41,503 bases of DNA from an uncultured bacterium. Its GTDB lineage: Bacteria > Verrucomicrobiota > Kiritimatiellia > RFP12 > UBA3636. The stretch spans positions 1 through 41,503 of the forward strand of contig CACWKU010000024.1 in NCBI GenBank assembly GCA_902761575.1, written 5' to 3'. Each line of letters begins with the position of its first letter. Position 1 is the first letter of the stretch. Below the pieces are notes generated by a model, which worked only from the letters and a program-made list of their open reading frames with translations, ran no database searches and was not told the origin of the DNA. The position numbers and the translations under genes are program-made. Of the stretch, positions 1 to 41,503 are shown piece by piece.

Positions 1-1290
1 GGCCGCCTCGCCCCGCCGCCCGCGCTCCCGCCGGACGCCCCCGGCCTCTCCCGCGTCCACGACGCGATGCTGCGCGCCGCCGCCGGCGACCCCGCGCGCG
101 AGCCCGAGGCGTTCCTGCTGCTGCGCGAGCTCATGGCATCGGACCTGGCGCTCACGCCCGCCGCGCCGCGCCGCGACACGCTCGAGAGCCAGATCGTCTG
201 GGGCCGCGCCCCCGCGCGCCTCGACCTCGCCGGCGGCTGGTCCGACACGCCCCCGTGGTGCCTCGAGCGCGGCGGGCGCGTCGTCAACGTCGCCGTCGAC
301 CTCAACGGCCAGCCGCCCATCCAGGCCTTCGCGTTCGTGCGCGCCGAGCCGTGCGTCGTCCTGCACTCGATCGACCTGGGCGTCTCCGAGCGCATCGAGA
401 CCTACGAGCAGCTCTGCGCCTCGTCCGAGCTGGGCCCGTTCTCCATCCCGCGCGCCGCGCTGCGCCTCGCGGGCTTCGACCCGCGCTTCGCCGCGGACGC
501 CGCGCCGACGCTGCGCGAGCAGCTCTCGCGCCGCATGGGCGGCGGCATCGAGATCTCGACCCTCGCCGCGATCCCGAAGGGCTCCGGCCTCGGCACGAGC
601 TCCATCCTCGCGGCCACCGTCCTCGGCGTGATCGGCGACCTCTGCGCGCTCGGCTGGAGCCGGGAGGACCTCTTCGCGCGCACGACCGTCCTGGAGCAGC
701 TGCTCGGCTCCGGCGGCGGCTGGCAGGACCAGGTCGGCGGCCTCGCGCCCGGCGCGAAGATCGCCACGACCGGCCCCGGCCTGCGGCAGGAGCCCGCCGT
801 GCGGTACCTGCCCGACGGCCTCCTGCGCGACCTCTTCGACTCGGGCCGCGCGCTGCTGCTCTACACGGGCGTGACGCGCGTCGCGCGCTCCATCCTCGGC
901 GAGATCGTGCGCTCGATCTTCCTCGGCGAGCGCCGCTCCGCGGCGATCATCGAGGACATCGCGCGCAACGCCGACTTCGCGACCGACGCCATCCAGCGCG
1001 CCGACGAGGCGGGGCTGCGCGAGGCCATCCGGCGCAGCTGGGACCTCAACCGCGCGCTCGACGCGGGGACGTTCCCGGACTCGATCCGGCCCTTCACGGA
1101 CGTCCTCGACCGCCACGGCGCGGTCTACAAGCTCCTCGGCGCGGGCGGCGGCGGCTTCCTCCTGATCCTCGCGCCGGACGCGGCCTCCGCCTCGGCGATC
1201 CGCTCGGAGATCCTCGCCGCGCCGCCGAACCCCGGCGCGCGGTTCGTCGCGCCCTCGCTCTCCCGCGGCCTCCAGATCACCCGGTCGTAG
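1..1290 (+). CDS. Fucokinase-like GHMP sugar kinase, C-terminal part (5' end outside window)
   Basis: The reading frame is open from base 1, so the gene begins before the window; the ATG at 67 is internal. The visible part is a GHMP-type kinase. It has the N-terminal GHMP motif RAPARLDLAGGWSDTPP (about residues 70-86), the glycine/serine ATP-binding loop PKGSGLGTSS (about 199-208), and the C-terminal GAGGGGFLL loop (about 380-388). The combination LDLAGGWSDTPPW is typical of the kinase domain of bifunctional fucokinase/fucose-1-phosphate guanylyltransferase (Fkp) and related heptose kinases, which phosphorylate L-fucose or a heptose at C1. The nucleotidyltransferase domain, if present, would lie upstream. 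The gene is convergent with rsmD, with 15 bp between the stop codons. Kinase family is secure; exact sugar is inferred. Confidence 0.82.
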   Translation, partial: GRLAPPPALPPDAPGLSRVHDAMLRAAAGDPAREPEAFLLLRELMASDLALTPAAPRRDTLESQIVWGRAPARLDLAGGWSDTPPWCLERGGRVVNVAVDLNGQPPIQAFAFVRAEPCVVLHSIDLGVSERIETYEQLCASSELGPFSIPRAALRLAGFDPRFAADAAPTLREQLSRRMGGGIEISTLAAIPKGSGLGTSSILAATVLGVIGDLCALGWSREDLFARTTVLEQLLGSGGGWQDQVGGLAPGAKIATTGPGLRQEPAVRYLPDGLLRDLFDSGRALLLYTGVTRVARSILGEIVRSIFLGERRSAAIIEDIARNADFATDAIQRADEAGLREAIRRSWDLNRALDAGTFPDSIRPFTDVLDRHGAVYKLLGAGGGGFLLILAPDAASASAIRSEILAAPPNPGARFVAPSLSRGLQITRS

Positions 1291-1305
1291 CGCGAAAAGT
1301 CCGCG

Positions 1306-1884
1306 TCAGGCGTCGCGGCGGAAGAGCGAGAGCTGCGTCCGGCCGTAGCGGCGGTCGCGAAGAAGGTCGAAGCCCTCGCACGCGGGGAGCGGCGTGCCCG
1401 CGCGCTGCTCCGCGACGAAGAAGGAGACCGGCGCGAGGAGCCCCGAGTCGCGCACCGCGGCGAGGAGCGCGGACATCCCGTCCGGCTCGCCCTCGCGCTC
1501 CACGTAGGGGGGATCCGCGAAGACGATCGACACGCTCCCGGGCGGCAGCGCGGGGCGCTTCAGCCACGCGCCGACGTCCGCGCGGAAAAGGCGAAGCGCG
1601 GGCGGCGCCCCCGCCTCGCCGAAGCACTTCTCGAGATTCGCCTCCAGCGTGCGCAGCGAGCGCGGCGAGCGCTCGACCCACGCGACCGCCCCCGCCCCGC
1701 GGCTCCACGCCTCGAGCCCCACGGCGCCCGTGCCGGCGTAGAGGTCGAGAAAAGACGCGCCCGGCAGGACCGAGGCGAGCATCGAGAAGAGCGCCTCGCG
1801 CACGGCATCCTGCGTCGGGCGCAGGACGCCGTCGGGCGGCGCCGCGAGGATGCGGCCGCGGAGGCTGCCGCCGGCGATGCGCAC
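1306..1884 (-). CDS. rsmD: 16S rRNA (guanine-N2)-methyltransferase RsmD
   Basis: A 192-residue protein, normal length for RsmD, which methylates G966 of 16S rRNA in assembled 30S subunits. It begins RIAGGSLRGR, the usual RsmD start. It carries the substrate motif RPTQDAVREALFSML (about 22-36), the SAM-binding motif FLDLYAGTGAVGLEAWSRGA (about 45-64) and the catalytic loop VFADPPY. The start codon is GTG, one base after the rubrerythrin stop codon, so the two are probably co-transcribed from the rubrerythrin promoter. No strong ribosome binding site precedes the GTG, which suits translation coupled to the upstream gene. Confidence 0.93.
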   Translation of the reverse strand: MRIAGGSLRGRILAAPPDGVLRPTQDAVREALFSMLASVLPGASFLDLYAGTGAVGLEAWSRGAGAVAWVERSPRSLRTLEANLEKCFGEAGAPPALRLFRADVGAWLKRPALPPGSVSIVFADPPYVEREGEPDGMSALLAAVRDSGLLAPVSFFVAEQRAGTPLPACEGFDLLRDRRYGRTQLSLFRRDA

Positions 1885-1885
1885 G

Positions 1886-2461
1886 CTAGAAGTTCTCGGC
1901 GAGGCGCTCGAAGTAGTCGCGCGGATGCGCGCAGGCGGGGCACTTCTCCGGGGCCTCGGGGGCCTCGGTCACGAACCCGCAGTTGCGGCAGCGCCACGCG
2001 ATCGGCGTGCCGTTCTTGAACATCGTCCCGCCCTCGACGCGCTCCAGGAGGCGGCGGAAGCGCTCCTCGTGGTACTTCTCCGCGACGGAGATCATCCGGT
2101 ACATCGTCGCGATCTCGGGGAAGCCCTCCTCGTCGGCCTTGTCGGCGAACGCGGGATACGCCTCGCTCCACTCCTCGTGCTCGCCGCCGGCGGCGGCGCG
2201 GAGGTTCGCGGCGGTGTCGCCGATCACGCCGGCCGGGAAGGACGCCGTGATCTCGAGCGTCGAGCCCTCGAGCCACTTGAACATCTTCTTGGCGTGCTCC
2301 TTCTCCTGATTGGCGATCTCCTCGAACACGGCCTGGACGAGGACGTAGCCGTCCTTCTTGGCCTGCGAGGCGAAGAACGTGTAGCGGTTGCGGGCCTGCG
2401 ACTCGCCGGCGAAGCTCGTCAGCAGGTTCTTTTCGGTCTGGGTTCCCTTGAGGGATTTCAT
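1886..2461 (-). CDS. rbr: Rubrerythrin (ferritin-like domain then C-terminal rubredoxin domain)
   Basis: A 191-residue classical rubrerythrin, a non-heme di-iron peroxidase that removes hydrogen peroxide in anaerobes. The N-terminal half is the ferritin-like four-helix domain, with iron-ligand glutamates in SFAGESQARNRYTFFA and EIANQEKEHAKKMFK and further glutamates in the later helices. The C-terminal 35 residues form a rubredoxin-like Fe(Cys)4 site, CRNCGF ... CPACAH. I chose the ATG at 2461, not the longer in-frame start at 2530, because MKSLKGTQTEKNLL is the family N-terminus and GGAGGA lies just upstream. A second rubrerythrin with the opposite domain order is at 6458-7045. It is probably co-transcribed with rsmD. 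Confidence 0.95.
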   Translation of the reverse strand: MKSLKGTQTEKNLLTSFAGESQARNRYTFFASQAKKDGYVLVQAVFEEIANQEKEHAKKMFKWLEGSTLEITASFPAGVIGDTAANLRAAAGGEHEEWSEAYPAFADKADEEGFPEIATMYRMISVAEKYHEERFRRLLERVEGGTMFKNGTPIAWRCRNCGFVTEAPEAPEKCPACAHPRDYFERLAENF

Positions 2462-2520
2462 GTCGGTTCCTCCGTCGTCCGCGGGAAGGGCTCCTCGCCT
2501 CCCCGCCCGGACGAAACCGC

Positions 2521-2550
2521 ACTCTACCACGCCGCGCCTCCGCCGGTCAA
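2521..2550 (-). promoter_or_regulatory. Promoter of rubrerythrin-rsmD
   Basis: On the minus strand TTGACC (2550-2545), an 18-bp spacer and TAGAGT (2526-2521) form a sigma-70-like promoter about 60 bp before the rubrerythrin ATG. The second rubrerythrin has the same TAGAGT box. Confidence 0.6.
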
Positions 2551-2567
2551 GGGAAAGCCCGCTCCGC

Positions 2568-2597
2568 TTGCCTCCCGGGAGGCGGATGCGGTATGAT
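2568..2597 (+). promoter_or_regulatory. Promoter of the sugar kinase-GH31 pair, apparently leaderless
   Basis: TTGCCT (2568-2573), an 18-bp spacer and TATGAT (2592-2597). Only seven bases separate the -10 box from the ATG at 2605, so transcription should start at or next to the start codon. Confidence 0.6.
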
Positions 2598-2604
2598 GCG
2601 TCCC

Positions 2605-3522
2605 ATGCAAGACACGGAGTTCCTCGCGCTCGGCTTCTGCAGCAACGACCACATCGCCGTGCTGCCGTTCATCCCGCACGACACGAAGGTGCGCATGCTC
2701 TCGCACGCGATCTTCGGCGGCGGGCCGGCGGCCAACGCCGCCGCCGGCGCCGCCGCGCTCGGAATGCGCGCCGCGTTCGCCGGCACGGTCGGCGACGACC
2801 CCGACGGCCGCACGATCCTCGCCGACTTCGCCGCGCAGGGCGTCGACACGTCGATGGTGAGGGTCCGCCCCGGCGCCACGAGCGCCATCGCCTACCTCTG
2901 GATCGAGGAGAGGTCCGGCGCGCGATCCTGCGCCTGGACGCGCGAGGGGCTCGACGAGCTGCGCGCGGACGAGATCGACGCGGACGCCGTCGCCCGCGCC
3001 CGGATCCTCCACCTCGACGGCCACAACGCCGCCGGCGCCATCGCCGCCGCGAAGGTCGCGCGCGAGGCCGGCGTCCTCGTGAACTACGACGCCGGTACGC
3101 ACCGCGACGGCATGGAGGAGCTGCTCCCGCTCGCCGACCTGCTCGTCTGCTCGGAGGAGTTCATCCTCCGGCTCACCGGCCTCTCCGACGCCGAGGAGGC
3201 GGTCCGCGCGGTCTGGGCGAAGTACCGGCCGAAGGTCTGCGGCGCGACGATGGGCGCGCACGGCTCGATGTGCTTCGACGGCCGAGACTTCGTGAAGTGT
3301 CCCGCCTTCCCGGTCGAGAAGGTCGTCGACACGACCGGCTGCGGCGACCTCTTCCACGCCGCCTTCGCGGTCCGCTGGCTCGAGACGCACGACCTGCTCG
3401 ACTGCCAGCGCTTCGCCGCCGCCACCTCCGCGCTCAAGTGCCGCGGCCTCTCCGGCCGCCCGCCCGCAGCCCCGACCCGCGCCGAGGTCGAGGCGTTCCT
3501 GTCCGCCCATCCGAAACCATGA
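2605..3522 (+). CDS. PfkB-family carbohydrate kinase
   Basis: A 305-residue ribokinase/PfkB-family kinase that would transfer phosphate from ATP to a sugar or sugar acid. The N-terminal family region is FGGGPAANAAAGAAALG (about 35-51). The C-terminal signature DTTGCGDLFHAAF (about 245-257) contains the catalytic base Asp of the GxGD loop, with Cys in place of the usual Ala. I took the ATG at 2605; the in-frame ATG at 2593 lies inside the -10 box. The stop codon overlaps the next start in ATGA, so the kinase and GH31 gene are translationally coupled. The likely role is phosphorylation of a monosaccharide released by GH31. Substrate cannot be read from the sequence. Confidence 0.88.
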   Translation: MQDTEFLALGFCSNDHIAVLPFIPHDTKVRMLSHAIFGGGPAANAAAGAAALGMRAAFAGTVGDDPDGRTILADFAAQGVDTSMVRVRPGATSAIAYLWIEERSGARSCAWTREGLDELRADEIDADAVARARILHLDGHNAAGAIAAAKVAREAGVLVNYDAGTHRDGMEELLPLADLLVCSEEFILRLTGLSDAEEAVRAVWAKYRPKVCGATMGAHGSMCFDGRDFVKCPAFPVEKVVDTTGCGDLFHAAFAVRWLETHDLLDCQRFAAATSALKCRGLSGRPPAAPTRAEVEAFLSAHPKP

Positions 3523-5123
3523 ACCCGATCCGTTCCGAGATCCCCCTGCTCGAGGGCGAGCGCTGGTGGGGCGGCGCCGGCGGCGACGGCGAGCGCCAGC
3601 CCTACGGCGCCGGCGACTCGCCGCGCGTCGACCTGCGCACCGCCGGCTTCACGTCCTCGCCGCTTCTCGTCTCCTCGCGCGGGCGCTACGTCTGGAGCGA
3701 GCGGCCCTTCGGCTACGAGTTCCGCGGCGGCCGGCTGCTGCTCGACTCGGACGCGGAGCGGATCGCGCCGGTGCGGGCGGGCGAAACGCTCCGCGACGCC
3801 TACCTCGCCGCCGCGCGGGCGCACCTGCGGTTCGACGGACGCGTTCCGCCCGACGTCTTCTTCGCCCTCCCCCAGTGGAACAACTGGATCGAGATCTTCC
3901 TGCGCGGCGTGAACCAGCGGTCGGCCGACGACTACACGGCCGAGCTCGCGGCGAGCGGGTTCCCCTGCGGCGTCTGCATGATGGACGGCTTCTGGATGTC
4001 GCACCAGGGCTCCTACGAGTTCTTCGCGAAGGACTTCCCCGACCCGAAGGGGATGGTCGCCCGCATGCGCGCGCACGGCTGGACGCCGCTCATCTGGACC
4101 GCGCACTTCGTCTCCCCCGACAGCCGCGAATACAAGCGCCTGCGCTTCCACGAGAAGCTCGGCGGCCTCGACCACCTCGCCTACCGCGCGAAGCCCGGTT
4201 CGCACGACGCCGCCGTCGTGCGCTGGTGGAGCGGCGTCAGCGCGGTCTACGACCTCACGAAGCCAGAGGCCGCCGCCTTCTACGCGAGGACGCTGCGGGA
4301 CTTCGCCGCCGAATACGGCCTCGCGGGGTTCAAGTTCGACGCGGGCGACCCGCGCTTCTTCGTCGAGGACTGCCGCTTCCACGACGAGGCGGCCGAACCG
4401 GTCGACTACGCGCGGCTCTACGCGGAGCTCGCCGCGCGCGAGTTCCCCTTCCACGAGATCCGCACGAGCTGGAAGTGCGGCGGCCTGCCGCTCGTCACGC
4501 GCCTCAACGACCGCGCCCACGCCTGGACCGGCCCCGGCGCGCAGGACACCGCGATCCCGCAGATCGTCGCGGCGGGCCTCCTCGGCTGCCCGTATTCGGT
4601 CGCCGACATGGTCGGCGGCGGGCTCGAGGTCTCGTTCGTCGGGCGCGAGATCGACGAGCGGCTCTTCGTCCGCTCGGCGGCGCTCCAGGCGCTCCTGCCG
4701 ATGATGCAGTTCTCGGCCGCGCCGTGGCGGCACCTCTCGCCGGAGGGCGTCGCGCTCTGCCGCGCCTTCGCGGACCTGCACGTCGCCTTCGCGCCCTACA
4801 TCCTCGAGTGCGCGCGCCACGCCGCCGCGACCGGCGAGCCGATCGTCCGCGCGATGGAGTACGAGTTCCCGGGCCAGGGCTTCGCGCGCCCGATGCAGCA
4901 GTTCATGCTCGGCCCGCGCTGGCTCGTCGCGCCCGTCCTCTCGCCCGACGACACGGTGGCCGTCGAGCTCCCCGCCGGCCGCTGGCGCGACGACCTCGGC
5001 GCCGTCCACGACGGCCCGACGACGCTTCGTCTCTCCGGCGTCCCCCTCTCCCGCCTCCCTCGCTACGAGCTCGCCGGCCCGCCGGCCGCCGGCCGTCCGG
5101 GTCAGACCCAGAACGAGAAGTAG
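3519..5123 (+). CDS. Glycoside hydrolase family 31 alpha-glycosidase
   Basis: A 534-residue GH31 enzyme; the family retains alpha-configured glucosides, xylosides, galactosides or sulfoquinovosides. An N-terminal beta region is followed by the (beta/alpha)8 barrel. The nucleophile motif is GFKFDAGD, with Asp at about residue 274. The Asp in TGPGAQDT (about residue 343) is the best candidate acid/base. Other barrel strands visible are GVCMMDGFW and PLIWTAHFVSP. No signal peptide is present, so it acts in the cytoplasm on an imported oligosaccharide or glycoside. The start overlaps the kinase stop by 4 bp. Its last 22 bp overlap the 3' end of the convergent symporter remnant. Specificity is unknown; it is shorter than many GH31 enzymes. 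Confidence 0.87.
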   Translation: MNPIRSEIPLLEGERWWGGAGGDGERQPYGAGDSPRVDLRTAGFTSSPLLVSSRGRYVWSERPFGYEFRGGRLLLDSDAERIAPVRAGETLRDAYLAAARAHLRFDGRVPPDVFFALPQWNNWIEIFLRGVNQRSADDYTAELAASGFPCGVCMMDGFWMSHQGSYEFFAKDFPDPKGMVARMRAHGWTPLIWTAHFVSPDSREYKRLRFHEKLGGLDHLAYRAKPGSHDAAVVRWWSGVSAVYDLTKPEAAAFYARTLRDFAAEYGLAGFKFDAGDPRFFVEDCRFHDEAAEPVDYARLYAELAAREFPFHEIRTSWKCGGLPLVTRLNDRAHAWTGPGAQDTAIPQIVAAGLLGCPYSVADMVGGGLEVSFVGREIDERLFVRSAALQALLPMMQFSAAPWRHLSPEGVALCRAFADLHVAFAPYILECARHAAATGEPIVRAMEYEFPGQGFARPMQQFMLGPRWLVAPVLSPDDTVAVELPAGRWRDDLGAVHDGPTTLRLSGVPLSRLPRYELAGPPAAGRPGQTQNEK

Positions 5124-6190
5124 AGATAGGCGCCGAGGATCATCGCGCCGACGACGGCGGTCGAGATCACGTCGACCGGATGGATCGACGCGCGGACGGC
5201 CGCCCTGTCGATCGAGGCGAACGTGAGGCCGTCCGTCCTCTCGCGCGGGGGCGGCGCGGAGAGAAGCGACGCGACGACGATCGCGACGGCGCTCGCGAGG
5301 AAGAGCACGCCGCAGGCGTAGTAGGCGTTGAAGTCGCCGATCCGGGCGAGGAAGGCCGGATCGGAGATCTTCCCCTCGCCCGTCCCGAAGATCGTCTGGA
5401 CCGTGAGCTTGCCCATGCCGAGGACGAACCCCGTCGCGAGCCCCCAGACCGCGCCCGCCGCGTTCACGCGGCTCCAGAAGAGGCCCAGCAGGAACACGGC
5501 CGCGATGGCCGGCGCCAGGAAGCTCTGGACGTTCTGCAGGTAGTTGTAGACGCCGCCGCCGGCGACCTGCTTGATGATCGGGATCCAGACGAGGCCGAGC
5601 GCGACGACGACCGCCGTGGCGACCTTGCCCACGCGCACCAGCTCCCGCTGCGAGGCCTCCTTGCGGATCTTCTGGTAGATGTCGATCGTGAACAGCGACG
5701 CGCTGGAGTTGAAGAGGCTGGAGAGCGAGCTCATCAGCGCGGCGAGGAGGCCGGCCACGACGAGCCCTCGCAGGCCGGAGGGCAGCAGCCCCGTGACGAG
5801 CGTCGGGAAGATCTGGTCGCTCACCAGCTCGCCGTTCTCCGTCGGGATGTGGAGCGCGCCCTGCTTGTTGAGCGCCGCGCCGATCATGCCCGGGACGAGG
5901 AAGATCAGGATCGGCATGACCTTGAGCGCGGCGCCCCAGATCGTGCCGCGGCGCGCCGTCTCGAGGTTGCGGGCCGCGAGCGTGCGCTGGACGATGTACT
6001 GGTCCGTGCACCAGTACCAGATGCCGATGATCGGCGACGCGATGCAGATCGCGAGCCACGGGAAGTCCGGGTGCGAAAGCGGGTGCCAGAGCGCGTACTT
6101 GGCCACGTCCTCGCGGACGAAGTCCTTCAGGCCGGCCCAGCCGCCGTCCAGCCGGTCGAGTCCGAACCAGAGGATGAACGCCGCTGCGCA
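5102..6190 (-). pseudogene. Sodium:solute symporter (SSS/SGLT type), 5'-truncated
   Basis: The frame encodes the C-terminal two thirds of an SSS-family Na+/sugar symporter. It contains the hallmark segment IIGIWYWCTDQYIVQRTLAA (about 6040-5981) and the following transmembrane helices down to YLYFSFWV at the stop. Family members usually have about 500-560 residues and 13-15 helices; here similarity begins only at ILWFGLDRLDGGW near 6185, so roughly the first five helices are missing. Upstream the frame stays open but reads Arg/Pro/Gly-rich non-family sequence that includes a dispersed repeat. No good start codon or ribosome binding site exists. I read it as a decapitated gene that once served the neighbouring kinase-GH31 pair. 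The coordinate 6190 is approximate. Confidence 0.75.
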
Positions 6191-6333
6191 AGTGAAATGC
6201 GACCGGACCGGCCCGCATGCTCCGGGCTCCCAAGGCGCGGCGTTCCGAAATGCATGGCCGCTCAACGAAACCCGGACGCGGCGGCCTCGCGGAAGGCGCG
6301 CCCGGAATCGGCGCGGCCGCCGCAGCACCCATC

Positions 6334-6372
6334 GCCGTCGCGCGCCTCCCGCACACCCCGCCACGCTACCGC
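6334..6372 (+). repeat. Dispersed 39-bp repeat, copy 1
   Basis: GCCGTCGCGCGCCTCCCGCA and the following 19 bases recur on the opposite strand at 11004-11042 with 35 of 39 identical. Both copies are intergenic, which fits a REP-type interspersed repeat. Confidence 0.7.
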
Positions 6373-6403
6373 GGGCGTGGGCGGGCGGGGCGCGAAAGAG
6401 GAA

Positions 6404-6437
6404 CGCCGCCCGGTCCGCGGTCGCGGGACGGGCGGCG
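6404..6437 (-). terminator. Probable terminator of second rubrerythrin
   Basis: A perfect 9-bp inverted repeat CGCCGCCCG/CGGGCGGCG lies about 20 bp past the rubrerythrin stop and is followed on the minus strand by pyrimidine-rich TTCCTCTTTC. Confidence 0.5.
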
Positions 6438-6457
6438 TCGGAGGAGGGGATGGCGGG

Positions 6458-7045
6458 CTAGAACCAGCGGGCGAGGAGGCCCGCGAAGCCCTTGCCGTGG
6501 CGGGCCTCGTCCTTGGCCATCTCGTGGACCGTGTCGTGCACCGCGTCGTAGCCGAGCTCCTTGGCGAGCTTCGCCAGCTCCAGCTTGCCCTCGCACGCGC
6601 CCGTCTCGGCCGCGGTGCGCATCTCGAGGTTCTTCTTCGTGCAGTCGGTCACGACCTCGCCGAGCAGCTCGGCGAAGCGCGCCGCGTGGTCGGCCTCCTC
6701 GAAGGCGTAGCGCTTGAACGCGTCCGCGACCTCCGGGTAGCCGTCGCGCTCGGCCTGGCGGCTCATCGCCAGATACATGCCGACCTCGCAGCACTCGCCG
6801 TTGAAGTTGTCCTGCAGGCCCTTCACGACGCGCGGGTCGAGGCCCTTGGCGGAGCCGACGACGTGCTCGCACGCCATCGCGGGCAGCGCGAGCTTGCCCT
6901 TGGCGGGGGCGCCGGCGGCGGCGGGCGCGGCGGCGGGCTCCTCCATCTTCTTGAACTTGTCGGCCGGGGCCTTGCAGACCGGGCACTGGGCGGGCGGCTG
7001 GTCGCCCTCGTGGACGTAGCCGCAGACGGAACAGACGTATTTCAT
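6458..7045 (-). CDS. Reverse rubrerythrin (N-terminal rubredoxin domain then ferritin-like domain)
   Basis: A 195-residue protein with the domain order reversed relative to the rubrerythrin at 1886-2461. The N-terminal rubredoxin-like site is CSVCGYVH ... CPVCKAP (residues 5-24). An Ala/Pro-rich linker follows (about 36-50). The ferritin-like domain has the ligand-bearing helices [20 protein letters not shown] and [18 protein letters not shown] and ends with [17 protein letters not shown]. Such proteins are peroxide-detoxifying di-iron enzymes of anaerobes. The ATG at 7045 has a good AAGGAG site. It is monocistronic, with its own promoter and a hairpin behind it. It lies divergent to ileS. 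Confidence 0.92.
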
Positions 7046-7113
7046 GGGGATGTCTCCTTGGTTTTCGGGGCGCGCGGCCCCGTGTGGTGGTTGTTGGGTG
7101 GTTTGCGGGCCGC

Positions 7114-7143
7114 ACTCTACCCGATTCGCCCCGCACTAGCCAA
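7114..7143 (-). promoter_or_regulatory. Promoter of reverse rubrerythrin
   Basis: Minus strand TTGGCT (7143-7138), an 18-bp spacer and TAGAGT (7119-7114). The context GTAGAGTGCGG is the same as in front of the first rubrerythrin. Confidence 0.6.
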
Positions 7144-7173
7144 GTCTAACATTCGCCGCCGTGCCGCGCGCGT

Positions 7174-7202
7174 TTGCGCGGTGGCGCGCGCTGTGGTAGA
7201 CT
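7174..7202 (+). promoter_or_regulatory. Promoter of ileS
   Basis: TTGCGC (7174-7179), a 17-bp spacer and TAGACT (7197-7202), with a leader of about 30 bases before the ATG at 7239. Confidence 0.5.
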
Positions 7203-7238
7203 GCGCCGCCGTTTCCGCAATCCAATTCGCACCGAGCC

Positions 7239-10200
7239 ATGTTCAAGCCCGTTTCGAGCAAGGTCGACTTCGACGCCCTGGAGAAGGGCGTCCTCTCCTT
7301 CTGGAAGGAGAACGACACGTTCCGCAAATCCCTCGCGCAGACCGAGGGCGGGGAGGAGTTCGTCTTTTTCGACGGCCCCCCCTTCGCCACCGGCCTTCCG
7401 CACTACGGGCACCTCCTTGCCGGCACGATCAAGGACATCATCCCGCGCTACCAGACGATGCGCGGCAGGCACGTCGAGCGCCGCTTCGGCTGGGACACCC
7501 ACGGACTCCCCATCGAGGCCCTCGCCCAGAAGGCGCTCGGCATCGACGGCGCCGCCGGCATCCGCGACTTCGGCGTCGACAGGTTCAACGAGCAGTGCCG
7601 CTCGATGGTCCTGCGCTACGTCTCCGAATGGCGCGAGACCGTCACCCGCATGGGCCGCTGGGTCGACTTCGACCACGACTACAAGACGATGGAGCCCACC
7701 TTCATGGAGACGGTCTGGTGGGTCTTCAAGCAGATCTTCGACCAGGGCCGCGTCTACCGCTCCCGCCGCATCGTCCCCTACTCCTGGGCGCTCAACACCC
7801 CGCTCTCCAACTCCGAGGCCTCCTCCAACTACAAGGACGTCCAGGACCCCACGGTCACCTGCCGCCTCCGCGTCCTCTCCATCCCGGAATCCTCCCCCGC
7901 GGCGTCCAACCCCGCCCTCTCGTCGCTCGTCACTCGTCACTCGTCACTCGACGGGAGCGGCGACGCCGCTCCCGTCTACCTCCTCATCTGGACCACCACC
8001 CCCTGGACGCTCCCCGAGAACCTCGCGGTCTGCGCCGGCGCGAAGATCGACTACGTCGTCGTGCGCGACAAGGGCGAGGGCGTCTGCTACACGATGGCGG
8101 AGGCGCGCCTCCCGGCGATCTACAAAAAGGCGGACGACTACGAGGTCGTCGCGCGCTTCAAGGGCGATGCGCTCAAGGGCTGGACCTACGAGCCGCTCTT
8201 TCCCTACTTCGAGGCCGAGCGCGTCCGAGGCGCGTTCCAGGTCCTCAACGACGACTACGTGACGACCGACGACGGCGTCGGCCTCGTCCACATCGCCCCC
8301 GCCTACGGCGAAGACGACTTCCGCGTCTGCCGCGAGAACGGCATCGAGGCGTTCGCCGACCCGCTCGACGCGGACTGCAAGTTCACGGACGCGGTCCCGG
8401 AATACGCCGGCCGCTTCTGCAAGGACTGCGACAAGGACATCATCAAGCGCCTCAAGGCCGAGGGGAAGCTCGTCCACCAGGCGACGATCACGCACTCCTA
8501 CCCGTTCTGCGAGCGCACCGACACGCCGCTCATCTACCGCGCGATCCCCGCGTGGTACATCCGCGTCGAGGACCTCCACGAGCGCTTCGCGAAGAACAAC
8601 GCCGCCGTCGCGTGGATGCCCGAGTACGTCGGCGAGAAGCGCTTCGAGAACTGGCTCGAGGGCGCGCGCGACTGGAACGTCTCTCGCAACCGCTTCTGGG
8701 GCTCCTGCATCCCGATCTGGGTGAACGAGCAGGACGAGAACGACCTCATCTGCGTCGGCTCGGTCGCCGAGCTCGAGGCGCTCTCCGGCGAGAAGGTCAC
8801 GGACCTGCACAAGCACTTCGTCGACAGGATCGTCATCCGCAGGGACGGCAAGACCTACCGCCGCACGCCCGAGGTGCTCGACTGCTGGTTCGAGTCCGGC
8901 TCGATGCCCTATGCGCAGGTCCACTACCCGTTCGCGTTCCCGGACAAGGAGGCCTTCCTCAAGCGCTTCCCTGCCGACTTCATCGCCGAGGGCCTCGACC
9001 AGACCCGCGGCTGGTTCTACTCGCTGATGGTGCTCGGCACCCTGCTCTTCGACAAGTCGCCCTACCGGCACGTCGTCGTGAACGGCCTCGTGCTCGCCGA
9101 GGACGGCAAGAAGATGAGCAAGCACCTCAAGAACTACCCCGACCCGATGGAGCTCGTCTCCTCCTGCGGAGCGGACGCGGTGCGCCTCTACATGATCAAC
9201 TCGGCCGTCGTCCGCGCCGAGAACCTGCGCTTCAGCGAGAGCGGCGTGCGCCAGATCCTGCGCGACCTGCTGATCCCGTGGTGGAACGCCTACTCGTTCT
9301 TCGTCACCTACGCGAACGTCGACGGCTGGCACGAGGAGCGGCTTGAGACGCCCGACTCCCCGAACGAGCTCGACCGCTGGATCGTCTCGTCGCTCGAGAC
9401 GCTCGTCGCGGACGTCACCGCCGCGATGGACCGCTACGACCTGCAGAAGTCCGTGCGCCCGTTCGTCGCCTTCGTCGAGAACCTCACCAACTGGTACATC
9501 CGCCGCTCGCGCCGCCGCTTCTGGAAGTCGGAGGACGACGCCGACAAGCGCCACGCCTACCGCACGCTGCGCTACGTGCTGGTGCAGCTCTGCAAGATCG
9601 CGGCGCCCTTCACGCCGTTCATCGCCGAGGAGATCTACCGCAACCTGCGCGGCGCGGACATGCCCGAGTCGGTCCACCTCTGCGCCTTCCCCGAGCCGAA
9701 CGCCGCCGCGCGCGACGTCGCGCTCGAATCGCGCATGGCCGCCGCGCAGCGCGCCGTCGCCCTCGGCCACAACCTGCGCAAGCAGCGGAACCTCAAGGTC
9801 CGCCAGCCGCTCGCCCGCGCCGTCGTCGTGTGCGCCGCGCCCGGCTTCGAGGAGTCGCTCGCACCGATGGCTCCCGTCATCGCCGAGGAGCTCAACGTCA
9901 AGGCCGTCGAGTTCGCCTCCGACGAGTCGCGCTTCGTGACGCTCAGCGCCAAGGCCAACTTCAAGGTCCTCGGCAAGAAGCTCGGCCCGCGCATGAAGGC
10001 CGCCGCCGCCGCCATCGCCGCCCTCCCCGCCGCGGACATCGCGAAATTGCAGGCGGGTGAAGGGGTGTCGATCCAGCTTCCGCCCGCTCCCGGTGGGGCG
10101 AGCTCTCCGAGCGAGCCGTTCACGCTCCTCCCCGAGGACGTGCTCGTCCAGCGCCAGGAGAACGAGGGCCTCACCGTCGCGAACGACGGCGACCTCACGG

Positions 10201-10505
10201 TCGCGCTCGACCCGAAGCTCACGCCGGAGCTGGTGGCGGAGGGCATCGCGCGCGAGTTCGTCTCGCACGTGCAGTCGCTGCGCAAGGAGGCGGACCTCGA
10301 CGTCGCGGACCGCATCCGCGTCTCCGTCTCCACCGACGCCGAGGCCGCCGCGGCCCTCCGCGCCCACGCGGAGTTCGTGAAGGCCGAGACCCTCGCCCTC
10401 GACCTCGCGATCGAGGCGGGCGAGGCCGGGGGTTCGGGGGGCGCCGCCCCCCGGTCGTTGGACCTCAACGGCCACCCCGCCGCCATCTCCCTCGCGAAGG
10501 CGTAG
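7239..10505 (+). CDS. ileS: Isoleucyl-tRNA synthetase
   Basis: A 1088-residue class I aminoacyl-tRNA synthetase that charges tRNA-Ile and edits valine. The HIGH motif is present as GLPHYGH (residues 52-58), followed by the CP1 editing region. KMSKH (625-629) stands for KMSKS. The anticodon-binding region LTNWYIRRSRRRFWKSEDD follows. FFDGPPFATGLPHYGH and the long C-terminal part place it in the eukaryote-like IleS branch. Three short palindromic repeats sit in frame: residues 238-246 (SGDAAP), about 949-960 (PGGASSPSEP) and about 1066-1072 (GSGGAAP). The first is preceded by a low-complexity stretch, residues about 216-237, encoded partly by a TCACTCG tandem repeat. These should be surface-exposed extras and the enzyme is presumably functional. 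Confidence 0.97.
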   Translation: MFKPVSSKVDFDALEKGVLSFWKENDTFRKSLAQTEGGEEFVFFDGPPFATGLPHYGHLLAGTIKDIIPRYQTMRGRHVERRFGWDTHGLPIEALAQKALGIDGAAGIRDFGVDRFNEQCRSMVLRYVSEWRETVTRMGRWVDFDHDYKTMEPTFMETVWWVFKQIFDQGRVYRSRRIVPYSWALNTPLSNSEASSNYKDVQDPTVTCRLRVLSIPESSPAASNPALSSLVTRHSSLDGSGDAAPVYLLIWTTTPWTLPENLAVCAGAKIDYVVVRDKGEGVCYTMAEARLPAIYKKADDYEVVARFKGDALKGWTYEPLFPYFEAERVRGAFQVLNDDYVTTDDGVGLVHIAPAYGEDDFRVCRENGIEAFADPLDADCKFTDAVPEYAGRFCKDCDKDIIKRLKAEGKLVHQATITHSYPFCERTDTPLIYRAIPAWYIRVEDLHERFAKNNAAVAWMPEYVGEKRFENWLEGARDWNVSRNRFWGSCIPIWVNEQDENDLICVGSVAELEALSGEKVTDLHKHFVDRIVIRRDGKTYRRTPEVLDCWFESGSMPYAQVHYPFAFPDKEAFLKRFPADFIAEGLDQTRGWFYSLMVLGTLLFDKSPYRHVVVNGLVLAEDGKKMSKHLKNYPDPMELVSSCGADAVRLYMINSAVVRAENLRFSESGVRQILRDLLIPWWNAYSFFVTYANVDGWHEERLETPDSPNELDRWIVSSLETLVADVTAAMDRYDLQKSVRPFVAFVENLTNWYIRRSRRRFWKSEDDADKRHAYRTLRYVLVQLCKIAAPFTPFIAEEIYRNLRGADMPESVHLCAFPEPNAAARDVALESRMAAAQRAVALGHNLRKQRNLKVRQPLARAVVVCAAPGFEESLAPMAPVIAEELNVKAVEFASDESRFVTLSAKANFKVLGKKLGPRMKAAAAAIAALPAADIAKLQAGEGVSIQLPPAPGGASSPSEPFTLLPEDVLVQRQENEGLTVANDGDLTVALDPKLTPELVAEGIAREFVSHVQSLRKEADLDVADRIRVSVSTDAEAAAALRAHAEFVKAETLALDLAIEAGEAGGSGGAAPRSLDLNGHPAAISLAKA
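7950..7976 (+). repeat. Palindromic repeat in frame inside ileS
   Basis: A perfect 12-bp stem GACGGGAGCGGC with loop GAC and its complement, preceded by three to four tandem TCACTCG units (about 7922-7950). Bases 7959-7974 recur exactly at the 3' end of recQ (14444-14459), in the same reading frame. Confidence 0.75.
10085..10118 (+). repeat. Repeat in frame inside ileS, resembling the hairpin after ileS
   Basis: CTCCCGGTGGGGCGAG ... GAGCCG matches the hairpin at 10525-10559 just behind the ileS stop codon, including the shared core CGGTGGGGCGAG. It encodes the Pro/Gly/Ser-rich patch PGGASSPSEP. Confidence 0.55.
10435..10453 (+). repeat. Palindrome in frame near the ileS 3' end
   Basis: A perfect 8-bp stem CGGGGGGC, loop GCC, stem GCCCCCCG. 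It encodes part of GSGGAAPR. Confidence 0.55.
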
Positions 10506-10524
10506 CCGCCGCGCCGCGCAAGCC

Positions 10525-10559
10525 CGGCTCCGGTGGGGCGAGGCGTCCCCGCCGAGCCG
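10525..10559 (+). terminator. Hairpin behind ileS, possible terminator
   Basis: CGGCTCCGGTGGGG and CCCCGCCGAGCCG form an imperfect long stem 20 bp after the ileS stop. There is no T-run, so termination is uncertain. A related sequence lies inside ileS at 10085-10118. Confidence 0.4.
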
Positions 10560-10670
10560 CCGTGCCCCGCGGGCGGAGTCTCAGCGCAGCTTCGCGAGAA
10601 GCTCGGCGGGACGGGCGGACTTCCCCTTCTTGTCGTTTTCGATCTCCTCGGAATTCGCGACCTCAGGCCA

Positions 10671-10706
10671 GGGGTGCGATGCTTGCTTCGTAGCGCATCG
10701 CACCCC
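10671..10706. repeat. Perfect 12-bp-stem hairpin
   Basis: GGGGTGCGATGC and GCATCGCACCCC enclose a 12-base loop. It is not followed by a T-run in either direction; role unknown. Confidence 0.6.
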
Positions 10707-10814
10707 GCTTGTCTTTCGCAGCGGCCCGTCTGGCTCGCCTCCGCGGGCTAAGGCTTGGCCGTCCGGTCCGAGCCGCGGCTCCGGACATCCTCCGGACGGC
10801 GGTGCCGAAATCTG

Positions 10815-10891
10815 ATTCCACCGTGCGTGATTTTCAGATGATTGTCCGCTCTGGAAGTGAAGACATTGCTGAAAATCACGCACGGTGAAAT
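10815..10891. mobile_element. Miniature inverted-repeat element (MITE-like) of the 1.4-kb element family
   Basis: Two 23-bp arms, 10815-10837 and 10869-10891, are complementary at 22 of 23 positions. They share CCACCGTGCGTGATTTTC with the ends of the large elements at 27815-29210 and 35050-36539. The 31-base interior codes for nothing. It looks like a non-autonomous, internally deleted relative that would be mobilised in trans if the family is mobile. Confidence 0.75.
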
Positions 10892-11003
10892 TGCAGTATG
10901 ACCCGTTGACATGGATTCTCCGACCGTGTTGCAGATTTGCGGATGGTGGCAATCGGAGCAGGAGGCGGGGGGCTGGCCGCAGTGGACCTGCGCAGCCCCC
11001 CTT

Positions 11004-11042
11004 GCGGTAACATGGCGGGGCGTGCGGGAGGCACGCGACGGC
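11004..11042 (-). repeat. Dispersed 39-bp repeat, copy 2
   Basis: The reverse complement matches 6334-6372 at 35 of 39 positions. It contains the small hairpin CGTGCGGGAGGCACG. Confidence 0.7.
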
Positions 11043-11070
11043 GGCGGAGATGCGCCCGGGTTGACCGGGG

Positions 11071-11099
11071 TTGACAAGCGCCTCCTCGCGGTTCATAAT
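11071..11099 (+). promoter_or_regulatory. Promoter of the vapBC-like pair
   Basis: A consensus TTGACA (11071-11076), a 17-bp spacer and CATAAT (11094-11099), 33 bp before the antitoxin ATG. A direct repeat GGGTTGAC/GGGTTGAC overlaps the -35 box and may be an operator. Confidence 0.7.
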
Positions 11100-11132
11100 T
11101 TGACCTCGACGAACCGCGAAAGGAAAGGCACC

Positions 11133-11393
11133 ATGTCCACGGCCCTCACCCTGCACAACATCGACGACGAACTCTACGCCGCCGTCCGCGACTACGCCCG
11201 CGAGACGAAGACGAGTCTCGGGGCTGCCTTCAAGCAGCTCGCCCGCCGCGCGCTCGGCCTCCCCACCGCGGAGGAGAAGGCGCGGATCGACGCCGCGAAC
11301 GCCCTGTTCGGATGTCTTTCAGAAGAAGACGTCCGCCCGATTCGAGAGGCGCTGAAACTGCAGTCGCAAATCGAACCGGAGATGTGGAAATGA
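11133..11393 (+). CDS. VapB-type antitoxin
   Basis: An 86-residue protein directly upstream of a PIN-domain toxin, overlapping it in ATGA, the standard layout of a type II vapBC module. The N-terminal part (TLHNIDDELYAAVRDYARET, residues 6-25) has the form of a ribbon-helix-helix DNA-binding fold. The C-terminal part, rich in Glu, Ile and Leu, would wrap the toxin. Such antitoxins repress their own promoter together with the toxin. The ATG at 11133 is preceded by AGGAAAGG. The upstream in-frame extension to 10911 runs through a repeat and is not coding. Family assignment rests on size, context and the N-terminus. Confidence 0.75.
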   Translation: MSTALTLHNIDDELYAAVRDYARETKTSLGAAFKQLARRALGLPTAEEKARIDAANALFGCLSEEDVRPIREALKLQSQIEPEMWK

Positions 11394-11791
11394 GCCGCCG
11401 GTTTCTTCTTGATTCGAACGTCATCATCGACCACATCGAAGGGTGCAAGCATCTTCCCGAGACGGTTTTGAAATCCGAGACGATGTTCGTCAGCCGGATT
11501 GCAATCGCGGAAATGAAAGCGGGATTCGACGACACACGGCGCGGAATCAGGGCGCGGGAGGCTCTGGAGTTGTTCCTTCGGCTCTCGAACGTCGTCGAAA
11601 TCACGCTCACGTCCGCCACGACGGACCTCTACGCGAAGGTGTTCCGGTCGTTGCACGCGGCGGGGCGGCCCATTCCCGTCAACGACATCTGGCTCGCCGC
11701 GCAGGCGCTCGAACACGGCGCCGTGCTCGTTTCCCGCGACCGCCATTTCGAGGCCGTCGCCAACCTGCGGACCCTGGTTCCGGACGATTGA
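11390..11791 (+). CDS. vapC: PIN-domain ribonuclease toxin (VapC-like)
   Basis: A 133-residue PIN-domain protein. The acidic Mg2+ site is complete: Asp in FLLDSNVIIDHI (residues 5-16), Glu in RIAIAEMKAGF (about 37-47), Asp in PVNDIWLAAQAL (about 96-107) and Asp in VSRDRHFEAV (about 113-122). VapC toxins cleave tRNA or rRNA and are neutralised by the antitoxin encoded just upstream. The ATG overlaps the antitoxin stop by 4 bp. The pair is less GC-rich than the surrounding genes, suggesting acquisition. Confidence 0.9.
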   Translation: MSRRFLLDSNVIIDHIEGCKHLPETVLKSETMFVSRIAIAEMKAGFDDTRRGIRAREALELFLRLSNVVEITLTSATTDLYAKVFRSLHAAGRPIPVNDIWLAAQALEHGAVLVSRDRHFEAVANLRTLVPDD

Positions 11792-11815
11792 TCCGGGAAC
11801 GCGAAAGGAAGATCG

Positions 11816-12541
11816 ATGGACAACGAACCACTCGAACGATTCGCATACGCGGCGTTCCCGCCCGAGGGCGCCGCCCCGCGCGGGATCGTCGTCCACTTCA
11901 TGGGCCTCGGGAGCCAGTGGCAGGCGCGCGAGGGGGACGGGCCGCACGGCCTCGAGCGCGAGGGCGCCGCCGCCGCGGCCGCCGCCGGCGCGGTCTTCGT
12001 CGTGCCCTACCTCGACCCGTGGAACTGGATGAACGCCGGCGCCGTCGCGACGACCGACCGGATCGTCGACCTCGCGAAGGCGCGCGCCGGCCTGCCGGCC
12101 GACGCCCCCGTCGTCTCGACGGGCGGCAGCATGGGCGGGCTCTGTGCGCTCGTGTGGCCGCGCTACACGCGCCACCGTGTCGTCGCCGTCGCGGCCAATT
12201 GCCCGGTGTGCGACCTGCCGTTCCACTACACGGAGAGACCCGACATCCCGCGCACGCTCCGGGCGGCGTTCGCCGCGGAGCCGGACTTCGCCGCCGCCCT
12301 GCGCGCGCATTCGCCGCTGCACCTCGCGCCGGAGCTTCCGGACGTCCCCTACGCCGTCCTCCACTGCTCCGCGGACCAGGCCGTCGCCAAGGCCGCGCAC
12401 TCGGACAAGTTCGTCGCCGCGATGCGCGCGCTCGGCCGCCGCGTCGAATACGTGGAGGTCCCCGGCCGCGGCCACTGCGACCTCGACGAGGCGGCGCTCG
12501 GCCGCCTCCGGTCGTTCGTCCTCGCCTCGCTCCGGGACTGA
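11816..12541 (+). CDS. Alpha/beta hydrolase (serine hydrolase) of unknown substrate
   Basis: A 241-residue alpha/beta-hydrolase fold protein. The nucleophile elbow is GGSMGGLCAL (about residues 102-111), with Ser in GxSxGG. A second-half acid in VLHCSADQAVAKAAH and a His in PGRGHCDLDE complete a plausible catalytic triad. There is no signal peptide, so it is cytoplasmic. GAAAGGAAG precedes the ATG. It starts 24 bp after the toxin stop and ends 6 bp before recQ, so it may share transcripts with either. It resembles prolyl-oligopeptidase or acetyl-esterase-like small hydrolases; function unknown. Confidence 0.8.
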   Translation: MDNEPLERFAYAAFPPEGAAPRGIVVHFMGLGSQWQAREGDGPHGLEREGAAAAAAAGAVFVVPYLDPWNWMNAGAVATTDRIVDLAKARAGLPADAPVVSTGGSMGGLCALVWPRYTRHRVVAVAANCPVCDLPFHYTERPDIPRTLRAAFAAEPDFAAALRAHSPLHLAPELPDVPYAVLHCSADQAVAKAAHSDKFVAAMRALGRRVEYVEVPGRGHCDLDEAALGRLRSFVLASLRD

Positions 12542-12547
12542 CCCGCG

Positions 12548-14521
12548 ATGGAGGCCCAGGACGAGATCGCGGAGGCGCTGCGGCGCGTCTTCGGCCACGC
12601 CGGCTTCCGCGCCGGGCAGCGCGGGCCGGTCGAGGCCGTGCTCGCCGGGCGCGACGTCGTCGTCGTGATGCCGACCGGTTCCGGCAAGTCCATCTGCTAC
12701 CAGCTCGCCGCGATGCTGCTCCCCGGCACGACGCTCGTCGTCTCGCCGCTCATCGCCCTCATGAAGGACCAGGTCGACGCCCTCGCGCGCCGCGGCGTCC
12801 CGGCGGCCTTCCTCAACTCCTCGCTCTCCGCCTCCGAGATGGACGAGCGCATGGCCCTGTTCGAGGCCGGGCGCTACAAGCTCGTCTACGTCGCGCCGGA
12901 GCGCCTCCGAAGCGACCGCTTCCTCGCCGCCCTCGCGCACGTCGCCGTACCGCTCGTCGCGATCGACGAGGCGCACTGCATCAGCCAGTGGGGCCACGAC
13001 TTCCGCCCCGACTACCTCGCGCTCGGCTCGCTCGTCGCGCGGCTCGGCGCCGGCGTGCGCGTGATGGCCGTCACCGCGACGGCGACGCCCGAGGTGCGGC
13101 GCGACATCGTCGCGCAGCTCGGCCTCGGCGCCGCGCCGCGCGGCGAGCCGTTCGTCGGCGTCCAGGGCTTCGCGCGCCCGAACCTGCGCCTCGCCGTGAC
13201 GCCGTGCCCGACGCACGACGCGAAGGCGGCGCGCGTCGTCGCCCTCGCCGCCGCCCACGGCACGGGCATCGTCTACTGCGCCACGCGCAAGCAGGCGGGA
13301 ATCGTCCACGGGCGCCTCCTCGCCTCGCCCGCGCTGCGGGGGAAGGTGACGCCGCTGCTCTACACCGGCGGGCTCGACGACCGCGCCCGCGCCGAGGCGC
13401 AGGAGCGCTTCCTCGCGGCGGAGAGGCCGGTTGTCGTCGCGACGAGCGCCTTCGGGATGGGCATCGACCGGCCCGACATCCGCTTCGTCGCGCACTGGGA
13501 CGTCCCCGGCTCGATCGAGGCCTACTACCAGGAGGTCGGCCGCGCGGGGCGCGACGGCGCGCCCGCCTGGTGCGAGTTATTGTTCAACTACGCCGACGTC
13601 CGCACGCAGCGCTTCTTCATCGAGGGCGCGAACCCGACCGAGTCCGAGGTCCGCGCGGTGCTCTCCGCCGTGCGCGCCGCGTGCGAGAAGGGGCCGGTCG
13701 CGCTCTCCGAGGACGCGTGGGCCGAGGCGGCCGGGATGAAGAACCCGATGGCCGCCCGCACCGCGCTCGGCATCCTCGAGCGCGCCGGCTACCTGCGCCG
13801 CTCGCCGTCCGCCGGCGGCGCGCGCGGCGCATGGCAGACCGAGCTCCTGCCCGACCCCGGCCCCGGCCCGCTCGACGAGGCGATGCGCGGGCGCCTCCGC
13901 AAGCGCGACTTCGACGAGGCGCGCCTCCGCGCGATGCTGCGCTTCGTCGACTGCCGCGGCTGCCGCCAGGCGTTCCTGCTCGACTACTTCGGCGAGGCGC
14001 CGCACGCGGGCATCTGCGACGGCTGCGACAACGACGGCGGCGCCTTCTCCGCGCCGCCGCTCCCGGAGGATCGCCGGACCGCGGTCCGCAAGGCGCTCTC
14101 CTGCGTCGGCCGCGCGCAGGGCCGCTGCCCCGCGGAGCTCGTCGCCGAGGTCCTCCGCGGCGACCGCACGCCGGAAGTCCTCGCGGAAAGGCTCGACGCG
14201 CTGAGCACGTTCGGGCTCCTGCCGGACGCCGACCCCGCCGAGCTGCGCGCGCTCCTCGCGGCGCTCGTGCGCGCGCGCTGCCTCGCCGAGGGGCCGGGCC
14301 GCGAGCTCGTCCTCACCGACTACGGCCTCCGCGTCGCGAAGGACGAGGTCCCCGGCTTCACGATCCCCTGGCCGGGCGACGCCCCCGCTCCGCCCGCCCG
14401 CGCCCCGCGCGCCCCCCGCGCGAAACCGGCCCGTCCCGCCTCCGGCGACGCCGCTCCCGCCAAGCGCAAGCGCCCGCCGCCGCCGTGGGTGTGGAAGAAA
14501 TACCGTCGCGGCGCCCATTGA
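12548..14521 (+). CDS. recQ: ATP-dependent DNA helicase RecQ
   Basis: A 657-residue superfamily 2 helicase that unwinds DNA 3' to 5' in recombination and repair. Walker A is TGSGKS (43-48), the DEAH box is [19 protein letters not shown] (about 139-157), and motif VI is [12 protein letters not shown]. The zinc-binding region has the cysteines CRGC ... CDGC, followed by the RQC winged helix. The tail is rich in Pro, Ala, Arg and Lys (about 617-657); I see no clear HRDC domain. The tail includes SGDAAP encoded by 16 bases identical to the palindromic repeat in ileS (7959-7974). It is convergent with fusA across a shared hairpin. Confidence 0.95.
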
Positions 14522-14529
14522 CGGAAGAA

Positions 14530-14558
14530 GGCCGGCGGCGCGTCGCGCGCCGCCGGCC
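14530..14558. terminator. Shared terminator hairpin between recQ and fusA
   Basis: A perfect 13-bp stem GGCCGGCGGCGCG, loop TCG, lies 8 bp after the recQ stop and 24 bp after the fusA stop on the other strand. GAAGAA on the left gives a T-rich tail for fusA transcripts. Confidence 0.65.
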
Positions 14559-14582
14559 CTCCGGGAACCGGACGGAAGGCCC

Positions 14583-16691
14583 CTAGCGGACCTTGCCGGC
14601 CTTGACGCGCTTCTCGACGACCTCCTTGGCGATGCCGGCGGGGACCGGCTCGTACTGGTTGAAGATCATCGTGAACGCGCCGCGGCCCTGCGTCAGGGTG
14701 CGGACCGTGTTCGAGTAGCCGAACATCTCCGCCAGCGGCACCTGCGCGTGGATCACCTTCTGGCCGCCCTTGTCCTCCATCGACTCGATGCGCCCGCGGC
14801 GCTGGCCGATGGAGCCCGAGACGGCGCCGAAGTAGTCCTCCGGCATCGTGACCTCGACGTTCATCACGGGCTCGAGCAGCTGGGGCTTGGCCTCCAGCAT
14901 GTACTTCTTGAAGCCCGCGCGAGCGGCCAGCTCGAACGCGATCGCCGAGGAGTCGACCGGGTGGAACGAGCCGTCGTAGAGCGTGACTTTGGTGTCCACG
15001 ACCGGGTAGCCCGCGTAGGGGCCCTTCTCCATCGCGGCCTTGACGCCCTTCTCCACGGCCGGGATGAACTCGCCCGGGATCGCGCCGCCGACGATGGCGT
15101 TGACGAACTCGAACGGCGTGCCCGCCGGCTGCGGCTCGAGGCGGAGGTAGACGTCGCCGTACTGGCCGGAGCCGCCCGTCTGCTTGACGTGCTTGTACTG
15201 GCCCTCGGCGGTCTGCGTGATCGTCTCGCGGTAGGCGACCTCGGGCGGGTTGACCTGCGCCTCGACGCCCCATTCGCGCTTGAGGCGATCGACGATGATC
15301 TCGAGGTGGAGCTCGCCCATGCCGGAGATGATCGTCTCCTCCGTCTCCTGGTCGTAGGCCACGACGAAGGTCGGGTCCTCGTCCGCCAGCGCCTGCAGGC
15401 CCATCGAGAGCTTCTCGGAGTCGGCGTGCGAGACGGGCTTGATCGAGATGGAGATGACGGGCGCCGGGAACTCGATCGACTCGAGCATGATCGGGTGGTC
15501 CTCGTCGCAGAGCGTGTCGCCCGTGCGGGTGCGCGCGAGGCCGACGAGCGCGACGATGTCGCCCGCGTAGGCCTCCTGCAGCGCCTCCTGCTTCTTGGCG
15601 TGCATGCGGACGAGGCGCGCGACGCGCTGCTCCTGGTCGCGGCCCATGTTCCAGACGGTGGCGCCCGTCTCGAGCTTGCCGGAGTAGATGCGGGCGTAGA
15701 CGAGCTTGCCCATCATCTTGTCGGAGACGATCTTGAAGGCGAGCGCGGCGAACGGCTCGTCGTCGGAGGGCTTGCGCACCGGCGGCTCCTTGCCCTCCTC
15801 CTGCTCCTTCTTCGTGAGCGCGCCCACGACGGGCGGCAGGTCCAGCGGCGAGGGGAGGAAGTCGACGATCGCGTCGAGCAGCGGCTGCACGCCCTTGTTC
15901 TTGAACGAGGTGCCGCAGAGCATCGGCTGGATCTTGCGCTCGATGGTCGCCTTGCGCAGCGCGCCCATCAGCTCCTCGGTCGTGAGCTCGCCGCCCTCGA
16001 GGACGCGCTCGAGGAGCGCGTCGTCCGTCTCGGCCGCGGCCTCGACCATCTTCTGGCGCCACTCCTGCGCCTGGTCCATGAGCTCGGCGGGGACCTCGCC
16101 CTCGATGACCTTGAGGCCCTGGCACGACTCGTCGAAGCGGAGGGCCTTCATGCGGATCAGGTCCACGACGCCCTCGAAGGCGTCCTCCTTGCCGATCGGG
16201 ATGACGACCGGGACGGGGTTGCCGCGGAGGATGGTCTTCACGTCCTCCATGCAGCCGAAGAAGTCGGCGCCGACGCGGTCCATCTTGTTCACGAAGATGA
16301 CCTTCGGGACCTTGTACTTCTCGGACTGGCGCCAGACCTGCTCGGACTGGGGCTGGACGCCGGCGACGGCGCAGAAGAGCGCGACCGCGCCGTCGAGGAC
16401 GCGGAGCGAGCGCTCGACCTCGGCCGTGAAGTCGACGTGTCCGGGGGTGTCGATGATCGTGACCTGGTGGTCGCGCCAGAAGCACGTGGTGGCGGCGGAG
16501 CCGATGGTGATGCCGCGCTCCTGCTCCTGGACCATGAAGTCCATCGTGGCGGCGCCGTCGTGCACCTCGCCGAGCTTGTGGTTCTCGCCCGTGTAGAAGA
16601 GGATGCGCTCCGTGGTGGTGGTCTTGCCGCCGTCGATGTGGGCCATGATGCCGATGTTGCGGTACTTGTCGAGCGGGATCTTGCGTGGCAT
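14583..16691 (-). CDS. fusA: Translation elongation factor G
   Basis: A 702-residue EF-G, normal length; the GTPase drives ribosome translocation. G1 is [15 protein letters not shown] (17-31), with Gly where most EF-Gs have Ala. Switch I is [15 protein letters not shown], with Gly where Thr is usual in ITITSAATT. G3 is DTPGHVDF and G4 NKMDR. Domains III-V follow, with [20 protein letters not shown] and [16 protein letters not shown] used the ATG at 16691 ([15 protein letters not shown]), because the longer frame to 16826 runs through the promoter. The site AAGGA lies upstream. The two substitutions are conservative, so this is either the main EF-G or a close paralogue; no rpsL/rpsG or tuf gene is next to it. 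Confidence 0.92.
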
Positions 16692-16777
16692 TGCCGGATT
16701 CCTTGTTGCTGGTGCGCGCGTCGCGCGCGGGGTTTCGGGTTGTTTTCGAAAGGGTGGTTGCGTGAAAAACGCGCGGG

Positions 16778-16807
16778 ATTCTAGCACAGGGGACGCCCCT
16801 CGTTCAA
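16778..16807 (-). promoter_or_regulatory. Promoter of fusA
   Basis: Minus strand TTGAAC (16807-16802), an 18-bp spacer and TAGAAT (16783-16778), leaving a leader of about 80 bases. Confidence 0.65.
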
Positions 16808-16819
16808 GCCTTTTTCCGC

Positions 16820-16848
16820 TTGACACGCCGCACCCCCTCTGCTATCCT
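16820..16848 (+). promoter_or_regulatory. Promoter of tRNA-Pro
   Basis: A consensus TTGACA (16820-16825), a 17-bp spacer and TATCCT (16843-16848), 26 bp before the tRNA. It is divergent from the fusA promoter. Confidence 0.7.
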
Positions 16849-16874
16849 CCCGCGCCGTTGCCACGCAACCCCAT

Positions 16875-16951
16875 CGGAGTGTAGCGCAGACTGGTAGCGC
16901 GTTTGGTTCGGGACCAAAAGGTCAAGAGTTCAAATCTCTTCACTCCGACCA
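16875..16951 (+). tRNA. tRNA-Pro, anticodon CGG
   Basis: A 77-base cloverleaf with acceptor stem CGGAGTG/CACTCCG, D-arm GCGCAGACTGGTAGCGC, anticodon stem TTTGG/CCAAA with loop TTCGGGA (anticodon CGG), T-arm AGAGTTCAAATCTCT, discriminator A, and an encoded CCA. The layout matches bacterial tRNA-Pro closely. Recombinase genes follow immediately, as at many tRNA integration hot spots. Confidence 0.95.
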
Positions 16952-16957
16952 CTTGAG

Positions 16958-16986
16958 GCCCCCGCGGACCCACGGTCCGCGGGGGC
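16958..16986 (+). terminator. Terminator after tRNA-Pro
   Basis: A perfect 13-bp stem GCCCCCGCGGACC, loop CAC, followed by TTCCCTTTCCC, starts 7 bp after the tRNA. Confidence 0.8.
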
Positions 16987-17241
16987 TTCCCTTTCCCTCC
17001 TTCGCCGCGTCGCCTTTCGCCCTTCCTCGGGCCCATCCTCGACCGGCGCGCGCTCTTCGACGCGCTCAACGCCCTCGCGCTCCTGGACGAGGCGCACAGC
17101 GACACGTCCCTCACGGAGCTGGCGCTCGCGTGGAGGCGCGACGCGGCGAAGACCGCCTGCCGTCCGGCGCTTTCCCTGCGCGAGTTCTTCGACCGCTTCC
17201 TCGCCCGCTACCGAGAGGAGCAGACGGCCACGCGCAGCCAC

Positions 17242-18018
17242 ATGCGCTGGATGGTCCGCGCGATGTGCCGCGCGCTCGGTCCGGCGATGCCGGTCGCGGC
17301 ACTCCGCCGGGAGGACGTCCTGGGCGCGCTCGAGCCGTTCCGGTCGGCCCGCTCGTGGAACGGCCTTCTCGCGGACGTTGTCACGGCCATCCGCTGGGGC
17401 AACCGCGAGGGTCTCTGCGACCTGCCGTTCGTCGCGACGCTCAAGGCCCGCCCCGTGGAGTTCCGCGAGCCCTCCTGGTTCCCGCCAGACAAGGTCGAGC
17501 GCATTCTCCGGATGGCCGAGGCCCACCCCGGCGACCACCGCGCCGCGGCCGGGATGCGCCTCTCGCTCGGCTTCTTCGCCGGCGTCCGCTCGGTCGAGGC
17601 CGAGCGCGCCTCGTGGGAGGACCTGGACCTCGACGGCGCCGTCCTGCGCATCCCGCGCCCCAAGGGATACACGAACGGCATGAAGCCCCGGATCGTCGAG
17701 CTGGAGCGCAACGCCGTCGCCTGGCTGCGCCGGTGGCGGCGCTGGACGCAGGGCCGGCGCCGCGGCCGCGCGCCGCACGGCCCCGTCGTCCCCCGTCCGC
17801 CCCTCTTCTCGGAATGGAAGAAGGCGTGGCTCGCGCCGGCCGGCCTCTCGTGGGGCCGCGACGAGGACGCGAACGTGATGCGCCACACCTACGCCACCAT
17901 GACCGCCCTCAACCTCGGCCACGGGCATTCCACCGCAATGCTCGAACGGCACTACCGCGGACTCGTGGCGAAGGACGTCGCCGAGCGCTACTGGACGATC
18001 TATCCGAAGGAGGGATGA
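17242..18018 (+). CDS. Tyrosine recombinase 1, probably lacking its native N-terminus
   Basis: A phage-integrase-type tyrosine recombinase, clearly paralogous to the next gene. Catalytic residues are visible: Arg in FFAGVRSVEAER, Lys in PRPKGYTNG, the RH pair in NVMRHTYATM (Asn at the usual first His of HxxR), LGHGH, and the nucleophile Tyr in LERHYRG. The first usable in-frame start is the ATG at 17242, but similarity to the paralogue continues upstream in the same frame to about 17020 (RRALFDALNALALLDEAHSD). No ATG, GTG or TTG exists there before the stop codon in the tRNA. Thus about 70 residues of the core-binding region, plus the original start, were lost or have no start codon. It may be a pseudogene. 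Confidence 0.8.
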   Translation: MRWMVRAMCRALGPAMPVAALRREDVLGALEPFRSARSWNGLLADVVTAIRWGNREGLCDLPFVATLKARPVEFREPSWFPPDKVERILRMAEAHPGDHRAAAGMRLSLGFFAGVRSVEAERASWEDLDLDGAVLRIPRPKGYTNGMKPRIVELERNAVAWLRRWRRWTQGRRRGRAPHGPVVPRPPLFSEWKKAWLAPAGLSWGRDEDANVMRHTYATMTALNLGHGHSTAMLERHYRGLVAKDVAERYWTIYPKEG

Positions 18019-18133
18019 GTCGGGGCGGCGGGCTGTCGCCTCGCCGCCCCGCCGATGTGCCTGGAGAGCGGCCTGCGGCCGCGATATCGTTCCACGCGAG
18101 AATCCGAGAACCCGACACCCCGGGAATCCGTCA

Positions 18134-19264
18134 ATGAAAAGAATACCATCCTTCCGCAAATCCATCGTCAAAGTCGATGCCCTGCTCGCGAAATACGCGA
18201 GCAGCGCCTCGCTTCTGGACGCCCTCCATGCGATGGCGATCCTCGATGACGCCGAGGCTCCCACCCTGACCGAGCTGGTTCTCTCCCATCTCCGCTCTGC
18301 GCGCGGCCATGCCCGCGTCCGTCCGCCGCTCGCGCTGGGCGAGCTTTTCGACCTTCGCGTGGCGCGCTACGCTCCGTCGCAGACCCGGAGCATCTCGGCC
18401 CTGCAATGCGCTCGGCGCTTTCTCTGCTCCCGCCTGGGCGAGGACCGCGCCGTCGAGACGATCTCCGAGGAGGAGATCGCCCGCGCGCTCGACGGGTTCG
18501 ACGATCCGCAATCATGGAACTCCGTTTTCCGGCGGCTACGCCTCGCCTTCAACTGGGCCGTCCAGGCGGGGCTCGTCGAGCGCAGCCCGCTCGGACGCCT
18601 CGCCCCGCGCCGGATCGACTGGCGGGAGCCCGCCCATTTCCTACCCGACCGCGTCGAGCGCATCTTCCGAGCGGCCGAGGCCCATCCCGGACCGCTCGCC
18701 GGCGCCGTCGGGATGCAGCTCGCGCTCGGATTCTTCGCCGGCGTCCGCACCGCCGAGATCGCGCGCGCCCGCTGGGAGGACATCGACCTCGACGGCGCCC
18801 TGCTGCGCGTCCCGCGTCCGAAGGGCTTCACGAGCGGCCACAAGCCCCGTCTCGTCGAGCTGGAGCCCTGCGCCGTCGCCTGGATGCTCCGCTGGCGCGA
18901 CTGGCTCGTCGCCGCCGGCGGTCGCGCCGTCGGCCCCGTCGTCCTCAACCCCCGCCGCTTCGCGCTCTGGAAGGCCCGACGGCTCGCCCCCGCCGGCGAC
19001 TCCTGGGGCAACGACGCCGCCCATAACGTCATGCGCCACACCTACGCCACGATGCACGTCGCCGCCTTCCGCGACGCCGCCGCCACCGCGCTCAACCTCG
19101 GCCACGCCGGCGGGACCGAGCTGCTCGAGAGGCACTACCGGGGCGTCGTTCCGAAGGCCGTCGCCGACGCCTACTGGCGCATCCTCCCCTCCGCCGCGCC
19201 CCTCCCTCCGCCCGAGCCCCTCCCCGGCCGCGGCTTCCGCTCCGATCTGAAACGCCCGCTCTAG
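18134..19264 (+). CDS. Tyrosine recombinase 2
   Basis: A 376-residue, apparently intact tyrosine recombinase starting MKRIPSFRKSI. Residues about 1-180 form the SAM-like DNA-binding region (QTRSISALQCARRFL). The catalytic domain has Arg in FFAGVRTAEIAR, Lys in PRPKGFTSG, RH in NVMRHTYATM, LGHAGG and the nucleophile Tyr in LERHYRGVV. As in its neighbour, Asn replaces the first His of HxxRH. It lies 115 bp after the first copy in the same orientation; the pair looks like a tandem duplication. Its position between tRNA-Pro and the cassette block, with near-palindromic sites just behind it (19360-19419), suggests site-specific recombination there. Whether it integrates an island, resolves dimers or moves cassettes cannot be read from the sequence. 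Confidence 0.9.
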   Translation: MKRIPSFRKSIVKVDALLAKYASSASLLDALHAMAILDDAEAPTLTELVLSHLRSARGHARVRPPLALGELFDLRVARYAPSQTRSISALQCARRFLCSRLGEDRAVETISEEEIARALDGFDDPQSWNSVFRRLRLAFNWAVQAGLVERSPLGRLAPRRIDWREPAHFLPDRVERIFRAAEAHPGPLAGAVGMQLALGFFAGVRTAEIARARWEDIDLDGALLRVPRPKGFTSGHKPRLVELEPCAVAWMLRWRDWLVAAGGRAVGPVVLNPRRFALWKARRLAPAGDSWGNDAAHNVMRHTYATMHVAAFRDAAATALNLGHAGGTELLERHYRGVVPKAVADAYWRILPSAAPLPPPEPLPGRGFRSDLKRPL

Positions 19265-19670
19265 CACGCGACCGAAATGATTTGTCCGTCGCGCTTTTTT
19301 CCGCGGCGGAACCGCATGCACCTTGTTTTGCGGGGGCTCTGCACGGGTGCAAGGATGTTTACCATTCCGGAGTCATATCCGGTTTGGTAATTACCATTCC
19401 GGAGTACTATCCGGAATTTTCTTGACACCGCGGTCCGTTTTCCGCCCGCGTCGACTGCTTCGCCGAACGCTCTCCCGTCTCCGTTCCCGCCCTCACCTTC
19501 CTATCGCAGCTGCTCTAGTACGTTTCGGCGACATCCGCCCGAGGCGCGCGTTAGCCCCATTTGAAGCGCGTCTGGCCCGGCACAGGGTTCGAAAGGCCCC
19601 GCGGGCGGGCGCGCTCCCGCCGGCCCGCGGCGGGCATGGCGGCGCGGCTTTGCCGCGCAATGACTCCTTT
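19265..19670. other. Intergenic region between recombinase 2 and the first cassette
   Basis: No gene is supported over 406 bp. It holds two direct copies of a near-palindromic site (19360-19419), an isolated TTGACA (19422-19427) without a matching -10 box, and a 58-bp dispersed repeat that runs into the first cassette (19629-19686). Confidence 0.6.
19360..19419. promoter_or_regulatory. Tandem near-palindromic sites behind recombinase 2
   Basis: TACCATTCCGGAGTCATATC and TACCATTCCGGAGTACTATC start 32 bp apart (19360 and 19392). The second copy is a perfect inverted repeat, ATTCCGGA and TCCGGAAT around the 6-bp spacer GTACTA (19396-19417). The first has the left arm ATTCCGGA, spacer GTCATA and a shorter right arm. 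GGTAATTACC, itself a palindrome, joins them. Paired arms around a 6-bp spacer fit a tyrosine-recombinase core site; two operators for a dimeric regulator fit equally well. Confidence 0.55.
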
Positions 19671-19686
19671 GCGCCCGCGTGGGGCG
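19629..19686 (+). repeat. 58-bp dispersed repeat upstream of cassette 1
   Basis: It matches 22494-22551 (opposite strand) at 52 of 58 positions. It includes the 7-bp-stem hairpin GCGCGGC TTT GCCGCGC (19642-19658) and runs into the first bases of the 41-bp box. Confidence 0.7.
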
Positions 19687-20411
19687 CTGAAGTCGTCTCA
19701 TCGAACATCGTCGGGTACGAGAAGGTCGCCGTCAACAAAGGGTGGACCATGATCGGAGTGCAATTCAACCAGGTCGGTGGGGAGCCACTCGATTTGGGAA
19801 CCGTTGGCGTCCTGGATTCTAGTATGGATGGTTTCGACGCGGAAGGCTCGTTCCCCAACGAGATGCGTGTTTTCGACGGAACCGACTACACTTACTACGG
19901 ATGGTCCGGCTCGAGCGGAACTGACTTGCTTGACAACGCGGATCTCGACAACCAGTGGATTGACACCACCGAACTAGCACCCGTCGATGAAGAGATGAAG
20001 CCGGCTCAGGGTTTCTGGATCAAATCGGAAACCGGCGGCACCATTACCCTCTCCGGTGAGGTTCCCACGGCCGACACGATTCAGGCGGATGTCGGCATTG
20101 GCTGGAACATGATTGCCAATCCCTATCCGGGCGCTGTTCTTGTTGAAAACTTCGGGACACTTGACTCTACATTCGCGGGTTTTGACGCAGAAGGCAACTT
20201 CCCGAACGAGATGCGCGTCTGGGACGGTGAGAACTACGCCTACTACGGTTGGTCGGGCAATAGCGGTTCTTCTCTTCTCGAAAATCCCGACATTGACAAT
20301 AAGTGGATTGACACCACGGAACTTGCCGTCACCGATGACAAGATTGAGTTCGGCAAAGCTGTCTGGATCAAGGCCTCCAGCTCCGGCAAAATCACTTTTT
20401 CCAAACCCTAA
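19671..20411 (+). CDS. Cassette 1 surface-type two-repeat protein (SNIVGY family), start unresolved
   Basis: The supported protein begins APAWGAEVVSSNIVGYEKV and consists of two related repeats of about 115 residues. Each has a GW.MI hydrophobic start, GFDAEG.FPNEMRV(F/W)DG, YYGWSG.SG, (D/N)(N/K)WIDTTEL, a (F/W)WIK segment and a beta-rich end. It looks like a secreted beta-rich protein; I do not know its function. The frame is open upstream to a TTG at 19323, but that stretch is Arg/Pro-rich and repeat-derived. No signal peptide or credible start codon is joined to the body; the only nearby ATG (19660) is in another frame. GC content is clearly lower than in the backbone genes. It ends 15 bp before its PEP-CTERM partner. 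It may be a silent cassette or a decapitated gene. Confidence 0.7.
   Translation, partial: APAWGAEVVSSNIVGYEKVAVNKGWTMIGVQFNQVGGEPLDLGTVGVLDSSMDGFDAEGSFPNEMRVFDGTDYTYYGWSGSSGTDLLDNADLDNQWIDTTELAPVDEEMKPAQGFWIKSETGGTITLSGEVPTADTIQADVGIGWNMIANPYPGAVLVENFGTLDSTFAGFDAEGNFPNEMRVWDGENYAYYGWSGNSGSSLLENPDIDNKWIDTTELAVTDDKIEFGKAVWIKASSSGKITFSKP
19674..19714 (+). repeat. 41-bp cassette box, copy 1
   Basis: CCCGCGTGGGGCGC followed by GAAGTCGTC and CGAACATCGT. It is shared with 22383-22423, 24763-24803 and 25143-25183 with 2, 1 and 5 mismatches, and encodes PAWGAEVVSSNIVG in all four. Confidence 0.85.
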
Positions 20412-20426
20412 CCAGGAACCCAACCC

Positions 20427-21002
20427 ATGAAGAAACTACTCGGACTGGCTGTTTGCCTTGGCCTTGTCGCCTCGGCTTCCGCCGCCACCCTCAACTGGGG
20501 CGCTGCGACCATCAAGTTTGACAGCACCTCGCTCAAGAACAGCGAAGCCGTCAATGGCTACTTGATTTACCTCGGCGGAGCAGGAACGGCATTTTCCGCG
20601 TCCTACGACATCTCCTCCGATTCGGTCAGTACCATTGTTTCCTCAATCGGAACGCAGGTCGCCACGGCCAACAAGCCAAATGCTCTCGGAACGTTCAACA
20701 TCAAGTCGACTTTCGACACGTCGAAATACGGCAATGGTGACGTCTTTGGAATGCTGCTGACCTACACAAACGAGGGGAAGACGTATTACAACCTCTCAAC
20801 AGCGACCATCGGCATGACTGGTCTTGTTGAAGAGCCACCAACCGACCCCGACAAAATGACGTTCTCTTTCTCGTACGCATCAGGCGATGACGCGAAGACC
20901 GTCTCTGCTGGCGGTGGTTGGCATGCTGCCGTTCCCGAGCCCTCGACCGCCATGCTCGCGCTGGCCGGTCTCGCGCTCCTGATCAAGCGCCGCCGCGCCT
21001 AA
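20427..21002 (+). CDS. Cassette 1 PEP-CTERM-type secreted protein
   Basis: A 191-residue protein with a clear signal peptide (MKKLLGLAVCLGLVASASA, cleaved after about residue 19), a low-complexity beta-type mature part beginning TLNWGAATIKFD, and a C-terminal sorting tail: VPEPSTA, a hydrophobic helix ALAGLALLI and KRRRA. In the PEP-CTERM/exosortase system such tails direct proteins to the envelope and are cut and transferred. The signal, box and basic end are all intact. AGGAA precedes the ATG. It is 15 bp downstream of the cassette 1 surface gene, presumably on one transcript, and followed by a terminator shared with cassette 2. Confidence 0.88.
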   Translation: MKKLLGLAVCLGLVASASAATLNWGAATIKFDSTSLKNSEAVNGYLIYLGGAGTAFSASYDISSDSVSTIVSSIGTQVATANKPNALGTFNIKSTFDTSKYGNGDVFGMLLTYTNEGKTYYNLSTATIGMTGLVEEPPTDPDKMTFSFSYASGDDAKTVSAGGGWHAAVPEPSTAMLALAGLALLIKRRRA

Positions 21003-21024
21003 TCGGGCATCAACCACAAACAAG

Positions 21025-21054
21025 AACGCCCGTCGGGAAATCCCGGCGGGCGTT
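21025..21054. terminator. Bidirectional terminator between cassettes 1 and 2
   Basis: An inverted repeat AACGCCCGTCGGGA/TCCCGGCGGGCGTT with one internal mismatch and a 2-base loop. TTTTCTTGTTG follows on the right and CAAGAA lies on the left, serving both converging PEP-CTERM genes. Confidence 0.85.
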
Positions 21055-21079
21055 TTCTTGTTGTTGTGGACTGCTCCGC

Positions 21080-21655
21080 TTACGCCTTGCGACGCTTCAG
21101 GAGCAGCGCGAGACCCGCGAGGGCGAGAGCCGCCGTGGAAGGCTCAGGAACGGCGACCCAACCGCCACCAGCCTTGAGCTTTCCGGTTTCGCCACCCGTA
21201 GAATACGAGAAGGTGTAGTTTGCCTTGTCGGGATTCGTGGGTGGGTCGGCAACGCCGTTTGCCATCGTGTAGACGGCGGTCGAAAGATTGTACCAATCCT
21301 TCGATCCGTCATTGTAATGGAGGAGCATGCCAAACACGTCTCCGTTGTCGTACTTCGTTCCCATCTCGAACTGGTAGTCGCCATTGAGCTTCGCAACGGC
21401 GGATGTCTTGTTCTTGGTATCGACTTGCGCACCGATGGAAGACACAATCGAGGACACCGTCGATTCCGTCGTGATCGAATACTCCGAGGCATAGGACCCG
21501 GATTCGAGGAAGATCAGATAGCCGGTAACGGCGGTGCTGTTTTTCAATGTAGCACCATCAAACGCGACTTGCGTCGCATTCCAGTTGAGTGTGACGGCCG
21601 ATGCGACTGAGGTTGCCAGTGCGCAGGTGAGGGCAAGGATTGTTTTCATGTTCAT
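21080..21655 (-). CDS. Cassette 2 PEP-CTERM-type secreted protein
   Basis: A 191-residue homologue of the cassette 1 partner. The signal peptide is MKTILALTCALATSVASA (from the second Met), the mature part begins VTLNWNATQVAFDG, and the tail is VPEPSTAAL with ALAGLALLL and KRRKA. The mature domain aligns with the cassette 1 protein over its whole length (TLNW..., NSTAVTGYLI, YNLSTAVYTM against YNLSTATIGM). The ATG at 21655 or the one at 21649 could be used; both give the same signal peptide. It follows the cassette 2 surface gene by 27 bp. A role as a surface partner is inferred from the pairing. Confidence 0.87.
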   Translation of the reverse strand: MNMKTILALTCALATSVASAVTLNWNATQVAFDGATLKNSTAVTGYLIFLESGSYASEYSITTESTVSSIVSSIGAQVDTKNKTSAVAKLNGDYQFEMGTKYDNGDVFGMLLHYNDGSKDWYNLSTAVYTMANGVADPPTNPDKANYTFSYSTGGETGKLKAGGGWVAVPEPSTAALALAGLALLLKRRKA

Positions 21656-21682
21656 GTTTCTTGGTTGCTTTGTGGGGGCCGC

Positions 21683-22423
21683 TTATTGGGCGGGGTTGGT
21701 GAAAGTGATGGTTCCTGCGGCATCGGTTTTGATCCAAACACCATGCCCGAAGAGCACCGTTCCGTCGGATTCCTCAAGGTCGCCGTTGAGCCACTTGTTA
21801 TCAAGATCGGAGTTGTCCAAAACATCCGTTCCGGAAGTCCCAGACCAACCATACATGTCGTATCCAAGACCATTCCAGACTTGAAGTTCGACTGCAAAGT
21901 TGCCATCTGCGTCGAACCCGGGAAATCCCGAAGAGAGAACACCGAAATCCGTCACATTGATTTGTCCGGGATAAGGGTTTGCGACCATGTTCCATCCCGT
22001 CCGCAGGTTGACCGTAATGGTATCCTCTGACGGAACTTGGCCCGCAATGGTCGCCGTTCCGGCCGAACCCGCCTTTACCCAGACGCCTTCCGCCTTGTCA
22101 AGGACATCGTCGGTGAGTTCAAGATCGCCATTGAGCCACTTGTTGTCGAGGTCGGAGTTGTCGAGAACATCCGTTCCCGAAGTGCCAGACCAACCGAACA
22201 TGTCGTAGCCGAGACCATTCCAGACTTGGAGTTCCGTCGCGAAATTGCCGTCGGCATCAAAGCCAGCCATTTCGGGGTTCAGCGCCGCGAAGGTCGAAAG
22301 ATCCATCGCTTCGCCTTGCCCTACCTGGACAAACTGAATACCGAGCATATTCCAGCCGGCATTCAATGTGATCTTCTCATAGCCCACAATGTTCGATGAG
22401 ACGACTTCAGCGCCCCACGCGGG
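21683..22423 (-). CDS. Cassette 2 surface-type two-repeat protein (SNIVGY family), start unresolved
   Basis: The body runs from PAWGAEVVSSNIVGYEKITL at the box to AGTITFTNPAQ. The two repeats share GFDADGNFA.ELQVWNGLGYDM(F/Y)GWSGTSGTD and VLDNSDLDNKWLNGDLE almost word for word, so they arose by recent duplication or are kept alike by gene conversion. The only in-frame start is a GTG at 22387, inside the SNIVGY motif, which would remove the conserved beginning. Upstream sequence is repeat-derived Gly/Arg-rich (GGLGGGRL) with no signal peptide. It has the same domain plan as cassette 1 and the same order relative to its PEP-CTERM partner. Confidence 0.7.
   Translation of the reverse strand, partial: PAWGAEVVSSNIVGYEKITLNAGWNMLGIQFVQVGQGEAMDLSTFAALNPEMAGFDADGNFATELQVWNGLGYDMFGWSGTSGTDVLDNSDLDNKWLNGDLELTDDVLDKAEGVWVKAGSAGTATIAGQVPSEDTITVNLRTGWNMVANPYPGQINVTDFGVLSSGFPGFDADGNFAVELQVWNGLGYDMYGWSGTSGTDVLDNSDLDNKWLNGDLEESDGTVLFGHGVWIKTDAAGTITFTNPAQ
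22383..22423 (-). repeat. 41-bp cassette box, copy 2
   Basis: It matches copy 1 at 39 of 41 positions. A truncated extra copy of its left part lies at about 22494-22512 within the 58-bp repeat, with no gene attached. Confidence 0.85.
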
Positions 22424-22493
22424 CGCAAGGCGCCCGCCACCAAGCCCGCCGCGGCCCGGCGCGGAGCGCGGCCGCGGGGGACTTCCCTATTGA

Positions 22494-22551
22494 CGCCCCA
22501 TGCGGGCGCAATGGAGTCATTACGCGGCAGAGCCGCGCCACCAAGCCCGCC
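22494..22551 (-). repeat. 58-bp dispersed repeat between cassette 2 and higBA
   Basis: The reverse complement matches 19629-19686 at 52 of 58 positions. It contains the hairpin CGCGGC AGA GCCGCG (22523-22537) and the first part of a cassette box without the rest of a cassette. Confidence 0.7.
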
Positions 22552-22570
22552 GTGGGCTTCCATTTTCCAC

Positions 22571-22599
22571 TTGACTCCCGATAAGCATTCGCTTATTAT
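22571..22599 (+). promoter_or_regulatory. Promoter and operator of the higBA-like module
   Basis: TTGACT (22571-22576), a 17-bp spacer and TATTAT (22594-22599). The perfect palindrome ATAAGC ATTC GCTTAT (22581-22596) fills the spacer and touches the -10 box, the expected place for autorepression by the HTH antitoxin. Confidence 0.75.
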
Positions 22600-22624
22600 C
22601 GATGGCGTTACGGAACCACATGAC

Positions 22625-22948
22625 ATGCCGGGCAAGACCATCCTTGAAACTCCACAGGCGAGGGCGTTCGTCGATACGATGGATGCGCTTTCCCGCAAGA
22701 AATACGCGGCCTTGCTCGCATTGCTTGCGGAACATGGCTTCCTGTCCGCGCCCGCCGCCGAGAAAGTGGCCGGCGAAGCGAACCTCTTTGCGTTGCGAAT
22801 TCTGACGCGAAACAACTACCGCTACTTCTACTGCTATGACGATGGCACGACCATCTTCATCCTTTCCGGATATTCGAAACGGACGGAACAGATTCCCAGG
22901 CGAGAGATCGACAAGGCGAACAACATCAAGAAGGAGCTCGGACTATGA
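22625..22948 (+). CDS. higB: RelE/HigB-type toxin
   Basis: A 107-residue protein of the phage-derived Gp49-like/HigB type, a ribosome-dependent mRNA interferase. It shows the family pattern LALLAEHGFLSAPAAEKV ... NLFALRILTRNNYRYFYCYDD ... TIFILSGYSKRTEQIPRREI, with the core strand basic residues and a C-terminal helix. The ATG at 22625 is the first start after the promoter; the longer frame to 22490 crosses the promoter and a repeat. The toxin precedes its antitoxin, the order typical of higBA, and overlaps it by 4 bp. Confidence 0.85.
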   Translation: MPGKTILETPQARAFVDTMDALSRKKYAALLALLAEHGFLSAPAAEKVAGEANLFALRILTRNNYRYFYCYDDGTTIFILSGYSKRTEQIPRREIDKANNIKKELGL

Positions 22949-23250
22949 CCAAGGAACAGTATGCAAAAATGAAGGCGGACACGGATGCGCATCTGGCGAA
23001 GATCCGTGCGGAGCCCGGCTACGAGGAAGTGCTGGCCGAAGTTCGTTCGGAAGTCGAGTCGGCGACTCTTCTTGCGACGATCATCGAAAAGTCGAATCTC
23101 CCCCAACGGGAGATCGCACGGCGGATGAACGTATCGCAGCCCTATGTAGCCCAGCTCAAGAAGGGACGCAAGATCACCCTTCCGACGCTCTTCCGTCTGG
23201 CGGATGCATGTGGAATTCATCTCCGCATCTCCGCTGCAGCGGCGCTGTAG
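22945..23250 (+). CDS. higA: HigA-type XRE-family antitoxin
   Basis: A 101-residue protein with a helix-turn-helix of the Xre/Cro type (about residues 52-98: SNLPQREIARRMNVSQPYVAQLKKGRK). The N-terminal helical segment probably contacts the toxin. It starts in the ATGA overlap with the toxin gene. It would neutralise the toxin and repress the promoter through the palindrome at 22581-22596. The module is less GC-rich than the chromosome, like the cassettes around it, and may stabilise the array by addiction. Confidence 0.88.
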   Translation: MTKEQYAKMKADTDAHLAKIRAEPGYEEVLAEVRSEVESATLLATIIEKSNLPQREIARRMNVSQPYVAQLKKGRKITLPTLFRLADACGIHLRISAAAAL

Positions 23251-23384
23251 CGGCGAGAATACGCCAAAACGAAAGTCAGGCGGCTTCCCGCCTGTTCGCG
23301 GCCTTGCATGGCGAAGAGGACCCGCCACGCCGGCGGCGGCCGTAGGACTGCCATGCCCGAAAACGAAAGCCCGCCGGGCCGGTC

Positions 23385-23431
23385 GTCTTGCGTCTGGCGT
23401 CTCGCCAGACCCGAGGCGCCAGACGCCAGAC
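23385..23431 (-). repeat. 47-nt palindrome behind cassette 3
   Basis: Arms of 15 bases (GTCTTGCGTCTGGCG and CGCCAGACGCCAGAC), complementary at 14 of 15, surround 17 bases. It is nearly identical in arms and middle to 26549-26595 behind cassette 4. Confidence 0.75.
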
Positions 23432-23439
23432 GAAAACAA

Positions 23440-23467
23440 AAGACCGCCGGGTTTCCCCGGCGGTCTT
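23440..23467 (-). terminator. Terminator of cassette 3
   Basis: A 12-bp perfect stem AAGACCGCCGGG/CCCGGCGGTCTT with a 4-base loop, and TTTTGTTTTC downstream on the minus strand. The same stem ends cassette 4. Confidence 0.85.
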
Positions 23468-23488
23468 CCGTTTGTTGGGGTTGGTCCC

Positions 23489-24094
23489 TTACGCGCGGCG
23501 GCGCTTCAGGAGCATGCCCAGGCCAAGCAGGCCCATAAGGGCAACCGAGGGCTCGGGGACGGCCGGCGCAGCCGTCCAGTTCGAGGCGCGAACCGTGGCC
23601 GCATTCCAAGTCATGGCGCTCGTCGGTGGAAGGGGATCACCCGTAGTCTCATATCCCTTCGCCTGTCCGGATACGGTTTTGTAGTACCAGGAAGTTTTTT
23701 CCGAGCTGTCCGTCAGACTTGTGACGATTACAGCGAAGAAATCGTTGAGAGAGGAACTAGAGATCTCGGGCCTCTCAACGGGGGTAGTTCCGGCAGCCTT
23801 GCCACCAGTTTTGCACTTCGCATCTTCGAGAAACGTCGCCCCGGTGACGGCGCTTGACGAGAAACCAGACGCCCCGAAGGCACCGGAGATGGTTTCGTCC
23901 GTAGCCGTTCCGAGGAAGAAGTAGATGGTCGCAGCATCATTTGCGATGTTGCTTGTGCCGGTAGTGATTGTTCCGTCTTCTCCGACGGTAAAACTCTTGA
24001 TGCCTCCACTTCCGAGTGACCAGAGAATGGCAGAACCGTAGGCGCTCGAGCAGGCGACCGCCATTGCGATGAACGCAAGAATTGTCTTTTTCAT
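23489..24094 (-). CDS. Cassette 3 PEP-CTERM-type secreted protein
   Basis: A 201-residue protein with signal peptide MKKTILAFIAMAVACSSAYG, a mature region beginning SAILWSLGSGGIKSF that differs from the cassette 1, 2 and 4 partners, and the tail VPEPSVALMGLLGLGMLLKR ending RRA. AAGGAAACG precedes the ATG. It lies 28 bp after the cassette 3 surface gene and is followed by a strong terminator. The sequence divergence of the mature part, with intact sorting signals at both ends, fits interchangeable surface proteins. Confidence 0.86.
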   Translation of the reverse strand: MKKTILAFIAMAVACSSAYGSAILWSLGSGGIKSFTVGEDGTITTGTSNIANDAATIYFFLGTATDETISGAFGASGFSSSAVTGATFLEDAKCKTGGKAAGTTPVERPEISSSSLNDFFAVIVTSLTDSSEKTSWYYKTVSGQAKGYETTGDPLPPTSAMTWNAATVRASNWTAAPAVPEPSVALMGLLGLGMLLKRRRA

Positions 24095-24122
24095 TGTTTT
24101 CGTTTCCTTGTTGGTTGCGATA

Positions 24123-24803
24123 CTATTCGACGGAAATCGAAACAGTATCAGATTCGGACATCAGCCAGAAACCATCGTTGAGTTGAACTTCTTTTTCGGC
24201 GCGAAGTCCGGAAGCTTCGTCTGTCCAACCGGGACCAAGGTCCTCTTCACCCGTCTCGTCATAGGTTTCTTCGGCATATGTGAAGGCGTCGTATGTCGTT
24301 CCGTTGAAGAACTGAATGCGGTCTCCATCGGCAATGTTTTCAAACGTGACGGATTGAAGATCCTTTTTCACGGGAGTCGGAACCGCGACAAGGGCGAACA
24401 CACCTCCGCAGTTCGCAGAGTACGAACCATCTGGTTTGACCTCGCCACCAAATGTCATGGTTGCAGATTCTCCACTCGCGCGAAGCCAGAAGGCCTGACC
24501 GGGAATCAAGGCTCGCTCAGCCCTCAGGCCGGTAACCTCGTCCGTCCAACCAGGACCAAGATCTTCTTCACCCGTCTCGTCATACGTTTCTTCCGCATAC
24601 AGATATGCATCATACGTCACGCCATTGAAGAACTGGATTCGATCACCGTCGGCAACACCTTCCAGAACCAAATCCTGGATATCCAGAGTGTTTGCGCCAA
24701 TAGTGGTGAATTGAACGCCGACAATCTGATTGTTGTCGGGATCAACGCTAAGTTTGTGGTATCCGACGATGTTCGATGAGACGACTTCGGCGCCCCACGC
24801 GGG
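24123..24803 (-). CDS. Cassette 3 surface-type two-repeat protein (SNIVGY family), start unresolved
   Basis: The body begins PAWGAEVVSSNIVGYHKLSV at the box and continues DPDNNQIVGVQF. It has two repeats sharing ADGDRIQFFNG.TYDA and YAEETYDETGEEDLGPGWTD, each ending in a (F/W)WL segment and a beta strand. This differs strongly from the repeats of cassettes 1, 2 and 4, although the first 16 residues are the same. The first in-frame ATG or alternative start lies well inside the body (24671). Upstream, a short ORF beginning TTG at 24868 (MYLIELFASKAKKMLEIEGA) overlaps the box in a different frame. No signal peptide is in frame. Confidence 0.68.
   Translation of the reverse strand, partial: PAWGAEVVSSNIVGYHKLSVDPDNNQIVGVQFTTIGANTLDIQDLVLEGVADGDRIQFFNGVTYDAYLYAEETYDETGEEDLGPGWTDEVTGLRAERALIPGQAFWLRASGESATMTFGGEVKPDGSYSANCGGVFALVAVPTPVKKDLQSVTFENIADGDRIQFFNGTTYDAFTYAEETYDETGEEDLGPGWTDEASGLRAEKEVQLNDGFWLMSESDTVSISVE
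24763..24803 (-). repeat. 41-bp cassette box, copy 3
   Basis: It matches copy 1 at 40 of 41 positions, although the downstream proteins are hardly alike beyond the motif. Confidence 0.85.
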
Positions 24804-25142
24804 CCGTTGGCGCCCTCAATTTCAAGCATTTTCTTCGCCTTGGAAGCAAAAAGTTCGATCAAGTACAACTTATTGTAAAATCAACCGATATCGACATATT
24901 CACCCCCGTTTTGCCACTTCGCCAGATCCGGGGCGTGCAACTTTTTTGAGGCCTGAGGCGGGTCAAGCCCGACTTCGGTCGCCCACCATTCACCAAACGG
25001 CGCGGGCGCTCGCATGCGCACGATGGGCGCTCCCACACGTGTGCGTGTGCGCGTCCCACACAATGTCTCGAACGTTCTGTCCGCCCCCTCGCGCGCCGCC
25101 GTTGCCGAAGCACCCTTCGTTCCCTCCGTTCCGATCTTCCCG
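24804..25142. other. Divergent intergenic region between cassettes 3 and 4
   Basis: No gene is supported. The AT-rich stretch near 24850-24900 holds a palindrome TACAA CTTA TTGTA (24864-24877) and a possible plus-strand promoter. The rest is GC-rich and unlike the sequence in front of the other boxes. Confidence 0.5.
24854..24881 (+). promoter_or_regulatory. Possible promoter toward cassette 4
   Basis: TTCGAT (24854-24859), a 16-bp spacer and TAAAAT (24876-24881). The palindrome TACAA CTTA TTGTA overlaps the -10 box and could be an operator. The leader to the box would be about 255 bases. Confidence 0.35.
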
Positions 25143-25183
25143 CCCGCGTGGGGCGCCGAAGTCGTCAGCTCGAACATCGTGGG
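25143..25183 (+). repeat. 41-bp cassette box, copy 4
   Basis: It matches copy 1 at 36 of 41 positions; three of the five differences are in the SS codons (TCATCG against AGCTCG), which still read Ser-Ser. Confidence 0.8.
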
Positions 25184-25868
25184 ATACCAAAAGGTGACTC
25201 TAGCATCCCAATTCACCCTCATCGGAAGCCAGTTTCTCAATGTGGGAACCGGTGTAAAGGATCTTCAGGAGTTCGTCACGGACAGCACGATGCCGGGGCT
25301 CGACGCGGACAACAACTACGCCTTTCAGACGGAAATTCGTCTTTGGGACGGATACAACTACGACACATACGGATGGGATCCCGATGGCGATCCAAATACT
25401 CCGAACAGCGACCATAAATGGGTTGATGATTACCTGAATGTGATCGAAAACGTCTCGATGGGGGTTGGAACGGCGGCTTGGATCAAGGTCCCCGCATCGA
25501 CGGAGGCAACGCTTACCGTCTCGGGAGAAGTTCCCGAGGGAACGACCACTTCCGTCGCAATCCACAGCGGATTCAACCTCCTCTCCAACCCTTTCCCGGT
25601 TGCCACGGACATCCAGTCCATTCAACCCAGCGCAGAGATTCCCGGCCTCGATGCCGAAAACAATTATGCATTTCAAACCGAAATCCGCGTTTGGGACGGA
25701 TACAACTACGATACATACGGATGGGATCCCGATGGCGATCCAAATGTTCCGAACAGCGACCACAAATGGGTAGACGACTACCTGAACGTGGTTAACGTGA
25801 CCATTCCGATGGGACATGGATTCTGGATCAAGACGACAGAAAACGGATCCGTGACCTTCTCCAAGTAG
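25143..25868 (+). CDS. Cassette 4 surface-type two-repeat protein (SNIVGY family), start unresolved
   Basis: The body begins PAWGAEVVSSNIVGYQKVTL. The two repeats contain GLDA(D/E)NNYAFQTEIR(L/V)WDGYNYDTYGWDPDGDPN and HKWVDDYLNV, nearly identical to each other in DNA as well. Each is followed by a (A/F)WIK segment and a beta-rich end. The frame is open upstream to an ATG at 25014, but that extension (MRTMGAPTRVRVRVPHNVSN) is not a signal peptide and shares nothing with the other cassettes. If 25014 is used the product would be 284 residues and not exported by the usual route. It lies 38 bp before its PEP-CTERM partner. Confidence 0.7.
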   Translation, partial: PAWGAEVVSSNIVGYQKVTLASQFTLIGSQFLNVGTGVKDLQEFVTDSTMPGLDADNNYAFQTEIRLWDGYNYDTYGWDPDGDPNTPNSDHKWVDDYLNVIENVSMGVGTAAWIKVPASTEATLTVSGEVPEGTTTSVAIHSGFNLLSNPFPVATDIQSIQPSAEIPGLDAENNYAFQTEIRVWDGYNYDTYGWDPDGDPNVPNSDHKWVDDYLNVVNVTIPMGHGFWIKTTENGSVTFSK

Positions 25869-25906
25869 AACTTTCCGAAAACAACCACAAACACGAAATC
25901 AAACCC

Positions 25907-26491
25907 ATGAAAACAAAACTGCTTCTTTTGGCGATTTTGCTCTCCGCAACCATCTCTCACGCGGCGAGTTTCAAATGGTCGGCTGCGGCACCCGCCGCAT
26001 TCGATGGAACAAAACTGGAAGGCACGGCGAAGGGATACCTCGTCTACTTGGGAACCTCAACTTCCGCCTCCGATCTCTTCACGATTGATTACACCGCACC
26101 CGGGACAATCACTCCCGCGACCAGTGTGCAGAATGTCACATCGGGAACGGGAAGAGCTGCAGGAGCCATTTCGGCAACCTACAAAGACACAGATACCGGA
26201 GACGATGGACACCATGTTGCCACGGGGGCTCATTTCGGTATGTTCCTGGTTTACAATGACGGAACCGACACTTGGTACAACTTCTCCTCGACTGTCGCCA
26301 CCATCACTACGGATGCGACTGGTGCTTTTGAAGCGAAGTCGTTCGCGTTCGACTATTCGACAAAAACGACGATTGAGTCGGACGGACAAACCCCTTCGGG
26401 CTGGACGAAGATCAACATCGTCCCGGAGCCTTCGACCGCCATTCTCGCGCTGGCCGGTCTCGCGCTCCTGATCAAGCGCCGCCGCGCGTAA
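25907..26491 (+). CDS. Cassette 4 PEP-CTERM-type secreted protein
   Basis: A 194-residue protein with signal peptide MKTKLLLLAILLSATISHA, a mature part beginning ASFKWSAAAPAAFDGTKLEG, related in outline to the cassette 1 and 2 partners (GYLVYLGTS, FGMFLVYNDGTDTWYNFSS), and the tail VPEPSTAIL with ALAGLALLI and KRRRA. The last 60 bases of the gene are nearly identical to the 3' end of the cassette 1 partner even though the mature parts have diverged. It is followed by the same terminator as cassette 3. Confidence 0.88.
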   Translation: MKTKLLLLAILLSATISHAASFKWSAAAPAAFDGTKLEGTAKGYLVYLGTSTSASDLFTIDYTAPGTITPATSVQNVTSGTGRAAGAISATYKDTDTGDDGHHVATGAHFGMFLVYNDGTDTWYNFSSTVATITTDATGAFEAKSFAFDYSTKTTIESDGQTPSGWTKINIVPEPSTAILALAGLALLIKRRRA

Positions 26492-26512
26492 GGGGCCAAC
26501 TCCAACAAACGG

Positions 26513-26540
26513 AAGACCGCCGGGGCGACCCGGCGGTCTT
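26513..26540 (+). terminator. Terminator of cassette 4
   Basis: A 12-bp perfect stem AAGACCGCCGGG/CCCGGCGGTCTT, loop GCGA, then TTCCTTTTC. It has the same stem as the cassette 3 terminator. Confidence 0.85.
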
Positions 26541-26548
26541 TCCTTTTC

Positions 26549-26595
26549 GTCTGGCGTCTGGCGCCTCGGGTCTGGCGAGACGCCAGACGCCAGAC
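26549..26595 (+). repeat. 47-nt palindrome behind cassette 4
   Basis: Perfect 15-base arms GTCTGGCGTCTGGCG and CGCCAGACGCCAGAC around 17 bases. The same element follows cassette 3 (23385-23431, minus). Confidence 0.8.
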
Positions 26596-26711
26596 ATCGA
26601 CCCAACCGACTTCACCGACTCCACCGACGAAATCGGGTTTTCCCCTCCCTTCCCGAAGGATCGCGGGGGAGACTCGACTTTGTCGGTTGGGTCGATCGGG
26701 TCGGTGGAGTC
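26596..26711. repeat. Two interleaved inverted repeats
   Basis: ATCGACCCAACCGAC (26596-26610) pairs perfectly with 26682-26696, and GACTCCACCGAC (26617-26628) with 26700-26711. The order A-B-A'-B' means both stems cannot nest; the transcript could only form them as a pseudoknot or as alternatives. Confidence 0.65.
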
Positions 26712-26792
26712 GATTGGCCGCGGTGGGGGGAAAGCATCCCCCAAAAATACGGCCGGACATCGACTCCACCGCGAAACGACATCCTCCCCGCG

Positions 26793-27794
26793 CTACGCCA
26801 TCGTCGCGAGCATCTCCGGCGTCACGCGGGCCGGGGAGGGGCGGCCGTCTCGCCAGTCGCGGAAGGCGGCGAGCATCGCCTCGCCCATCCGGCGCACCTC
26901 GCCGCCGGAGCTGCCGGCGAAGTGCGGCGTGAGCAGGACGTTCGGCAGCGCGCGCAGGGGCGAGTCCGCCGCGGGCGGCTCGGGGAAGGTGACGTCGAGG
27001 ACCGCCGTGCGCCCCGGCTCCTCCCGCAGCGCGCGGGCGAGGTCCTCCTCGACGACCTGCGCCCCGCGGCCGGTGTTGAGGAAGGTGGCGTTCGGCGGCA
27101 TCCGCGAGAAGAGCGCGTAGCCGAGCAGCCCTCGCGTGGCGGGGTTGTCCGCGAGGTGGTTGGAGACGGTCTGGCACGTCGCGAAGATCTCCTCCAGCCC
27201 CGTCTTGCGGACGCCGAGCGCCGCTGCGCGGGCGTCGTCGAGGAACGGGTCGTAGCCGAGAACCTCGACGCGGTGCGCCCGCAGGGCGCGCGCGACGAGC
27301 GAGCCGATGCGGCCGCCCGCGCCGAGCAGCCCGACGCGGGCGCCGAGGTTGCCCGGATACGCCGCCGCGGCGCGGCGCTCGGCCTCGGACGCGGCCGGGC
27401 CCTTCGGCCCGTGCCGGAAGCGGAAGAAGCCCTTGTTCGCGAGCAGGATCTGCGCGACGGCGACCTCGGCGACGGGCACCGCGTTCTCGCCCCACGCGCT
27501 GAAGACGGCCACGCCGCGCGCGAGCAGCGGCCGCGCGAACGCCTGCACGCTGCCCGCCGCGTAGAACACGGCGCACAGGCGCGGGAGCGCGTCGGCGAGC
27601 TCCTCCTCCGAGAGCGCGGGCATCCCCCAGGTGGCGAAGAGCGCCTCGCAGTCCTCCGCCGCCCCGGCTCGCAGCTCCTCTACGGAGATCGGCTCGGGAT
27701 CGAGCCCCGCCTCCTCCCGCAGCGCATCGACGAGATCGGGCGGATACACCCGCCCTATCGCCTCGCCCCCGACCATTCGCGCTTTCCCCTTCAT
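26793..27794 (-). CDS. D-isomer-specific 2-hydroxyacid dehydrogenase
   Basis: A 333-residue NAD(P)-dependent dehydrogenase of the phosphoglycerate-dehydrogenase/glycerate-dehydrogenase type. The Rossmann motif is LLGAGGRIGSLVARALRAH with YDPF after it. The catalytic region follows with NHLADNPATRGLLGYALFSR, FLNTGRGAQVVEEDL, the Glu-containing DVTFPEPP and the active-site His in LTPHFAG. I chose the ATG at 27794 (MKGKARMVGGEAIGRVYPP), with AAAGGTGG upstream. An in-frame extension to 27839 would start inside the terminal repeat of the neighbouring element (MKITHGGIEG). Substrate is unknown. It is probably read through from the element upstream or from a promoter within it. Confidence 0.88.
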   Translation of the reverse strand: MKGKARMVGGEAIGRVYPPDLVDALREEAGLDPEPISVEELRAGAAEDCEALFATWGMPALSEEELADALPRLCAVFYAAGSVQAFARPLLARGVAVFSAWGENAVPVAEVAVAQILLANKGFFRFRHGPKGPAASEAERRAAAAYPGNLGARVGLLGAGGRIGSLVARALRAHRVEVLGYDPFLDDARAAALGVRKTGLEEIFATCQTVSNHLADNPATRGLLGYALFSRMPPNATFLNTGRGAQVVEEDLARALREEPGRTAVLDVTFPEPPAADSPLRALPNVLLTPHFAGSSGGEVRRMGEAMLAAFRDWRDGRPSPARVTPEMLATMA

Positions 27795-27899
27795 CCTCCC
27801 CCACCTTTCTCCTTCAATTCCACCGTGCGTGATTTTCATTGTTTTCTCTTCTCCCGTTCTGTCGATTTCTTCGTTTTGTCGGCCATTTTCCGTTCTTCC

Positions 27900-29051
27900 C
27901 TATGCCAGCCGTCGCCTTCGCCCGCGCTCGCGTTTCTCCCGTTCGTCCCGCTCCGCGCGCAATCGTCGCATGAACCCCGCCACGGTCGCGCTTTCCGGCG
28001 CGGCGAGCAGCGCTCGCAGTCGCTTGCGCGCGCCGGGCAGCCGTTCACGCAACGTCGGTCGCACCTTCCTCTCGACTTCCGGATCGGCCGCGAGCAGCAG
28101 CTCCGCCGGAACGGGATCGAAGAGGTCCTCCGAATCGCGCGCCTCCCACGCAAGCCTGCGGTAGCCCGTGAGCGCCGCGTAGTGCGGGAGCAGTTCCGGG
28201 CAGTTCTCGAAGATCCAGCCGCGCAGGCCGCCGTTGCGCCCGACGATTTCGCCGTCGCTGTCACGGATGAGCGAACTGTCCGTCGTCGCCTCCGCGTCGA
28301 GCAGCATCGACCCGAGCCGGATCTTCTCCTCCACCTTCCCGCGTCCGCGCGCCTTCTCGAACTGCTCGCGCACCTCGTCGCCCGTCGGCGCGGGCTTGGC
28401 GGAGAAGACGCAGAGCCGGCGGATCGGAGCGCCCTTGCGGCGGGGACGGTCCGGCAAGTTCGGCATCCCGGGTTCGCGTGGCGGGGTGCCGGACCCCGCC
28501 ACGGCCTTCTCCAGCGTCCCGAACCAGTCCTGCCACGCCAGGTTCCGCTTCGCACGAGCCTTGGCGCGGAGGGCCGCGGAGCAGGGCCGGCGCGAAAGAG
28601 CAAGCGCCTCGCGCTCGCGGGCGGCCTCGCGGCGGACCCGCTCCGCGGCGAGGGCGCGCAGGACGCGAAGGTACTCGATGCGGCCGGAGTCTCGCGCGTC
28701 GCGGAGGCGCTGCGCGCATTCGCGGGCGAAGGCGCGGTCGACGCCCGCCCGGGCGCGGTAGGCGCAGAGACGGACTGATCGGAAGAGGGAGGCGGCGCTC
28801 TTCGAGAGCAAGGGCAGAATGGTCGTCTCGAGCGCACCGGGCGTGTCGTCGGGGGAGTCGATGAAGAAGACGAAGAGGGGGATGACGCCGGGAATCGCGA
28901 TTCCCATGGAGTCGAAGCCCGAAGTCGCCCAGCGGTATTCCTCCCACGCGTGGCGACGGAGGGCGGCGTTGATGCGCGCCTCCTCGCGGCGGCGGTCGGC
29001 GCGGCGAAGGGCGGCGGCGGAGATGGTTCGGCGGCGGGGGCGGCGGGACAT
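27900..29051 (-). CDS. Unknown 383-residue protein of the repeated element, copy 1
   Basis: I do not recognise this protein. Visible features are a very basic N-terminus (MSRRPRRRTISAAALRRADR), a hydrophobic stretch GIAIPGVIPLFVFFI (about residues 50-64) followed by DSPDDTPGALETTILPLL, a long Arg/Ala/Glu helical region (about 95-165), a conserved WQDWFGTLEKAVAGSGTPPR patch, GWIFENCPELLPHYAALTG (about 283-301) and a basic tail. It differs from copy 2 at 19 of 383 residues with no frameshift or stop, so it appears to be under selection. The start is the ATG at 29051; longer frames run through the promoter. A DNA-binding role is plausible from the charge, but that is inference. Confidence 0.75.
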   Translation of the reverse strand: MSRRPRRRTISAAALRRADRRREEARINAALRRHAWEEYRWATSGFDSMGIAIPGVIPLFVFFIDSPDDTPGALETTILPLLSKSAASLFRSVRLCAYRARAGVDRAFARECAQRLRDARDSGRIEYLRVLRALAAERVRREAAREREALALSRRPCSAALRAKARAKRNLAWQDWFGTLEKAVAGSGTPPREPGMPNLPDRPRRKGAPIRRLCVFSAKPAPTGDEVREQFEKARGRGKVEEKIRLGSMLLDAEATTDSSLIRDSDGEIVGRNGGLRGWIFENCPELLPHYAALTGYRRLAWEARDSEDLFDPVPAELLLAADPEVERKVRPTLRERLPGARKRLRALLAAPESATVAGFMRRLRAERDEREKRERGRRRRLA

Positions 29052-29157
29052 GGCGGAAGGGGAATGGAGGACGGAAGGACGGGAGCGGCGTTGTTCGATC
29101 GAGAGTCGGGCGAAAACGGCAGAACGTGAACCGCCGCAGTGGTGGAGAACGCACGCG

Positions 29158-29186
29158 ATTCTACACCGCAGGAGCGGCGAAAGCAA
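29158..29186 (-). promoter_or_regulatory. Promoter inside element copy 1
   Basis: Minus strand TTGCTT (29186-29181), a 17-bp spacer and TAGAAT (29163-29158). The -35 box directly abuts the terminal repeat, so the element carries its own promoter. Confidence 0.65.
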
Positions 29187-29352
29187 GGAAAATCACGCAC
29201 GGTGGAATTGAATGGTTTTGAAGCGGTTTGGTTGGTGAAATGGCGGGCCGGTCAGCCGTTGAGAAGGGGGTGGCGGCGGATGGGGAGGCCGCGACGCAGG
29301 CGGAGGGCGTGCCAGGCGCTCGGGATGTCGCTTCGCACCGCCTGGCGGAGGG

Positions 29353-30363
29353 CTACGGCGCGGGGGAGTCCGGCGCGGAGAGGAGGGCGTCGAGGCGGGC
29401 GAGCTCGTCGTCGGCGAAGGCGGGACCGTCGAGGGCGGCGAGGCTCGCGAGCAGCTGCTCCGGACGGCTGGCGCCGACGATGACGGAGGTCGTCTCGGGG
29501 CGGCGCAGAATCCAGGCGAGCGACATCGCCGCAAGCGTCTGCCCGCGTTCGCGGGCGAAGGCGTCGAGGCGCGCCACGCGCGCGAGCAGCGCGGGCGTGA
29601 GGCTGTCGGCGCGCAGGAAGGCGTTGCGCGAGGCGCGGCTGCCGGCCGGGACGCCCTGGAGGTAGCGGTCGGTGAGGACGCCCTGCGCGAGCGGCGAGAA
29701 GACGATCGTCCCGGCGCCGGACTCCGCGGCGGCGCCGAGCCAGCCCTCGGTCTCGGCGCGGCGGTCGAGCAGGTTGTAGCGCACCTGGTGCAGGATCATC
29801 GGCGTGCCGTTCGCGCGCAGCGCGGCGGCGGCGCGGCGGACGCCCGCCGCGTCGTAGTTCGAGACGGCCGCGTAGAGCGCCTTGCCGCGGCGGACGGCGT
29901 CCGAGACCGCGCCCATCGACTCCTCGAGCGGCGTGTCCGGGTCGGGGCGGTGGTGGTAGAAGACGTCGACGTACTCGAGCCCGAGCCGGCGGAGGCTCTG
30001 GTCGAGGCTCGCGAGCAGGTACTTGCGCGAGCCGTGGTCGCCGTAGGGGCCGGGCCACATCCCGTAGCCGGCCTTGGTCGAGACCACGAGCTCGTCGCGG
30101 TGCGCGCGCAGGTCGGTCGCGAGGATGCGGCCGAAGTTCTCCTCGGCCGAACCGGGCGGCGGGCCGTAGTTGTTCGCCAGGTCGAAGTGGGTGACGCCGC
30201 GGTCGAACGCCGCGAGCACCATCCGGCGCATCGTCTCGAAGTCGTCGCCGCCGCCGAAGTTGTGCCAGAGGCCGAGCGAGATCTCCGGCAGGAGGAGTCC
30301 GCTCGCGCCGCAGCGGCGGTATCGCATCCTGTCGTAGCGGTCGGGGGAGGGAGCGTGTTCCAT
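29353..30363 (-). CDS. gpr: Aldo/keto reductase, L-glyceraldehyde 3-phosphate reductase type
   Basis: A 336-residue (alpha/beta)8 NADPH-dependent reductase. It resembles the YghZ/Gpr group closely: YDRMRYRRCGASGLLLPEIS, LGLWHNFG, THFDLANNYGPPPGSAEENF, KAGYGMWPGPYGDHGSRKYL. The catalytic tetrad Asp and Tyr (FDLANNYG), Lys (VSTKAG) and His (FYHHRPD) is present. NADP-binding SPLAQGVLTDRYL and IVGASRPEQL lie at the C-terminal side. Characterised relatives reduce L-glyceraldehyde 3-phosphate and detoxify methylglyoxal. It is the last gene of a three-gene operon behind the phosphatase and the secreted hydrolase-like protein (67-bp gap). The physiological substrate here is inferred. Confidence 0.9.
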   Translation of the reverse strand: MEHAPSPDRYDRMRYRRCGASGLLLPEISLGLWHNFGGGDDFETMRRMVLAAFDRGVTHFDLANNYGPPPGSAEENFGRILATDLRAHRDELVVSTKAGYGMWPGPYGDHGSRKYLLASLDQSLRRLGLEYVDVFYHHRPDPDTPLEESMGAVSDAVRRGKALYAAVSNYDAAGVRRAAAALRANGTPMILHQVRYNLLDRRAETEGWLGAAAESGAGTIVFSPLAQGVLTDRYLQGVPAGSRASRNAFLRADSLTPALLARVARLDAFARERGQTLAAMSLAWILRRPETTSVIVGASRPEQLLASLAALDGPAFADDELARLDALLSAPDSPAP

Positions 30364-30430
30364 GGTCGATCGGGGGCTGGAGCGGTGTGGCGGGGTTCCG
30401 CGTTTACGCGATCGTGTTCATGCCCCGGCT

Positions 30431-32830
30431 CTACTCCGCGCGAAGGGCGAGGAGCTGCCAGGGCCGGAGCGAGAGGGCGACGGCGCCGTCCGCGCCGGGG
30501 GCGAAGGCCTCGCCCGTGGCGGGGGCGACGAGGCGCTTCACGCCTTCGGGGAAGCGCACGCGAACGTCCGCCTTCGGCGTCCAGCCGGTGTGCACGAGCG
30601 CGTAGTAGTCGCCCGCCTCGCCCGCGTCGATGCGGCGGAGGACGACCTCCGCGTCGTCGCACGCGCCGTCGAGGCGCGCGGAGGGCAGCGCCGGGAGCGC
30701 GAGGAAGTTGCGGTTGAACTCCTGCACCGGGCCCGGGAAGCCGCGCGTGAAGTTGGAGCCCATCAGGTAGCCGAGGTTCACGGGGTCGCCGTTCGCCATC
30801 GCGCTCACTTCCGCCATCATGCAGGCGCGGCCGGCGCGCTCGAAGTCCGCGATCGCGTAGCCGATCATCAGCTTGCCGTCGGCGTCCTCGACCATGTTCT
30901 CGTTGAGTCCGTAGTGGCGCACGATCGTGTCGGTGCCGTTGCCGTTGCGAAAGGCGTCGAAGGCGAGCGGGTCGTTCACCGTGAAGAGGCGGTGGAACGC
31001 CATCGAGATCCACACGTTGGTGAGCGCGGCGTAGTGGTGCGGGTCGTCGCCCGGGCAGGCGTGCTGCCACTCCCAGGGCTCCCACGTGCCGGCGGGCGAG
31101 ACGACCTGCCGGAGGTAGAGGTGGCTCGCGAGGATCGCGGGGTCGTTGAGGTCGACGACCTTGCCGGGGAGGAGCTTCTCCCACGCGGCGGGGTCGTCCG
31201 TGAAGAGCCCGCCGCGCCCGGCGAGGCCGGGGCCGCCCTCGGACTCGTCGTTGTCGAGGATCGCGATGGCGTCCTTCACGCCGTTCGCCTCGAGGTAGGC
31301 GCGGACCGCCTCGAGGAAGGCGGCGCGCTTCTCCCCGTACCAGTCGATGTAGCGGGCGTAGAGCGCGGGATCCGCCTTGAGGCGCTCGCGCGAGACGGGC
31401 CGCCCGCCGTTCGCCTCGGCGGCGAAGCGCGCGCGGGTGGCGTCGGCGAAGCTCACGGCCCACTGTCCGGGGCGCGGGCGGAACCACGCGCCCGCGAAGC
31501 CGCCGCGCGCGACCTCGTTCGTGAAGCGCAGGATCGTGCCGTCGAGGATATACTTGAGCTCGACGAGCGTGTCGGGGTCGGTGATGTCGACGCGCAGCTT
31601 GCCCTCGCTCCACCAGATGTGCGTGTAGTTGGCGCCGCGCGTCTCCCTGTCGGGCTTGTTGTCGAGATCGAGCGGCTCGGCGCGCTTCTGCGGTCCGAGG
31701 GACTTCTCCCAGTTGCCGTTCACGCCGCCGTATTCGTAGTAGGGCAGGATCTCGAAGCCGTACTTGTCCACGGCGAGCGGCACGGCGCGCGACCAGACGT
31801 CCCAGGCCGCCCTCTGGCTCTTCCACATCCACGAGGTCTTGCCCCCGGGATACGAACCGTCGTCGTGCTTGCGCCAGTGCGGGTCCCAGTGCTGGTTGTG
31901 GCCGAACTCCAGCAGGTCCTTGCAGAACGTGTTCTGCCCGAGCATCTTCATCGCGCGCATCTTCTGCTCGAGCCAGTCGAGGCCGTCGTTCCCCGGGCAG
32001 ATGTTGTCCATCGCGCCGTCGCTCATCTCCTCGCGCCAGAAGATCCTGCGGTGCGGCAGCGGGGCGGGCGGGAGCGGGAGGTCCGCCCAGAGCGCCTTCT
32101 CGTCGGGGATCTCGCAGAGCAGCACGCGCGAGACGGCGAGGCCGGCGCTCTCGGGGTGGTTCGCCTTCGGATACTGCGCGAGGATGAAGTCGAAGCCCTC
32201 GGTCGCGACGTCCGTGACCAGCGCGTGGTCCTTGCCGTCGGGTCCCTTGGCGCTCTCGGCGCGCTCGGAGGCCTTCTCGCCCGGAAACGTGAGCGAGGTC
32301 CAGAGCCGCCACTCGCCGCTCTGCGGGATCTTGAGCGACTCGGGATGGTGGTCGACGTAGCGCGCGGCCCACGCGTCGCCGATCGCGGCGCCGGTGTAGA
32401 ACGAGCGGCGCGAGTTGTTCGCGTTGTTGCGCACGAGGTAGTCGCGCGGAAGGTCGTCGGGATACTCGACCACGACGACGTAGGCGCCGTTGGGCTTCAC
32501 GCCCTTCCCTTCGCCGAGGCGCCACTTGAGCAGCGAGCTTCCCTTCTCCTGCACCGGAAGCGCGCGGCACGCGCGGCCGAGCAGGTTCGTCGCGACGCTC
32601 GCGCCGGCGGGGATGTCCTCGAAGCGGTGGTCGCCCGGCGCCGCGGCGGCGCAGTCGACCGCGTCGACGACCGTCACGGCGCCGAAGAACGGCAGCTCGA
32701 CCGTGTCGCCGGGCGCGACGGCGTCCGGCAGCTGCCGCGCGAGCGGATCGGCGGGCGCTTCGTCGGCGGAGGCGGTGGCCGCGCAGAGCGCGGCGGCGGC
32801 GAGGAGGAGGGGCGTGGTCCGGTGTTTCAT
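30431..32830 (-). CDS. Secreted glycoside-hydrolase-like protein of unknown specificity
   Basis: A 799-residue exported protein with signal peptide MKHRTTPLLLAAAALCAATASA. After an N-terminal beta region (about 30-260) comes a TIM-barrel-like section with strands typical of glycosidases: FGFEILPYYEYGGVNGNW-type segment (about 390-408), DAIAILDNDESEGG, and LPGKVVDLNDPAILASHLYLR. Acidic residues in EYGG and DNDESEGG could be catalytic. A final beta domain with DYYALVHTGW and LRPWQLLALRAE resembles the C-terminal beta-sandwich of such enzymes. I cannot assign a GH family. It is translationally coupled to the phosphatase (ATGA overlap at 32827-32830) and followed by the aldo/keto reductase. Likely periplasmic polysaccharide handling. 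Confidence 0.7.
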   Translation of the reverse strand: MKHRTTPLLLAAAALCAATASADEAPADPLARQLPDAVAPGDTVELPFFGAVTVVDAVDCAAAAPGDHRFEDIPAGASVATNLLGRACRALPVQEKGSSLLKWRLGEGKGVKPNGAYVVVVEYPDDLPRDYLVRNNANNSRRSFYTGAAIGDAWAARYVDHHPESLKIPQSGEWRLWTSLTFPGEKASERAESAKGPDGKDHALVTDVATEGFDFILAQYPKANHPESAGLAVSRVLLCEIPDEKALWADLPLPPAPLPHRRIFWREEMSDGAMDNICPGNDGLDWLEQKMRAMKMLGQNTFCKDLLEFGHNQHWDPHWRKHDDGSYPGGKTSWMWKSQRAAWDVWSRAVPLAVDKYGFEILPYYEYGGVNGNWEKSLGPQKRAEPLDLDNKPDRETRGANYTHIWWSEGKLRVDITDPDTLVELKYILDGTILRFTNEVARGGFAGAWFRPRPGQWAVSFADATRARFAAEANGGRPVSRERLKADPALYARYIDWYGEKRAAFLEAVRAYLEANGVKDAIAILDNDESEGGPGLAGRGGLFTDDPAAWEKLLPGKVVDLNDPAILASHLYLRQVVSPAGTWEPWEWQHACPGDDPHHYAALTNVWISMAFHRLFTVNDPLAFDAFRNGNGTDTIVRHYGLNENMVEDADGKLMIGYAIADFERAGRACMMAEVSAMANGDPVNLGYLMGSNFTRGFPGPVQEFNRNFLALPALPSARLDGACDDAEVVLRRIDAGEAGDYYALVHTGWTPKADVRVRFPEGVKRLVAPATGEAFAPGADGAVALSLRPWQLLALRAE

Positions 32831-33639
32831 GGGTTAGCTCCGGTGGCGGGGTTGGTTTCGGTGGCGGGGTTGGCGACAGGGTCCGTGGCGGGGTCCGCGG
32901 CGGGCGCGGGCGGCGCCGGCAGCGCCGCCTCCTCGCGCAGCGCCGCGTCGAGCAGTGCGCGGAAGTCGGGATCGACGTTCAGGCGGGCGACGGCGACGCC
33001 GGCGACGAGCCGGCCGCGCTCGACGTCGCTCGCCCAGTGCACGCCGCAGACGAGGCGGCTCTCGCCGGCCTCGAAACCGCGCGCGAGGACCGCCTCCGCC
33101 GCGGCGGGGCGCACCTCGGAGAGGATCAGCGCCGCGGCCCACGCCGTTGCGGCGTGGCCGGAGGGATACGAGTCCGCGCCGAGCTGCGTGTCCTCCGGCC
33201 GTAGCGGCGTCTCGCCGAGCTCGGCGAATGGACGCGCCCGCGGGTAGGTGCGCTTTAGGTCGCGGTAGGCGCGGCGCGTCGTGTTGATCCCGAACCGGAG
33301 CGCCGCGCAGAGCGCGGGCGTCTCCGCGTCGGAGATCGCGCGGCCGTAGGCGGGCGAGAACGACTCGAAGAGGTTCTCCCAGGTGAAGACCGCGTCGCGC
33401 GCCGCCAGCTCCGCGCGCGCCGGGTCCGCGGTGCGGAGCGCCTTGGCCTCCTCGTGGCGCGCGCGGTCCCACGCCTTCGTGGCGGAGCCCTCCGCCGGCG
33501 GCGGCGGGACGTAGAGCAGCGGGTTCGGAAGCTCCTCCTTCGGGATCCATTCGCGCGAGGGCGCGGGGACGGACGAGCATCCCGCCGCGACGAGCAGCGC
33601 GGCGGCGGCGGCGAGACGAAGGGCGGCGGCGCGTTTCAT
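32827..33639 (-). CDS. Class A acid phosphatase (PAP2 superfamily), lipoprotein
   Basis: A 270-residue exported phosphatase. The signal LRLAAAAALLVAAGCSS ends in a lipobox-like AAGC, so it is probably a lipoprotein. The three PAP2 signature motifs are complete: KRTYPRARP, SYPSGHAATAW and SRLVCGVHWASDVERGR, containing the nucleophile and proton-donor histidines. Class A enzymes hydrolyse many phosphomonoesters in the periplasm. The tail is a short tandem repeat, DPATDPVANPATETNPATG, encoded by repeated GGTGGCGGGGT-type units. I used the ATG at 33639; the ATG at 33648 lies in the -10 box. The stop overlaps the next start by 4 bp. Confidence 0.92.
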   Translation of the reverse strand: MKRAAALRLAAAAALLVAAGCSSVPAPSREWIPKEELPNPLLYVPPPPAEGSATKAWDRARHEEAKALRTADPARAELAARDAVFTWENLFESFSPAYGRAISDAETPALCAALRFGINTTRRAYRDLKRTYPRARPFAELGETPLRPEDTQLGADSYPSGHAATAWAAALILSEVRPAAAEAVLARGFEAGESRLVCGVHWASDVERGRLVAGVAVARLNVDPDFRALLDAALREEAALPAPPAPAADPATDPVANPATETNPATGANP

Positions 33640-33646
33640 GGCGGAC

Positions 33647-33676
33647 ATTCTAGCAGACCTCGCCGCGCGAGCGCAA
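33647..33676 (-). promoter_or_regulatory. Promoter of the phosphatase operon, apparently leaderless
   Basis: Minus strand TTGCGC (33676-33671), an 18-bp spacer and TAGAAT (33652-33647). The -10 box contains the stop codon of the upstream tannase-like gene and is only seven bases from the ATG. Confidence 0.6.
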
Positions 33677-35074
33677 CGGAGGCTCGAACGGCGCGAGCGG
33701 CAGGTCGAAGGCGGGCGGCACCATTCCGTGGCCGACGGGCTCCGGCGCGGTCCCCTTCTCGCGCCAGCGCGAAAGGAGCCCGAACTCGTCGCGGATCGTC
33801 TGCACGCCGGGGCCGCCCATGTGCTCGCGCCCCGGCAGCAGGTAGTAGCGGCAGAAGCCGCGCGCCGCCTCGAGCCCGTAGCGCCCGGCGACGCGACCGT
33901 ACCAGTCCGCCGTCGCGTGCCACGGGACGCACGAGTCCGACGTCCCCGAGTAGACGAGCAGCTTCCCGCCGCGCGCGCGGAAGGCGTCGAGGTCCGCGCT
34001 CTCCGCGTCGAGGTCCGGCGCGAGCGCGGCCGCGTAGCGGTCGAAGTCCGCGCCGAAGTCGAACCGCGCCGGATCGAAGCCCGGGCCGAAGACCCAGTCG
34101 AAGATCCAGAGGTTGCCCGTCGCGGGCGCGAACGGCCCGCCCGGCGGGAGTCCGCCGTGGATGCGCCGGCCCGTGACGGCGTGGCGGGGTCCCTCGACGA
34201 GTCGCCGCAGAGCGTCGAGATGCTCGGGGCCGAGCGACGGGTCGCGCTGCGAGGCGCCGCGCAGCGCCGCCTCGAGGCGCGCCGGCGTCCAGCGCGGATC
34301 GGAGGCGAACCGTCCGCGCGCCCGCTCCAGCCGCTCGTCCGGCGCGAACGCCGCGAGCGCGGCCTCGTGCCACGCCCTCTCCTGCGCCTGCGTGAAGAGC
34401 AGGGAGCCGTCGGGACGGTGCAGCGCCCGCCAGTTCCAGAGGAAGTAGGCGTGCAGCGCGGTTCGCGCGTGCGCGGGGACGGCGGCGAGGATCGCGTCGC
34501 AGTCCTCCGGGTGGCGCTGCGCGAGCATCATCCCCTGCTGCCCGCCGGTGGAGCCGCCGAGGAAGTAGGCGAAGCGCGGCGCGCGCCCGTAGGCCGCCGC
34601 CGCGAGCGCGCGCCCGGCGGCCATCGCCAGGTGCGTCGCGCGGTGTCCGAAGTCCTTCCAGACCTCGGGATTGCCGGCGCCGGCGCGGGCCGGGTCGCGC
34701 TTCGTGCCGAGGTCGGTCGTCGTCGTCGCGCGGCCGCAGCGCAGGTGCGCGCCGAGCTCCTTCGAGGGCAGCCACCCGCCGCCGCCGCCGTTGCCGATCC
34801 CGACGAGCCGTCCGTCCCACCGCTCCGCCGGCGGCAGCGCCACCTCGACGCGCACGCACGACCCCGGCGCGGGCTCCAGCTCCAGCTCCGCGAACACCGT
34901 CCCCGCCGGCGCCTCGACCGGATTGCCGTCGGGATTCGCGTATCCCGCGTCCCCCGCCACGCCGATCGCCATCCTCGCCCGGCACGTGGCCAGCTCCGGC
35001 TCGGCGTCCAAATCCGAAACGGAAGGCGTGAAGAACGTCCCTCTCCCTTCAATTCCACCGTGCGTGATTTTCAT
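33650..35074 (-). CDS. Tannase/feruloyl esterase family protein, start uncertain
   Basis: A tannase-family serine esterase that would cleave ester-linked aromatic acids from plant material. It has GIGNGGGGGWLP (oxyanion region), the nucleophile elbow GGSTGGQQGMMLAQRHPEDC, the acid in VYSGTSDSCVPWHATADWY and the His in PGREHMGGPG. The Cys pair flanking the catalytic Asp and His, typical of the family, may be Cys in SDSCVPW and the Cys near the elbow. The frame starts at the ATG at 35074 inside the terminal repeat of the element (MKITHGGIEG). The next ATG is 34972, within the body. No signal peptide is present although relatives are usually exported, so insertion of the element may have removed the native 5' end. 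Confidence 0.8.
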   Translation of the reverse strand: MKITHGGIEGRGTFFTPSVSDLDAEPELATCRARMAIGVAGDAGYANPDGNPVEAPAGTVFAELELEPAPGSCVRVEVALPPAERWDGRLVGIGNGGGGGWLPSKELGAHLRCGRATTTTDLGTKRDPARAGAGNPEVWKDFGHRATHLAMAAGRALAAAAYGRAPRFAYFLGGSTGGQQGMMLAQRHPEDCDAILAAVPAHARTALHAYFLWNWRALHRPDGSLLFTQAQERAWHEAALAAFAPDERLERARGRFASDPRWTPARLEAALRGASQRDPSLGPEHLDALRRLVEGPRHAVTGRRIHGGLPPGGPFAPATGNLWIFDWVFGPGFDPARFDFGADFDRYAAALAPDLDAESADLDAFRARGGKLLVYSGTSDSCVPWHATADWYGRVAGRYGLEAARGFCRYYLLPGREHMGGPGVQTIRDEFGLLSRWREKGTAPEPVGHGMVPPAFDLPLAPFEPPLRSRGEVC

Positions 35075-35179
35075 TGTTTCATCTTCTCCAGCATTGCCGT
35101 TTTCATCAATATTTTCCCTCTGTTTGATCTCCGGGCTTCTTGTCTTTCCCTGCCTCGTCCGGCCTCAATCCCCAGCCGC

Positions 35180-36331
35180 TTACGCCAGCCGTCGCCTTCG
35201 CTCTCGCTCGTGTTTCTCCCGCTCGTCCCGTTCGGTCCGCAATCGCCGGAGGAACCCCGCCACGGTCGCGCTCTCCGGTGCGGCGAGCAATGCTCGCAAT
35301 CGCTTCCGTGCGCCGGGGAGCCGCTCGCGCAATGTCGGTCGCACCTTCCTCTCGACTTCCGGATCGGGCGCAAGCAGCAGCTCCGCCGGCACGGGGTCGA
35401 AGAGGTCTTCCGAGTCGCGCGCCTCCCACGCGAGCCGACGGTAGCCCGTGAGCGCCGCGTAGTGAGGCAGCAGTTCCGGGCAGTTCTCGAAGATCCAGCC
35501 GCGCAGGCCGCCGTTGCGCCCGACGATTTCGCCGTCGCCGTCGCGAATGAGCGAGCTGTCCGTCGTCGCCTCCGCGTCAAGCAGCATCGACCCGAGACGG
35601 ATCTTCTCCTCCACCTTCCCGCGTCCGCGCGCCTTCTCGAACTGCTCGCGCACCTCGTCGCCGGTCGGCGCGGGCTTGGCGGAGAAGACGCAGAGCCGGC
35701 GGATCGGCGCGCCCTTGCGGCGGGGACGGTCCGGCAGCTGCGGCATCCCGGGCTCGCGTGGCGGGGTGCCGGACCCCGCCACGGCCTTCTCCAGCGTCCC
35801 AAACCAGTCCTGCCACACCAGGTCGCGCCTTGCCCGCGCCTTGGCGCGGAGCGCCGCGGAGCAGGGTCGGCGCGAGAGCGCGAGCGCCTCGCGCTCGCGG
35901 GCGTCCTCGCGGCGGACCCGTTCCGCGGCGAGGGCGCGCAGGACGCGGAGGTATTCGATGCGGCCGGAATCCCGGGCGTCGCGGAGGCGCTTGGCGCATT
36001 CGCGGGCGAAGGCGCGGTCGACGCCCGCCCGGGCGCGGTAGGCGCAGAGACGGACCGTGCGGAAGAGGGAGGCGGCTCCCTTCGCGAGCAAGGGCAGAAT
36101 GGTGGTTTCAAGCGCACCGGGCGTGTCGTCGGGGGAGCCGATGAAGAAGACGGAGAGTGGAATGACGCCGGGAATCGCGATGCCCATGGAGTCGAAGCCC
36201 GAGGTCGCCCAGCGGTATTCCTCCCACGCGTGGCGGCGGAGGGCGGCATCGAGGCGGGCCTCCTCGCGGCGGCGGTCGGCGCGACGAAGGGCGGCGGCGG
36301 AGATGGTTCGGCGGCGGGGACGGCGGGACAT
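35180..36331 (-). CDS. Unknown 383-residue protein of the repeated element, copy 2
   Basis: It has exactly the same length as the copy 1 protein and 364 of 383 residues identical by my count. Substitutions are spread evenly and many are conservative. It has the same basic N-terminus, a hydrophobic patch GIAIPGVIPLSVFFI, the long charged helical region and a basic tail (HERERRRRLA). The start at 36331 is fixed by the copy 1 alignment; the very long frame continuing upstream has no homologous support. No catalytic motif is recognised. The preserved frame in both copies argues that the product is needed, for example for movement of the element, but this is inference. Confidence 0.75.
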   Translation of the reverse strand: MSRRPRRRTISAAALRRADRRREEARLDAALRRHAWEEYRWATSGFDSMGIAIPGVIPLSVFFIGSPDDTPGALETTILPLLAKGAASLFRTVRLCAYRARAGVDRAFARECAKRLRDARDSGRIEYLRVLRALAAERVRREDAREREALALSRRPCSAALRAKARARRDLVWQDWFGTLEKAVAGSGTPPREPGMPQLPDRPRRKGAPIRRLCVFSAKPAPTGDEVREQFEKARGRGKVEEKIRLGSMLLDAEATTDSSLIRDGDGEIVGRNGGLRGWIFENCPELLPHYAALTGYRRLAWEARDSEDLFDPVPAELLLAPDPEVERKVRPTLRERLPGARKRLRALLAAPESATVAGFLRRLRTERDEREKHERERRRRLA

Positions 36332-36486
36332 GGCGGGTGTACAGTTGGATGTGGAAAGGAAGGAGTCGGATGCGATAGGGAAGCAGAGGCGGATGCGGGG
36401 CGGATAAACGATGGAAACCGGAGGATGGAGTCCGCGGTGGCCGGAAGATGGACGATGGGGCCGCGGATGGGGCGGAAGATGGCGCG

Positions 36487-36515
36487 ATTCTACACCGCAG
36501 GAGCAGCGAAAGCAA
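36487..36515 (-). promoter_or_regulatory. Promoter inside element copy 2
   Basis: Minus strand TTGCTT (36515-36510), a 17-bp spacer and TAGAAT (36492-36487). Same position relative to the terminal repeat as in copy 1. Confidence 0.65.
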
Positions 36516-36612
36516 GAAAAATCACGCACGGTGGAATTGGATGGATGTCGCGTGCGATTTGCGTTGACGGGGACTAGACCGTCGACAGGGACGGTGCCGC
36601 CCGACGAAGTTT

Positions 36613-36692
36613 GCGGGCGCGGATGGAGGCGGGCGCGGATGAAGGCGGGCGCGGATGAAGACGGGCGCGGATGGAGGCGGGCGCAGATGGGC
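36613..36692 (+). repeat. Five tandem copies of a 16-bp unit
   Basis: The unit is GCGGGCGCGGATGRAG, with units at 36613, 36629, 36645, 36661 and 36677, the last degenerate. It lies in a 295-bp gap without a gene between the element and the uracil permease. Confidence 0.85.
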
Positions 36693-36699
36693 AAACGCG

Positions 36700-36733
36700 A
36701 CGCGTGCGCGCGGATGAGGCCGCGCGCACGCGT
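36700..36733. repeat. Perfect 14-bp-stem hairpin
   Basis: ACGCGTGCGCGCGG and its complement around loop ATGAGG, about 100 bp past the uracil permease stop. It could act as a processing or termination hairpin, but there is no T-run. Confidence 0.6.
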
Positions 36734-36834
36734 TGCGCTGGGATGAAGGAGAACCCGTGACGGATAGGGGGAGTGTCCGCTGAACGGAGGAGAATCCGCG
36801 ACGGCGCCGCGGAACGGGCTCCGGCGGGGAGGGT

Positions 36835-38178
36835 CTAAACCTCGAAGGTGTTGCCCTTCGGGGGCTCGTCCTCCGCAGCGCGGGCGGCGTAGTCGCCGGC
36901 CGGGAAGATGGCGTTCAGGACGATGCCCGCGAGCGAGGCGACCGCGAGCGGCGAGAGCACCGCGTGGAACTTGCCAATCGCAAGCGGGAGCGTCACGCCG
37001 CCGAGCGCGGTGACGAGGATCACCGCCGCGATGATGAGGTTGCGGCTCTTCGAGAAGTCGACGTGGTTCTCGACGAGGTTGCGGATGCCGACCGCGGAGA
37101 TCATGCCGTAGAGCACGAACGAGATGCCGCCCACGATCGGGCCGGGGATCGTCGCGATGAGCGCCGCGAACTTCGGGCAGAACGAGAGCAGGATCGCGAA
37201 GACCGCCGCGATGCGGACGACGATCGGGTTGAAGACGCGCGAGAGCGCCAGGACGCCCGTGTTCTCGCCGTAGGTCGTGTTCGCCGGGCCGCCGAAGAGC
37301 GAGGCGAAGGTCGTCGCGAGGCCGTCGCCCGTGAGCGTGCGGTGCAGACCCGGGTCCTTGATGAAGTCCCTGCCGACCGTCGAGGAGATCGCGCTGATGT
37401 CGCCGATGTGCTCCATGATGGTCGCCAGCGCGATCGGCACGATTGCAATGATCGCGCTCCAGATCTGGCCGCCGTTTGAGAAGTCGACGCCGAGGACCGT
37501 CATCTCCCGCCGGACCGGGAAGCCGATCCAGGCCTCGCCCGCGACCTTGGAGAAGTCCACCTCGCCCATGCAGCAGGCGAGGACGTAGGAGACGACGAGC
37601 CCGATCAGGATCGGGACGATGCGGATCATGCCCTTGCCCCAGATGTTGCAGACGCCGATGACGGCGAGGGCGACGAGGGCGAGCGTCCAGTTGCCCTTGC
37701 AGGAGCCGACGGCGACCGGCGCGAGGCCGAGGCCGATGGCGATGATGATCGGGCCGGTGACGATCGGCGGGAAGCAGCGCATCACGCGCTTGACGCCGAA
37801 CGCCTTGATCGCGCCGGCGAGGACGAGGTAGACGAGGCCCGAGCACGCGACGCCCAGGCAGGCGTAGGGAAGAAGCTCCTTGTGCAGGACGGCGTCGCCG
37901 CCCGGAACATCCGCGAAGACGGTCACCGCCGCGTAGCCGCCGAGGAAGGCGAAGGAGGAGCCGAGGAAGGCGGGGACCTTGCCGCCGGTGATGAGGTGGA
38001 AGAGCAGCGTGCCCGCGCCGGCCATCAGGAGCGTCGTCCCGATGTCGAGGCCCGTGATCAGCGGGACCGTGACGGTCGCGCCGAACATGGCGAACATGTG
38101 CTGGAGGCCGAGGACCAGGGCTTTCGGGGCGGCCAGCTTGGCGCCCTCGCCGACGGGGGAGGAGGTGTTGTCGCTCAT
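36835..38178 (-). CDS. uraA: Uracil permease (NCS2 family)
   Basis: A 447-residue inner-membrane nucleobase:proton symporter with about 14 transmembrane segments. Family landmarks are LGLQHMFAMFGATVTVPLIT (about 23-42), FLGSSFAFLGGY (about 71-82), the substrate-binding Glu in MEHIGDISAIS and the signature FGGPANTTYGENTGVLAL, which with GEN is typical of uracil rather than xanthine carriers. It is monocistronic and divergent from the GH94 gene. The ATG at 38178 has no Shine-Dalgarno but lies nine bases after a -10 box. It imports uracil for salvage. Confidence 0.92.
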   Translation of the reverse strand: MSDNTSSPVGEGAKLAAPKALVLGLQHMFAMFGATVTVPLITGLDIGTTLLMAGAGTLLFHLITGGKVPAFLGSSFAFLGGYAAVTVFADVPGGDAVLHKELLPYACLGVACSGLVYLVLAGAIKAFGVKRVMRCFPPIVTGPIIIAIGLGLAPVAVGSCKGNWTLALVALAVIGVCNIWGKGMIRIVPILIGLVVSYVLACCMGEVDFSKVAGEAWIGFPVRREMTVLGVDFSNGGQIWSAIIAIVPIALATIMEHIGDISAISSTVGRDFIKDPGLHRTLTGDGLATTFASLFGGPANTTYGENTGVLALSRVFNPIVVRIAAVFAILLSFCPKFAALIATIPGPIVGGISFVLYGMISAVGIRNLVENHVDFSKSRNLIIAAVILVTALGGVTLPLAIGKFHAVLSPLAVASLAGIVLNAIFPAGDYAARAAEDEPPKGNTFEV

Positions 38179-38187
38179 GGGCCCGCG

Positions 38188-38217
38188 ATTCTACCCCTCC
38201 GCCCCGCCCGCCGTCAA
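38188..38217 (-). promoter_or_regulatory. Promoter of uracil permease, apparently leaderless
   Basis: Minus strand TTGACG (38217-38212), an 18-bp spacer and TAGAAT (38193-38188), nine bases before the ATG. Confidence 0.65.
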
Positions 38218-38240
38218 ACGGAAAGAACGCGCGGATTCGC

Positions 38241-38270
38241 TTGGACGCGAGCCTCCGTTTGTGGTAGCAT
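38241..38270 (+). promoter_or_regulatory. Promoter of GH94 gene
   Basis: TTGGAC (38241-38246), an 18-bp spacer and TAGCAT (38265-38270), divergent from the permease promoter and about 50 bp before the ATG. Confidence 0.6.
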
Positions 38271-38320
38271 CCGGAACCGCTTCCCGCGCCATTTCCGCCA
38301 ACCCATCGCATCCGACATCC

Positions 38321-40738
38321 ATGAAGACCCCCGACTGCGGCCATTTCTCCAAGGACGGCCTCGAATACGTCGTCACCCGCCCCGACACGCCCCGCCCGTT
38401 CGACAACATGCTCTGGAACAAACAGCTCCTGGGCAACGTCCAGCAGACCGGCGCCGGCTACACCGACTACCAGATCGGCTCCTTCGAGATGACCAAGCTC
38501 TCGCAGGGCATCGGCCGCATCTGCGACTTCGACGTCTACGGCCGCGACACGTTCCTCAACCGCCTCGTCTACGTCCGCGACAACAAAACCGGCAAGTTCT
38601 GGAACATCGGCTGGGAGCCCGTGAAGGCCAAGCCCGCGCGCTTCCGCGCCCGCCACGGCCTCGGCTACACGGTCATCGAGAACACCACCGACGGCATCGA
38701 GTCGTCCTTCCGCGTCTTCGTCCCCGCCGGCGACGAGCCCGCGGAGTACTGGACGCTGCGGCTCCGGCTCGCGCCGGAGGGTCACACGGTCGAACGGTCA
38801 CACGGTCGGATGGTTGGACCGTGTGACCGTCAGACCGTCAGACCGTCAGACCTGTCGCGGGCGGCAGCCCGCGACCTCACGGTCTTCGTCTACGAGCAGA
38901 TCTCGTTCAAGTACATGTGGGGCTTCAACTCCTACGGCGACATGTTCTACCGCAATTCGCGGCTCGACGCGAAGCGCAACATGGCGATCTTCACGAAGCA
39001 CCCGTTCGTGACGCCCCACCCGTGGCAGACGGGCTTCCTCGCCGCCGACCGGAAGATCGACGGCTTCGACGGCTCGAAGGACTTCTTCGTCGGCACCTAC
39101 AACCAGCTCAACGAGCCCGAGGCCGTCGTGAAGGGCCGCTGCACGGGGTCCGTCGGCTCCTCCGACGCCACCATCGCCGCGCTGCAGTTCAACCTCGGCA
39201 AGGTCAAGGCGGGCGAGGAGATCGTCATCAACCTCGTCCTCGGCGTGAGCGACTCCGAGGCGCACGCGGCGGCCGCCGCGAAGAAGGGCCTCGCGTCGGT
39301 CGAGAAGAAGTTCGCCGCGCTCGTCGCCGCGAAGAAGGCGCTCGCCGCCCGCAACGCCGCGCACACGCCGGACCCGCAGTTCGACGCCACGTTCAACGCG
39401 TGGCACAAGCAGCAGGCGCTCTTCGGCGCCGAATGGTGCCGCTGGGGCTGGATGGGCTACCGCGACATCGTCCAGCACGCGATGGGCTGCTCGTCGTTCT
39501 ACCCGGAGCGCACGCGCGAGATTCTCCTCACCGCCTTCCGCCACCAGTATTCCTCCGGCCTCGCGCTGCGCGGGTGGAACCCGATCGACACGAAGGAGTA
39601 CTCCGACTCCGCGCTGTGGCTCGTCTTCACGCTCTGCGCCTACCTGCGCGAGACGGGCGAGAAGGACTTCCTCAAGGTCAAGGTCCCCTTCTACGACAAG
39701 GGCGAGGCGACGGTCCTCGGGCACATCCGGCGCGCGCTCGACTTCCTCGAGCGCAACAAGGGCGCCCACAGGCTGCTGCTCATCAAGTTCGGCGACTGGA
39801 ACGACTCGCTCACCGGCATCGGCAAGGGCGGCAAGGGCGAATCGGTCTGGCTCTCGATGGCCTACAGCGAGGCCCTCCAGCAGATGGCCGGGCTCTACGG
39901 CTGGCTCGACGACGCCCCCGCCGCGATGGACGCCCTCTCCCGCGCCTCGGCGATCAACGACGCGCTCAACAAGGAGGCGTGGGACGGCGACTGGTACGTC
40001 CGCGGCTTCGACGACGACGGCAACCCGATCGGCTCGAAGAAGAACCGCGAAGGCCAGATCTACCTCAACACGCAGAGCTGGGCGATCATCTGCGGCGCCG
40101 CCTCGCCCGAGCGGCGGAAGAAGATCCTCGCCGCCATCGACAAGCGCCTCCGGACGCCGCTCGGATACCAAATGATGGCGCCGGCCTACAAGCACTTCGA
40201 CCCCGTCATCGGGCGCGTGACCTCGATGGAGCCAGGCATCTGCGAGAACGGCACCGTCTACACGCACTGCAACTCGTGGATGGTCCTCGCGCTGCTGCGC
40301 GCCGGCCTCACCGAGCGCGCGTGGGCGCTCTACCGCGACGCCACGCCGGCCTACGGCGACTCGCCGCTCAAGAAGGCCAACCCGCGCTACGTCTACGGCA
40401 ACTGCTTCTTCGGCCCCGAGCACCGCAACGCGCCATTCCGGATGGAGTTCAACTGGATCACCGGCTCGATCGCGTGGTTCTTCAACGAGGAGCTCGACGA
40501 CTTCCTGGGCATCCGCCGCGACTACGCGGGCCTGAAGATCGCGCCGCATCTCCCGAAGGACTGGAAGGGCTTCACGCAGGACCGCACCTGGCGCGGCCGC
40601 ACCTTCCACGTCACGGTGAAGGGCGGCGGCGACCGGGTGAAGGCCGTCTCGATCGACGGCAAGTCCCTCCCCTCCCCCTTCGTCCCCGAGGCGCTCGTGA
40701 AGGACGGTTCGAAGATCGTCGTCGAGATGGCGCGCTAG
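38321..40738 (+). CDS. Glycoside hydrolase family 94 phosphorylase (cellobiose/chitobiose phosphorylase type)
   Basis: An 805-residue cytoplasmic inverting phosphorylase that would split a beta-linked disaccharide with phosphate to give a sugar 1-phosphate. The N-terminal beta-sandwich starts with YVVTRPDTPRPFDNMLWN. The (alpha/alpha)6 barrel contains WGWMGYRDIVQHAMG, LRGWNPIDTKEYSDSALWL and the catalytic acid Asp in FGDWNDSLTGIG; NWITGSIAWF lies near the C-terminus. An extra segment of about 30 residues (about 154-184) is encoded by tandem and palindromic DNA repeats. Exact disaccharide is unknown. I chose the ATG at 38321 because the family N-terminus begins there. Its stop overlaps the hydF stop on the other strand within CTAG. 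Confidence 0.9.
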   Translation: MKTPDCGHFSKDGLEYVVTRPDTPRPFDNMLWNKQLLGNVQQTGAGYTDYQIGSFEMTKLSQGIGRICDFDVYGRDTFLNRLVYVRDNKTGKFWNIGWEPVKAKPARFRARHGLGYTVIENTTDGIESSFRVFVPAGDEPAEYWTLRLRLAPEGHTVERSHGRMVGPCDRQTVRPSDLSRAAARDLTVFVYEQISFKYMWGFNSYGDMFYRNSRLDAKRNMAIFTKHPFVTPHPWQTGFLAADRKIDGFDGSKDFFVGTYNQLNEPEAVVKGRCTGSVGSSDATIAALQFNLGKVKAGEEIVINLVLGVSDSEAHAAAAAKKGLASVEKKFAALVAAKKALAARNAAHTPDPQFDATFNAWHKQQALFGAEWCRWGWMGYRDIVQHAMGCSSFYPERTREILLTAFRHQYSSGLALRGWNPIDTKEYSDSALWLVFTLCAYLRETGEKDFLKVKVPFYDKGEATVLGHIRRALDFLERNKGAHRLLLIKFGDWNDSLTGIGKGGKGESVWLSMAYSEALQQMAGLYGWLDDAPAAMDALSRASAINDALNKEAWDGDWYVRGFDDDGNPIGSKKNREGQIYLNTQSWAIICGAASPERRKKILAAIDKRLRTPLGYQMMAPAYKHFDPVIGRVTSMEPGICENGTVYTHCNSWMVLALLRAGLTERAWALYRDATPAYGDSPLKKANPRYVYGNCFFGPEHRNAPFRMEFNWITGSIAWFFNEELDDFLGIRRDYAGLKIAPHLPKDWKGFTQDRTWRGRTFHVTVKGGGDRVKAVSIDGKSLPSPFVPEALVKDGSKIVVEMAR
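38796..38875 (+). repeat. Palindromic and tandem repeats in frame inside the GH94 gene
   Basis: A perfect 12-bp inverted repeat GGTCACACGGTC/GACCGTGTGACC (38796-38828, 9-base loop) is followed by three tandem GACCGTCA units (38825-38848). A perfect 9-bp hairpin GTCGCGGGC GGCA GCCCGCGAC (38854-38875) follows. The block encodes a Ser/Arg-rich insertion without stop codons. Confidence 0.8.
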
Positions 40739-41503
40739 AGCTCCACGCCGCGCAGCTTCGCGATCAGGACGCCGTAGTTCACGATCGGGACGCCGGCCGC
40801 GGCGCAGTCCGCGATCCGGCGCCGCATCTCGCGGCGCGAGAGCATGCAGCCGCCACAGTGGACGACGAGCGCGTACCGCGCGAGCTCCTCGCGCGACGGC
40901 CATCCGCGGCCGCTCGTCGTCTCGAAGGCGAACGACCTCCCCGCGTAGGCCTCGAGCCAGCGCGGGATCTTCTGCGTCCCGATGTCGCCGCACTGCCGCC
41001 GGTGCGTGCAGCCCTCGCTCACGAGGACGCGCGCGCCCTCCGGGAGCGAATCGACCGCCGCCGCGCCCGCGGCGAGCGCGTCGTAGTCGCCCTTGTAGCG
41101 CGCGAAGAGGATCGAGAAGCTCGTGAGCGGCACGTCCCGCGGCACGACCGCGCGCACCTCCGCGAAGACCTGCGAGTCGGTGACGACGAGCTTCGGCGGC
41201 GACGCGAGCGAGGCCAGGACGCCCGCCAGCTGCGGCACCTGCGCGACGACCGCCGTCGCGTGAGCGTCGAGAATGTCGCGGATCGTCTGCTGCTGCGGGA
41301 GGATGAGGCGGCCCTTCGGCGCGGCGGAGTCGACGGGGACGACGAGCACGACGACGTCGCCCGGGGCGAGGCGGTCGCCGACGAGCCGCTGCGAGGCGGG
41401 CTCGTCGAGCTTCGTCGCGGCGAGGGCGTCGCGCAGCGCGGCGACGCCCTCGCCCGTCGCGGCCGAGACGGCGAAGGTCGGCGCCGCGGCCTCGGCGGCG
41501 ACC
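40735..41503 (-). CDS. hydF: [FeFe]-hydrogenase maturation GTPase HydF, C-terminal part (5' end outside window)
   Basis: The frame is open to the right edge, so the N-terminal GTPase domain is outside; the ATG at 41349 is internal. The visible part covers the dimerisation domain (DSAAPKGRLILPQQQTIRDI, PPKLVVTDSQVF) and the iron-sulfur domain. In the latter the ligands CxH (VSEGCTHRRQCGDIG) and HCxxC (VVHCGGCMLSRREM) form the HydF pattern CxH...HCxxC. HydF is the scaffold on which the 2Fe subcluster of [FeFe]-hydrogenase is completed. Its presence implies a fermentative, hydrogen-metabolising anaerobe, in keeping with the two rubrerythrins. hydE or hydG might lie further right. Confidence 0.95.
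   Translation of the reverse strand, partial: VAAEAAAPTFAVSAATGEGVAALRDALAATKLDEPASQRLVGDRLAPGDVVVLVVPVDSAAPKGRLILPQQQTIRDILDAHATAVVAQVPQLAGVLASLASPPKLVVTDSQVFAEVRAVVPRDVPLTSFSILFARYKGDYDALAAGAAAVDSLPEGARVLVSEGCTHRRQCGDIGTQKIPRWLEAYAGRSFAFETTSGRGWPSREELARYALVVHCGGCMLSRREMRRRIADCAAAGVPIVNYGVLIAKLRGVEL

Follow-up and report, generated by a model that had tools for sequence, protein, structure and literature searches.

The window, the whole stretch of 41,503 nucleotides that was analysed, carries a 9.8-kb island (16996-26787) adjoining a tRNA-Pro gene. The island is absent at the same place in a congener (G001), where the site is empty, and it is the presence of this whole 9.8-kb unit that varies between species. 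The tRNA itself was considered as the integration point and rejected, as no repeat of at least 12 nt of the tRNA 3′ end was found elsewhere in the window except in the tRNA's own terminator, as an inverted arm. The features of the island and its border are as follows.

16875-16951, + strand: tRNA-Pro(CGG), adjoining the island
16996-26787: whole island, missing at the same place in G001
17026-18018, + strand: tyrosine recombinase 1 (XerC/D-like)
18134-19264, + strand: tyrosine recombinase 2 (XerC/D-like)
19674-21002, + strand: cassette 1, with partner gene to 20411 and PEP-CTERM gene 20427-21002; no palindrome
19674-19718, + strand: 5′ box of cassette 1 (PAWGAEVVSSNIVGY), candidate recombination site
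21020-21059: terminator common to cassettes 1 and 2
21080-22423, - strand: cassette 2, with partner gene 21683-22423 and PEP-CTERM gene 21080-21655; no palindrome
22379-22423, - strand: 5′ box of cassette 2
22424-22512, - strand: GC-rich foldable element upstream of cassette 2, with a copy of the box core on either side (GCGCCCGCATGGGGCG and GCGCCCGCGTGGGGCG)
22490-23250, + strand: toxin-antitoxin pair, with Gp49-like toxin ORF 22490-22948, whose domain lies in the second half, and HTH antitoxin 22945-23250
23383-23433, - strand: palindrome behind cassette 3, a dispersed-repeat copy with the family's right flank (GACGACCGGCC)
23434-23473, - strand: intrinsic terminator of cassette 3
23489-24094, - strand: PEP-CTERM gene of cassette 3 (PF07589)
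24123-24803, - strand: partner gene of cassette 3 from the box on, SSNIVGY family, two internal repeats
24759-24803, - strand: 5′ box of cassette 3
24805-24858, - strand: expression-site upstream fragment, 96% to G010:C176, joined directly to the cassette 3 box
25143-25187, + strand: 5′ box of cassette 4
25143-25868, + strand: partner gene of cassette 4 from the box on
25907-26491, + strand: PEP-CTERM gene of cassette 4 (PF07589)
26507-26546, + strand: intrinsic terminator of cassette 4
26547-26599, + strand: palindrome behind cassette 4, a dispersed-repeat copy without the family's right flank

The shared 3′ block

As an earlier note on this DNA had described, cassettes 3 and 4 carry the same block, in inverted orientation, after their PEP-CTERM genes, where a common spacer is followed by an intrinsic terminator and a 47-nt hairpin, and both palindromes are at the positions it gave. 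The 15-bp arms that it reported are the longest unbroken run; the complementary arms measure 20-22 nt with one or two mismatches, namely 23383-23404 and 23412-23433 behind cassette 3 (22 nt, 91% complementary, 7-nt loop) and 26549-26568 and 26576-26595 behind cassette 4 (20 nt, 95% complementary). Both palindromes and the adjoining terminator stems form a single inverted repeat (177 nt, 84%). The hairpins have folding energies of -39.9 and -36.8 kcal/mol (z of -7.4 and -5.8), and the 15-mer of the palindrome arm occurs six times in the window (at most 2 mismatches) against 0.54 expected, a count that none of 100 shuffles reached.

Comparison of the two cassettes by segment delimits the block. 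The PEP-CTERM genes are 61% identical (71% in the last 100 nt), while identity is 89% in the 57 nt after the stop codon, 96% in the palindrome and 53% in the 60 nt that follow; the block therefore starts close to the stop codon and breaks off abruptly with the outer arm of the palindrome.

Distribution of the palindrome

At least eight copies of the palindrome are present in this metagenome-assembled genome (MAG) and at least 28 in its genus of gut Kiritimatiellae; all genomes compared are fragmented MAGs and these counts are minima. Nothing convincing was found in 29 genomes of other genera. The copies consistently lie on the sense strand just 3′ of genes, in many cases 5 nt past the stop codon, and most come after the stop codons of unrelated genes. 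All fold strongly (-24 to -46 kcal/mol), and their arms are built of 7-nt units, so that length grows in steps of 7. At the one orthologous gene-pair spacer compared, the hairpin is found in two genomes and another repeat takes its place in a third, with neither a clean empty site nor a target duplication. No credible Rfam family was identified between positions 19000 and 28000, and no described family matching the dispersed palindrome was found. Where it is present, the palindrome could still have an effect.

The earlier note had taken the palindrome for a candidate recombination site and had asked whether, genome-wide, it always ends a PEP-CTERM cassette. It does not: six of the eight copies in this genome are unlinked to cassettes, only three of the 28 in the genus share a contig with cassettes or recombinases, and the hairpin is present at two of nine readable cassette 3′ ends, those of cassettes 3 and 4, whereas the terminator is present at all nine. 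This is the kind of distribution that the note itself had set against its proposal. Palindromes at two of the six cassettes of one genome do exceed random scatter; copying of one cassette end accounts for the excess. The palindrome is an unremarkable sort of feature, a member of a dispersed palindromic repeat family that is restricted to the genus and sits shortly after gene ends. It does not mark cassette ends in general and is unlikely to be a recombination site.

The 5′ box and the recombinases

In its 45 nt, the 5′ box codes for the last part of a signal peptide, the site at which this is cleaved, and SSNIVGY. Median identity among boxes is 98% within genomes and 67% between genomes, and their flanks are unrelated, at background level. 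Most box copies lack a start codon and signal peptide and are silent, while others have a signal peptide; no such expressed copy was found in the window's own MAG. A silent copy in CASEAR and the signal-peptide copy are identical at 77 of 77 positions from the box on and unrelated upstream. Assembly breaks coincide with the end of the box, although such breaks may come in part from repeats, and contigs C386 and C328 of G004 share an overlap of exactly 141 nt that stops at the final base of the box. The four boxes of the window differ at third codon positions (88% average identity in this genome), which suggests that the local system may be decaying.

Elements resembling the GC-rich one at 22424-22512 occur in G010:C176 and G002:C356, and in doubled form in G008:C212. 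Recombinase pairs and boxes are found together on six contigs or windows; other contigs (G001, G003 and G007:C258) carry a pair but no recognisable box. Two further candidates were set aside: the PEP-CTERM tail as a second homogenised site, as it is not genome-specific on average, and kinship between the palindrome and the box core of the window, where a weak likeness (GCGTCTGGCGC and GCGTGGGGCGC) was dropped because the box core varies between genomes and the palindrome does not.

Discussion

The explanation we favour, with a probability of roughly 75%, combines a terminator and a dispersed repeat at the 3′ end, copying of a cassette end, and exchange at the 5′ box by the linked recombinases. 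The intrinsic terminator, carried by every readable PEP-CTERM cassette of the genus, would be the regular 3′ element, and the palindrome an added repeat copy rather than a cutting site. A cassette end of about 120 bp was probably copied from one cassette to the other, yielding the block common to cassettes 3 and 4. Exchange itself would take place at the 5′ end, where silent cassettes start at the box without a start codon or signal peptide; recombination there would join a silent cassette, in frame, to a promoter and signal peptide that are resident at the site. The two linked XerC/D-like tyrosine recombinases are the likely enzymes, and probably swap silent cassettes behind this resident signal peptide. 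We infer that exchange at the box is site-specific, is carried out by these recombinases and varies the exported proteins. The earlier, wider suggestion that the cassettes are recombining units beside two recombinases is supported, with the evidence favouring the 5′ box over the palindrome.

Among the alternatives, it is somewhat unlikely that RecA-dependent gene conversion among paralogues keeps the 5′ box homogeneous, the recombinases having done no more than insert the island. Systems in which silent copies are used for conversion exist in other bacteria, and the sequences are compatible with such a process. Conversion tracts, however, are usually longer and ragged, whereas the identical block here is sharply bounded and only some 45 nt long, and pairs of recombinases are found repeatedly next to boxes.

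Returning to the 3′ end, the palindrome might have a function where genes end, as an additional terminator or as a hairpin protecting the mRNA 3′ end, and be held in common by cassettes 3 and 4 through selection. Its orientation, its place behind genes and the strong folding of every copy agree with such a role, which we nonetheless consider unlikely. An intrinsic terminator is a GC-rich hairpin followed by a T-run, but the T-run here precedes the hairpin and belongs to the upstream terminator; structural selection on the hairpin was rejected as no covariation was seen, in an alignment blurred by the 7-nt units; and most gene ends and most cassettes lack the palindrome, with another repeat in its stead at the orthologous spacer.

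A mobile element is less likely again: the palindrome would then be either a REP-type element that RAYT (Y1) transposases of this genus mobilise, or a tiny MITE belonging to a different transposon. Y1_Tnp genes are present in 10 of 11 members of the genus, and the palindrome resembles REP/BIME-type repeats in being a short imperfect palindrome, multi-copy, dispersed, intergenic, taxon-restricted and mixed with other spacer repeats. It departs from them in its few copies (8 per genome), its constant position right behind gene ends and its arms of 7-nt units. Nor does it flank RAYT genes: no palindrome was found near the eight RAYT loci examined, four of which (L158-L161) have a different motif, AAAGGGGTCTGTCCCCTT, and the single spacer compared gave no sign of clean insertion or target duplication.

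Equally doubtful is an inverted duplication of a whole cassette, giving rise to cassettes 3 and 4, in which only the 3′ end is still conserved. The shared block does run unbroken from stop codon to palindrome, but plain duplication would not make genes less alike than spacer, and here the PEP-CTERM genes are near background while the non-coding DNA after the stop codon is 89-96% identical.

Finally, that the palindrome is the site used by the recombinases and the right border of each cassette is highly improbable: the homology of cassettes 3 and 4 does stop sharply at its outer arm, the recombinases do lie in the same island and one more copy does lie between recombinases and cassette in G002:C356, but a site of this kind belongs at cassette ends and in linkage with recombinases, and 25 of the 28 copies are on contigs with neither cassettes nor recombinases, seven of the nine cassette 3′ ends lack it, and the palindrome keeps the same sequence throughout the genus while the box varies from one genome to another.

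The favoured explanation, exchange at the 5′ box by the linked recombinases, has parallels in known systems. The vsa locus of Mycoplasma pulmonis and the vpma locus of M. agalactiae have silent copies in both orientations, a common 5′ sequence, an adjoining Xer-like tyrosine recombinase and a unique expression site (PMC2268961). The locus described here likewise has silent copies in both orientations with a common 5′ sequence, and a tyrosine recombinase pair is linked to it in the window and lies beside boxes on further contigs. The pattern of silent copies and an expression site sharing one short identical sequence is also found, with the expressed copy seen in genomes other than the window's own. 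Unlike vsa and vpma, there are two recombinases, each cassette comprises two genes (partner and PEP-CTERM), the box lies at the signal-peptide cleavage site, and switching is predicted from sequence. As in integrons, a recombinase adjoins an array of promoterless cassettes, with a GC-rich foldable element at some sites and a toxin-antitoxin pair in the array. However, the recombinases are not IntI-type integrases, scoring 11.8 bits with TIGR02249, where the cut-off is 265; the box is part of a coding sequence and varies among genomes; the cassettes are in both orientations; and no attC is defined.

In conclusion, it is reasonably probable that this genus of gut Kiritimatiellae has a recombinase-driven cassette system in which the recombination site lies within a signal-peptide cleavage site, such that a captured silent cassette would be expressed in frame and its product exported, along with the PEP-CTERM partner. 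The literature searched, preprints and most subscription journals apart, yielded no paper that brings PEP-CTERM genes and recombinase cassettes together. The palindrome is not to be followed as a recombination site, while the box offers a short, testable recombination target with likely enzymes. If confirmed, the cassette system would be a surface-variation device in a little-cultured group, with a site that doubles as a signal-peptide cleavage site, and would help to explain the diversification of PEP-CTERM protein families.

Palindromes at cassette ends and elsewhere

Each cassette of the window pairs a partner gene of the SSNIVGY family with a PEP-CTERM gene. The palindromes and terminator stems that the earlier note had described behind cassettes 3 and 4 are present, in opposite orientation, and the palindromes occur far above chance and fold strongly:

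23383-23433, minus strand: palindrome behind cassette 3
26547-26599, plus strand: palindrome behind cassette 4

The two cassettes have a 3′ block of ~120 bp in common, in which the post-stop spacer and terminator are 89% identical and the palindrome 96%, versus 61% for the PEP-CTERM genes and 53% for the DNA past the palindrome. Since the block is more alike than the genes, we infer that 3′ end sequence passed between the cassettes, by copying or exchange, after the genes had diverged. The family right flank, GACGACCGGCC, follows the 23383-23433 copy and others on C128 of the same MAG and on G008:C10, G002:C536 and G002:C356 of related genomes; it is absent behind the 26547-26599 copy, which thus looks like a truncated family member.

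The proposal that the palindrome marks cassette ends, however, fares poorly, as its copies are scattered largely without a link to cassettes, the outcome that the earlier note had itself named as counting against it. All nine readable PEP-CTERM cassette 3′ ends in the genus share one terminator type (9/9), and only those of cassettes 3 and 4 (2/9) carry the palindrome; among the other array contigs it occurs on G002:C356 alone, 5′ of the cassette. Of the six cassette boxes in the window’s own MAG (3.4 Mb, 304 contigs), four lie in the window and two on C96. A first search of this MAG found palindromes on C24 (two), C19, C58, C59, C142 and C128, and a covariance model from six of its copies recovered the known ones plus a second on C128, eight in total, well separated from chance matches (E 9e-7, its reverse-strand reading 2e-4, next 0.7). 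Across 40 related genomes, strong copies were found in 7 of 11 genus members and in none outside the genus (best match there E 0.008). The relatives are listed in public records as Kiritimatiellae/Verrucomicrobiota MAGs, a part of them sampled from goat abomasum and roe deer rumen. Every genome used is a fragmented MAG, and copy numbers are lower bounds.

In an alignment of 28 copies, the majority have CACGCGGAGTCCGCGGAGGGCGCGGAGTGAGTTTT before the palindrome. Where the upstream gene is callable, the TGA within this sequence is its stop codon, the gene tail reads HAESAE, and the palindrome starts ~5 nt past the stop on the sense strand. The smaller group, window copies included, mostly stands behind strong intrinsic terminators (fold z -3.6 to -7.8, six copies). 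Palindrome lengths of 46, 53, 60 and 67 differ by ~7 nt, the size of a GTCTGGC unit, and a test for covariation supporting a selected RNA structure in the palindrome found none. Copies at matching sites in two genomes (C58 and G008:C47; C19 and G006:C274) indicate inheritance; in G006:C175 the C58 spacer has unchanged flanking genes and a different dispersed repeat in the palindrome’s place. Gene tails coding HAESAESAE, built of the CACGCGGAGTCCGCGGAG repeat, run into the palindrome at several loci (L037, L038, L039, L080 and others), and the repeat has apparently spread into gene 3′ ends genus-wide. Upstream of RAYT-like genes in four genomes (L158-L161) stands AAAGGGGTCTGTCCCCTT, which is probably the REP motif proper to these genes.

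The 5′ box and its junctions

Partner genes start with PA[WQGR][GA]A[ED]VVSSNIVGY or a variant (CACAEEVYSSNIVGY in G004), encoded by the 45-nt box; past this peptide, aligned partner proteins are ~24-36% identical to the reference. Median box identity is 0.98 within genomes versus 0.67 between them, with flanks at background, and the between-genome differences extend to synonymous sites, which argues for repeated exchange at the box. Selection on the peptide would not give this contrast, synonymous sites included. Box type does not strictly follow the genome, as G010 has two types (C176 and C56). PEP-CTERM tails, unlike the box, are 0.69 identical within genomes and 0.72 between, and two G007 cassettes, whose genes are otherwise unrelated, agree fully over a 53-nt tail.

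Five box copies are preceded by a start codon and a convincing signal peptide, among them those on G010:C176 (MKRTLTLLAILAAIGPAWG, then AEVVSSNIVGY) and at the end of G008:C212 (MKSKQLVAMAALALLVALPARA, then AEVVSSNIVGY), where cleavage between the two parts was read from the sequence by eye. Two more frames, in CASEAR, passed only a crude script filter. At the remaining copies, all window ones included, the upstream DNA is unrelated and holds no convincing signal peptide.

Eight contig ends lie 0-95 nt past a box. In G004, the overlap of C386 and C328 is exactly 141 nt long, is made up of 96 nt of upstream sequence and the box, and ends on the last shared base, where the assembler probably met more than one continuation. 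The 96 nt occur in these two alone among the contigs retrieved, for which alternative cassettes behind one upstream sequence would be the simplest explanation. In CASEAR, a silent copy matches the signal-peptide copy base for base (77/77) from the box through to the contig end; upstream of the box the two are unrelated. Abutting the cassette 3 box, window 24805-24858 matches (96%) DNA that lies upstream of the signal-peptide copy on G010:C176; the junction lacks the 120 nt holding leader and signal peptide, as though cassette 3 occupied a damaged expression site.

The island and its recombinases

In the related genome G001, homologues of the two flanks (91% and 98% identical to the window, respectively) are joined via ~14 bp, so that the intervening DNA is a 9.8-kb island, or else was deleted in G001:

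14582-16995: first flank, with translation factor gene, tRNA-Pro and tRNA-Pro terminator
16996-26787: island, with two tyrosine recombinases, four cassettes, a Gp49/HTH toxin-antitoxin pair and both palindromes
22490-23250: Gp49-like toxin and HTH antitoxin, inside the island between cassettes 2 and 3
26788-27597: second flank
27820-29205 and 35055-36534: paralogous regions outside the island, each enclosed between two CCACCGTGCGTGATTTT copies in inverted orientation
27900-29186 and ~34985-36249, minus strand: similar ORFs of these regions
10818-10885: short inverted CCACCGTGCGTGATTTT pair, standing alone

The bracketed regions look like a mobile gene unit and the 10818-10885 pair like its short derivative.

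Both recombinases are XerC/D-like and are not integron integrases. They carry NVMRHTYATM at the usual HxxR histidine (17881-17955, 19034-19138), an apparent His to Asn change found also in most relatives. Homologous pairs recur in the genus, and six loci also have boxes (the window, C96, G010:C56, G002:C356, G008:C212 and G005:C129). On C96 (L176, 2048-7760), several more recombinase genes or fragments lie beside two cassettes, one of them 95% identical to the window’s second recombinase. G008:C212 (L172) has a box at both contig ends and the recombinase pair in between; at its start (1-300) a ~92-bp GC-rich element ending in the box core stands in two tandem copies, as if the remnant of an empty cassette.

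Discussion

The earlier note had cast the palindrome as the shared 3′ border of the cassettes and a candidate site for the two linked recombinases. Instead, the palindrome would be a passenger that cassette ends acquired, as did many other gene ends in the genus. Judging from sequence comparison, recombination at the box most likely joins silent cassettes to a promoter and signal peptide, the nearest precedent being vsa/vpma switching in mycoplasmas (PMC2268961). Such an event would fuse a silent cassette in frame with the resident promoter and signal peptide, and the incoming cassette would provide the secreted partner protein, the PEP-CTERM protein and the terminator.
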